Shown here: positions 1 through 39,864 of the stretch, in pieces
Layout: each line of letters opens with the position of its first letter
Position numbering within the stretch: position 1 is the first letter of the stretch
Source: a virus
Reading direction: 5' to 3' (one strand)
Virus record (IMG/VR): IMGVR_UViG_3300003635_000008
Span: 1 to 39,864 of that record
DNA length: 39,864 nt
Notes under the pieces: model-generated
What the model was told of the DNA's origin: nothing
The model's database searches: none
What the model saw: only the letters and a program-made list of their open reading frames with translations
Position numbers and translations under genes: made by a program

Positions 1-15
1 TACAGTAGAGGGGAG

Positions 16-40
16 GCATACGTATAAGGCTTTCGAAAAT
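16..40 (-). promoter_or_regulatory. Promoter of a leftward gene beyond the window edge
   Basis: On the minus strand this reads CGAAAGCCTTATACGTATGCC, nearly identical to the promoters at 1186-1206 and 2252-2272, each of which precedes a small leftward gene by about 30-45 bases. The gene it serves would start at or before position 1. Confidence 0.6.
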
Positions 41-64
41 CGGAGGCGATTTGCCTGAACCCAT

Positions 65-118
65 ACCTTTATGTGTGATAAAAAATCGCCCGGGCCGAGG
101 TTTATCCCATATAAGGCT
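65..118. repeat. CCCGGG-centred interrupted palindrome, copy 1
   Basis: The two arms (TTTATGTGTGATAAA on plus, TTATATGGGATAAA on minus) flank a GCCCGGGC core. It lies directly downstream of the leftward gene ending at 126, so it could act as a terminator hairpin or as a two-fold symmetric operator with a TATA-like arm on each strand. Confidence 0.75.
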
Positions 119-125
119 TACGGTT

Positions 126-233
126 CTACAATAGCCAGATTATCTGGCCGAGGAGTAGTACGAGTAGAAAGAGTACAACGTACATAAATACGAAGTACTC
201 AAGCACCGACAAATCTGTAAATGGGTTGAACAT
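126..233 (-). CDS. 35-aa single-pass membrane microprotein
   Basis: Starts MFNPFTDLSVLEYF and continues with an almost wholly hydrophobic stretch (about residues 13-35, rich in Val, Leu and Phe) that would span a membrane once. The start is supported by a GGTGAT ribosome binding site nine bases upstream, which lies inside the end of the preceding gene, so translation is probably coupled to the zinc microprotein at 236-352. It is the last gene of its unit: palindrome copy 1 follows the TAG stop within about ten bases. The function is unknown; small hydrophobic viral proteins can be membrane anchors or holin-like, but nothing here decides. Confidence 0.6.
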   Translation of the reverse strand: MFNPFTDLSVLEYFVFMYVVLFLLVLLLGQIIWLL

Positions 234-235
234 AG

Positions 236-352
236 TCAGCTCATCACCTTGCCCACCGCTCGCCTGATAGTCGTGTCAGGGAAGCACTGGTCACAGTGGG
301 GGTTCGGTTCTCCGTCGAGCGTTGCGTGTCGAGCGCACATATCTTCTGCCAT
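236..352 (-). CDS. 38-aa zinc-binding microprotein
   Basis: The product has a CxxH motif near residues 6-9 and a CDQC motif near residues 21-24, enough to coordinate one zinc ion, with a basic C-terminal tail. The start is the ATG at 352-350. A minus-strand TATA box (TTATACC, 377-383) lies about 27 bases upstream, the spacing expected for a leaderless haloarchaeal transcript. The stop TGA is followed within two bases by the start of the membrane microprotein at 233, so the two are probably translated together. There is no recognisable family; single zinc knuckles of this size usually contact nucleic acid or protein partners, and which applies here is unknown. Confidence 0.6.
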   Translation of the reverse strand: MAEDMCARHATLDGEPNPHCDQCFPDTTIRRAVGKVMS

Positions 353-371
353 ATTTAGTATGAGGGGTGGG

Positions 372-386
372 ACTGGTATAAGTCTA
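372..386 (-). promoter_or_regulatory. TATA box of the 352-126 unit
   Basis: Minus-strand TCGATAGACTTATACC gives a TTATA element centred about 27 bases before the ATG at 352, implying a leaderless mRNA. Confidence 0.5.
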
Positions 387-476
387 TCGATGTTCTTCTA
401 CGCAGGATACTGTACAGTAATTCAACTCATCACCGCACCAGACACACTCTCTCGTTTCAACCCGACGATTCGACAT
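384..476 (-). CDS. 30-aa zinc-binding microprotein
   Basis: Contains ECVWCGDELNYCTVSC, that is C-x2-C-x6-C-x3-C, a complete four-cysteine zinc site in a 30-residue protein. The ATG at 476-474 is chosen because a GGTGAG ribosome binding site sits about eight bases upstream; an in-frame ATG at 503-501 would give 39 residues but lacks such a site. It lies about 40 bases downstream of the gene ending at 516 and is probably co-transcribed with it. The TAG stop overlaps the promoter of the next unit. Family and function are not recognised. Confidence 0.55.
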   Translation of the reverse strand: MSNRRVETRECVWCGDELNYCTVSCVEEHR

Positions 477-515
477 TGATGGAAACTCACCTTGTCTGTT
501 CATACTAACACCCAC

Positions 516-740
516 TCACGTAAGGACGTTCTCCTCTGTATTCTCGTACAGGTCTTCCTTATGATAGAAGGCCGTCTCTGTTTCGCCAGTATAGAAGTCC
601 TCGACGGCGATTTCGTAAGACTCAGATTCGGGGCGAGCGTTGCCAGTGTATCGGCCAACAGCATAGCCTACTCTGCTATCAGGGTCGTATATCAATACGC
701 TGTCACCAAAGCCGGTGATGCTTGTCTCAGGTCTGAACAT
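516..740 (-). CDS. 74-aa uncharacterised protein
   Basis: The product (MFRPETSITGFGDSVLIYD...) is acidic, has no cysteines and contains alternating hydrophobic residues suggestive of a small beta-rich fold. The start at 740 is preferred over an ATG eight codons upstream because a TTAAGT element (763-768) lies about 26 bases before it, which fits leaderless transcription. It is one of the few genes in this array without a zinc motif. It probably heads a unit with the 30-aa zinc protein. Function unknown. Confidence 0.6.
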   Translation of the reverse strand: MFRPETSITGFGDSVLIYDPDSRVGYAVGRYTGNARPESESYEIAVEDFYTGETETAFYHKEDLYENTEENVLT

Positions 741-761
741 ACTTACCCTTCGCACCATACC

Positions 762-776
762 CACTTAACTCTGTCG
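762..776 (-). promoter_or_regulatory. Promoter of the 740-384 unit
   Basis: Minus-strand GGCGACAGAGTTAAGTGG matches in form the element at 2524-2545 (CGACAGCCTTAAGTGG). The TTAAGT box is spaced for transcription starting at the ATG at 740. Confidence 0.45.
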
Positions 777-781
777 CCGAA

Positions 782-833
782 GGGTTTATGTATGATAAAA
801 TTGCCCGGGCCGAAATTCATCACATATAAGGCT
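782..833. repeat. CCCGGG-centred interrupted palindrome, copy 2
   Basis: TTTATGTATGATAAAATT on plus and TTATATGTGATGAATTTC on minus flank GCCCGGGC. It begins about seven bases downstream of the stop codon of the gene at 840-944, and the promoter of the next unit follows. Confidence 0.8.
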
Positions 834-839
834 TGTGCC

Positions 840-944
840 TTAGTACGAGCCGCGCATCCAGCACTGCTCGCACACACGCACGCCGCTATCTGTCAACAGA
901 TAGGCACGCCCGCTGTCCGTAGTGCCACAGTCTACGCACCTCAT
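840..944 (-). CDS. 34-aa zinc-binding microprotein
   Basis: Sequence begins MRCVDCGTTDSGRAYL and ends VCEQCWMRGSY: two CxxC pairs separated by 18 residues, the minimal layout of a zinc ribbon. The ATG overlaps the TGA of the 75-aa zinc protein upstream (ATGA), so the two are translationally coupled. Palindrome copy 2 follows the stop directly. At 34 codons it falls below usual gene-calling limits, but the intact paired cysteines, the overlap and the context support it. Function unknown. Confidence 0.65.
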   Translation of the reverse strand: MRCVDCGTTDSGRAYLLTDSGVRVCEQCWMRGSY

Positions 945-1168
945 AGGCTCACCTCGGTGCGCCCGTTAATCGCCGCACGGGAGGGGCGTGTCTCTCGGTC
1001 GAGGCACGACCGGCAGAGGACGAAGCCGTCCCTGTTGCGCGAGTCCCCGAACGCTCGGGAGAGGTGCGTCTGGCGGCGAGCGAGGTCTGCCTGATGGGGC
1101 GAGACTCCCTTGCCGCAGTCAATACAGCAGTCGTCAGCGCGGTAGCGCGAGGGTGTGTTTCCCTTCAT
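941..1168 (-). CDS. 75-aa zinc-binding protein
   Basis: Begins MKGNTPSRYRADDCC and has CIDC at about residues 15-18 and CRSC at about 52-55, with a strongly basic stretch between (RRQTHLSRAFGDSRNR), consistent with a nucleic-acid-binding zinc finger. The ATG at 1168 is chosen because the TATA box at 1193-1197 is 27 bases upstream, so the mRNA would be leaderless; the longer reading frame extends through the promoter and palindrome copy 3 and is rejected. The stop overlaps the start of the 34-aa zinc protein. No family recognised. Confidence 0.7.
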   Translation of the reverse strand: MKGNTPSRYRADDCCIDCGKGVSPHQADLARRQTHLSRAFGDSRNRDGFVLCRSCLDRETRPSRAAINGRTEVSL

Positions 1169-1185
1169 ACTATAGTAGAAGGGTG

Positions 1186-1206
1186 GCATAGGTATAAGGC
1201 TTTCGT
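1186..1206 (-). promoter_or_regulatory. Promoter of the 1168-840 unit
   Basis: Minus strand GAAAGCCTTATACCTATGCC, a near copy of the elements at 16-40 and 2252-2272. CGAAAG resembles a BRE and TTATACC is the TATA box. Confidence 0.65.
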
Positions 1207-1223
1207 TTCTCTGCTGCGCCGAT

Positions 1224-1276
1224 ACCTTTATGTATGATAAAATTTGCCCGGGCCGAAATTTATCACATATAAAGCT
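1224..1276. repeat. CCCGGG-centred interrupted palindrome, copy 3
   Basis: The best-preserved copy: arms TTTATGTATGATAAAATTT (plus) and TTTATATGTGATAAATTTC (minus) around GCCCGGGC. Its minus-strand edge overlaps the TAG stop of the gene at 1275-1442. Confidence 0.85.
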
Positions 1277-1442
1277 ACTGGTCGATGAGGCAGTCAAGGC
1301 ATATCTCTGAACCAACAGTACCACACTCTTTACAGTTTGGAAACTCGCTGTCAGGGAGCGTATATGTTAGTCCACAGGCAGGACACTTACCCATCGGATA
1401 ACTGTTAGGCTCTACGTCTATGTTACAATCGTAGCACTTCAT
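1275..1442 (-). CDS. 55-aa double zinc-ribbon protein
   Basis: Four CxxC pairs occur in 55 residues: CYDC (3-6), CPAC (20-23), CKEC (37-40) and CLDC (48-51), enough for two zinc sites in a double zinc-ribbon layout. Such proteins are commonly nucleic-acid or protein adaptors, but no specific family is recognised. The ATG overlaps the TGA of the upstream 70-aa zinc protein (ATGA), so the pair is coupled. The TAG stop lies on the edge of palindrome copy 3. Confidence 0.7.
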   Translation of the reverse strand: MKCYDCNIDVEPNSYPMGKCPACGLTYTLPDSEFPNCKECGTVGSEICLDCLIDQ

Positions 1443-1651
1443 TGTTCTGGATACCAGTGGTCGTTATTCCACGAGTTACAGTATATCTTACAGTCGTTAC
1501 AACCGGGATACCAATGCGTCTCACCGAGGCTCTGGTGAGTCTTTCGCACAATATCCTGCCAGCCAACGTCTTTCCCACACTCGGGGCAGACACAGCCTTC
1601 GGCTTTTGACTCAGCAATACGACGCGAGGGTGATTTCTCATCTTCCTTCAT
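1439..1651 (-). CDS. 70-aa zinc-binding protein
   Basis: Begins MKEDEKSPSRRIAESK; CVCPEC at about residues 20-25 and CNDCKIYC at about 51-58 supply the cysteines for a zinc site. The intervening segment is amphipathic and contains His and Trp. A minus-strand TTTTATTAT box at about 1674-1683 lies 27 bases upstream of the ATG, indicating a leaderless mRNA. It is the first gene of a two-gene unit with the double zinc-ribbon protein. An alternative frame over the same bases (1423-1641) has no cysteine pattern and is discarded. Function unknown. Confidence 0.65.
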   Translation of the reverse strand: MKEDEKSPSRRIAESKAEGCVCPECGKDVGWQDIVRKTHQSLGETHWYPGCNDCKIYCNSWNNDHWYPEQ

Positions 1652-1671
1652 ACTACTACATACACACCGGG

Positions 1672-1686
1672 GGATAATAAAACCTT
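1672..1686 (-). promoter_or_regulatory. TATA box of the 1651-1275 unit
   Basis: Minus-strand GCAAGGTTTTATTATCCCCC; the AT-rich box is centred 27 bases upstream of the ATG at 1651. Confidence 0.5.
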
Positions 1687-1696
1687 GCTATTCCCA

Positions 1697-1750
1697 ACCT
1701 TTATGTATGATAAAATTTGCCCGGGCCAAAATTTATCACATATAAACCTT
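1697..1750. repeat. CCCGGG-centred interrupted palindrome, copy 4
   Basis: TTTATGTATGATAAAATTT and the matching TTTATATGTGATAAATTTT arm flank GCCCGGGC. It is about 17 bases downstream of the stop of the 150-aa zinc protein. Confidence 0.85.
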
Positions 1751-1766
1751 GTGCTTGCGGCAGGTG

Positions 1767-2219
1767 TTACCCTGTCGGAGTTGTGGCTTTCTTCTTACCA
1801 CATTTCTCACACTTGTATTTAGTAGCGACACGAGCGTTGTGTTTCTGGTTGGGATTCAGACACTTGTAATCGTGGCTGTCACCATCCTTACACGTAGCGT
1901 CAGCGTTCGCACACTCGCCGCATTTGCGGCCAGCGAATCCGGTAGACACGAAGGTTCCGATGGGACGAAACGTATCGCACTTCTTACAGAAGCGCATCTC
2001 GTTTTCTACCATCCACTCGGTAACAGCCTTGACCTTACCGTAGGGCGTATCTGCCTCTACGTCCATATCGAAGGCTTCGATAGCGTGCGTGGCATATGCC
2101 GCACCGCCGTTAATCCAAGCCGAAGGCTCGGAAGCACCGTGGCTTGAATCAGGGCCACGAACCTGCTGTACTGTGATTTCAATACCGTCAATCTCGTATT
2201 CTTCTTTTTGGTAAGTCAT
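1767..2219 (-). CDS. 150-aa protein with tandem C-terminal zinc fingers
   Basis: The acidic N-terminal half (about residues 1-70, MTYQKEEYEIDGIEIT...) resembles no family I know. The C-terminal half carries CKKC (about 78-81), CGEC (about 100-103), a spaced cysteine pair (C-x9-C, about 110 and 120) and CEKC (about 137-140), so two zinc sites are likely. The pattern KCDTFRPIGTFVSTGF followed by CGEC recalls stand-alone zinc fingers linked to HNH or recombination proteins, but no nuclease residues are visible. This is the largest gene of the array and one of those with a clear leader: a GGAG site lies nine bases before the ATG and the TATA box about 42 bases before it. Confidence 0.75.
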   Translation of the reverse strand: MTYQKEEYEIDGIEITVQQVRGPDSSHGASEPSAWINGGAAYATHAIEAFDMDVEADTPYGKVKAVTEWMVENEMRFCKKCDTFRPIGTFVSTGFAGRKCGECANADATCKDGDSHDYKCLNPNQKHNARVATKYKCEKCGKKKATTPTG

Positions 2220-2251
2220 TGTCTCTTACTCCTTACTGTAGTAGAAGGGTG

Positions 2252-2272
2252 GCATACGTATAAGGCTTTCGT
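2252..2272 (-). promoter_or_regulatory. Promoter of the 150-aa zinc protein
   Basis: Minus-strand CGAAAGCCTTATACGTATGCC. The predicted start is about 15 bases upstream of the ATG at 2219, leaving room for the GGAG ribosome binding site at 2229-2232. Confidence 0.65.
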
Positions 2273-2300
2273 TTTGAGCAGGCGAATTGCCTCATACCAA

Positions 2301-2355
2301 ACCTTTATGTATGATAAAATCTGCCCGGGGCCTCAGGTTATTATATATAAAGGTT
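2301..2355. repeat. CCCGGG-centred interrupted palindrome, copy 5
   Basis: Plus arm TTTATGTATGATAAAATCT and minus arm TTTATATATAATAACCTG around GCCCGGGG. The arms are less symmetric than in copies 3 and 4. It is immediately downstream of the gene at 2361-2483. Confidence 0.75.
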
Positions 2356-2360
2356 TCCCT

Positions 2361-2483
2361 TCACGGGAAAGCGAAGCCGCAATCTTCACAGCGGAACTTG
2401 TAACTCGATTGACGAGCGTTGTCGCCACCGCAATCAGGGCAACCGTTTCGGTCCATCTTGTTAGCGTAAACGTAATCTGACAT
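2361..2483 (-). CDS. 40-aa zinc-ribbon microprotein
   Basis: CPDC (residues 15-18) and CEDC (32-35) with the sequence NARQSSYKFRCEDCGF between and after them give a textbook zinc-ribbon fold, with a basic loop as in nucleic-acid-binding ribbons. A perfect GGAGGTGA ribosome binding site at 2490-2497 lies seven bases before the ATG, the strongest translation signal in the array. The promoter at 2524-2545 gives a leader of about 20 bases. It forms a unit on its own, ended by palindrome copy 5. Function unknown. Confidence 0.75.
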   Translation of the reverse strand: MSDYVYANKMDRNGCPDCGGDNARQSSYKFRCEDCGFAFP

Positions 2484-2523
2484 AGTATCTCACCTCCTTG
2501 TGTATGTATTACTCTATTGGCTA

Positions 2524-2545
2524 TCCACTTAAGGCTGTCGTTTTG
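2524..2545 (-). promoter_or_regulatory. Promoter of the 40-aa zinc-ribbon gene
   Basis: Minus-strand CGACAGCCTTAAGTGG, related to the element at 762-776. It overlaps the stop region of the next gene upstream (2548). Confidence 0.45.
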
Positions 2546-2547
2546 CC

Positions 2548-2694
2548 TCAGTCGAGGCTCACCTTACCGTTACACTCAACACAGATACCCTCTTTGCGTG
2601 AGCGGTGCGCGGTTGTATCCACGCCACCACCGCACGGGCAAGTGATAGGGCAGTTAACAGTCAATTCCTCAGCGGAAGTGTTTGCTTCTTTCAT
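2548..2694 (-). CDS. 48-aa zinc-binding microprotein
   Basis: CPITCPC (about 15-21) and CVEC (38-41) with an intervening basic stretch (HRSRKE) make a probable single zinc finger. Translation starts at the ATG at 2694. The upstream sequence GGGGGTACTATACTGTAGT is shared almost exactly with the promoter region of the gene at 3225, and an AT-rich box at about 2719-2727 is spaced for a leaderless message. No palindrome copy separates it from the next gene downstream at 2483. Function unknown. Confidence 0.65.
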   Translation of the reverse strand: MKEANTSAEELTVNCPITCPCGGGVDTTAHRSRKEGICVECNGKVSLD

Positions 2695-2759
2695 ACTACA
2701 GTATAGTACCCCCACCCTCTTAGTATGTGGTGTACCCCACCTCCCCTACCCCTACCCCA

Positions 2760-2804
2760 ACCTTTATATGTGATAGTGGCAGCCCGGGGCCTCACTTATA
2801 AAGG
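2760..2804. repeat. CCCGGG-centred interrupted palindrome, copy 6 (divergent)
   Basis: CCTTTATATGTGATA on plus and a short CTTTATAAGTGAGG arm on minus flank GCCCGGGG. It is shorter and less AT-rich than copies 2-5 but has the same place, about 15 bases after the stop of the gene at 2819. Confidence 0.6.
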
Positions 2805-2818
2805 GGAGGGGTATCCCC

Positions 2819-3076
2819 CTATACGGCAGGCTTCTGCCACTCCCCTGATAGTACCCTCTCCATACCGAAGGCTATAAGGGTGAACAGTATGAGGAAGGTC
2901 ATCCCAAGGGAGTACCCCCCTACTGCCATCCATACCCCATCCTCTGCCAATACCCCGGCAGGCAGTAGGGCAAAGAAGGCAGTCCCATACAGGTAATCCC
3001 ACTCAGGATTTACCTTCTGGCATACCCATACCCCTACCGTCAGGGCAAGGGGTACACCCAATAGGGTGACACTCAT
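2819..3076 (-). CDS. 85-aa three-helix membrane protein
   Basis: Three hydrophobic segments are visible at about residues 3-20 (SVTLLGVPLALTVGVWV), 31-45 (GTAFFALLPAGVLA) and 55-71 (SLGMTFLILFTLIAFG), so it should be an integral membrane protein. Its ATG overlaps the stop of the 50-aa zinc protein (ATGA), so the two are coupled: a zinc microprotein and a membrane protein made together, as at 352-126. The DNA of this stretch is unusually rich in GGGG/CCCC runs compared with the neighbours. Function unknown. Confidence 0.65.
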   Translation of the reverse strand: MSVTLLGVPLALTVGVWVCQKVNPEWDYLYGTAFFALLPAGVLAEDGVWMAVGGYSLGMTFLILFTLIAFGMERVLSGEWQKPAV

Positions 3077-3225
3077 AGGAGGGACTCCCCTCCCCAGTCA
3101 CACCCGAACCTACCGCATACCTCTCGGGGAGGCTCCCCTCCGAGGTGTACAAGGCCTGTACTCTCCCCACAGTCGGGGCAAGGGCTACTCTGGAACGTTA
3201 CCGTGGTGGTGGTATCTTCTTCCAT
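3073..3225 (-). CDS. 50-aa zinc-binding microprotein
   Basis: Starts MEEDTTTTVTFQSSPC; CPDC (16-19) and CGRFGC (37-42) form a probable four-cysteine zinc site. A minus-strand GTTATAAGG box at about 3251-3257 is 28 bases before the ATG, indicating a leaderless mRNA. It is coupled to the membrane protein downstream. Function unknown. Confidence 0.65.
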   Translation of the reverse strand: MEEDTTTTVTFQSSPCPDCGESTGLVHLGGEPPREVCGRFGCDWGGESLL

Positions 3226-3248
3226 ACTACAGTATAGTACCCCCACCC

Positions 3249-3260
3249 CCTTATAACCCT
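3249..3260 (-). promoter_or_regulatory. TATA box of the 3225-2819 unit
   Basis: Minus-strand AGGGTTATAAGGGGGTGG, with the TATA centre 27-28 bases upstream of the ATG at 3225. Confidence 0.55.
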
Positions 3261-3290
3261 ACCCCGTTGGCAATACCTACCCCTACCCCA

Positions 3291-3335
3291 ACCTTTATGT
3301 AGGGGTAATCTCCCCGGGGGATACCCCCAGTAGGG
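3291..3335. repeat. Degenerate CCCGGG repeat, copy 7
   Basis: Only the plus-strand arm (ACCTTTATGTAGGGGTAA) and a CCCCGGGG core are kept; the second arm is replaced by CCCC-rich sequence. There is no clear leftward gene directly upstream of it. Confidence 0.4.
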
Positions 3336-3425
3336 ATAGCCCCTCCCCCCAGTAGGGTAGTGTCTGATAGGAGGGGGTGGTACTCCCCAGTGGGGTGATA
3401 TGGGTGGGGGTTCCCCCCAGTGGGG
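3324..3425. repeat. CCCCAGTGGGG and related palindromes
   Basis: CCCCAGTGGGG occurs at 3385-3395 and again at 3415-3425, and two related CCCCAGTAGGG elements lie at about 3326-3336 and 3347-3357. This gives four phased copies in about 100 bases, with no convincing gene on either strand. Confidence 0.6.
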
Positions 3426-3429
3426 TAAC

Positions 3430-3625
3430 TGATTTCAAAGCCGATTTCAAAAACCGAAAAACGAGCGATTGGCCGATTTGAAGCACCCGGCCAAATTACT
3501 GATATGGCGATTCAACAGGTGACGATTTGAGAAGGTCGATTTTCCGATATTTGTCGATATTTTGAATCGCTGATATGCCGATTTGTGATTCACCCGAATA
3601 AGCCGATTATTCGGTGGTCGATTCT
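3430..3625. repeat. CGATT-type pentamer array (iteron-like)
   Basis: About fourteen occurrences of (C/T)GATTT, CGATTC, CGATATTT or TGATATG fall within 200 bases, nearly all in the same orientation and spaced about 10-20 bases apart. The stretch is AT-richer than its surroundings and has no gene. Repeats of this kind serve as replication-origin iterons or arrayed protein-binding sites; which applies is not decided here. Confidence 0.55.
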
Positions 3626-3632
3626 AAGCCGT

Positions 3633-3731
3633 CTAAGCCCCGCTGAGAACGATGACGTAAGCCACGAGTCCGAAGACCCAAAGCGAAACGCCAATCGCCA
3701 CAGCGAGCATCTGAGCGGTTTCTGGTCGCAT
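3633..3731 (-). CDS. 32-aa single-pass membrane microprotein
   Basis: MRPETAQM is followed by a continuous hydrophobic segment (about residues 8-30, AVAIGVSLWVFGLVAYVIVL) that spans a membrane once. The frame is open for another 34 codons upstream, but those are polar, so the ATG at 3731 is preferred. No strong ribosome binding site is visible. It lies about 60 bases downstream of the nuclease-like gene on the same strand. Function unknown; it could also be non-coding. Confidence 0.4.
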   Translation of the reverse strand: MRPETAQMLAVAIGVSLWVFGLVAYVIVLSGA

Positions 3732-3793
3732 TTGTGTAGTGTGTCGGTGGTCGTTCAATCGTAAGCCTATGCTGTAAGCCGAAGCCGCCCGGC

Positions 3794-4336
3794 TTATTCC
3801 AGCCGAGTCCAGCCGTCTCCCGGCTTCACCCAAATCAGGTGGTCGGCTTCTTTTGCGTCCCAGTCGTACCGTTTCGAGTCAGCCGTTTTGATTTGGTACG
3901 TTGCTTCGTCCGTCCGAATGTCGATTCCCGCGTTTTCGTCGCCGTCGTGCGCTTCTTTCACCGTTTCGCCCCGAGCCTCAAGCACACCCTCAAAGTATCG
4001 TTCGCCAGCCGCCCCGAGTCCGAAGCGGGCAGCGACCGTCTTATAAACCCCCACAATCTGGAAGGGTGCGAGTCCGGCCATCTCGGGGTTGCGGTCGTAC
4101 ATTTCTTGAACCCCGTATTCAGCCACCCTCGCAACGCCCTCAGCGACCGTCTCAGCCGCCTTAATCTCCGAAACCGCGTTTTCGGGGACAAGGTGCTTGT
4201 CCCAATTCTGGCTCATCCCGTGAGTCGGGTCGGCCAGCGGGTTGCCGTATGCCACATCCTCTTCCGCACAGGCCTCGCGTTCCGCAATGTTGAGCGCATC
4301 GTTCGTCACGTCGTTCACGTCGGGTGCTTCTTTCAT
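3794..4336 (-). CDS. Possible PD-(D/E)XK-type nuclease, 180 aa
   Basis: The C-terminal third contains GIDIRTDEATYQIKTADSKR (about residues 133-152): an aspartate in a GID motif followed by an E-x-x-Y-Q-I-K strand is the usual look of a PD-(D/E)XK active site (D, E/Q, K), as in restriction-like and repair nucleases. The N-terminal part is acidic and helical (MKEAPDVNDVTNDALNIAER...). Start: the ATG at 4336 has a TTTAAT box 30 bases upstream on the minus strand; an ATG 14 codons earlier (4378) is the alternative. The codons are rich in GCC and CGG unlike the neighbouring genes, hinting at separate acquisition. The assignment rests on one motif. Confidence 0.45.
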   Translation of the reverse strand: MKEAPDVNDVTNDALNIAEREACAEEDVAYGNPLADPTHGMSQNWDKHLVPENAVSEIKAAETVAEGVARVAEYGVQEMYDRNPEMAGLAPFQIVGVYKTVAARFGLGAAGERYFEGVLEARGETVKEAHDGDENAGIDIRTDEATYQIKTADSKRYDWDAKEADHLIWVKPGDGWTRLE

Positions 4337-4510
4337 CACAATATCTCGTTTCGGGGGGTTAGCATTAAAGGTTCGCATTTGCCAGATTGAGTAAACAAGT
4401 GGTCGCTAATCGCCATACGGGGTGGGGTTGAGAGTGTTATGTGAATCTGATAACTCTCTATTACCCAGTTGTATTACCCGGTAATAGCCCCGGGTAGCTG
4501 TGGGGGTATC

Positions 4511-4520
4511 TACTTATAAA
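4511..4520 (+). promoter_or_regulatory. TATA box of the candidate small RNA
   Basis: TACTTATAAAGCC is centred about 27 bases upstream of 4543. No gene begins there, but a hairpin does. Confidence 0.5.
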
Positions 4521-4540
4521 GCCCCCCGCGTATCAGCAGT

Positions 4541-4676
4541 AGAGAGCCTGAGAGTACAATATCCTGTTATGCGCGGCTCTCTGTACAGAAATCGGGCGTC
4601 TTAGAGATTCACACACCCTTCAGATTATCATACCCCACTTAAAAGATTGAGGGTCGCGTGGCCCCGATTTTTTTTT
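4541..4676 (+). ncRNA. Candidate small RNA
   Basis: The predicted transcript would begin at the 5' arm of an inverted repeat (AGAGAGCC at 4541-4548, GGCTCTCT at 4575-4582) and run to an intrinsic-type terminator (stem GGGTC/GGCCC with a GCGT loop at 4651-4664, then nine T at 4668-4676), giving an RNA of about 135 bases. The only reading frame inside it is ten codons. This is inferred from promoter, fold and terminator; no family is recognised. Confidence 0.4.
4651..4676 (+). terminator. Intrinsic-type terminator
   Basis: A 5-bp GC stem with a four-base loop, followed within four bases by nine consecutive T residues, the longest T run noticed in the window. Confidence 0.6.
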
Positions 4677-4809
4677 AAATCAACGAAAATCGCCCGGAAT
4701 TAAGCTTGGCCAGCCCAAGAGAAAAAATATATCTCATATATTGTGTGCCATAATGCGGCCTCATCCAAAATTTTTTCGCGCCCCAAATATAACTGGCTTA
4801 ATGCGCTAT

Positions 4810-4826
4810 CGAAACCTTTATGTATG
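4810..4826 (+). promoter_or_regulatory. Rightward promoter P1
   Basis: CGAAACCTTTATGTATG. The box is the same as the plus-strand arm of the CCCGGG repeats. Transcription is expected at about 4840, giving a leader of about 165 bases before the TFB-like gene. Confidence 0.5.
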
Positions 4827-4875
4827 TGAAGGCCCACAGTTAGTACAAGGGGTAGCAGAGGTGAGAGTCTCTCTG

Positions 4876-4908
4876 ATGGGAGTTTTAGTATTATATACAG
4901 AGACATAA
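4876..4908 (+). CDS. Possible 10-codon leader peptide
   Basis: GAGGTGA (4858-4864) is followed 11 bases later by ATG and a short frame encoding MGVLVLYTET. It uses two TTA leucine codons, which are rare in haloarchaeal genes. It lies in the leader made from P1. This could be chance; the good ribosome binding site and the rare codons are the only support. Confidence 0.2.
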   Translation: MGVLVLYTET

Positions 4909-4966
4909 TTCGATTGTTGCAGTGGAAAGCTATGCAGAGGAGTGACTGCCTGCAACGAGCGGGCGC

Positions 4967-4985
4967 ACCGAAAGCTTTTTATATG
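4967..4985 (+). promoter_or_regulatory. Promoter of the TFB-like gene
   Basis: CCGAAAGCTTTTTATATG. The TATA centre lies about 27 bases before the ATG at 5008, so the mRNA should be leaderless. The CCGAAAG prefix is shared with the late promoters at 15367, 33069 and 37855. Confidence 0.65.
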
Positions 4986-5007
4986 TGGCTGCATACAGTT
5001 AACATAG

Positions 5008-5583
5008 ATGCAATTTGCTGCGACAGCTCTCGACCCATTTGACCGAGGAAACGGTAATGGGTCCCGAAGCGTGACAGACGACTGGTTGGACGAACAGTCT
5101 ATCTTTGATAATGAGTGGGGCAGCGCGGCTGCCACGACATTTAATCCACAAGATACGGATGCCCAAGGCCACCCCATTCCAGAACATAAGCAAGAAAAGT
5201 TCGAGACATTGTATGAACTCCATAATGGGAAGATGGAGAAGTCTCGGAAAAGTGACATTCGCACCTCACATATAGAGAACGACGCCCGAACCTTTATGTC
5301 AGTGCTGGAAATGCCTGACCCACAACGCGAGCGAGTGATGCTGATTCTCGACGAACTCGACATTTCCTCGAACAATTTTGGCGGGCGGCGATATGAAAAA
5401 ATTATTCTGGCGATTTGTACACTGGTGGCGGATGAGGCGCTCGGGAAACAACCGAACCCCTCAGTTGAAGATAGACTCTTTCTCACGGACGAATTTCGGG
5501 ACCTGATGGATTGTACGAAAACAAGTTCTACTGATGTTCGCAAACTGCGGAGAGACATCAGAAACAAATCAGACCACTTCTGA
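5008..5583 (+). CDS. TFB-like (TFIIB family) protein lacking the zinc ribbon
   Basis: Residues 45-80 (NPQDTDAQGHPIPEHKQEKF...) follow the B-reader/linker pattern of archaeal transcription factor B (DAYGN-L-S-x2-K). Residues 90-185 fit one cyclin repeat: an arginine/glutamate-rich first helix after an LEMPDPQRERV segment, the GRRYEKIILAICTLVADEAL helix matching GRSIEGVATSALYAAAR, and a final SSTDVRKLRRDIRNK helix. The N-terminal zinc ribbon, which recruits RNA polymerase, is absent, and only one cyclin repeat of the usual two is present. It may be a promoter-specific initiation factor or a competitor of host TFB. The leaderless start at 5008 follows from the TATA spacing. The family assignment is from pattern, not from a search. 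Confidence 0.55.
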   Translation: MQFAATALDPFDRGNGNGSRSVTDDWLDEQSIFDNEWGSAAATTFNPQDTDAQGHPIPEHKQEKFETLYELHNGKMEKSRKSDIRTSHIENDARTFMSVLEMPDPQRERVMLILDELDISSNNFGGRRYEKIILAICTLVADEALGKQPNPSVEDRLFLTDEFRDLMDCTKTSSTDVRKLRRDIRNKSDHF

Positions 5584-5591
5584 CAGAATAG

Positions 5592-5617
5592 CCACCCCCA
5601 CTTAAAGAAACAGGGGT
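5592..5617 (+). terminator. Weak hairpin after the TFB-like gene
   Basis: CCCC and GGGG separated by about 14 AT-rich bases, just after the stop codon. It has no T run, and a TTATAAAA element follows directly at 5622-5629. Confidence 0.25.
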
Positions 5618-5653
5618 CCACTTATAAAAGAACCAGTTCTCGGTCCTTCAGGG

Positions 5654-5688
5654 TATAAAAGGGCCGACGCATATAGTATATAAATGAC
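5654..5688 (+). promoter_or_regulatory. Promoter of the packaging operon; twin of 15385-15421
   Basis: TATAAAA at 5654-5660 is followed by a 28-base stretch (5661-5688) that recurs exactly at 15394-15421, including the ATG 27 bases from the TATA centre. At the second site that ATG opens the protease gene; here it opens a six-codon frame. Confidence 0.7.
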
Positions 5689-5704
5689 TACGACAAACGA
5701 GTGA
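5684..5704 (+). CDS. Six-codon mini-ORF (MTTTNE)
   Basis: The leaderless ATG of the duplicated promoter is kept, but the frame ends at TGA (5702-5704), nine bases before the small terminase start. It may be a remnant of the duplication or a translated leader that passes ribosomes to the next gene. No function can be assigned. Confidence 0.25.
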   Translation: MTTTNE

Positions 5705-5713
5705 GCCACTACT

Positions 5714-6337
5714 ATGTCACACAAGGATAAGACGGACGGCTACTGTAATGCGAAAATCCGCGAGCATCGCGTTCCTGACGAGTGGGACCAAGATGTCGCC
5801 TATTGTGCGAATCGCGCAGGATTCCGCACAGACCACTTTGACGAGGGTCGATGCTATCTTCACGGCGGTTGCTCCAAATCGGCCAACGAGGGCAACAACT
5901 ACGCGGAGAAGCACGGTATGTATGCCGACCGACAAAACTACTACCAGAACCGCTCGGCAGAGGAACAGCAGTGGATTGATGCAGTAGTGGAGTCGCTCCT
6001 CGATGATGCACCATTCTCGCACGACAATTTCGCCAAGCTCCAGATGGTGCGAAACATCGCAATCGATATGCACAAGATGCAGGACGCCAACACCTTCATC
6101 GACCAAGCTGGCATTGTCAACAAGGACAAGACTGTTGGCTATTCGCAGGATGGGACGCCCATCAAGGAAGACCAAGAGAATCCGATTAACGTCACTTACG
6201 ACCGTCTGAATCGGACGATGACGCGCCAGCTTAAGGAGCTTGGGATTCTCGACGACCCTGAATCGCAGAACGCTGAGGCAAATCAGAACATCGCAAACGA
6301 ACTGGCCGCACTCCGGTCAGCGAGAGACAATGATTGA
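5714..6337 (+). CDS. Terminase small subunit-like protein
   Basis: The N-terminal region carries YCNAKI, AYCANRAG and RCYLHGGCSKSANEGNNYAEKHGMY (about residues 10-70): cysteine/histidine pairs followed by the G-N-x-N-A-x-K-H-G motif typical of small terminase subunits, which bind the packaging site on viral DNA and load the large subunit. The middle is helical and the C-terminus (about 165-207) is a charged helix expected to oligomerise or contact TerL. It lies two genes upstream of TerL, and its stop overlaps the start of the next gene. The 207-residue length suits the family. The zinc-like N-terminus could reflect an extra DNA-binding module. Confidence 0.65.
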   Translation: MSHKDKTDGYCNAKIREHRVPDEWDQDVAYCANRAGFRTDHFDEGRCYLHGGCSKSANEGNNYAEKHGMYADRQNYYQNRSAEEQQWIDAVVESLLDDAPFSHDNFAKLQMVRNIAIDMHKMQDANTFIDQAGIVNKDKTVGYSQDGTPIKEDQENPINVTYDRLNRTMTRQLKELGILDDPESQNAEANQNIANELAALRSARDND

Positions 6338-6734
6338 GGACTTCTCCGGCGGCTACTATCGAGCAGAGATGACTGTTCAGCCTTTGGAGAGCGGCCCCTC
6401 CATCGAGCGCGGCCTCTATGACCTGATTAATCGGAAGATTTATACGAACACCGATGCTCCGGTCACGATGCGCCTGACTCTTGATGGAGGGCCGAGGTTC
6501 GCGCCTGAAACAGAGAACGCGATGCCCACTGACGTAATCGGGATGCCGACCGAGATGTTGGACGATGTGGGCATCCATCCCTCCGCAGAGGACATCAGTG
6601 TCTTCATTCTGAAGCCGAAGCACGCTTACCTTTTTCATCAGGTCGATGACCTTGACGAAGAGGATTTGTACCAGAATGCTGACACGTCCTTGACAGAGGA
6701 AGACCGAAGCTTTTTCAATCTAAAAGGTGAATAG
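6330..6734 (+). CDS. 134-aa protein between the terminase subunits
   Basis: Begins MIEDFSGGYYRAEMTV, overlapping the previous gene by eight bases, and ends with a GGTGA ribosome binding site for TerL inside its last codons. It is acidic with alternating hydrophobic strands in the first two thirds (MRLTLDGGPRF, ISVFILKPKHAYLF), which suggests a small beta barrel or sandwich. No catalytic motif or family is recognised. The tight coupling to both terminase genes argues for a role in packaging or head assembly (inference). Confidence 0.6.
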   Translation: MIEDFSGGYYRAEMTVQPLESGPSIERGLYDLINRKIYTNTDAPVTMRLTLDGGPRFAPETENAMPTDVIGMPTEMLDDVGIHPSAEDISVFILKPKHAYLFHQVDDLDEEDLYQNADTSLTEEDRSFFNLKGE

Positions 6735-6736
6735 TT

Positions 6737-8050
6737 ATGGTCAATGCAGAACGACTTCTTGAAGAGCCGAGCTACTTCGTCAAGCACTACATTGGCGAGG
6801 AGCCGTTCGACTATCAAGAGGACTTTATGGACCATAAGTCCGACCGTAAGGCCTTCGTTTCTGGCCGACGTGTCGGTAAGTCTCGGACGGCCTCGTGGCT
6901 CGCACTCTGGAAAGCGATTACGTATGAGGGCGCAGAGGTACTCCTGACGGCCAAGGCGCAGCGCCAGTCGATGGAGCTGTTCAATCAGATTCAGAAGGAG
7001 ATTCGCACCTCTGACATCAGCGAGGACCAGTGGGGCATCGTCCGAGAGACGCGCACTGAGATTAATTTCGACAACGGTTCACGGATTCTCGCACTCCCTG
7101 TCGGGCGAGACGGGGCGAACATTCGTGGATACGGTGGGCGTAACAATATGATTATCGTGGACGAGGCGGCCTTCATTCCAGACGCCGTATTCCAAGAGGT
7201 TCTCTCGCCGATGATGGCTGTTGGTGGCGGTCAGTTCATTCTACTCTCGACGCCGTTCGGGAAGAAAGGCTTCCTGTACGAGCGATTCAACGACCAAGAA
7301 TGGTACACGATGCAGGTTCCGACCTCTGCCAACCCGATGATTGCCGACGACTTCATCGACGAGCAGCGCAAGAATCTGACGAACACACAGTTCAAGCAGG
7401 AGATTCTCGGCCAGTTCGTCGAAAGCGCAGACAGCTTCTTCACACGAGAGGAGCTAATGAACTGCGCGCAGGAGTCGGTCGAGCAAGAGAGCAGCCTCAC
7501 GTTCCTCGGCGTAGACCTTGCATCGTCGGGACAGGACGAGTCGGTTTATGTATGTGTCGATGATGAAGGAAACATCTTCCACATCGAGCATACGTCGGAC
7601 AAGCCGATGACAGACGCGATGGGGCGAATCCGTGAGCTTGACACGTACTACGATTTCAATAAGGTTGTTATCGACAGTACGAGCCTCGGCCAAGGTGTTG
7701 TTGACCAAGTGGAGGAATCGCTTGGTAACAAGGTCGAGGGCTTCAAGTTTACGAACGAGAAGAAGCAATCGCTGTACAATACACTGAAGAACGAGCTTCA
7801 GCAAGGGAAGCTATCGTTCGAGTACGTGCCGGGTAAGAACGACAAGGCTGGTAACAAGATGGTGAACCAGTGTCTCGAACTTGAGAAGTCGTTCACCAGT
7901 ACCGGCAAGATGCGTATTGAACATCCCCCGAACGGCCACGACGACTTCTCTGATGCGTTCGCGCTCGCAATTTGGGCCAAGAGTCAGAAGAAGTTCGCTC
8001 GCTCGGACAAGGCGAGTATGCGACCATTTAATCTTGGCAGTCTAAAGTGA
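6737..8050 (+). CDS. terL: Terminase large subunit
   Basis: This is the packaging motor ATPase and genome-cutting nuclease. Walker A is GRRVGKS (residues 43-49) and Walker B is MIIVDEA (138-144), with the coupling STPFG motif at 171-175. The RNase H-like nuclease domain shows its acidic residues in LGVDLAS (D260), VVIDST (D313) and DDFSDAF (D402-D406). The length, 437 residues, is ordinary for a tailed-virus TerL. The protein sits on the portal vertex during packaging and works with the small subunit two genes upstream. GGTGA five bases before the ATG decides the start. Confidence 0.95.
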   Translation: MVNAERLLEEPSYFVKHYIGEEPFDYQEDFMDHKSDRKAFVSGRRVGKSRTASWLALWKAITYEGAEVLLTAKAQRQSMELFNQIQKEIRTSDISEDQWGIVRETRTEINFDNGSRILALPVGRDGANIRGYGGRNNMIIVDEAAFIPDAVFQEVLSPMMAVGGGQFILLSTPFGKKGFLYERFNDQEWYTMQVPTSANPMIADDFIDEQRKNLTNTQFKQEILGQFVESADSFFTREELMNCAQESVEQESSLTFLGVDLASSGQDESVYVCVDDEGNIFHIEHTSDKPMTDAMGRIRELDTYYDFNKVVIDSTSLGQGVVDQVEESLGNKVEGFKFTNEKKQSLYNTLKNELQQGKLSFEYVPGKNDKAGNKMVNQCLELEKSFTSTGKMRIEHPPNGHDDFSDAFALAIWAKSQKKFARSDKASMRPFNLGSLK

Positions 8051-8057
8051 TATAATT

Positions 8058-8417
8058 ATGACAAGAGCAAAAGTACTCGAAGGAGAACATCTCAAGACGG
8101 GGGACCAAGAACCCGACCTGTTGGTACAGCTTATCAAAGATAATCGCTCGCCGAAGGACTTAAGTAGTGTCGGCTCTATCGAGGTCCATCTCAAGCAAGC
8201 AGACAGCAACGAGACACTCGTAGAAGACGACACGGCTGGCAATGTCACCATAGAGGCCGCCACTGACGGCAAGGTTTCGTATGCGTGGCAGACTGCCGAT
8301 ACGGAGACGGCGGCCACACTCGTCGGAGAGTTCGTCGTCGTTGACTCGCAGGGCGAGCAGGCAACGTATCCGAACGATGGGACCTTTAAAGTCTTCGTCG
8401 AGGAGGGCATCGCATAA
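8058..8417 (+). CDS. BppU/Ig-like beta-sandwich virion protein
   Basis: The sequence fits a beta-sandwich common in phage proteins: GDQEPDLLVQL, then DLSSVGSIEVHLKQ, then GKVSYAWQTADTETAATLVGEF and a closing YPNDGTFKVFV strand (about residues 14-115). This pattern is known from the N-terminal domain of BppU-type baseplate proteins and from stand-alone small virion proteins. Here it stands between TerL and the portal, with its stop overlapping the portal start (ATAATG), so a head or neck decoration role is more likely than a baseplate one. The domain is clear, the role inferred. Confidence 0.65.
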   Translation: MTRAKVLEGEHLKTGDQEPDLLVQLIKDNRSPKDLSSVGSIEVHLKQADSNETLVEDDTAGNVTIEAATDGKVSYAWQTADTETAATLVGEFVVVDSQGEQATYPNDGTFKVFVEEGIA

Positions 8418-10768
8418 TGGCACGACAAGGATTCTCGCTTGATGCAATCCGTGAGGGTGTCGGCAAGCGAACAGAAGAGCTTAATCCTGACGCAGAGCCA
8501 CACTCTGTCGAGGACGACCGGCCTGACCGGACACGCCCCTTCTCGTTCGAACACTCCGATTACGACAGGACTGAAGCGCCAAAGGACGAGATGCGGAAGT
8601 ACTGGCGTCAGTTCGAGACGACGCCCATCGTCCGTAAGCCGATTACCTCTTTTGCATCGAGAGTGACCGAGCCGGGCTACTATCTCGAAGCGCGAAACCT
8701 CGAACAAGACGAAATCGAGGACCTCGGTAAATGGCTCAAGAAGTCTTCGATTATCGAAGGGCAGCCGGGCAAGGATTTCCGCCTGCTCGCAAAGAAGGCC
8801 ATCGTTCAGCGTGAGGTGCGCGGGACGGCCCTCATCGAGAAAGCGCCGCACAAGAATAATCGTGACCAAGTGGCTGGCCTGAAGCTCATCAATCCAGAAG
8901 TGTGTGAAGCTGTCACTCGGCCACAGCAGAATATTCTCGTCGCGCCAGATGATGGCGACCGATTCCCCGATGCGCCTGACGCCGAAACTGGTGGCAAGGC
9001 CGCGTGGCTACAGGACGTTATCGAAGCGCGAGAAGTTGACTGGGGCGTGAGCGACCGCATCCGTCGCGGGATGGACGACGCTGACGATGACCTGAAAATC
9101 GGCTTCCGCCGAGACGAAATCATCCCACTGACGCGAGACGCTGACGTGGGCGAAGTGTTCGGAACCTCTCGTATCGAGGCAGTGAGTCCTCGTATCGAGG
9201 GAATCAAGCAGAAGCTTGACGACAACGACCAAGCAATTTCGAGCAAGGCCTACCCACTCTGGCTCTTTATGTTCGGCGACCCTGAGACGACCGGCGTGTG
9301 GGACTCTGACGACATCGACGAGTTTATGTCGGCCCACGAGATGGAGAACTTCCACCCCGGTATGAAACAGGGAGTTCGCGGAGACGTGTCCGTCGAGACA
9401 ATCTCGGGCGAAGTGTCGGACATCGCGGAATACCTGAACTTCGACATTCAGTGGATTATGTCGAGTATGCCGATGCCGATGTTCACGCTCGGCTCCTTCT
9501 CGGAGCGGGGCGCATCGGTCGGCCAAGTGGCAGGTGTCGCGCAACAGCAGAACGTCAATCGACAGATTAAAGAGGCTCGCCGCGAACTCGAAGAAGAGTT
9601 CAGCCCTGTCATTCAGGAAGTGGCGAAGCAGCAGGGAATCGACGAAGAGCGGGCCGAAACGATTCGCCTCAGACTCGGCAATCCGGGCGACCCTGACCCT
9701 GAGGTCCGCCGCTCGCAGCAGACCATCCGCTACGTCTCTGACGCGAAGGGGGGCCAAGGCGGTGTCCAACAGCAGCAACAGCAGAGACAGCAACAACAGC
9801 GACAAGAGGGCGTAGAAGAGCCTGACGTGACCAGCAATCCGAACACTGTTGGTAAGGGCGAGACGCCTTCCTCGGTCGATAATCCGACCCCGGACCAGCC
9901 AATCGCTGGCGTTGACGAAGACGCGAATCCCTTCGTAGATATTCAGGTTGATAAGGGAACGACCACTGAGGAAATCGATAGTGAGTACGCGAACGTGTGG
10001 GATGCGGCCCGCTCGGGCGCAGAGCTATCCGATGACCAGAATCAGCAGGCGCTCGCCAACAAGGTCTTCCGCGTGCTACGAGATGTACGCGAGGCGACAC
10101 TCGACAGTGTGAGCGAGTCGTATGGGAGCAACCCACAGTTCGCCGCAGTCGAGTTCGAGAATGTTGCGAATACGCAGCTCAACAACTCTGTTCGTGAAGC
10201 GGGCCTCCGGCGTGAGTCGAAAGATGTCTTCGCCGAACTGGTTCGAGGTGTCGAGCGAGATTACGGTAATACTCACTCGGCCTTCAGTCAAAATCAGAAC
10301 GTTCGCTTCTACGCACAGACGTTCGAGAATGCGGTCAGAGACGCCGCTGAGGAGATGCTTCGTCGCGCAAGGGTATTGGTCCGAGATGGCGTTGTAAACG
10401 GAGAGCAGTGGCCTCACGTCCGTCAGAGAGTCGAGGACACATACTCCGATGCCGAGCTACAGAATCGGGCGAATCTCATCGCACAGATGGAGACGAAGCG
10501 CGCACAGGAGACGACCAAGTTGCAGCAGTTCGAGGCAGCCGACAACATCGTTGGAGTGCGTGTCAACAATCCTAACGCGAGTGCGCGTGTGACGGAACAG
10601 CTACACGGAGCGACGGCCCTGTTCGAGCAAGGTGAAATCGATAATCAGCTTGCCTCGCAGGTGCGAGCAGATGCGCTCCGAGAAGGGTTCGACCCACTGC
10701 CGAGAACGCCGCCGTATCACTTCAACGATACGACGACGCTCGAACCCGTGTACAGAGACGAAGTTTAG
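8417..10768 (+). CDS. Portal protein fused to a MuF-like domain
   Basis: Residues about 45-450 are a portal: an RKYWRQFETTPIVRKPITSFAS entry, the KLINPEVCEAV and IIPLTRDADVGEVFGTSRIEAV strands, a long wing-stem helix and the MPMPMFTLGSFSERGASVG segment, all typical of archaeal and phage portal rings. A glutamine-rich linker (about 448-466) and an acidic stretch lead to a C-terminal helical part. Its end (LIAQMETKRAQETTKLQQFEA... then RTPPYHFNDTTTLEP) reads like a MuF minor head protein, but without the usual cysteines. At 783 residues it is well above a normal portal (450-550). MuF and portal are usually separate neighbours, so this is an apparent fusion. Confidence 0.85.
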   Translation: MARQGFSLDAIREGVGKRTEELNPDAEPHSVEDDRPDRTRPFSFEHSDYDRTEAPKDEMRKYWRQFETTPIVRKPITSFASRVTEPGYYLEARNLEQDEIEDLGKWLKKSSIIEGQPGKDFRLLAKKAIVQREVRGTALIEKAPHKNNRDQVAGLKLINPEVCEAVTRPQQNILVAPDDGDRFPDAPDAETGGKAAWLQDVIEAREVDWGVSDRIRRGMDDADDDLKIGFRRDEIIPLTRDADVGEVFGTSRIEAVSPRIEGIKQKLDDNDQAISSKAYPLWLFMFGDPETTGVWDSDDIDEFMSAHEMENFHPGMKQGVRGDVSVETISGEVSDIAEYLNFDIQWIMSSMPMPMFTLGSFSERGASVGQVAGVAQQQNVNRQIKEARRELEEEFSPVIQEVAKQQGIDEERAETIRLRLGNPGDPDPEVRRSQQTIRYVSDAKGGQGGVQQQQQQRQQQQRQEGVEEPDVTSNPNTVGKGETPSSVDNPTPDQPIAGVDEDANPFVDIQVDKGTTTEEIDSEYANVWDAARSGAELSDDQNQQALANKVFRVLRDVREATLDSVSESYGSNPQFAAVEFENVANTQLNNSVREAGLRRESKDVFAELVRGVERDYGNTHSAFSQNQNVRFYAQTFENAVRDAAEEMLRRARVLVRDGVVNGEQWPHVRQRVEDTYSDAELQNRANLIAQMETKRAQETTKLQQFEAADNIVGVRVNNPNASARVTEQLHGATALFEQGEIDNQLASQVRADALREGFDPLPRTPPYHFNDTTTLEPVYRDEV

Positions 10769-10769
10769 G

Positions 10770-10787
10770 CCAAAGATTTATGTATCC
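10770..10787 (+). promoter_or_regulatory. Putative late promoter
   Basis: CCAAAGATTTATGTATCC, related to the CCGAAAG-TTTAWGTA promoters, directly after the portal stop and about 85 bases before the next gene. Confidence 0.45.
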
Positions 10788-10796
10788 ACCGATGAC

Positions 10797-10829
10797 GGCG
10801 AGTGAGGCCAACAACATAAACAACTCGCC
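10797..10829 (+). terminator. Hairpin after the portal gene
   Basis: GGCGAGT (10797-10803) pairs with ACTCGCC (10823-10829) across a 19-base AT-rich loop. There is no T run. It could end the packaging transcript or be an RNA element of the next leader. Confidence 0.4.
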
Positions 10830-10863
10830 CGAGGCCCTTGCGATACACCTATAGGTGATAACA

Positions 10864-11190
10864 ATGGCAGAAGACGTAGACAACGACTACTACTACGACG
10901 AAGGTACAGTTAACGAACAAATGGACGACTACGCGGTTTACGAGAAGGACGGGCAGGTTCACGTTCATTACAAGCCGGACGACAATGTAATGAAGGTGGA
11001 CGACCTCGCTCACATCTTTGGCGCACAGCGTGGTCAGTTCACTGAGGCAGAGCTTGCAGAAGGAGAGGTTGCGCTCTACATCTCTAACGGAGACGGTGCA
11101 GGAGCGGCTGGCGACCTCGTGATGGCAACTGGTGGCTCCTCGACCGACGAGGGTACAAACGTCACTGAGTCTGTCGTCAACGCAGCGTAA
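10864..11190 (+). CDS. 108-aa acidic protein
   Basis: MAEDVDNDYYYDEGTV...: a tyrosine- and aspartate-rich N-terminus, a central VHVHYKPDDNVMKVDDLAHIFG segment and a Gly/Ala/Ser/Thr-rich tail. The ATG at 10864 has GGTGAT four bases upstream; a GTG three codons earlier is unlikely. It is flanked by hairpins on both sides, so it may be transcribed alone and abundantly. It is probably a small virion or head-assembly protein, but no family is recognised. Confidence 0.6.
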   Translation: MAEDVDNDYYYDEGTVNEQMDDYAVYEKDGQVHVHYKPDDNVMKVDDLAHIFGAQRGQFTEAELAEGEVALYISNGDGAGAAGDLVMATGGSSTDEGTNVTESVVNAA

Positions 11191-11204
11191 ATAGCCTCAT
11201 CACC

Positions 11205-11239
11205 CGAGGGGTCTTGAGTCTTACGATTCTTACCCCTCG
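11205..11239 (+). terminator. Hairpin after the 108-aa gene
   Basis: CGAGGGGT (11205-11212) and ACCCCTCG (11232-11239) form a perfect 8-bp stem with a 19-base loop. A second small inverted repeat, GGTGG/CCACC, follows at about 11243-11261, just before the next start. Confidence 0.5.
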
Positions 11240-11266
11240 AAAGGTGGTTAGGGGTGTCCACCAACT

Positions 11267-12037
11267 ATGAAAATCAACACAGTTGACCTATCAGACGTAG
11301 AACTGGAGGACGAGAACTCCTCCGAGCAAGAGGCAGAGCTACAGGAATGGCAACTCGGTGACATCGTTTCCACCGAGGATGGCGATGGCGTAATCGCAGC
11401 TTTCGTGGAAGAGCCGTTCGAGTTCCCGGTCGGCCAGAGCGAGGGCCAGATTGAGGAAGTCGAAGACCCTGACGACGAGATTGAGATGGAAGAAATCGAG
11501 GCCTCGCCCGAGGACCCCATCTATATTGTCGCGCTTCAGGATGGTGGCAGTGTTGCGGTTGGCGCTGATGAAATCGATGGCGATGGCTCGCTCGAAGGTG
11601 AGGGTGAAGACATTACTGAATGGCCAGTCGAGGAGGGCGCTGAGGCCGAGACTGCGCCGGTCTATCAGTATATGGATGACCCGAGTAATATGGCCGAGCT
11701 TCAGGAAGCGAAGAAAGAAATGATTATGGAGCGACAGGCAGCCGCTCTCGCTGATTATGTCGAGGAAGAGGATATGGCTGTGGCAGAACTCGGAGACTAC
11801 TCTTACGAGGAGCTACAGAACATCCGTGGTGTGGACGACCCGCACGTCGGATTCGATGAGCTACCGCCCGGTTGGACGAGGAAGAGCGTCCTCCAAGCGT
11901 GGGCATCCCTTGGCGGAATGTGGCGCACCTGTTTCCCACGAATGGTGCGCGTTCGCGGCCCCAACTTTGCGAAGAGATTTTGCTCGGCGCTGAAGGACGA
12001 AACCCTCCGAACCGAAGAATGGCGTGGAAAATTTTAA
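11267..12037 (+). CDS. 256-aa acidic protein with a distinct C-terminal module
   Basis: Residues 1-190 are extremely acidic. About 27-105 read WQLGDIVSTEDGDGVIAAFVEEPFEF...PIYIVALQDGGSVAVG, an SH3-like small barrel similar in style to the three modules in the protease at 15417. The last 65 residues are different: GFDELPPGWTRKSVLQAWAS then FAKRFCSALKDETLRTEEWRGKF, with Trp, Arg and two Cys. I recall a module of this form at the end of other halovirus head proteins but cannot confirm it. It may be a scaffold-like or head accessory protein. The AT-rich HNH gene begins 50 bases downstream. Confidence 0.6.
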   Translation: MKINTVDLSDVELEDENSSEQEAELQEWQLGDIVSTEDGDGVIAAFVEEPFEFPVGQSEGQIEEVEDPDDEIEMEEIEASPEDPIYIVALQDGGSVAVGADEIDGDGSLEGEGEDITEWPVEEGAEAETAPVYQYMDDPSNMAELQEAKKEMIMERQAAALADYVEEEDMAVAELGDYSYEELQNIRGVDDPHVGFDELPPGWTRKSVLQAWASLGGMWRTCFPRMVRVRGPNFAKRFCSALKDETLRTEEWRGKF

Positions 12038-12086
12038 GAAATAGTACTAAAATTAAAACAAACGTAAAATAATATTCTGGAAAATT

Positions 12087-13067
12087 ATGAGTTCTTCGAA
12101 ACAGGCTTTTAAGGCTGTGAACTATCATTTAGAGCTAACCAAAAACTTTAAGTATAGTGAGCTACAACAATGTTGTATGCAGTGTAAAACCTGTGAAGAA
12201 GAACACGATAATTTGCATAATCACGTTGTGAATGAGCATTTAACCGACTCGAAAGTGGTTCTGTTTTGCGGACACTGCGAAAAGCCATTCTGTAAATATT
12301 CGTATAGAGTGAACAATGGAGAAGACTTCTGTACAAGAGATTGTGCTGATAAGTTTAAGGCAAAGGATGGACTTGACACAGAATGTACAGAGTGTGGTAA
12401 TGAGATTCACATTCCACCATCACACGTTAAAGAAGTAGATGGATATGAGCAGAAGAACCACTTCTGTGATAAGGAATGTGAGTCCTCGTTCAAAACCCGC
12501 GAATGGGTTGGTGAAAATCACCCAAGTTGGGATGGTGGTCGAGAGCGTCTTTACTGTAACGAGTGTGGAGACGAATACTACGTAAAGCCAGCAAACGTTG
12601 ACGAATCAAAATATTGTTCGGCTGAGTGTAGAGTAGAGGCGAGCGTTGTAGAGGTGGATGAATACGAATGTGCTAATTGTGGAGACACTGTAGAAAAAAT
12701 GGCACATAATGTGAAGGGTGAAGAAACAACCTGCTCAAAAGAATGTTACAAAGAGCATATGTCTTCAATCCGTAAAGGTGAAGACAACCCTCAATGGGAG
12801 GGTGGTCGATTTGACTACTATGGTCCCAACTGGCCCGAGCAGAGAGAAAAGACACTCGAACGAGACGAGTACTGTTGTCAGAATTGTGATATGACCCGAG
12901 ATGAACACTATCAAAATTACAATGAGGATTTACACGTTCACCACAAAGTAAAGCGACGGCAAATAATCGACGAAAACGAGCCGACGATTGAGCAATTCGA
13001 GTTATCTAACTCTCTCGATAATTTAGTGACACTCTGTAAGAGCTGTCATAGAAAGTTAGAGAATTAA
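12087..13067 (+). CDS. HNH endonuclease with tandem zinc modules
   Basis: The C-terminal HNH domain has CQNC (264-267), the HVHH active-site strand (283-286), N312 and CKSCH (317-321). N-terminal to it come repeated zinc modules: CMQCKTC (30-36), CGHC (61-64), CTRDC (82-86), CTEC (100-103), CDKEC (127-131), CNEC (157-160), CSAEC (177-181), CANC (195-198) and CSKEC (216-220), plus two GE(N/D)(H/N)P(S/Q)W(D/E)GG motifs (142-151, 231-240) common beside such nucleases. It is probably a free-standing homing endonuclease. The gene is much AT-richer than its neighbours, with codons such as AAT, AAA and TTA, so it is a recent arrival. No intron boundary is evident. Confidence 0.85.
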   Translation: MSSSKQAFKAVNYHLELTKNFKYSELQQCCMQCKTCEEEHDNLHNHVVNEHLTDSKVVLFCGHCEKPFCKYSYRVNNGEDFCTRDCADKFKAKDGLDTECTECGNEIHIPPSHVKEVDGYEQKNHFCDKECESSFKTREWVGENHPSWDGGRERLYCNECGDEYYVKPANVDESKYCSAECRVEASVVEVDEYECANCGDTVEKMAHNVKGEETTCSKECYKEHMSSIRKGEDNPQWEGGRFDYYGPNWPEQREKTLERDEYCCQNCDMTRDEHYQNYNEDLHVHHKVKRRQIIDENEPTIEQFELSNSLDNLVTLCKSCHRKLEN

Positions 13068-13070
13068 ATT

Positions 13071-13409
13071 ATGGCAAAAGAGATTGTAAATATTGACAAT
13101 GCGGATAATAGTGGCAGTGACGAGACATTCACTGTCCAAACAGCATCGACACTTTCAGACGATAAGACGCTCCTCCATTACTATAATGGATTTAACGTGA
13201 GCGTAGACGTAACAATTACTGGAAGCAGAGCAGGCGACGACGACTTCAGCGAAGGGGTAGAACTCGTCTCTGCTAACACAGTCAGTGCTGGTGGAAACGC
13301 TGACTTCTATGTGGTAAGCGACCCGTGGGAGCAAGTACAGGTTCTTATCTCTCCCGGTAGCGACCCCACATCTGGCACATTCACAGTCCACCGTTCGGAC
13401 GATAACTGA
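13071..13409 (+). CDS. 112-aa small beta-rich virion protein
   Basis: MAKEIVNIDNADNSGSDETFTVQTASTLS... alternates short hydrophobic strands with Asp/Ser/Gly turns (FNVSVDVTITGSRAGDDDF, ADFYVVSDPWEQVQVLIS, GTFTVHRSDDN), typical of a small beta-sandwich such as a capsid-surface or decoration protein. It starts four bases after the HNH stop without a clear ribosome binding site, so in the ancestral arrangement it probably followed the gene at 11267-12037. Two hairpins follow it. The role is inferred. Confidence 0.55.
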   Translation: MAKEIVNIDNADNSGSDETFTVQTASTLSDDKTLLHYYNGFNVSVDVTITGSRAGDDDFSEGVELVSANTVSAGGNADFYVVSDPWEQVQVLISPGSDPTSGTFTVHRSDDN

Positions 13410-13412
13410 TGG

Positions 13413-13475
13413 CACTCACGAAAGAGTGTCGTAACAATATACAAAATTCCCGGGAAGGAGAGTCTACACCTCTCC
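13413..13475 (+). terminator. Cluster of hairpins in the 13410-13542 gap
   Basis: CACTC/GAGTG (13413-13428, six-base loop), the perfect palindrome TTCCCGGGAA (13447-13456) and GGAGAG/CTCTCC (13457-13475) follow one another. They may terminate the upstream unit or fold in a leftward RNA made from 13501-13521. Confidence 0.45.
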
Positions 13476-13500
13476 AAGCCTTGTACTATGTTATGACTTC

Positions 13501-13521
13501 CGGGTATATAAATCTTTCGGT
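13501..13521 (-). promoter_or_regulatory. Antisense copy of the late promoter motif
   Basis: On the minus strand this reads CCGAAAGATTTATATACCCG, closely matching the plus-strand late promoters. It would start transcription at about 13481 leftwards into the hairpin cluster, with no leaderless ATG there. On the plus strand the same TATATAAA could also serve the gene at 13543. Confidence 0.45.
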
Positions 13522-13542
13522 AAGTATTGGAGATTTGATATA

Positions 13543-15351
13543 ATGGTACAACGTGACGAAGTTCCAGAAGAAGTAACTGACATCGAGCGATGGATTCAAG
13601 ATAAGTACACGCTGGAGAGTACCAGCTATACTGACAATCTCCCACAAGGCGGAGAACACCTGAAACAAAGAGGATACGGAGTTCAGCCAGATGGCGACCT
13701 TGTGGGAGATATGGCAACAGGTCAGTTGTTTTCGTTCGAGCAAGACCTTGCTGCTGGTGAGACATTTGTAAGCGACTGGTACGATACTGACGGCTTCAAC
13801 GCGCTCGAAGTATTCATCGAGAGTGATGTAACGAGCAATTTCGATGGTATAAAGTTTCAGTTCACATCTGATACGCAGGCTGATACGCCACCGATTGACG
13901 GAGAGGAAACAAAGTCGTATCAGGAGTTCTATGCGCGGCAAGGATACAAGATTTTCAAGACTGAGACAAATCTCGATGGATTTCGCCTCATTTACGAGAA
14001 TAACTCTGACCCAACAAATGGACTTAGAATTTTCGTAACGGCGAAGAACTCACTCTCACTCGATGGCGCGAACTATGTTGACCAGAACGTGCTTGGTGAG
14101 AATCAGCTCAGGGTCGGTAACGACCTTGCTGGAGAGGGACTCAAAATTGGTGAACCAACGTCGCTATTCGGTGATATGGCGACTATCTCTCGCTCGACTG
14201 TTCTGGATGTTGCGTCATCGTTTGGAACATCTGTCTTACGAGATGAGTTACTCACAACAGGAAGTGCATCGATTACAGAAAATCCATCCGCTGAAACTGG
14301 TGAGATTGAGATTGCGACTGGGACGACTGCTGGTTCTGAGCTTAAGCTGAGGACGGCAGAGTTTGGTCGATATACGCCCGGTTACTCGGCGCAAGCTGGT
14401 GTTGGAATCAGAGTCCCTGATGTTGATAACTTTACATCGGGAGAGGCACGATGGGGTTACTTTGATGACGAGGACGGCTTCTACTTTGGATACGATGGAA
14501 CACAGCCTACAGGAAATCAGTTGTTCGTTGCTCGTCGGAGGAACGGCACTGAAACGCAACGAATCTATCGAGAGAACTGGAATCGGCAGAGCGCCGACGA
14601 CGTATTCGACAGAGAGTTTGACATCGGGGATGGCTCTATTTATCAGATTGACTTCTCGTGGTACGGATATGGGATTGTCCGCTTCTCGGTCGTTGACCAA
14701 ACGGCGAACGACTTGACCACAATTTCTCCTCGTCAGCAGACTGTCGCAGTCCACGCACTTGAAGTAGCGAACGAAACGTCTGTTTCTGACCCAAATCTGC
14801 CAATTAACGTAGAGATTGACAACGGTGCGTCAACTGATGACAACCGCCTTCGAATTGGTGGACGGCAGTTCTCTGTCTTCGGAGAAGAACCTGACGAGCA
14901 GAGAGATACGTCTGAGACGAATGAGGATGTTGCTATCCCGAACGGTACGTGGGGTCACGTAATGAGCTGGCGTCGTGGAAGCACAGGACTCGACGCTAAT
15001 GCGAGAATTGGTATTGATGGAATCGACTTTGGTTCTGACGTGACTATTAAACTTGCCCTTGTGGTAGACGCGAACGTGACAACCAACAACTACACACTGC
15101 CAACGCTTACACCAATTGACGAAACGTTGCTTGAAGTGTCAACTGACGAGACTTTTAATGGGATTGGAGCCGGGACAAAGATTTGGGAGAAGTCGTTACA
15201 GGTATCCGGTCAGGGTCAGGCGCAGGCGTCGATTGGTGAAGTGGACGTTGGCCTTGGACTTGGGCAAAACAAGTCTCTTTCACTTATCGTCCAAGGTGTT
15301 GGCGGTTCTGGTACAGGAATTTCAACGATGCGAATGACTGAGGACTTCTGA
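13543..15351 (+). CDS. 602-aa virion surface protein (fibre-like)
   Basis: Residues 60-170 are beta-rich (FETFVSDWYDTDGF-type strands) with Asp/Gly turns. Residues about 230-400 form a recognisable domain: LRTAEFGRYTPGYSAQAGV, then GEARWGYFDDEDGFYFGYDG, then FVARRRNGTETQRIYRENWN and IYQIDFSWYGYGIVRF. I know this pattern from structural proteins of several tailed viruses, where it looks like a lectin-type sandwich. The C-terminus is again beta-rich and Gly/Ser-rich. Its position among head genes suggests a head fibre or decoration, but a tail role cannot be excluded. GGAG ten bases before the ATG supports the start. Confidence 0.6.
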   Translation: MVQRDEVPEEVTDIERWIQDKYTLESTSYTDNLPQGGEHLKQRGYGVQPDGDLVGDMATGQLFSFEQDLAAGETFVSDWYDTDGFNALEVFIESDVTSNFDGIKFQFTSDTQADTPPIDGEETKSYQEFYARQGYKIFKTETNLDGFRLIYENNSDPTNGLRIFVTAKNSLSLDGANYVDQNVLGENQLRVGNDLAGEGLKIGEPTSLFGDMATISRSTVLDVASSFGTSVLRDELLTTGSASITENPSAETGEIEIATGTTAGSELKLRTAEFGRYTPGYSAQAGVGIRVPDVDNFTSGEARWGYFDDEDGFYFGYDGTQPTGNQLFVARRRNGTETQRIYRENWNRQSADDVFDREFDIGDGSIYQIDFSWYGYGIVRFSVVDQTANDLTTISPRQQTVAVHALEVANETSVSDPNLPINVEIDNGASTDDNRLRIGGRQFSVFGEEPDEQRDTSETNEDVAIPNGTWGHVMSWRRGSTGLDANARIGIDGIDFGSDVTIKLALVVDANVTTNNYTLPTLTPIDETLLEVSTDETFNGIGAGTKIWEKSLQVSGQGQAQASIGEVDVGLGLGQNKSLSLIVQGVGGSGTGISTMRMTEDF

Positions 15352-15366
15352 TGTATAGCGCAGATA

Positions 15367-15421
15367 ACCGAAAGATTTATGACCCTTTTATAAGGGCCGA
15401 CGCATATAGTATATAAATGAC
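15367..15421 (+). promoter_or_regulatory. Tandem promoters of the protease/capsid operon
   Basis: CCGAAAGATTTATGACCC (15368-15385) is followed by TTTTATAAGGG, whose centre is 27 bases before the ATG at 15417. The sequence 15394-15421 is identical to 5661-5688. Confidence 0.7.
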
Positions 15422-18400
15422 GACGAAAGCAACGGAAGCTGATATGTCAGGAATTACTGTCGTTGAGTTCGAGAATGCAGTACACTCTGAGGAGACGTAT
15501 CTATCCTCTGAGCTTGCTGATGGGCCACCGTATACAGTACACGGAGTAGCCCTTGGTAACGACGATGTTACGAAAGGCAAATCCGGTATCAAGAAGAAGT
15601 GGCCTGCTGAAGAACTTGAGAAATCGGCAGAAACCCTGCAAGGAACAAATCTCGTAATCGACCACGAAAATAGTGTACACGGCGTCGTCGGACGTGTGAC
15701 CAAAGCTGGTTACAAAGAAGACACTGGCGTTGTGTACGAAGCAGAGCTGTACGACGAAGACCTCGCTGAGAAGATTCAGAAGGGCCTTCTCGAAGTAAGC
15801 GTTCGCGGTCTACACAAGGACGTTGACGACCTCGAATCAGAGGTAGGCAGTGACGCACTGGTCGTTGAAGACATCGAATTTAAGAATCTCTCTGTTGTCC
15901 CATCCGGGGCAGCTCCTTCTAACACGCTCGAAATGGGCGAACACGCTGAACTTTCAGCAGCGGAGCTTTCCGCATTTACGAAGGACCTCGAAGCCGCAGA
16001 GCTTCAGGAAATCGAACCCGGAATGTGGGTTCAGTGGGGAGAGAATCGCGGTGTCACAATCTCGCAAGTTCAAGATGGTGAGATTGAGGTCGATATTTAC
16101 GAGGAACAAGACGGCCAGTGGCGCTCCATCGAGCAGACTGAGATGGTCCCAACGGATGACCTATCCGAATGGGATGTAGACGAGGATGACATCGGTCCAG
16201 CAGCCGATGAGGAAGACGAGGAGTCGGACGAGGAGGAAGACTCCGACGAAGAAGAAAACGATTCTGAGGAAGCTGAGGATACCTCTGACGAGGAAGAGGA
16301 GAACCAGTCACCTGACCCGCCCGAGTTCGAAGAAGGAGATATGGTTCAGTGGCAGGTTGCCCCTTCAATGAAGGGTCGCATCGTCCACGCTCCAAGCAAC
16401 CAAGACATCGTAATGGTTGAGGTTATGCAGGAGCAGGACGGCGAATTGACCGACACAGGCTTCACTGTTACGGCAGGGTACTCAGACCTGAAGAAGATGG
16501 AAGACGGCGGCGATGAGGACGAGGAATCAGATGATTCTGACGATACTGATACTCCTGATACTGCTGACGAGGAAGATTCGGAAGAAGAATCCCAGTCAGT
16601 AGAGGAGAACGCAGCCGTTGACCGAGGACAGTTCGTCAAATGGCGCGACCACGATAACAACTGGCGACACGGCCAGATTATCGAAATCGAGCAAGAGGGT
16701 CAGCAAATGGTCGCAACACTTCGTCGATTTACTGAGACGGGCGATAAGCTCGGCGAGACTGAGCAGAAGCCGATTCAGGGACTCGACAAGTGGGACACAT
16801 CGTTCGAACAAGAAACCGACTCAGTGGAAACTGAGAGCGTCTCAGACGATTCTGAGTCTGCGGGCGATTCTGGCGCGACTGTCAATGACCTCATCAACGT
16901 CCTTGCGAGCGTCGTAGAAAACGCGAGTACGAGTAAGGATGTCCCGACTGAGGATGCCGAGCCTGACCACGAGCCGATGGGTTCGATGGAGAATATGTTC
17001 AACCGATTTATGGAGGAGGGCGGCTCGCCCGATTCCACGTTGGCTGACTTCATCGATTGGCTCAACGAGCAGGAAGAACTTGCTCGACAGGAAGTCGAAG
17101 GTGAAGACGACATTCTCGATGACCCTGAGGCTATCCGCCGAATGAAAGAGAATGACGCGGCATATATGGCATTCGTCTGGCAAGACGAGAATGCCCTCAA
17201 CAAAGAGGACATCAAACAACTCTCCGAACTCGAAGAACGCTTCGACGATTATCCTGAGGCAGCATCGGAGAACGCTCAGATGGCGCTCGATGCACGAGAA
17301 GAAACCGACAATCCGAACGATTGTGGGACCGACGTTGGCTGGAAGCGTGCCAACCAGCTCGCCAACGGCGAAGGACTTACTCGTGAACAGGTTGGTAAAA
17401 TGTCCGCCTTTAACCGACATCGTTCCAACTCCGAGAAATCGGACGAGGAGGGGAAGGCCGATTGTGGCTGGATGATGTGGAAGGCTTGGGGCGGAGACGA
17501 GGGTGTTGACTGGGCACAGTCGAAACTCGATGAAATCGAGGAAGAAAATGCAGCAGAACTTCAGGACTATGAAATGCACACTCCTGACTGGAGTGGCACG
17601 ACTGAATCCGATTGGAGTACTCCCGATATGGAGGACTTCGACACGGACGACCTGTCCGAAATTGCGGACCACTTCCTCATCTCGGCAACGGGCTTCCCGC
17701 CTGAAAACTTCACAGACCTCAAGCTCCCGGTTGTCGAACCGAACGGCGACCTCAACGTAAACGCGCTCGCTGCTGTCAAAGGTGGGCGAGGCGTCTCTGC
17801 TGTTGAGGGGCTGGCTTCCGATATGGAAGACGAAATCGTTGAGTGGGTTAATTCCACTGCCAACGAGGAGTTCGACCGAGACTGGGGGAAGGACGAAGAA
17901 GAAAACGGTGAAGCAGAAATGGCAATGGATGTACCCGAGGACCATCGATTCTCGTCCAAGGAGGACGCAATGTCGATGGCGAATGAACTGGACCTCGACG
18001 GTGTTCACCAGATGGAGTTTGACGGTGAAACAATGTGGGTCCCCGGCGAATCGCACGAAGACTATCTGGATGCTGTCTCTGAGAACTCCAAGCACGGTGA
18101 CGAAGAGGAGGACGATGAGGAGATGGCACAGTACATCGAAGTACAATCTGGCCCAACACAGAGTAAAACTGTTGGCGGGGTGCGAGTCCTCCCCGGCGAT
18201 GACCTCCAACAAGCATATACCGGAGAGAGCGCAGCGGACTCACTGACACAACACACAAGTGATACTATGAACGAACAAATCGAAGAAAAGCTCGGCGAGC
18301 TGGACGACCCCGTAGCTGTCGAAGCAGAAGAGCTTCAGCAGCTTCAGGACAAGGCCGACCGGCTGGAAGAGCTTTCCGATAATATCGAAGCACTCACCGA

Positions 18401-18803
18401 GCGGACTGAGATTCTCGACGAGGTAGACCGAGAGGCAGTCGAGGAACTCCGCGACGGGGATGACCCTGTTGTGGTTGAGTCCGCTCGCCACGAGGAGCTT
18501 CAGTCTGAGGCCGAGCAGGTCAAGGGCGTCTATGCAGCACAGCTATCCGAACATTATGATGCGTTCGACTCGGACGAACTCTCCGACAAGTTCTCCATCG
18601 AGGAGCTTCGGGAGAAGTACGAGGACCAGTTCGGTTCCATTGAGGAACTGGCTGACTCCACGGATGCCGAGCCGAACTCGCAGGACCCGTCTGAAGAAGA
18701 GCTTGAAGAAGGCTCTGGCGAGGGGTCCGAGGAAGAGCTTGGCGATGAGGTTGCTCAGAAGCAGGAAGCAATCCGTCAGAAGCTCAATATTGGAGGTGAC
18801 TAA
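15417..18803 (+). CDS. Prohead protease fused to acidic spacer modules and scaffold
   Basis: Residues 20-175 are a herpesvirus/HK97-type prohead protease: IDHENS supplies the catalytic His (H83) and LLEVSVRG the Ser (S128), with the usual EFKNLSVVPSGAAPS tail. Three SH3-like barrels, each opening with a W-x-W or V-x-W strand (about 201-260, 305-360, 400-460), are separated by Glu/Asp runs. Then come a cysteine-containing segment (CGTDVGWKRANQLANGE..., ADCGWMMWKAWGG, about 637-705), another domain (about 740-840) and a C-terminal coiled-coil scaffold from about 951. Protease and scaffold are often fused or nested; the spacers make this 1,128-residue version very long. It should be cleaved during capsid maturation. 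The leaderless start is set by the promoter. Confidence 0.8.
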   Translation: MTTKATEADMSGITVVEFENAVHSEETYLSSELADGPPYTVHGVALGNDDVTKGKSGIKKKWPAEELEKSAETLQGTNLVIDHENSVHGVVGRVTKAGYKEDTGVVYEAELYDEDLAEKIQKGLLEVSVRGLHKDVDDLESEVGSDALVVEDIEFKNLSVVPSGAAPSNTLEMGEHAELSAAELSAFTKDLEAAELQEIEPGMWVQWGENRGVTISQVQDGEIEVDIYEEQDGQWRSIEQTEMVPTDDLSEWDVDEDDIGPAADEEDEESDEEEDSDEEENDSEEAEDTSDEEEENQSPDPPEFEEGDMVQWQVAPSMKGRIVHAPSNQDIVMVEVMQEQDGELTDTGFTVTAGYSDLKKMEDGGDEDEESDDSDDTDTPDTADEEDSEEESQSVEENAAVDRGQFVKWRDHDNNWRHGQIIEIEQEGQQMVATLRRFTETGDKLGETEQKPIQGLDKWDTSFEQETDSVETESVSDDSESAGDSGATVNDLINVLASVVENASTSKDVPTEDAEPDHEPMGSMENMFNRFMEEGGSPDSTLADFIDWLNEQEELARQEVEGEDDILDDPEAIRRMKENDAAYMAFVWQDENALNKEDIKQLSELEERFDDYPEAASENAQMALDAREETDNPNDCGTDVGWKRANQLANGEGLTREQVGKMSAFNRHRSNSEKSDEEGKADCGWMMWKAWGGDEGVDWAQSKLDEIEEENAAELQDYEMHTPDWSGTTESDWSTPDMEDFDTDDLSEIADHFLISATGFPPENFTDLKLPVVEPNGDLNVNALAAVKGGRGVSAVEGLASDMEDEIVEWVNSTANEEFDRDWGKDEEENGEAEMAMDVPEDHRFSSKEDAMSMANELDLDGVHQMEFDGETMWVPGESHEDYLDAVSENSKHGDEEEDDEEMAQYIEVQSGPTQSKTVGGVRVLPGDDLQQAYTGESAADSLTQHTSDTMNEQIEEKLGELDDPVAVEAEELQQLQDKADRLEELSDNIEALTERTEILDEVDREAVEELRDGDDPVVVESARHEELQSEAEQVKGVYAAQLSEHYDAFDSDELSDKFSIEELREKYEDQFGSIEELADSTDAEPNSQDPSEEELEEGSGEGSEEELGDEVAQKQEAIRQKLNIGGD
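18267..18803 (+). CDS. Possible nested scaffold protein (internal in-frame start)
   Basis: An in-frame ATG (residue 951 of the fusion) follows an AAGTGAT ribosome-binding-like sequence. It opens a 178-residue product, MNEQIEEKLGELDDPVAVEA..., that is almost entirely coiled coil, ending in a basic QKQEAIRQKLNIGGD capsid-contact-like tail. This mirrors the nested scaffolds of lambda (C/Nu3) and herpesviruses (UL26/UL26.5). The start is inferred. Confidence 0.4.
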   Translation: MNEQIEEKLGELDDPVAVEAEELQQLQDKADRLEELSDNIEALTERTEILDEVDREAVEELRDGDDPVVVESARHEELQSEAEQVKGVYAAQLSEHYDAFDSDELSDKFSIEELREKYEDQFGSIEELADSTDAEPNSQDPSEEELEEGSGEGSEEELGDEVAQKQEAIRQKLNIGGD

Positions 18804-18805
18804 GA

Positions 18806-19234
18806 ATGGCAAACGTACAATCCGACCTTGACGCAGGAGACGAGGGTCGTCACACTGGCGACCGCCTCGGCTTTCCGCACCCTGTTCCTGACGGGACAGC
18901 AGAGGACGACGTTGCAGCGAATGGACCTGATGAGGGTATCCCTGTAGCGTTCGACGGTACAGATATTGCAACGGTAACTGGCGACAACTCTGACGACGTT
19001 GCCGGTATCGTCTTCACGTACCAGTATTACGGTGACTCGACGAACGGACCTTACGTTCGCGGGGACCGAGACGCTACTGTCGCAGTTCGTGGCAGCTACG
19101 TTGCAGACCTCACCCCTTACGTCGATGGTACGGCCACTGTCGCAGAAGGTGGCTCCCTTGGCGCAAACGGTGAGATTTACGTGAAGAACACTATCGACGC
19201 AGGCAACAATCTCTATGAGGTTGTGCTGCGATAA
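18806..19234 (+). CDS. Head decoration protein (gpD-like)
   Basis: A 142-residue beta-rich protein directly between scaffold and major capsid protein, the usual place of lambda gpD-type decoration proteins that cap and stabilise the expanded capsid. Visible features are an N-terminal arm (HTGDRLGFPHPV), a GIPVAFDGTDIATVTGDNSDDVAGIV strand pair and a glycine-rich C-terminal barrel. GGAGGTGAC five bases before the ATG is one of the best ribosome binding sites in the window, fitting high expression. The identity rests on context and fold style. Confidence 0.7.
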   Translation: MANVQSDLDAGDEGRHTGDRLGFPHPVPDGTAEDDVAANGPDEGIPVAFDGTDIATVTGDNSDDVAGIVFTYQYYGDSTNGPYVRGDRDATVAVRGSYVADLTPYVDGTATVAEGGSLGANGEIYVKNTIDAGNNLYEVVLR

Positions 19235-19250
19235 TACAAGGTGATTTAGA

Positions 19251-20078
19251 ATGGCACTAACTACAAAAGACGTAATTACGCAGGACTTCGTTCGAGAGAC
19301 GGTCGAGGAAATCGTTGAAGAGAACCTCGTCTGGCGGCGCGTCTTCCGAGAGATTGGCGCAGAGAACATCGATTCGAACTCCTACACGTTCTATATCGAG
19401 AATGACAATATGGGTCGCCCGCAGATTGTGGGCGAAGGTGAGGAGCCGCCTCGCCACCAGTCGGACGTAACCGAGAAGACGGTTCAGTTCGACAAGTATA
19501 TGGGAGAAGTCTCCATCACGATGGAAGCGATGGAAGACGGACTCATCGAAATGAAGGCCCGAGAGGTAGAGGACCTTGCCCGAGCAATGGCAGAACGTCT
19601 CAACGAAGAGGCGTACAACCAGCTTCAGGGCAATTGGCAGACAACTGACAACGATAGCAACACTATCGGAGACGGTAACGGAACGCTTTCCTTCAGCGAC
19701 ATTGTTGAGGGAATGAAGGCGCTCCGCGAAGACGATTACACTCCCGACCTGCTCATCGTTGACGTTGACGGATACACGGACCTCCTCACTGACTCCAACT
19801 TCAATCGCGCTACGGACAGCGGCGACGAGGTTGTACGAAGCGGTGAGGTTGGCCGAGTGGCAGGAATGCCTGTCGTCATCGACAACACGCAGGACATCTC
19901 GGGTGGGCACGGCGCAGTTGCCGTTGACTCCACGCGATACGGATACGAGCTTACTCGAACTTCGATGAGTACGATGGAGTACGAGGAGCCTTCCCGTCAG
20001 ACGGATGTCATTCAGGCCTTCACTCGCAAGGCGTGGACGACTATCTTTGACGAGGCTGCGGCTGTAATCGACGGATAA
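19251..20078 (+). CDS. Major capsid protein (HK97 fold)
   Basis: A 275-residue protein with the HK97-fold layout: an N-terminal helical arm (VRETVEEIVEENLVWRRVFREI), an extended E-loop (YTFYIENDNMGRPQIVGEG...), the long spine helix region (REVEDLARAMAERLNEEAYN), a P-domain, and the A-domain strands PDLLIVDVDGYTDLL and VAGMPVVIDNT. The C-terminus (TDVIQAFTRKAWTTIFDEAAAVI) is typical of haloarchaeal tailed-virus capsid proteins. There is no long N-terminal delta domain, which agrees with a separate scaffold upstream. GGTGAT five bases before the ATG gives the start. Confidence 0.9.
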   Translation: MALTTKDVITQDFVRETVEEIVEENLVWRRVFREIGAENIDSNSYTFYIENDNMGRPQIVGEGEEPPRHQSDVTEKTVQFDKYMGEVSITMEAMEDGLIEMKAREVEDLARAMAERLNEEAYNQLQGNWQTTDNDSNTIGDGNGTLSFSDIVEGMKALREDDYTPDLLIVDVDGYTDLLTDSNFNRATDSGDEVVRSGEVGRVAGMPVVIDNTQDISGGHGAVAVDSTRYGYELTRTSMSTMEYEEPSRQTDVIQAFTRKAWTTIFDEAAAVIDG

Positions 20079-20124
20079 CCGTACTATTAGCATACTGCTC
20101 GGCACTCTAAAACGAATCGGATAA

Positions 20125-20517
20125 ATGGCTTACACACCACGCTACATTACGAGAGAAGAAGTCCCAGTTCAAATCCCTGACGACTACAACGAACGGGAGA
20201 AGAACGATGCAATCGAGTTTGCAGAAGCATCTATTGAACTTGACCTCAACGATGGCGAGTCCATCGACGCTGGTAATGTGACGCCACTGGTGCAAGCAGC
20301 CATCAAACAGAAGGCGACCTGCGAGCTTGCGAAATCTGCGGATGACCCCAACTCGGTGAAACTGGGCGACCTTTCCGACGAAGGAACGAACAAGGTCGAT
20401 TACGCACAATCCTTCTGTGACCGATACGATGAGATGGTAGGAAAACTGCTGTCGAGCGGATTGTTCGGCGAGAGTACTGACCCTTACGTGTACAACACAT
20501 CTGACCCTGATTGCTAA
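20125..20517 (+). CDS. Head-tail connector (adaptor) protein
   Basis: A 130-residue, largely helical protein (REKNDAIEFAEASIELDLNDGE, LVQAAIKQKATCELAKSA, DYAQSFCDRYDEMVGKLLSS) with the helical-bundle pattern of gp6/gp15-type adaptors that bind under the portal ring. It is the first gene after the capsid protein, the usual place. No ribosome binding site is obvious. Its TAA overlaps the next start (TAATG). Confidence 0.75.
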   Translation: MAYTPRYITREEVPVQIPDDYNEREKNDAIEFAEASIELDLNDGESIDAGNVTPLVQAAIKQKATCELAKSADDPNSVKLGDLSDEGTNKVDYAQSFCDRYDEMVGKLLSSGLFGESTDPYVYNTSDPDC

Positions 20518-21173
20518 TGGCTGGAATCACAGGCATTGATGAGTTCGAGGAGTTCGCTGACGATATGGATAGTATCGTAAATGGCTTCTCGAAGGCGAAG
20601 CGGGATGCTATTAAAGCTACCGCTGATGATTTCGTCACTGCCTTGACTCAGCGCATCAGGGATACAGAGACGGCGAAGGGCGGAACACTCGATTCACGAA
20701 CATCGCCATACTCACCCGGCGGAGAGAACGAGAGTTCTGACAGCAATCTCCACATCAGCAATAAGTCTGCGTGGGAGACTGAAGTCGTCGGAGATGATAT
20801 GGCTGTCGTATTCCCGAATCCCGAGGTTCACAAACGAGCTTCGTGGATGGAATACGGTACGTCGAGTCACGGCCCGAGTGGAGATACACCGATGTACTTC
20901 CGCTCCGGTGGAGTGACGATAGTCGTGGCAGACAAGCCTGACCGAAACAGCCCCTTCTACACTCCCTACACACAACTGTCGGCTCTTGAGGGACAGAAGG
21001 AGGCGCTGTTCGCATACGGCGAACCCGGAGAAGTTGATGGTGTCGAGCCACAACGCTTCTTCAGAGGAGCAGTTCAAGACGTAAAGCGAGGCGACCGCTT
21101 GAAGGTGAATATGGGCGAACAAATCGACCAACTGTTCGAAGAACAGGGAATCGTACTGGAGGGTTCGTGGTAA
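20517..21173 (+). CDS. Neck/tail-completion protein (HK97 gp10-like)
   Basis: A 218-residue protein with an N-terminal helix (DEFEEFADDMDSIVNGFSKAKRDAIKATADDF), a middle WETEVVGDDMAVVFPNPEVHKRASWMEYGTSSHGP segment and the end PQRFFRGAVQDVKRG, the family's characteristic 'P-x-x-F-x-R-x-A' finish. Such proteins join the head to the tail or help complete the tail. It is translationally coupled on both sides by TAATG overlaps. The ATG at 20517 is preferred over a TTG two codons earlier. Confidence 0.65.
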   Translation: MAGITGIDEFEEFADDMDSIVNGFSKAKRDAIKATADDFVTALTQRIRDTETAKGGTLDSRTSPYSPGGENESSDSNLHISNKSAWETEVVGDDMAVVFPNPEVHKRASWMEYGTSSHGPSGDTPMYFRSGGVTIVVADKPDRNSPFYTPYTQLSALEGQKEALFAYGEPGEVDGVEPQRFFRGAVQDVKRGDRLKVNMGEQIDQLFEEQGIVLEGSW

Positions 21174-21730
21174 TGGTTCAGAGCAGAGAAGCACTGAACA
21201 TCATTGCAGGGACGCTCCGACGTAGCCCAAAGTTCCCCGACGAAATGTCGTTTATCTTGCGAGAGCCTGACCCTGATGGGCAGGACGGCGCTGTTTCCGT
21301 TCCGGTAACAGTGTTGCAGGATACCGAAACCACACGAGATGACCCGTCCAATGATAACTTTGCTGGCTATCTGAAAAACGATGCTGGTGAACAAGTTGGC
21401 AAGATATATGAAACCAAGTGGGAAATGTCGCTCCAGATTGATATTTGGACGGCAGCAGGGTCGGACTACAACGTAGACGAACTCGGCCAACAATTACACG
21501 AGGTCCTCTATGCGTATGACACTCGTGGGCCAGATAAGACCTTTGTCGATGATGAAGGTGAACCGCGTGAATTGATTTACGATTTCACACTTCAGGATGG
21601 CAATAGGAATGACAATCTGGACCAGACTCCGAGCGTGCGGCGGTGGCGACAGCTTGCTCGGGTCCGAGGGGCCGAAGTACTAACAACAACCTCGGACGAC
21701 CCGCCGGTTCGAAATGTCACACAACAATGA
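21173..21730 (+). CDS. Tail terminator/neck protein
   Basis: A 185-residue protein placed between the gp10-like protein and the sheath, where the tail terminator is normally found. The core shows KWEMSLQIDIWTAAGSDYNVDELGQQLHEVLYAYD, that is strands followed by a helix, as in gpU/gp15-type terminators that cap the tail and bind the neck. Its TGA overlaps the ATG of a 31-codon frame. The assignment is mainly from gene order. Confidence 0.6.
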   Translation: MVQSREALNIIAGTLRRSPKFPDEMSFILREPDPDGQDGAVSVPVTVLQDTETTRDDPSNDNFAGYLKNDAGEQVGKIYETKWEMSLQIDIWTAAGSDYNVDELGQQLHEVLYAYDTRGPDKTFVDDEGEPRELIYDFTLQDGNRNDNLDQTPSVRRWRQLARVRGAEVLTTTSDDPPVRNVTQQ

Positions 21731-21822
21731 CACAATCAAAACAAATCTCGGCCACCACCCCGATTCGTGGGGTTATGCCGAGCAGTATGCAACAAATGAA
21801 TACAACACAGGTGATTAACTAA
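21727..21822 (+). CDS. 31-aa frame linking terminator and sheath genes
   Basis: It fills the gap exactly: its ATG overlaps the upstream stop (ATGA) and its TAA overlaps the sheath ATG (TAATG). The sequence (MTQSKQISATTPIRGVMPSS...) is polar with Met, Gln and Thr. It contains the GGTGAT site of the sheath gene. It may be a translated microprotein or a device keeping ribosomes coupled to the sheath start. No family. Confidence 0.4.
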   Translation: MTQSKQISATTPIRGVMPSSMQQMNTTQVIN

Positions 21823-23285
21823 TGGCAACTTATGGAAGTTTCCCGGGAGTACGTGTAGAAACGGAATCGGGTGGAATTTCCTCCGTCTCTATCGGTGAAG
21901 AGGAGAAGCTCGTCATCTTCGGCGAGGCCAACTACGTTCTCGATACCTCTGGTACGAGCGACGAACTGGTCGTAGAAGGTGATGATGCGAGCCTCGATGT
22001 CAGTGCAAGCGTGCCTGAGCAGATTAATGCTCCTCGCGTAGCTGACCTCAAGTTCGGTTCTGATACTGAACTCTCCGATGCGATGAAGGAAGCTCTGGCT
22101 AACGGCGCGAACATCGATTTCCTCTACGGAGTCGCTGTTCCGCGTACTTTCGTCGAAGGAGAGACGCAAAGTACACAGAGCGGTACACTCGATAACGTCG
22201 CTCTCGTGGAGAACACTGGAGCTGCGGTAGACTCTGGTGCTGACACGATTGGCGACCAAGGTATCGAAGTATCTGACACTGGTGGCGGTACGCTCGATGT
22301 GGAGCTACGTTACAGCGGCGCTCCGAATACGCCGAGCGATGCTGACACAGTGTTCATCAATCCGCTCACAGGAGAGTATGCGGCTGACGCTGCTCCTTCT
22401 GGAGACTTCGAGTTCAGTTACACGTACAACGACTACAGTACAGCATTTGGTGCGAGTGGACCGCGCAACGTTGTGAACGAGGACGAGACGGGCATTTTCC
22501 TTGCTCTCTCCGAATCCGACAATGTTGCGGGCGACCTCAACACCCAAGTCAGTGACCTACGGAACGATTACGTTCTCGTCAATGCCCTGCACTTCGCAGA
22601 GCCGAACGACGAGGAGCTAATCGATGCAGCGAACACGTCTGACGAAAACGGTGGAGCAGACGCTCGATACGATACGAGTACCTACTCCTCCGCGAACAAC
22701 AGCATCAGCGAGGCGTACTTCTACAAGTTCGCTCCCGCTCGACTGGAGAACGTAGACAAGACTATCGGGGGAGGCCTCGGTGGGCTGTTCGCTGGTAATC
22801 CGATTAACGACCCAATCTACAACGAGGTCATTTCGGGCTACCAGTCGCTCGAACAGCAGTTCTCCAAGACCGATGCTGACAATATGCGGGCAGAGGACAT
22901 TATTCCAGTCCGCTCTGGTGGAAACGTTCGAGTCAAGGGCAACCGCTCTACTGCCTTCAGCGTAAGCGATACGGTGGCGGCAGACTTCTGGACTCGACGT
23001 ATCACCGACCGTGTAATCCTCATCGGTAAGCTGATTGGTGACGCAATCCTCGGTCGCATCAACGACCCCGAGACTCGCGCTCTTGCAGAGCGTCGTATCT
23101 CGCAGGAGATGCGCCAGCTTGAGAGCCAGCGTCTCATCCGAGCAAACACGGCAGATGAGACGAACTGGTCTGTCACAGCTTACGAGGACCCGACCAATCC
23201 CGACGAGGTGAACATCGACATCGCGTTCAGTCCATACGGAATCGTCAAGAATGTTGACGAAACCATCACGGTGGACACAAGCTAA
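21822..23285 (+). CDS. Tail sheath protein
   Basis: A 487-residue contractile-tail sheath subunit. It opens with the family hallmark Y-x-x-F-P-G-V-x-V-x-x (YGSFPGVRVETESGG) and ends with the conserved core: FWTRRITDRVILIGKLIGDAI, then RRISQEMRQLESQRLI and a C-terminal VNIDIAFSPYGIVKNVDETITV strand that joins neighbouring subunits. The middle is a variable beta-rich insertion facing outward. It assembles around the tube encoded next and shows that this virus is a myovirus. GGTGAT lies six bases before the ATG. Confidence 0.93.
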   Translation: MATYGSFPGVRVETESGGISSVSIGEEEKLVIFGEANYVLDTSGTSDELVVEGDDASLDVSASVPEQINAPRVADLKFGSDTELSDAMKEALANGANIDFLYGVAVPRTFVEGETQSTQSGTLDNVALVENTGAAVDSGADTIGDQGIEVSDTGGGTLDVELRYSGAPNTPSDADTVFINPLTGEYAADAAPSGDFEFSYTYNDYSTAFGASGPRNVVNEDETGIFLALSESDNVAGDLNTQVSDLRNDYVLVNALHFAEPNDEELIDAANTSDENGGADARYDTSTYSSANNSISEAYFYKFAPARLENVDKTIGGGLGGLFAGNPINDPIYNEVISGYQSLEQQFSKTDADNMRAEDIIPVRSGGNVRVKGNRSTAFSVSDTVAADFWTRRITDRVILIGKLIGDAILGRINDPETRALAERRISQEMRQLESQRLIRANTADETNWSVTAYEDPTNPDEVNIDIAFSPYGIVKNVDETITVDTS

Positions 23286-23296
23286 GGTGATATAAT

Positions 23297-23752
23297 ATGG
23301 TAGACAACAGCTACAACACAGACACGGCTGGAGATTACAGAAGCGAACTCAACGACGAGAAGGAGGTCGGAGCTAATTGTGAGCTTCAGATTCCTGACGG
23401 AACGACGATTCCTGTTGAGAACGTTTCCTTCAGCGAGGAGGCTAACACCTCTGAGGTACAGTACACTGGCGGCTTCTCGCAGAGTATTGCTGTCACCGGA
23501 GTGACGTACAGCGGTTCGTTCGACATTCCCGGTAACGCATTCGACGTTCGTGACGAGGGATGGGACGATGGTTCGTCCAACTCGGACAACACAACCCTCC
23601 CCGAGAACATCGACAATATGACGATTATCACGAGCGAGAAGACGTGGACCTTCGAGAACGTGCTGCTCAACAGCCACTCGAAGGACATCCCGTCCGACGA
23701 CCGAACATCTCAGTCGTTCGACTTTATGGCTGAGAAGCTGACGGTCGCGTAA
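23297..23752 (+). CDS. Tail tube protein
   Basis: A 151-residue protein directly after the sheath, in the expected order. The fold style is a small beta barrel with a helix, as in gp19/FII-type tubes (LQIPDGTTIPVENVSFSEEA, GVTYSGSFDIPGNAFD, KTWTFENVLLNSHSKDIPSDDRTSQSFDFMAEKLTVA). The GSFDIPGNAF and FDFMAEKL ends are characteristic of tubes that stack into hexameric rings. GGTGAT precedes the ATG. Two hairpins after the stop suggest that the transcript ends or is processed here. Confidence 0.85.
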   Translation: MVDNSYNTDTAGDYRSELNDEKEVGANCELQIPDGTTIPVENVSFSEEANTSEVQYTGGFSQSIAVTGVTYSGSFDIPGNAFDVRDEGWDDGSSNSDNTTLPENIDNMTIITSEKTWTFENVLLNSHSKDIPSDDRTSQSFDFMAEKLTVA

Positions 23753-23772
23753 ACAGGATAACACAACTAACA

Positions 23773-23828
23773 CGAGTGAGTAGCGTTCACTCGGTACGAC
23801 GAAAATCCCCCGCCCTTGCCCGAGGGCG
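23773..23828 (+). terminator. Tandem hairpins after the tube gene
   Basis: CGAGTGA/TCACTCG (23773-23793, seven-base loop) and CGCCCT/AGGGCG (23811-23828, six-base loop), the second followed by TTAAAA. The rest of the 160-base gap holds nothing else recognised. Confidence 0.5.
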
Positions 23829-23915
23829 TTAAAACGACACACCACTCTTTTCCGGGGAGGACCGTCGAGTTATTTCGCTGCATAGCCACTGACGATAACG
23901 AGGTTACTTACAGCT

Positions 23916-24359
23916 ATGGAACAAGAAAGCGCACTCGACTTCTACAAACGACTGACGCAAGGTACAGAGCAGTATAAGACTATCGAACTCGAACACGAGA
24001 CGGGGGCAACCCTGAAGGACGTGCGGATGTACGCCATCGACAAGCAGACGCTTGCTGGCGTCATTGAGCGACTCCCTGACCAGATGTTCGAAGCTGTCGA
24101 GGGAGCGGAAGACGCGGATGCAGCAGAGGACGACCTCGAAGAGCAGGGCGGCGACCTCGCAGCAGTTACCGAGGAAACTGTCGATGCGTTCGAGGACCTT
24201 GTTGCAGAGTCCCTCGACCACGAGGAACTGACTCCCGCGCAGATTAGTCACATCGCAGAAGAACTCAACTTCGAGACGCTGTTCGAGTTGGGTACTGAAA
24301 TCATCAATATGTCCGTGGAAGACACGGGTGACATCCGAGGTTTTCGAGAACAAGAATAG
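23916..24359 (+). CDS. Tail assembly chaperone, short form
   Basis: A 147-residue acidic helical protein between the tube and the tape measure, the fixed place of the gpG-type tail assembly chaperone that coats the tape-measure protein while the tube polymerises. It shows an N-terminal EQESALDFYKRLTQ helix, a tape-binding-like middle and a DHEELTPAQISHIAEELNFETLFEL helix. It ends at TAG just after a GGTTTTC sequence. The downstream frame 24332-24571 is probably joined to it by a -1 shift. The start is the ATG at 23916; a GAGGT lies about 13 bases upstream. Confidence 0.7.
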   Translation: MEQESALDFYKRLTQGTEQYKTIELEHETGATLKDVRMYAIDKQTLAGVIERLPDQMFEAVEGAEDADAAEDDLEEQGGDLAAVTEETVDAFEDLVAESLDHEELTPAQISHIAEELNFETLFELGTEIINMSVEDTGDIRGFREQE

Positions 24360-24571
24360 GCCAATCGCTCTGGCAATCGATTTCCTCCGGCGCTGCCCCA
24401 TTTTCGGTAGTTGACGAGGAATCGGGCGAGCGACGGCAGGCCTATGCTGATGACCTCACGGATGCACAGATGGAGTTCATCTTCCTTGCAAAGCAGGAGC
24501 GTGAAAAGATGAAGCGCGAATCTGCCGAGCGGGAGATGCAGAAGAATCAGATGAAGCAGAAATTCGGCTAA
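24332..24571 (+). CDS. Frameshift extension of the tail chaperone (GT-like)
   Basis: In the -1 frame relative to the chaperone, the reading is open from 24332 to the TAA at 24571 and encodes a charged helix (DLTDAQMEFIFLAKQEREKMKRESAE...) typical of the T part of G-T fusions. The frame has no ATG before about 24469, so it needs a shift between 24332 and 24359; GGTTTTC at about 24339 is the candidate slippery site. Confidence 0.55.
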   Translation, partial: HPRFSRTRIGQSLWQSISSGAAPFSVVDEESGERRQAYADDLTDAQMEFIFLAKQEREKMKRESAEREMQKNQMKQKFG

Positions 24572-24600
24572 CGCCAGAACATATATAATCCCACCCACCA

Positions 24601-27600
24601 ATGGCAAAGAATCTAAGTCTTAGTCTCGAAGCAACAGACCAGTTATCCAGCAAACTGAAAGATGTCCGTGACGCAGCGGCGGAAGCTGCGGGCGCGCTGG
24701 AAGAAGCAGAAGACGCGATTAGCGGCATCTCCGACGATATGCGGAATGCGGCAAACGCTGCCGAGTCGCTTCAGGAGAATCTACAGGACATCGGGTCCAG
24801 TGCTGGTGCTGCCAAAGGTGGGACGAGTTCGCTCGATAGCGAGCTTCGGGATGTAACAATTAGTGCTGAGTCTGTCTCGCTCCAGCTTGACGACGTTGCG
24901 TCGAGTCAGATGAAGGCTGCGACCACGGCGCAGGTCAATGCTGATGCACTCGACCAAGAGGAAGAACAGGCACAGGAAGCGAGCAGTGCCCTTGGACGAC
25001 TTGCTGGTGCGCTTGGAATCGAGTCTGCTGCCGCTGGTGCGAGCGTTGCACCGAATCGAGCAGCAGCCGGAGCGATTGATGAAATGGGCGACGAAGCGTC
25101 TGAAGCCAGAAACAAGATGGCTGGTGCTGCATCGATGGCTGACTTGCTCTCGCTCAAGAGTAGTGCCCTCTCGATTAACGTCGGTGCGTTCACAATCGCC
25201 CTACGGAACCTTACGACACAGGTTCCACTACTCGTTGGGTCACTCGGTAATCTTGCAGCAGCGTTCGCTGGCGTAGCGACTGCTGTGAGTGCTGTCGGTG
25301 TCGGTGGATTCGCAGTCGCACTCGGGGGTGCAGTAGCCCACGTTGAAGAGATTGCGGGTCCAATGGCAACGATGGAGGAGAAGATGGCGGCAATGCAGGC
25401 CATCGGCCAAGAGTTTATGTCGATGCTCCGAGAGGGGATTGCGCCACTTGCAGAAATGGAGGGGTCTATCGATGTCTTCATTTCGCTGCTTGAAGGAGTA
25501 GCAACAACAGTTCGCGCCTTCTCCGAGGCCATCGCTGATTCGTATGAGGATGGTCCACTACGGGAAGCTATCAATACGCTTTCAGGAGCGTGGATGGATA
25601 GCATTACTGACATCGGCGAGTCCTTCGAGATTATGATTCGTCGGATGGAGAGCGCCGGATTGTTCGACTTCTTCGCCGCAGGAATCGAACAAATCGACGA
25701 GTTCGTTATCTTCGTCACGAAAGTGATGGAGGATATGATTCGGATTATGGGGCGCGTGAATGAGGATAACGCACTCAAGAACTTCCTCACTGAGCTAATG
25801 CAACTTGGCCGACAGGTTGCCGGTGGACTCGCGCCACTGATGAACGTCTTCCTCGACATCGTTGGCTCTGTTGCGGAAGAACTAAGTGCCCTCGGCTCCG
25901 AAACGATTGGCACTATTGTCCAGATTGTCGCACTTGGACTTGCTGTCAACAAGCTTGTCTCTATCGTTAGTGGCATTGCACAGCCACTCGCTATTTTCGC
26001 AGGCCACCTTGGTGATATTGTTGGCGGTTCGAACAGTGTGACCGAGGCGATGGGCCGGATGACCAGACGGATGGTTCTCGGTCTGTCGAGCATCTCCGGT
26101 GGCTTCGCCAGCCTGACGCAAGTGATTCAGACGGCGATGCCATTCTTCGACCCGGACGAGAACAATATGCAGGAGATGTTCGATGCGATGGACAAGAACA
26201 GCGGAGTTATCGGCAAACTTCGCGGAGCATTCTCCTCACTCTCTACCGAGGGTGGCGTCTTCAGCCGAATGGCAAACGGCGCTCGCCAGCTTGGTGCAGA
26301 GCTTGGTGGGAACGTCCTGCTTTCGATGCAGGAAACGAACGCCGCAATGCGTGGAGCAGGCGAGTTCGGATTCGCGCAGAATCAGATTGACGACCTCCAG
26401 CGAGCGACACAAGAGTGGGATGCGTTCAAGAATCGCACCACACGCCGCATCACGTCGATGGGCGACGACGTAACGTCCTCGATTCGTGAGACTGTTGGCG
26501 GAATCGCTGGCTCGTTCAATCGACTGCCGGGCCGCATCGCTGGCGGCATTAACAGTATGACCGACTCGATTGCACACGGGTTTACGGTCGCCGGAGCAAA
26601 GGTCTTTGCCTTCCGCAAGAAGCTCGGAAATATTGGAAGCTTCAGTGGATGGGCGTCCTCGATTCGACAGCGAATCGTGAGCATCGGCCAACAGTTCGGA
26701 GTACTGATTAGTGGACCGATTGTTGCGTTCGGCCAAGCTGTTGACGACGCTGCTGATAGAGCAAGAAGCTCGCTCAGTGATTCGGTCAGCAGTGCGCGGT
26801 CGCTCGGTCGGTCGATTATGCGAACGGTCATCCCGAACTTCCTACAGTTCAAAGCCGTCTCGAACGATGCCGACTTCGGGACTGCGTTTATGCGAGCAGG
26901 CAGTATGCGAGAGGCCTTCAGCGATAGTCTGAGTCGCTTGCCGCAGAATATGAGTTCCATCTACGGAACACTCGAAAGCAAGACGAGTCGGATGATGCAG
27001 CGCCTTACGGCGGTTATGTCGAAGGGCGCAGTCGGGCTTATCAAAGTGTTTGCCGCACCGTTCTTCGGATTCCTGAAGGCGTTCGACGTAGCGGCAGACC
27101 AAGTGAGCAACCTTGCTGGAGGGATGCGGCAGTTCGGTAGCTCGCTTCAGACGAGCGTCGTTAATGGCTTTGCTGCTGTCAGAGAGTCCGTTGGTCGGAC
27201 GACACAGCGCCTCAAGCTGTTCCGACACACGTTCTCCCTCCTTGGCGGAGGAATGACTGACAGCTTCCGTGAGGACTTCAAGAGCGCGTTTAATCTGGCG
27301 AGCCTCGACCTCGGTCAAGCGAACTTCGGTGGGATGATTGACGAGGATACTGGTGAGAAGATTGCTGATAGCGCAACCCTCTCGCCTGATTTGGTCAAGA
27401 GTCGCATCGACCAAGCATACGTCGCACCGATTCGGGAGCGGCTTGGACGACTCAAGAGCGCGGCGCTCGGCCCACTCGGTCAATTCAAAGATGCAGTTCT
27501 CGGGTCGATGGGCGACCTCAGAAACGCTATCCCGTCCATCAGCGGCGTCACAAACGCTTTAGATAATAAGTTCGGGTCAACCCTTACCCGGATTGCGAAC

Positions 27601-29988
27601 GGGCCTCTGAAGACGCTCAACGGCGCTCTGTTCAATGTCGGAGATTCGTTCCGAGACTTTGAACTGAGTACGGATATGACGTTCACTGGTTTCATCAGTG
27701 GTATCAAGCAGATGGCAGCACAGGCGATTCTCGCCATCCCCGGAATGACTGCGCTCAATGAGCGTATCGAAGACCTCGGTGATGGACAGGGTAAGCTCGC
27801 TGCACTCAACTCGATGTTCGCACGCCTTCGAAACAGAATTAGTGCGAGCATTATCCCAACCATTACACTCAGTAATGCGTGGACTGCGCTGAGTGTTCGG
27901 ATGGTTCAGGCTGGTGGAATCACGTCTACACTCGGTTCCGCGATGATGTGGGTCGGCAATATTATGAAGGGCAACGTTGCTCTGACAACCGGCCTCAAGT
28001 CTGCGTATGCGTCGATGGTTGGCGCTTCCACGAGTGCGAGCCTCAGTCAACTGGCATACGCAACTGCGACGACAATCGCAAGCGCGGCCACGTCTCTGCT
28101 CAGTGGTGGTATCTCCACGCTGCTTGGCGTTCTCGCAACGCTCGGTATGGCACTGGGTGGAATAGTGGTCGTTCTTGGCGCACTGGTTGCAATTCTCGGC
28201 ACAGCCGCAGCCGGGCTGATGATGCTCGGCCAAGGTGGACAGAGTGCTGACGATATTATCAGTGGCCTCAAGGAGACGCTTGAGAACATCGGCAATGCGG
28301 TGATGCCGCTCGTTATCTCCTCCGGTAACGCGATGATGGATATATTCAAGTCTATCCTCGCACCAGTGAAGGCACTCGTTGGTGGCTTCAAGGACATCGC
28401 TGTGGCCCTCGGATTTATGGAAGAGGGTGGCGGCGCGTCTGGAATGGAGATGTTGGGAACCTCGGCCCAGTTCCTCGCTGACGTTGTTAGCAGAGTTGGC
28501 GATGCCTTCAGAGTGGTTTCCGGCGTCATCACCAATCGTGTCAATACGATGATGGACGCACTCCAGTCCTTCCTCGTTGACATTAGCTTTGGCGATAAGG
28601 TGCGCTCGTGGATTGGCACACTGAAGCGCCTCGGTCAGCAGATTATGGGACTCGTTGACCCAGTGATGGCCTTCTCCAATGCTATCTTTGGCGACCTGAT
28701 GGGAGTTGTCGGCAACCTCGTCACAGCGATTATGGACGTGGTGAACGCCTTCGCCGAGGCCTTCGGTCTTGGTGGCGGTGTGTTCAGTGGCTACCTCACA
28801 GTGATGGAGGAAATCTACTCCTTCCTCATTGGACTGGTTGCACCTGTACTCAACCTACTTGAGTCTATCTTTGGTGCAATCGTTGGCGTCGTCAACGTCT
28901 TCGTCGATATTCTGGCTGGTGGCCTCATCGCAATCGCCGGACTACTCGGCGCAGTAATCGACCTGACGGTCGCCTTCCTCGAAGGCCTGACTGGAATGAG
29001 TGGCGGCGAGATGGCAAGTGGTGTGATGGACGCATTCGGTATGATTGCCGATGCGGTCGGCCCAGTAATAAATGCTGTGGCTGGCATTATCGACGCACTT
29101 GTCATTATCGGTGATGTTGCAATGTCCATCCTCGGCCCAGTTGTGAACACGTTTATGGGCGTCTTTGGTGTCATCGCTGACGTACTGATGCCAATTGTCC
29201 GTGGAATCGGCCAACTGTTCAGATGGGTCTTCAATAGTATTATGGGCGTTGTCGGTGGTGCAATCGACTTCATCATCAGCTACTTCCAGACGTTGTGGGA
29301 TATGGTCAATATGATTCTATCCGGCAACATTATGGGAGCGTTCGAGCGCCTCGGGCGATTCATTATGAGTTCGCTCGGCGGAGTGTTGAACTTCGTCGTT
29401 GACCGATTCAAGCAACTCGGGATGATTATTTACAACGCCTTCGGTGCTGTCATCGATGCGATTATCGGAGCGTTCCTTGGCATCCCTGACGCGCTTGGGT
29501 CGATGTTCGGCCAGATTATCTCCGGTATCCAGAGCGCGATTGCCGGAGCGTGGAACGACACCATCGGTGGAACTGAGATTGTTCCATCCTTCAGTATTGG
29601 TGGCATTCCGAAAACACCGTTCGACGGAATCGACTTCGGTGGAGTGACGGTTCCGAATATCGATACAGGCGGTGGCGGAGAGCAGGGCGGTGGCTCTGGT
29701 GGTGGCGGCGGCGCAGGCGGTGGCGGCGGTGCGCCAAGCGACACAGATATGGACCAAGAGGACCTCTTCTCTGGTCTTGACACAATGGGCGGCCTCGGAG
29801 AATCCGCACAGGAAGCGGCGATGGGCGGCCCTGCCACTGGCGTTGAATACAACGAAGGTGACACACGGAACAACTTCAACCAGAACATCAGCGCCGACCC
29901 GCAAGACAAGGCACAGATTAGCCGGATTGCGAAGGACGCAATGGAAGAAGCAAACAGCTTCGCTCGCAGACAGCAGGGAGGTCAGTAA
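24601..29988 (+). CDS. Tape measure protein
   Basis: This is the longest gene, 1,795 residues, directly after the chaperone. The N-terminus is coiled coil (LEATDQLSSKLKDVRDAAAEAAG...), with repeated alanine-rich helices. Hydrophobic membrane-like segments lie at about 209-245 and 1165-1210, and further repeats of a hydrophobic 'V-x-P-V-x-N' type fill about 1370-1560 (for example VAPVLNLLESIFGAIVGVVNV). The end has a Gly-rich linker (about 1690-1712) before a polar tail. It sets tail length and may form a membrane channel during DNA entry. By the usual rule of about 0.15 nm per residue the tail could be long, but domains that do not span the lumen make that an upper limit. No ribosome binding site is evident. 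Confidence 0.9.
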   Translation: MAKNLSLSLEATDQLSSKLKDVRDAAAEAAGALEEAEDAISGISDDMRNAANAAESLQENLQDIGSSAGAAKGGTSSLDSELRDVTISAESVSLQLDDVASSQMKAATTAQVNADALDQEEEQAQEASSALGRLAGALGIESAAAGASVAPNRAAAGAIDEMGDEASEARNKMAGAASMADLLSLKSSALSINVGAFTIALRNLTTQVPLLVGSLGNLAAAFAGVATAVSAVGVGGFAVALGGAVAHVEEIAGPMATMEEKMAAMQAIGQEFMSMLREGIAPLAEMEGSIDVFISLLEGVATTVRAFSEAIADSYEDGPLREAINTLSGAWMDSITDIGESFEIMIRRMESAGLFDFFAAGIEQIDEFVIFVTKVMEDMIRIMGRVNEDNALKNFLTELMQLGRQVAGGLAPLMNVFLDIVGSVAEELSALGSETIGTIVQIVALGLAVNKLVSIVSGIAQPLAIFAGHLGDIVGGSNSVTEAMGRMTRRMVLGLSSISGGFASLTQVIQTAMPFFDPDENNMQEMFDAMDKNSGVIGKLRGAFSSLSTEGGVFSRMANGARQLGAELGGNVLLSMQETNAAMRGAGEFGFAQNQIDDLQRATQEWDAFKNRTTRRITSMGDDVTSSIRETVGGIAGSFNRLPGRIAGGINSMTDSIAHGFTVAGAKVFAFRKKLGNIGSFSGWASSIRQRIVSIGQQFGVLISGPIVAFGQAVDDAADRARSSLSDSVSSARSLGRSIMRTVIPNFLQFKAVSNDADFGTAFMRAGSMREAFSDSLSRLPQNMSSIYGTLESKTSRMMQRLTAVMSKGAVGLIKVFAAPFFGFLKAFDVAADQVSNLAGGMRQFGSSLQTSVVNGFAAVRESVGRTTQRLKLFRHTFSLLGGGMTDSFREDFKSAFNLASLDLGQANFGGMIDEDTGEKIADSATLSPDLVKSRIDQAYVAPIRERLGRLKSAALGPLGQFKDAVLGSMGDLRNAIPSISGVTNALDNKFGSTLTRIANGPLKTLNGALFNVGDSFRDFELSTDMTFTGFISGIKQMAAQAILAIPGMTALNERIEDLGDGQGKLAALNSMFARLRNRISASIIPTITLSNAWTALSVRMVQAGGITSTLGSAMMWVGNIMKGNVALTTGLKSAYASMVGASTSASLSQLAYATATTIASAATSLLSGGISTLLGVLATLGMALGGIVVVLGALVAILGTAAAGLMMLGQGGQSADDIISGLKETLENIGNAVMPLVISSGNAMMDIFKSILAPVKALVGGFKDIAVALGFMEEGGGASGMEMLGTSAQFLADVVSRVGDAFRVVSGVITNRVNTMMDALQSFLVDISFGDKVRSWIGTLKRLGQQIMGLVDPVMAFSNAIFGDLMGVVGNLVTAIMDVVNAFAEAFGLGGGVFSGYLTVMEEIYSFLIGLVAPVLNLLESIFGAIVGVVNVFVDILAGGLIAIAGLLGAVIDLTVAFLEGLTGMSGGEMASGVMDAFGMIADAVGPVINAVAGIIDALVIIGDVAMSILGPVVNTFMGVFGVIADVLMPIVRGIGQLFRWVFNSIMGVVGGAIDFIISYFQTLWDMVNMILSGNIMGAFERLGRFIMSSLGGVLNFVVDRFKQLGMIIYNAFGAVIDAIIGAFLGIPDALGSMFGQIISGIQSAIAGAWNDTIGGTEIVPSFSIGGIPKTPFDGIDFGGVTVPNIDTGGGGEQGGGSGGGGGAGGGGGAPSDTDMDQEDLFSGLDTMGGLGESAQEAAMGGPATGVEYNEGDTRNNFNQNISADPQDKAQISRIAKDAMEEANSFARRQQGGQ

Positions 29989-29990
29989 TT

Positions 29991-30440
29991 ATGGCAATAG
30001 ATGACGCATATAGCGGTGACGCAGCGATAGAATTTAAAATCGATTCAATCCAGTACGAGGATGATGCAGATAATGAACCCGACCCAATAGAGTTCGAGTA
30101 CACGAAGCCTGCGGTATCGATGGACACATCCGGGCGCTTCGTCAAACACGAAGTTATTGGCGGGACGACTGTTCGGCAGAAAATCGGTGAAGACCCTATC
30201 GAAGTAACTGTAACGGGCGTCTGTAAAAAGAGTGTTGCACAAGACCTCGCCGCATTACGTGATGCACAGTACGGGTCAATCTATCACGACCACTTGCCCG
30301 GAAACGCACTGCTCGTACAGTTCGCTTCAGCGAGTACATCTCCAATGTCTGATAGTGGAGCATATCCGCTCGACCCTGATGTCGATGAGTTCCTTTACTC
30401 GTTCGACCTTTCCTGTGTTGAGGTGACAGTCAACGTATGA
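29991..30440 (+). CDS. Baseplate protein after the tape measure
   Basis: A 149-residue protein with beta strands (AAIEFKIDSIQYED, VRQKIGEDPIEVTVTGVCKK) and a YSFDLSCVEVTVNV end. In contractile-tail viruses this place is held by small hub-adjacent proteins (gp53/XkdP- or distal-tail-like) that link tube and hub. GGAGGT nine bases before the ATG supports the start, and the stop overlaps the hub gene by four bases. The family is not certain. Confidence 0.55.
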   Translation: MAIDDAYSGDAAIEFKIDSIQYEDDADNEPDPIEFEYTKPAVSMDTSGRFVKHEVIGGTTVRQKIGEDPIEVTVTGVCKKSVAQDLAALRDAQYGSIYHDHLPGNALLVQFASASTSPMSDSGAYPLDPDVDEFLYSFDLSCVEVTVNV

Positions 30441-31816
30441 CAGAAATCATTAACGACACTATCAAAGATGTGACAATGACAATCGACGGTGATGATTGGC
30501 TTGTCTCAGAGGCAATCGTTGAACTGTCGGAGGCGAGTACGCCTAACTATGTTGACATCAATAAGATGATTCCTGACTCTGAGGCAGGGACGAGTGTTCC
30601 GTCACCACCAGACCTGCTCATAGATAAGGATTACGAGCTTCGCGTCGATAACGAGCTTATCTCACAGAGAGACACTGACGCAGATGAAGATACGCTCCTA
30701 TTTAAAGGGAAGCTCGCAAACATCTCGGCAACTGGTGAGAAAACCTACGAGGGAATCGCATACGACCCATCACAGGAGGGATTCAATGCGTCTCAAGGAA
30801 GTGGGTCGATGATGAATCAGACGATTCAAGTTGCCTACCCATTCATTGGCGCTAATCTACAGTTCAGCCTCTTTGCTGGTATGAACTTTGAGCCACGAAC
30901 GAGGCTCTGTAGCTTTATCATTGATAAAGTTATCGATGAGATGGGACTCGAAAATGCTGACAATCAACTTACATCCGGCGGTGTCACGAGAACTGGTCCC
31001 GGTGGTTCTGTCACTGGTGCGATAGACCAGCAGATTACCTTCCCGAAAAATGAGATGAAGGTCAAGCGAATCCTTGACCTCGTGGCAGAAAGTACTGACT
31101 CTACGTACTGGTTCGACAAAGAGGGTGTTTTCCACTTTGGCGTACCCGACCCGACGAAGCATATCCTACACCTCATCACAGAAGCAAGTGACGGGATGAC
31201 AACAGGGCCATATCAGTCAGTCAAGGTCATTGGCTCTGACGTTGTATCGGAAGATGGGTGGAACCGAGAGTCATCGATTCCAGAAGAACGAATCGTGAAG
31301 AAATACGTCGTTGCTCGTAACAGCAATACCTCTGCACTTCAGGCCATCCCACTCGAAGAATCCGAAGCCAGCGAGATGCCTGAGCCTGTGTTCGAGTATC
31401 GAAATGCACAGATTACAACAGAGGCGCAAGCTGACAACGTTGCAAGCAAAGTTGCAAAAGACCTTGCCAAACAGCAGGCAGATGGGAAGATAACTGTTGT
31501 TGGCTTTCCTGAAGTTGTTCCACTTGATGCGATTCAGATGCCACAGGCGTCGGACGATAGCAAGGACAACTACTATCCGAATCAGCCGATGGGCGGCTAC
31601 TCGTATGGTGTCTACAAGGTCAAGCATAAGCTTAACGGCAGCAATGGATTCATTACTGAAATCACACCAGCCGGACTTGTCGGCGCAGCGAGAGTGCAGT
31701 TCACACCAGAAGAAGATAGTCCAGAGGGACAAGAAGAAGGTGACGGTAGCTCGGGCGAGCTGACCGCTACAGAGCTACGTCGAGACTATGGTATGAGTCC
31801 ACCGGGCGGCCTATAA
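30437..31816 (+). CDS. Baseplate hub protein (gpD/gp27-like)
   Basis: A 459-residue hub. N-terminal beta domains (DVTMTIDGDDWLVSEAIVELSE, then LRVDNELISQRDTDADEDTLLFKGKLANISATGEKTYEGIAYDP) are followed by an AESTDSTYWFDKEGVFHFG segment that matches the gpD/gp27 pattern of 'x-G-x-x-Y-W-x-D-x-x-G-x-L'. The C-terminal third has a strand-rich region (FEYRNAQITTEAQADNVASKVAKDL) seen in late-control D proteins. It should form the trimer that takes the spike encoded next. Confidence 0.8.
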   Translation: MTEIINDTIKDVTMTIDGDDWLVSEAIVELSEASTPNYVDINKMIPDSEAGTSVPSPPDLLIDKDYELRVDNELISQRDTDADEDTLLFKGKLANISATGEKTYEGIAYDPSQEGFNASQGSGSMMNQTIQVAYPFIGANLQFSLFAGMNFEPRTRLCSFIIDKVIDEMGLENADNQLTSGGVTRTGPGGSVTGAIDQQITFPKNEMKVKRILDLVAESTDSTYWFDKEGVFHFGVPDPTKHILHLITEASDGMTTGPYQSVKVIGSDVVSEDGWNRESSIPEERIVKKYVVARNSNTSALQAIPLEESEASEMPEPVFEYRNAQITTEAQADNVASKVAKDLAKQQADGKITVVGFPEVVPLDAIQMPQASDDSKDNYYPNQPMGGYSYGVYKVKHKLNGSNGFITEITPAGLVGAARVQFTPEEDSPEGQEEGDGSSGELTATELRRDYGMSPPGGL

Positions 31817-31832
31817 TGACAGGTGACACAGT

Positions 31833-32621
31833 ATGAGTAAGTTTGATAGAAGCCAGACGGCACTGATTGAAAAGGTAGTTGACGAGAATGTTGAGCATCC
31901 TCGAATCGGTCGAGTAACGCAAGTCTACGAACACGGAGCAGTCGATGACGACTCCAACTTCGAAGTAGACGTTGACCTGATTGGAGACGGGGAGGCTGAC
32001 ATTACGCAAGTTCCTATCATCAGTCCCGGTGGCAATGATACAATCGACATCCCGAAAGTGAAGGATAAGGTCCTCGTCGTCTATAGCGAGGAGGGCAACT
32101 TCCAGCCATATGTACTTGGCACAGCGTGGACCAATAAGGACCGCGCACCAGTCGGGCGAGCAGGAATGTGGCGCAAGCGATTCGACTCCGATGGTGCAAA
32201 CTCGCCGTCTCCTGCTGGCAGCGGTGACGTGTTCGTTACTGGATACACGGGATACGACAAAGAAGGCTCGTTCAACTCCAAGTACGACCTCGAACCAGAG
32301 GACGCGCTTGTCCAGATTACGAAGCACTCGGAGGGTGATAACCTGAATCCACAGGACCAGCCCGACCTTCCGATGAAGCTTGAGTTCTACGACTCGCCGA
32401 AGAACGACGCGGCGCACATCACGATAGAACTCAATATGGACAATGGCTCTGGCTCTGATGCAACGTGGGGTATCAAGTTTGACGTGAAGTCTGGCGAGTT
32501 CCAAATCGTTGACCCCGAAGGATTCGGTATTCACGCGAAGGGCGATGGGAACTTTGACTGGCATCACAAGGACATTACGATGAACGAAGTGTCTGGACCG
32601 ACAGGACCCCTTAATCTATGA
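31833..32621 (+). CDS. Baseplate spike protein (gpV-like OB fold)
   Basis: A 262-residue spike. Residues 20-100 form an OB domain (IGRVTQVYEHGAVDDDSNFEVDVDL ... DTIDIPKVKDKVLVVYSEEGNFQPYVLGTAWT), the signature of phage gpV/gp5/VgrG. The C-terminal part has repeated beta strands with Asp/Gly turns and would form the beta-helical needle. It docks on the hub and pierces the cell envelope. GGTGAC lies upstream of the ATG. It overlaps the next gene by four bases. Confidence 0.85.
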   Translation: MSKFDRSQTALIEKVVDENVEHPRIGRVTQVYEHGAVDDDSNFEVDVDLIGDGEADITQVPIISPGGNDTIDIPKVKDKVLVVYSEEGNFQPYVLGTAWTNKDRAPVGRAGMWRKRFDSDGANSPSPAGSGDVFVTGYTGYDKEGSFNSKYDLEPEDALVQITKHSEGDNLNPQDQPDLPMKLEFYDSPKNDAAHITIELNMDNGSGSDATWGIKFDVKSGEFQIVDPEGFGIHAKGDGNFDWHHKDITMNEVSGPTGPLNL

Positions 32622-33052
32622 CGGTACTCGTTACAACGGACACAGGCAGCACACAGTCGGTTGAGGCGACCGGACACCCGAGCGACTGTACCGAGCCAGT
32701 GAGTGGCTCAGTGCAAGGCTCAGAGCCGCACAGCGTAACTGTGAACAATGCGGCGGGCGAGGAAAAGCCACTGGCCACATACGACCACGCGACCCTCCAC
32801 TTTGACTCACACTCGCACGACTACTCTGAGCTGGAGGGTTGTCACGATAACGCCTCGCACGATTTGACGGAGGCGTCCGGCTATCTCAACAAAGGTAACT
32901 GGTCCTCGTCTATTAGTATCGACCCTGCAAATGACCCGGATACGCCAGTACTGGTAGCACAGACGGGCGTTGGCACTGACCCGAAAACTGGGAGTAATGT
33001 CAACGGTATTGCTGGTGGAGTAAATAGCTCAGTGAGTGAGAGTAATCCATAA
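32618..33052 (+). CDS. Histidine-rich spike-tip candidate
   Basis: A 144-residue protein coupled to the spike gene by an ATGA overlap. Residues about 56-82 contain seven histidines (DHATLHFDSHSHDYS, GCHDNASHDL), enough for a metal site. The apex of contractile-tail spikes often holds an iron or zinc ion bound by His (P2 gpV, PAAR tips). The rest is beta-rich with Ser/Thr/Gly turns. A tip role is inferred from position and histidine pattern; PAAR motifs are not evident. Confidence 0.5.
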   Translation: MTVLVTTDTGSTQSVEATGHPSDCTEPVSGSVQGSEPHSVTVNNAAGEEKPLATYDHATLHFDSHSHDYSELEGCHDNASHDLTEASGYLNKGNWSSSISIDPANDPDTPVLVAQTGVGTDPKTGSNVNGIAGGVNSSVSESNP

Positions 33053-33068
33053 CAATGACACGAGATGA

Positions 33069-33090
33069 ACCGAAAGATTTAAGTACCCCC
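33069..33090 (+). promoter_or_regulatory. Late promoter of the baseplate wedge unit
   Basis: CCGAAAGATTTAAGTACCC, followed about 20 bases later by a second TATATAAG box. This may give two starts just before 33110 and 33128. Confidence 0.65.
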
Positions 33091-33127
33091 AACGCCTTCT
33101 ACTATATAAGTGTTTCGGGGTGGTCCG

Positions 33128-33475
33128 ATGCCCGATGAAGAGTTCGGTGCAGGTCCGGCGCTCGACGAGAATCTTGATTTTTTCGTCGGACCAACAAACG
33201 ACCTCGCACACGAGGACGGAATCGACGAGCTTGAAAAAGACCTCTCTGTCAATATGATTGCAGAGCTAACAGAGTTTGTTGGCCCGCCATCCACACCAAA
33301 CGTGCGCTCACAAATCGCCCAAAATGCTCGGCTGACTGCACTTGCCGATGAGCGAATTTCGGCTGTCAACAAAGGTGATGTGGACGTGACTATCAACGAG
33401 AACAGGGAGATTTCTGTTTCAATGACAGTCAAGGTCAGCGGAGACGAAGAATACGACTTGGTGTTTAATGTATGA
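33128..33475 (+). CDS. Baseplate wedge protein (gp25/W-like)
   Basis: A 115-residue protein with the gp25 family pattern: DLAHEDGIDELEKDLSVNMI, then VRSQIAQNARLTALADERI, then a strand pair NREISVSMTVKV and a closing EYDLVFNV. Family members nucleate sheath assembly on the baseplate. A TATATAAG box at 33103-33110 lies about 25 bases before the ATG at 33128; a leaderless GTG at 33110 is an alternative that would add six residues. The stop overlaps the next start (ATGA). Confidence 0.75.
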   Translation: MPDEEFGAGPALDENLDFFVGPTNDLAHEDGIDELEKDLSVNMIAELTEFVGPPSTPNVRSQIAQNARLTALADERISAVNKGDVDVTINENREISVSMTVKVSGDEEYDLVFNV

Positions 33476-35577
33476 CACACGAACCACGAACAATAGACGA
33501 CATCTACGAGGAGCTGCGCGACGGCCTCAAAGGTCGTATTGCAAAGCTGACGAACTTCACAGAGACATCCTTCAACTTTGTCTGGACGAGGGCGTTTGCC
33601 ACAGAAGTTCGAGAGCTTGAACTACGCGCACTAAACTCGGAGTTCGCAGGATGGGTAGACTACGCTGGTGGTCCGATTACGGAGGACGACCTCGAACGAC
33701 TCGGCATTGAGGATTCAGTGACCCCCGAGGAACTCGAAAGCTTTACTGATGACGAGAATCTCGAAGAACTGGTAAAGATTGTCGGTGTCGAACGAGACGA
33801 AGGTTCTCCTGCAAGCGGAACTGTCGATATTGAGACAGACGTGAGCCGTGATGTCACGATTACTGAAGGCATCGAGGTAGCAACTGAGCCGGACCTCAAC
33901 GGAGCGAGCCTCACATATGAAGTGACATATGGTGATGACGAATCCCCAGTTGAGTCCCCATCTGGACAGACTACTGCCGCTGATGTACCAATCGAGGCAG
34001 TCGAGGTTAGCACAGAGTACAACGTTCCGGCTAACACGATTAGTCGGTTCCCGTCTCCACCAATCGGGCTAACTGGTGTTAACAATCCCGAATCGGTGGA
34101 CGGTGGGCGCGAGGCTGAGAGCAACGACTCACTACGCGACCGAGCGAAGAACGCGGTTCTGGAGCAAGCCGGTGGTGGAACAGTTGAGGGAATCCGTGGA
34201 TTCGTTATCTCAAACGTCGAAGGCCTCAACCAAGGAGACGTGCTGCTCGAAGAGTTCACCGACCCGTGCCCACCATATGTTGACGTGATTGTTGACGGTG
34301 GTACGGAGAGTGAGGTTCTTGACGCAATCGAGCAATCTCGCCCTGTCGCAATTAAGCACAATCTTGTCCGGCCAGAAGTAACACAGATTGGTGTAGACGC
34401 GGCACTCAACGGAACTGACGTGAACGACTCGTTCGTCCGACAGGAAATCGAAGACTACTTACTCGAACTGGGACTCGGTGAGCCGTTCTACGAGGACGAG
34501 GTTATCCGTCGCATAATGAACAGCGACAACAACATCCTCAACATCGAGCAACTTCGGACGACTATTGACCGAGCGACAAACGAGACATTCACATTCGATG
34601 ACACTGTTAGCACATACGAGCTACAGTACACGTATGCTGACAACGGAAATATCACGGTTGTTGACGATAGTGGTGACACCTACGAGGAGGATACGGACTT
34701 CCAAGTAGTTTCGCTCACAACAGGTGGTAATCCAAAAGTAATCGACTGGAGTATTAACGCTGTTACACCTGATGATGAGGAATTGTTCTTCGTCGATTAC
34801 GACGTGCAGAGTCCGGCCAATATTGTTCGTGATGAGACGAATACGATGAACTTCGGCTTGTCTGACACGTTCACGTATGACCCGACGACGGAGGACTTCT
34901 ATCGACTCAGCGAAGTACCATTCGACAGCAGTGTTTCGATTAGCGGATTCACTAAGGGCACTGACTATACGGTCGAATCGAGGCCAGAGGATGATGTAAG
35001 TGATACGTTCGTCTATCTCTCTGGTAAAGACGATTACAGACTCGATTACACGACATCCCTTTCGACCGAAACTGTCACGGATGAGGGAGGAACAACCTAC
35101 TCTCAAGGAAGTGATTACGACATCGTTGACACTGATGGTGATGGCCGACTCGACACACTGAGGTGGCTTGGTGGTGGCTCCTCACCTGCTGCCGATAGTG
35201 AGTTCACTATCGAGTATCAGTCTGACAACTACATCCCACAATCGATTGTATGGGACACAAACGAGTCTACACCAAACTCGGCAGAGCAGTTCACGGTCAA
35301 CTATGACCAAGCGTTCTACGATACACAGTACGAGATTGTGGACGCACCTGACGACGTGATTGAAGACGAGACGACTGCCACCTACACAGAGGATACGGAG
35401 TACGAGTTTGCCGACTACAGTGCCGATGGTGAGAACGATGGTGTTCTCTGGATTGATGGGCAGACGACTCCATCTGGTGGCGAGGACTTCTATCTCACCT
35501 ACACAAGTGAAGGTAACAGAGTGTTCGAGGTTCGCCAGAAGGCTGACCCCGGTAGTGTGACGGTGACGACCCAATGA
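33472..35577 (+). CDS. Baseplate J-like wedge protein with beta-repeat insertions
   Basis: A 701-residue protein. Residues 1-365 are the gpJ/gp6-type wedge: RTIDDIYEELRDGLKGRI, the AGGPITEDDLERLGI ring segment, the VPANTISRFPSP-type loop, NDSLRDRAKNAVLEQAGGGTVEGIRG and the ILNIEQLRTTIDRA region. From about 366 to 690 it carries four copies of a beta module ending in the pattern W-x(6-8)-P-x(4-6)-F-x-V-x-Y (for example VLWIDGQTTPSGGEDFYLTY). These are not part of the usual J protein and probably decorate the baseplate rim. The next gene has a fifth copy. Confidence 0.8.
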   Translation: MTHEPRTIDDIYEELRDGLKGRIAKLTNFTETSFNFVWTRAFATEVRELELRALNSEFAGWVDYAGGPITEDDLERLGIEDSVTPEELESFTDDENLEELVKIVGVERDEGSPASGTVDIETDVSRDVTITEGIEVATEPDLNGASLTYEVTYGDDESPVESPSGQTTAADVPIEAVEVSTEYNVPANTISRFPSPPIGLTGVNNPESVDGGREAESNDSLRDRAKNAVLEQAGGGTVEGIRGFVISNVEGLNQGDVLLEEFTDPCPPYVDVIVDGGTESEVLDAIEQSRPVAIKHNLVRPEVTQIGVDAALNGTDVNDSFVRQEIEDYLLELGLGEPFYEDEVIRRIMNSDNNILNIEQLRTTIDRATNETFTFDDTVSTYELQYTYADNGNITVVDDSGDTYEEDTDFQVVSLTTGGNPKVIDWSINAVTPDDEELFFVDYDVQSPANIVRDETNTMNFGLSDTFTYDPTTEDFYRLSEVPFDSSVSISGFTKGTDYTVESRPEDDVSDTFVYLSGKDDYRLDYTTSLSTETVTDEGGTTYSQGSDYDIVDTDGDGRLDTLRWLGGGSSPAADSEFTIEYQSDNYIPQSIVWDTNESTPNSAEQFTVNYDQAFYDTQYEIVDAPDDVIEDETTATYTEDTEYEFADYSADGENDGVLWIDGQTTPSGGEDFYLTYTSEGNRVFEVRQKADPGSVTVTTQ

Positions 35578-37847
35578 GCAATCGCTTTACTGACCGCCTG
35601 CCTTCGATTTTTCCGAAGGGTACTGTTACGGTCGAGGAAGAAAAGGTCTTCCAGACCTACAGATTGCAGGACGGGACGCGCCATCCACAGCTCGCATATG
35701 AGCTGAATAAGGGTCCAATCAATTACATTAAAAGTGTCGAGGCAGAAGTTGACGGCGACCTCGAAACGCTTGAGGAAGATACTGACTATCAGCTCGGTCC
35801 AGATAAAGAGCAGATAGAGTTCGGCATCGGTGGCGTAAATCCTGATAACGACACACAGTTCACAGTAACGTATGTGGCTGAGTCGATTATCAGTCGATAC
35901 ACTGATGAACACACGAAGATATTCGACAAGACCGAGGACCATATTGATAATTCGGTCACAACGAACCACGTTGATAAAGCTACTGGTGCGGAGCTTGACC
36001 GAATTGGTCGAATCTTCGGCGCACTTGGCCGACGCTCTGGCCGAACTGACAGCCAGTACCGGAGCTACCTTAAATCTATCGTTCAGTCCTTCTCTGGACG
36101 AGGTACTGTCGATGGTGTCAAGTTCGCGGTATCGTCCGGCCTCGGCCCATCCGTTCCACAGGATGAGGTAACACTCGTCGAGAACTTCGAAGAGAACGAG
36201 TACGAAATCGAAATCGAGAACTTCGGCGACCTCGAAGGCATCAATCTGGCAACAGTTAACGAGCTGGCAGAACTGGCAGACCCGTCCGGTGTTAATCTTC
36301 GACTGATTAACTTCGGTTTCGACCCAGTTACATCCTCGCTTGTTGGAGATGACGTTCTCGCTGAACAGACTATCGAGGCAGTCAGAGTCGCTCACGTCAA
36401 CGATGATGACCGCGTTCAAATCGACGTAAACAGCCTGCTCTCTGCTGACCCGAACACGTTCACATCTGTTGAGGAGCAGACGCAGACAGACTTCAATCGG
36501 TTCAGAACTGACAAAGTTCTCGGTGCATCGTGGAACACTGGTGGCACAATCCAGATTGACGTACACGATGACGACAATACACCCATCTCCTCGGCCAACA
36601 AGTTCGAGGTTCAGAATGATGATGAACAGGTAACTGACGATACACAGAGCCAGCAAACCGAGGAAGTGAAGGTTGCGACTGCTGACTATGGGCGTGACCA
36701 GATTGACACGACCGACGACGGGACTGAAGCAATCGGTCCAGACCCGGAAAGCTTCGAGACAAGCTCGGAGCAAGTATCTGACGATGAGTCGGCAGTCCGT
36801 ACCGACCAGCTACAGACAGCGCACTACGAGACTGGCAAGCACGAGATTGACCTGTATAACCTGTTGAACGATGACCTCGATACGCTCGTCACATCCGAGA
36901 TGGCTGGCGACGATACACAGAGTCAGCAGGTAGATGCTGTTCAGATTGCCACATCTTCCTATGGTATTGGACAGATTCACGTCTCGGACGATGGTAGTAC
37001 AACTATTTCGGGCGATGACCCCGAATCGTTCGAGTCGAGTTCGGAGTTCGTCACAGATGACGCTCAGGCGCAGCGAACGGACGCTCTGGCCGTTTCGTAC
37101 TATGACGAGGGGAAGTACGCAATCGACGTACAAAACCTCTTAGACGCCGAACTGAACCGACTGGAAGAAGATACTCAGGTATCTGACGATTCGAAGAACT
37201 ACGTTACTGAGGAGGTGCAGGTTTCAACAGTTGGTGCAGGTCGTGGCAACATCGACCTCGCGTGGGACCCGAACACCTCTCTCATCACAAACGACCCTGA
37301 GACGTTCCCAACAGTTACGTCTGAGATGGTTGGTGATGATGACGAGAATCTCACCATCGAGCAGGTTCAGGCTGCTCACTACGAGGATGGTCGTCAGTCG
37401 ATTGACCTAAACAACCTGTCAAGCTCCTCGGTCGAGAAGTTCCGAGCAGACAGTCTTGTCACTGATGACACCGAAACTACAACTGTGGAAGAGGTTCAGG
37501 TCGCATCGGCAGACTACGGTCGTGGACAAATCGACGTGTCATATGACCCTAATACGACAGTAATTGGCGATGACCCCGATTCGTTCACTGCAACGAGCGA
37601 TGGTGTTTCTGACGATGACCAGAACCAGACAGTCAACGAGGTGCATATTGCCTCGTACAATTACGGTATCCAACAAATCCACGTAAGCGATGACGGCTCA
37701 ACTACGGTTTCAGGGACCAGTAGCCCGAGTTCCTTTACTTCTGACTCGGATGGTGTTGGAGACGATACAGAGAGCGAAACAATCGAAGCAGTTCAAGAAG
37801 CATATGTCAATGAAGCACGAGTTCAAATCGACACGGCAGATGGATAG
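35574..37847 (+). CDS. Baseplate I-like protein with a long tandem-repeat tail
   Basis: The N-terminal 255 residues are tail-protein-I-like, including a beta module shared with the J-like protein (ending QFTVTYVAE), then NHVDKATGAELDRIGRIFGALGRRSGRTDSQYRSYLKSIVQSFSGRGTVDGV, the family signature. From residue 257 on there are about eleven tandem repeats of 43-50 residues. They begin V-x-DD, contain E-x-V-Q-V-A and end at an I-D-V/L strand, and appear to alternate between two subtypes. Such repeats probably form an extended fibre or collar bound to the wedge. Codons overlap the previous stop (ATGA). Confidence 0.75.
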   Translation: MSNRFTDRLPSIFPKGTVTVEEEKVFQTYRLQDGTRHPQLAYELNKGPINYIKSVEAEVDGDLETLEEDTDYQLGPDKEQIEFGIGGVNPDNDTQFTVTYVAESIISRYTDEHTKIFDKTEDHIDNSVTTNHVDKATGAELDRIGRIFGALGRRSGRTDSQYRSYLKSIVQSFSGRGTVDGVKFAVSSGLGPSVPQDEVTLVENFEENEYEIEIENFGDLEGINLATVNELAELADPSGVNLRLINFGFDPVTSSLVGDDVLAEQTIEAVRVAHVNDDDRVQIDVNSLLSADPNTFTSVEEQTQTDFNRFRTDKVLGASWNTGGTIQIDVHDDDNTPISSANKFEVQNDDEQVTDDTQSQQTEEVKVATADYGRDQIDTTDDGTEAIGPDPESFETSSEQVSDDESAVRTDQLQTAHYETGKHEIDLYNLLNDDLDTLVTSEMAGDDTQSQQVDAVQIATSSYGIGQIHVSDDGSTTISGDDPESFESSSEFVTDDAQAQRTDALAVSYYDEGKYAIDVQNLLDAELNRLEEDTQVSDDSKNYVTEEVQVSTVGAGRGNIDLAWDPNTSLITNDPETFPTVTSEMVGDDDENLTIEQVQAAHYEDGRQSIDLNNLSSSSVEKFRADSLVTDDTETTTVEEVQVASADYGRGQIDVSYDPNTTVIGDDPDSFTATSDGVSDDDQNQTVNEVHIASYNYGIQQIHVSDDGSTTVSGTSSPSSFTSDSDGVGDDTESETIEAVQEAYVNEARVQIDTADG
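36342..37845 (+). repeat. About eleven tandem protein repeats, two alternating subtypes
   Basis: Subtype A has QVA-x3-YG-x-GQIDVS-x-D followed by DDPESF; subtype B has QAAHYE-x-GK-x-x-IDL-x-NLL followed by D-x-L. From the third unit onward they run mostly A-B-A-B, with two A units adjacent near the end. Confidence 0.7.
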
Positions 37848-37854
37848 TGACACA

Positions 37855-37876
37855 ACCGAAAGCTTTAAGTACCCGG
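37855..37876 (+). promoter_or_regulatory. Late promoter of the fibre genes
   Basis: CCGAAAGCTTTAAGTACCC, with the TATA box about 29 bases before the ATG at 37896. A GGTGAT site lies between, so initiation could be leaderless or leadered. Confidence 0.65.
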
Positions 37877-37895
37877 AGAATCAAGGTGATTACGA

Positions 37896-38456
37896 ATGAC
37901 GACACTTTCTGAGCATAGCACTCAAGGGCAGGATGACAACGTGGAGGTCGCAGTCTACGACACGTCTGAGCTGTCTGACGAGTATTCCGATTGGGATAGC
38001 CTCTCTGACGAGGAGAAGCTTGCTGTCCTCGAAGGCGAGGACCCCGAGACTCAGTTCACGGAACACAACGTAACGACGAATGATTATCACGGACACTTGG
38101 CAGACCTCGCCAATCCGAATAGCAGTACGACGCCCCTCACGGCAAGTCACATCGCATTCGGTAATAACAGGACTGCCCCGAGTCCGAGCAATAGCGCGCT
38201 GAACAACGAACAGGTTCGATTCGAAGTGACTGACAAGTCCGTTTCTGGACTCGAATATCAGTCCATCACACTCCTCTCGTCCGACCAAGCTGTCGGCGTG
38301 AACCTCGAAGAAGCAGGTCTGTTCTCTGCGGCAGCAGGTGGGACGATGTTCAATCACGTCCTGCTCTCGGAAGACCCACTTCTCGAACCGAAGACACAGG
38401 ACTACGCTGTGACAATTCGAATCAACCTTCAGTACAAGGACGCAAGTGAGGTCTAA
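37896..38456 (+). CDS. Tail-fibre-associated (fibre attachment) protein
   Basis: A 186-residue protein downstream of the I-like wedge. It has an acidic N-terminus (SDEYSDWDSLSDEEKLAVLEGEDP), a central HIAFGNNRTAPSPSNSALNNE segment typical of phage fibre-connector and tail-tip proteins ('x-x-I-x-x-G-x-G-x-T-x-P-x-x-x-x-T-x-L'), and beta strands ending in AGLFSAAAGGTMFNHVLLSEDPLLEPKTQDYAVTIRINLQY. It probably joins the fibre encoded next to the baseplate. The start is set by GGTGAT five bases upstream and the TATA box 29 bases upstream. Confidence 0.6.
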   Translation: MTTLSEHSTQGQDDNVEVAVYDTSELSDEYSDWDSLSDEEKLAVLEGEDPETQFTEHNVTTNDYHGHLADLANPNSSTTPLTASHIAFGNNRTAPSPSNSALNNEQVRFEVTDKSVSGLEYQSITLLSSDQAVGVNLEEAGLFSAAAGGTMFNHVLLSEDPLLEPKTQDYAVTIRINLQYKDASEV

Positions 38457-38460
38457 ATAG

Positions 38461-39639
38461 ATGACAGATAGAGCGCAACCCGGCGCACAAGGTAGTACAC
38501 TTCGTAACGTCGAGGCTGGTGAGTCTGCTGGTTCCCTGAGCGATGGCTTTATCGTTCCGTCCAGCGACCCGACTCTCTCGGCACAGCGATACAACGACCT
38601 CGACGAAAACCAGTTCAACGAGTTCAACGCATCGTGGTCGAGCGGCAGTCTCGATGTAACAATCGACGCGGGTGAGGCATTCGTCAAAGGATGGCTCGCT
38701 CGTGACACGCAAACGACAGTCACGCTCGACAGTTTCACAAATGGGCAGACCGTCGTTGTCGCGTGGGACGCAGATGCCGTCTACGTCTACGATGATAGCA
38801 TTCACAGCAACCGGGAGGACGCCGACCGTGTAATCGTCACACGAGAGGCAGACCTCCCTACACTGGAAGTTCCGTATATCCCCATCTGGCGGTTCGATAC
38901 GGATGGCGATGGCGTTACTGATGCGTATGACATTCGTGAGTTCGGCCTGACCCAAGACGACTACTTGGGTCAGGTGTACGACGAGACGTTCCTGTTCGAG
39001 TCGTTCGACCGTTACCAAATCAGCGAGGGCGGTGACGGTATCGTGACGCGGGACGAGGGGAATCCCACCATCGAGATGCCGAGTGATGCGACGACGACGA
39101 ACTCGCATGGCGCTCTCGGGAAGCAGTACCCATCTGCGGTGATGCGTGGGTGGGCTGGACACAACGACAAGTTGGTTGCCCGGTTTCGGTTCGACGCCGA
39201 TTTCAACCCCGACCATCGTGCGTGGTTCGTCGTGGGTAACGACCCCAATTTCAGTGCCGGCGAGTACGGCGCACCCCACGCGGGCGTGTACCGCGATGCG
39301 GATGGCACGCTGTACTTCTCGCATCGGGCTGAAGGCGATACGGATGCGACGCAGGTTCAGTTCGGCGTGGACGATGACGGCGAGTTCTTGGCAAGCAACC
39401 GGACGAATCAGTACGTCATCATCGAGCATATCGTCAATCAACACTGGCGTGTCGAGATAGGGAACTCCAACCAAGCGTCGCCGTCGTACGAGGAGTACTT
39501 CGAGTATCCGAACATCGAGAATCAGTTCGACAGCGGCCCGTTTATCCTCGCCTCGAACGCAGATACGACTTCGTACACGACGTTCCGCATCAAGCAGTAC
39601 GACTGGAGCGTCGTTAGTAGCCACGAGCGATACCAATGA
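38461..39639 (+). CDS. Tail fibre with C-terminal lectin-like domain
   Basis: A 392-residue fibre. The N-terminus (about 1-130: SAQRYNDLDENQFNEFNAS, DVTIDAGEAFVKGWLARDTQTTVTL) is a baseplate-attachment type seen in archaeal and phage fibres. The C-terminal 190 residues (FESFDRYQISEGGDGIVTRDEGN..., LVARFRFDADFNPDHRAWFVVGN, YVIIEHIVNQHWRVEIGN) have the strand pattern of a concanavalin-like sandwich and should bind the cell surface. Codon use in that part becomes more GC-rich than upstream, suggesting exchange of host-range determinants. Its stop overlaps the next start. Confidence 0.7.
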   Translation: MTDRAQPGAQGSTLRNVEAGESAGSLSDGFIVPSSDPTLSAQRYNDLDENQFNEFNASWSSGSLDVTIDAGEAFVKGWLARDTQTTVTLDSFTNGQTVVVAWDADAVYVYDDSIHSNREDADRVIVTREADLPTLEVPYIPIWRFDTDGDGVTDAYDIREFGLTQDDYLGQVYDETFLFESFDRYQISEGGDGIVTRDEGNPTIEMPSDATTTNSHGALGKQYPSAVMRGWAGHNDKLVARFRFDADFNPDHRAWFVVGNDPNFSAGEYGAPHAGVYRDADGTLYFSHRAEGDTDATQVQFGVDDDGEFLASNRTNQYVIIEHIVNQHWRVEIGNSNQASPSYEEYFEYPNIENQFDSGPFILASNADTTSYTTFRIKQYDWSVVSSHERYQ

Positions 39640-39864
39640 AACTCAAATACGACTTCCCCTTCGGTCTGAAGACGACGGAACCGTTCTCGTCTGGCGTGAA
39701 AGAGTGGCTCGCAACGAGCGACTCTCCGCTGGCGGATGTGGAGTCGTCGGCAGTCACGCGGCGATACACCAACGGCGTCCTGATAGTGGAGATTCCGGGC
39801 GACGTAGATGAAGTAGTTCCGCAGGACTTCGACGGCCTCACCCAATCACTCAGCGACAGTACGG
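39636..39864 (+). CDS. Partial gene at the right edge
   Basis: Starts with an ATGA overlap on the fibre gene and is open to the window end (76 codons). The product begins MKLKYDFPFGLKTTEPFSSG. It continues the GC-rich codon style of the fibre C-terminus. It may be a fibre-module partner or chaperone; no family is recognised from the fragment. Confidence 0.55.
   Translation, partial: MKLKYDFPFGLKTTEPFSSGVKEWLATSDSPLADVESSAVTRRYTNGVLIVEIPGDVDEVVPQDFDGLTQSLSDST

Follow-up and report, generated by a model that had tools for sequence, protein, structure and literature searches.

A terminase-adjacent array of zinc-site microprotein genes, probably built of exchangeable cassettes, in a haloarchaeal tailed virus

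The DNA analyzed here (the window) is a whole IMG/VR record of 39,864 bases, and its left end carries 13 small leftward frames at 126-3225 that are grouped in blocks separated by inverted repeats. This array is probably part of a hypervariable accessory-gene region of self-contained cassettes, whose blocks are exchanged by homologous recombination and whose proteins are probably early. The initial annotation had proposed modular units, and this proposal gains support from the replacement of a unit in a near-isogenic contig, from the architecture of the isolate HGTV-1, and from the loss of homology in the array as opposed to the synteny of the virion genes.

The window belongs to a contractile-tailed haloarchaeal virus, in which both terminase subunits, the portal, the capsid, and the sheath are recognized. 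The nearest isolate is HGTV-1, with 72.8% identity in TerL and a genome length of 143.9 kb; hence, the window is probably a partial genome. The left contig end cuts through the array, and 126-3225 is thus the visible part of a longer one. The window virus is akin to HGTV-1 (Halomagnusviridae), and the array is most likely the terminase-proximal end of its hypervariable accessory-gene region.

Genes and proteins of the array

Paired Cys or Cys/His sites occur in 10 of the 13 frames; the array also encodes two membrane proteins (126-233, 2819-3076) and one Cys-free protein (516-740). On the leftward strand of 1-3300, eight ATG-started ORFs contain at least two C-x2-3-C knuckles, as opposed to a mean of 0.054 and a maximum of 1 in 500 dinucleotide shuffles of 1-3300 and to none on the opposite strand. 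Hence, the frames of the array are not chance products. In the window outside 1-3300, at most one two-knuckle ORF is found per 3.3 kb and strand. The zinc-type sites that the initial annotation had assigned to ten of thirteen leftward genes are thereby borne out by frame check and shuffles, and ATGA couplings, which it had described for two zinc pairs, are present as overlaps at 941/944, 1439/1442, and 3073/3076. All features are compiled in Table 1.

Table 1. Genes, inverted-repeat elements, and further features at the left end of the window (zinc sites are putative)
Feature	Positions	Strand	Remarks
Element after block F	66..118	-	Holds the left breakpoint of the exchange
Block exchanged between window virus and L002	107..575	.	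About 470 bp
35-aa membrane peptide	126..233	-	L002 has two other Cys peptides instead
38-aa zinc-site protein	236..352	-	Own promoter; 87% amino acid identity to L002 allele, all Cys kept
41-aa zinc-site protein	384..509	-	Missing from L002
74-aa acidic protein without Cys, block F	516..740	-	3' part within the exchanged block
Element between blocks E and F	782..833	-	
34-aa zinc-site protein	840..944	-	ATGA-coupled to 941-1168
75-aa zinc-site protein, block E	941..1168	-	
Promoter CGAAAGCCTTATAC before block E	1192..1205	-	37 nt before ATG
Element between blocks D and E	1224..1276	-	77% paired
55-aa protein with four CxxC	1275..1442	-	ATGA-coupled to 1439-1651; homologue of HATV-2 gp072
70-aa zinc-site protein, block D	1439..1651	-	
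Element between blocks C and D	1697..1749	-	77% paired
150-aa protein with C-terminal zinc sites, block C	1767..2219	-	Homologue of HGTV-1 M199_gp073
Element between blocks B and C	2301..2353	-	
40-aa zinc-ribbon protein, block B	2361..2483	-	Own promoter, without preceding inverted repeat; weak Zn_ribbon_8 match
48-aa zinc-site protein, block B	2548..2694	-	
Element between blocks A and B	2758..2808	-	One arm shortened
85-aa membrane protein, block A	2819..3076	-	ATGA-coupled to 3073-3225
50-aa zinc-site protein, first of block A	3073..3225	-	Promoter GTTATAAG 32 nt upstream of ATG
Partial element upstream of block A	3288..3320	-	

Conservation of the cysteines was assessable in other viruses for two proteins and against the near-isogenic contig for a third (236-352), all others having no diverged homologue. 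For the initial annotation, a lack of conserved cysteine pairs in related viruses would have counted against the proposal; the opposite is found in both homologue pairs. The 150-aa protein shares 57% identity with HGTV-1 gp073 and the 55-aa protein 49% with HATV-2 gp072, each with eight of eight Cys conserved. HATV-2 is a member of another virus family, and its gp072 overlaps an unrelated upstream gene by ATGA; hence, the gene of the 55-aa protein has changed partners. Judged from their motifs, the array proteins with paired Cys sites presumably bind zinc.

None of the array proteins matches a functional family above the curated cutoff, and no homologues occur on plasmids. In 1767-2219, the portion that holds the zinc sites is similar to a section of a phage HNH family (E 3e-5). 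A scan with PADLOC, which covers defence and not counter-defence proteins, gave weak zinc-ribbon matches to one protein only. Two structure models are of low confidence (pLDDT 60 and 57), and a structure search with the 150-aa protein, whose model is too poor, returned no match with E below 0.5. A similarity of the 55-aa protein to SPT4 (E 0.017) was not accepted. The array proteins may serve in host takeover or anti-defence, a role suggested in the initial annotation and plausible solely from where the genes lie and how variable they are.

The inverted-repeat element and the promoters

The blocks are separated by an inverted repeat of about 53 bp with the core GGCCCGGGC, which is absent from the initial annotation. 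It ends one block and stands ahead of the haloarchaeal promoter of the next, with its core positioned 25-44 nt past the stop codon of the former and 66-107 nt ahead of the start codon of the latter. The window contains six full copies and one partial copy with a leftward sequence close to CTTATATGTGATAAATTTCGGCCCGGGCAAATTTTATCATACATAAAGG, and nearly every block is closed by one. Pairing exceeds that of base shuffles in seven of seven copies (p 0.001 to 0.018); at a CCCGGG site at 4489, it is not above base shuffles (p 0.40). Block B is exceptional in that 2548-2694 and 2361-2483 are parted by a promoter alone, without an inverted repeat.

In most blocks, a BRE/TATA-like site lies between the element and the gene, mostly 29-37 nt from the ATG and 52 nt from it for the genes starting at 2219 and 2483, whose leaders are short and contain purine-rich stretches. 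Near-identical copies of CGAAAGCCTTATAC are found at 2258-2271, before block C, and at 22-35, before the block beyond the contig end. The promoter of 236-352 overlaps the end of 384-509. These sites are putatively active as promoters. The separate promoters that the initial annotation gave to the units are supported for most blocks by these sites; second genes in coupled pairs lack one.

A Rfam search gave no known RNA. Scanning 85,000 bacterial and archaeal genomes for the dyad yielded five chance matches, none of them in haloarchaea, and scans of viral contigs with the window dyad, its promoter, and the core of HGTV-1 returned only HGTV-1 itself and the near-isogenic contig L002 (IMGVR_UViG_3300003631_000038).

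The corresponding array of HGTV-1

In HGTV-1 (NC_021328), whose genome is circularly permuted, 40 annotated small genes run leftward at 128.1-143.6 kb. This array has a length of 15.5 kb and occupies the same place as that of the window; in both viruses, it adjoins the terminase genes and runs in the opposite direction. The motif of HGTV-1 is reportedly described by Sencilo et al. A profile of the HGTV-1 element finds 27 leftward copies, all inside the small-gene array, with a few weaker matches directly beside it and none significant elsewhere in the part of the record that was searched (all but 112,001-114,999). The core is CTCCTCGTG/GCACGAGGAG and is unrelated to GGCCCGGGC; hence, the window element is a variant and not the same element. 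Compared with the HGTV-1 profile by nhmmer, the window elements reach a best E of 0.01. The gene-proximal promoter CGAAAG.CTTAATA, with variants, is common to both viruses and lies about 35 nt from the ATG.

The two arrays further resemble each other in their mostly one- to two-gene units, in the inverted repeat and BRE/TATA site between units, and in the gp073 family. They differ in the core, in gene content, and in the number of zinc-site genes. A strong HGTV-1 homologue exists for one of the 13 array genes (E 6e-54), at another array position, and two further genes match marginally and in part (E 0.001 and 0.005); 12 of 13 are without a clear homologue. In contrast, the structural genes tested nearly all have HGTV-1 counterparts, arranged in the same order, including those of TerS, TerL, portal, capsid, sheath, and baseplate. 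Counted by one rule, 7 of the 40 annotated genes in the HGTV-1 array have two knuckles or more versus 9 of 13 in the window (Fisher p = 0.001); hence, zinc does not define the system, and zinc richness is a trait of the window stretch. Other relatives were found by TerL (L004-L012); no array is visible in the two examined, L004 and L005, which both start at the array edge.

Foldability of the element as RNA is mixed in both viruses. Several copies out-fold their shuffles, with z as low as -3.8 for the window and -6.6 for HGTV-1, and others are on a par with theirs (z -0.3 to -1.3). At the variable stem positions of HGTV-1, no compensatory changes are seen, and paired cells are not above expectation. 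Because of this lack of compensation and the mixed foldability, the dyad tentatively looks more like a DNA site, meaning promoter boxes plus the site of a regulator, than like an RNA stem. An RNA stem-loop as the chief reading of the dyad is weakened by the same lack. It is rather unlikely that the repeats are RNA stem-loops at which transcripts are terminated or processed at the 3' ends of units, as in the PeSLs of T4: the cores do follow the stop codons closely and the best copies fold well, but others do not, stems are uncompensated in HGTV-1, and no long T-run follows directly past the stem in the transcribed direction.

To a similar degree, we doubt that the repeats are purely regulatory, being an operator or promoter for a virus-encoded regulator in an array that forms one regulon, with ordinary gene turnover in which the repeats take no part. 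Such a role would agree with TATA-like boxes in both arms of the element, with the uncompensated stems of HGTV-1, as expected of a DNA site with conserved half-sites, and with a core that differs wholly between the two viruses, as if regulator and site changed together. Furthermore, the intergenic repeats of HF2 (Haloferacalesvirus) are active promoters (PMC8707807). However, one breakpoint of the exchange described below lies inside an element, and the elements could serve regulation and exchange alike; exchange is equally compatible with the dyad acting as a terminator. The alternatives weighed here partly overlap the preferred explanation, and their likelihoods are not meant to sum to one.

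Exchange of a block and the cassette reading

L002 aligns to window positions 529-14871 with seven differences, six of which fall in 531-575 and one in the 14.3 kb of 576-14871. Left of 529, the sequences differ sharply and then, after three differences in one arm, regain identity within the inverted repeat up to the shared contig end; hence, a block of about 470 bp is exchanged. The identical flank beyond the left breakpoint measures about 100 bp, and the right breakpoint lies inside the gene 516-740. On the window side, the block encodes two Cys proteins, of 41 and 38 aa, and the membrane peptide. On the L002 side, a diverged allele of the 38-aa protein (91% DNA identity) has a different promoter and is followed by two other Cys peptides (MNCKISR..., MTQTC...), for which no homologues were found.

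Both contigs end at the identical base, directly before the next start codon. This would fit a next unit that varies in the population, and an assembly effect is possible. The exchange is seen in one block, and L002 and the window are both metagenome assemblies, so that a mis-join near a repeat is possible. Assemblers can be misled by repeats, and the common end of the contigs could reflect this; we nevertheless regard faulty assembly as an improbable source of the difference between the window and L002. The block of L002 forms a coherent operon, which includes a diverged allele and has its own promoter; the six substitutions in 531-575 make a transition to the replaced block of the kind seen in natural recombinants; and the alternative block is natural DNA in either case.

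An integron-like cassette platform, with the elements serving a site-specific recombinase as targets, would likewise show GC-cored repeated dyads between its cassettes and a breakpoint in one of them. Such a platform is very unlikely, since no recombinase is recognized among the scanned window proteins (most of the virus genome lies outside the window), the second breakpoint is located away from any element, and the dyad copies of HGTV-1 vary more than a strict site would.

The preferred reading is that of cassettes exchanged by homologous recombination, the presumed cause of the block replacement. Each block would be an autonomous transcription cassette, having a haloarchaeal BRE/TATA promoter near the start codon and between one and four tiny genes, most of which here encode putative zinc-site microproteins, and the conserved inverted repeat would end each cassette before the next promoter. 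The repeated elements and promoters would give the blocks common flanks and, thus, the homology by which they may be gained, lost, or replaced through ordinary homologous recombination. The partners would be co-infecting related viruses, while the neighboring virion genes stay syntenic. A separate late-promoter-like repeat precedes TerS and the prohead protease gene in the window; hence, the array is probably expressed in a temporal class other than that of the late genes, likely the early one by analogy with HF2. The proteins would most likely be made early and, as small modules, interact with machinery of the host or the virus.

More speculatively, and with little confidence, the element core may be a lineage-specific address that is read by the regulator of the lineage itself, with blocks recruited via shared core and promoter flanks. 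Any incoming microprotein gene would then join the early regulon of the virus at once, and a single plug-in platform would exist in two versions, that of the GGCCCGGGC lineage being incompatible with that of the CTCCTCGTG lineage.

PeSL cassettes of T4-like phages were reportedly described in Arbiol 2010 and Comeau 2014. They resemble the window array in dispersed cassettes that combine a promoter, putative in the window, with an inverted repeat amid small genes in shuffled regions, and modular shuffling was proposed for them; the window differs by its archaeal BRE/TATA promoter and by a dyad that is probably not an RNA terminator. The HGTV-1 motif, consisting of a TATA-like region and an inverted repeat, has been likened to the PeSLs of T4, and it was suggested as a driver of shuffling (PMC3950731). 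The class I repeats of HF2 are likewise repeated, AT-rich intergenic promoters of a halovirus that serve early-middle genes. Unlike the window elements, they have no general inverted repeat (IR4.5 has one), keep their position among related viruses, and do not belong to a densely packed array that is exchangeable. Viruses of the HF1 group encode many small CxxC proteins (PMC7230728). These and the zinc-finger micro-proteins of haloarchaea are very small, carry CxxC pairs, and mostly have no known function, as in the window, but they show no homology to the window proteins and are not reported as exchangeable units.

The architecture and the shuffling hypothesis are already published for HGTV-1, and small CxxC proteins are known in haloviruses; the present analysis adds another lineage whose core is unrelated, its zinc-rich gene content, and the pair of near-isogenic viruses. 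For the HGTV-1 motif, a part in shuffling had been suggested on the basis of one genome. That suggestion becomes testable with the near-isogenic pair, in which one unit is replaced, and with a further lineage in which the layout recurs with another core. The array also provides a defined set of tiny accessory proteins, many below gene-calling limits, for screens of their effects on archaeal hosts.

Repeats ahead of TerS and the prohead-protease gene

A 38-bp repeat is present in two copies, one of which lies ahead of TerS and the other where the prohead-protease gene begins (see table). A near variant is found at the equivalent position in L004 and L005, two relatives identified with TerL. The repeat looks like a late promoter of a class distinct from the array promoters.

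Coordinates of the features described in this section
Feature	Sequence	Position	Remark
38-bp repeat	GGGCCGACGCATATAGTATATAAATGAC	window 5656-5693, 15389-15426	95% identical
M199_gp090	HGTV-1 (L020)	14605-15429	annotated GTG start
M199_gp067	HGTV-1 (L020)	24138-24431	annotated GTG start
M199_gp065	HGTV-1 (L020)	24679-24762	27 aa; annotated GTG start
194-aa protein gene		window 3794-4378	leftward; adjoins array
HNH endonuclease gene		window 12087-13067	among virion genes
757-aa protein gene		window 35574-37847	after baseplate J-like gene
C-rich stretch	CCCCTA/CCCCTACC	window 2700-3430	array/virion-gene boundary

Gene starts and a probable inserted gene

In the isolate HGTV-1, the inverted-repeat core GTGGCACGAGGAG contains the annotated starts of gp090, gp067, and gp065. 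These starts are probably wrong, and gp065 is probably a spurious gene. The HNH endonuclease gene of the window is housed in a low-GC stretch (41%) and looks like an inserted, homing-type gene, since its HGTV-1 matches sit elsewhere in that genome. Imperfect repeats of the YGRGQIDVSYDPNTT... type make up most of the 757-aa protein.

The array edge

The 194-aa protein contains a PD-(D/E)xK-like stretch (GIDIRTDEATYQIKT), spotted by eye, and L004 and L005 carry a leftward gene at the equivalent position that resembles it little. C content is very high at the array boundary and likewise at the left ends of L004 and L005, such sequence being where these contigs end. The C-rich boundary stretch could contain a site for packaging or replication.
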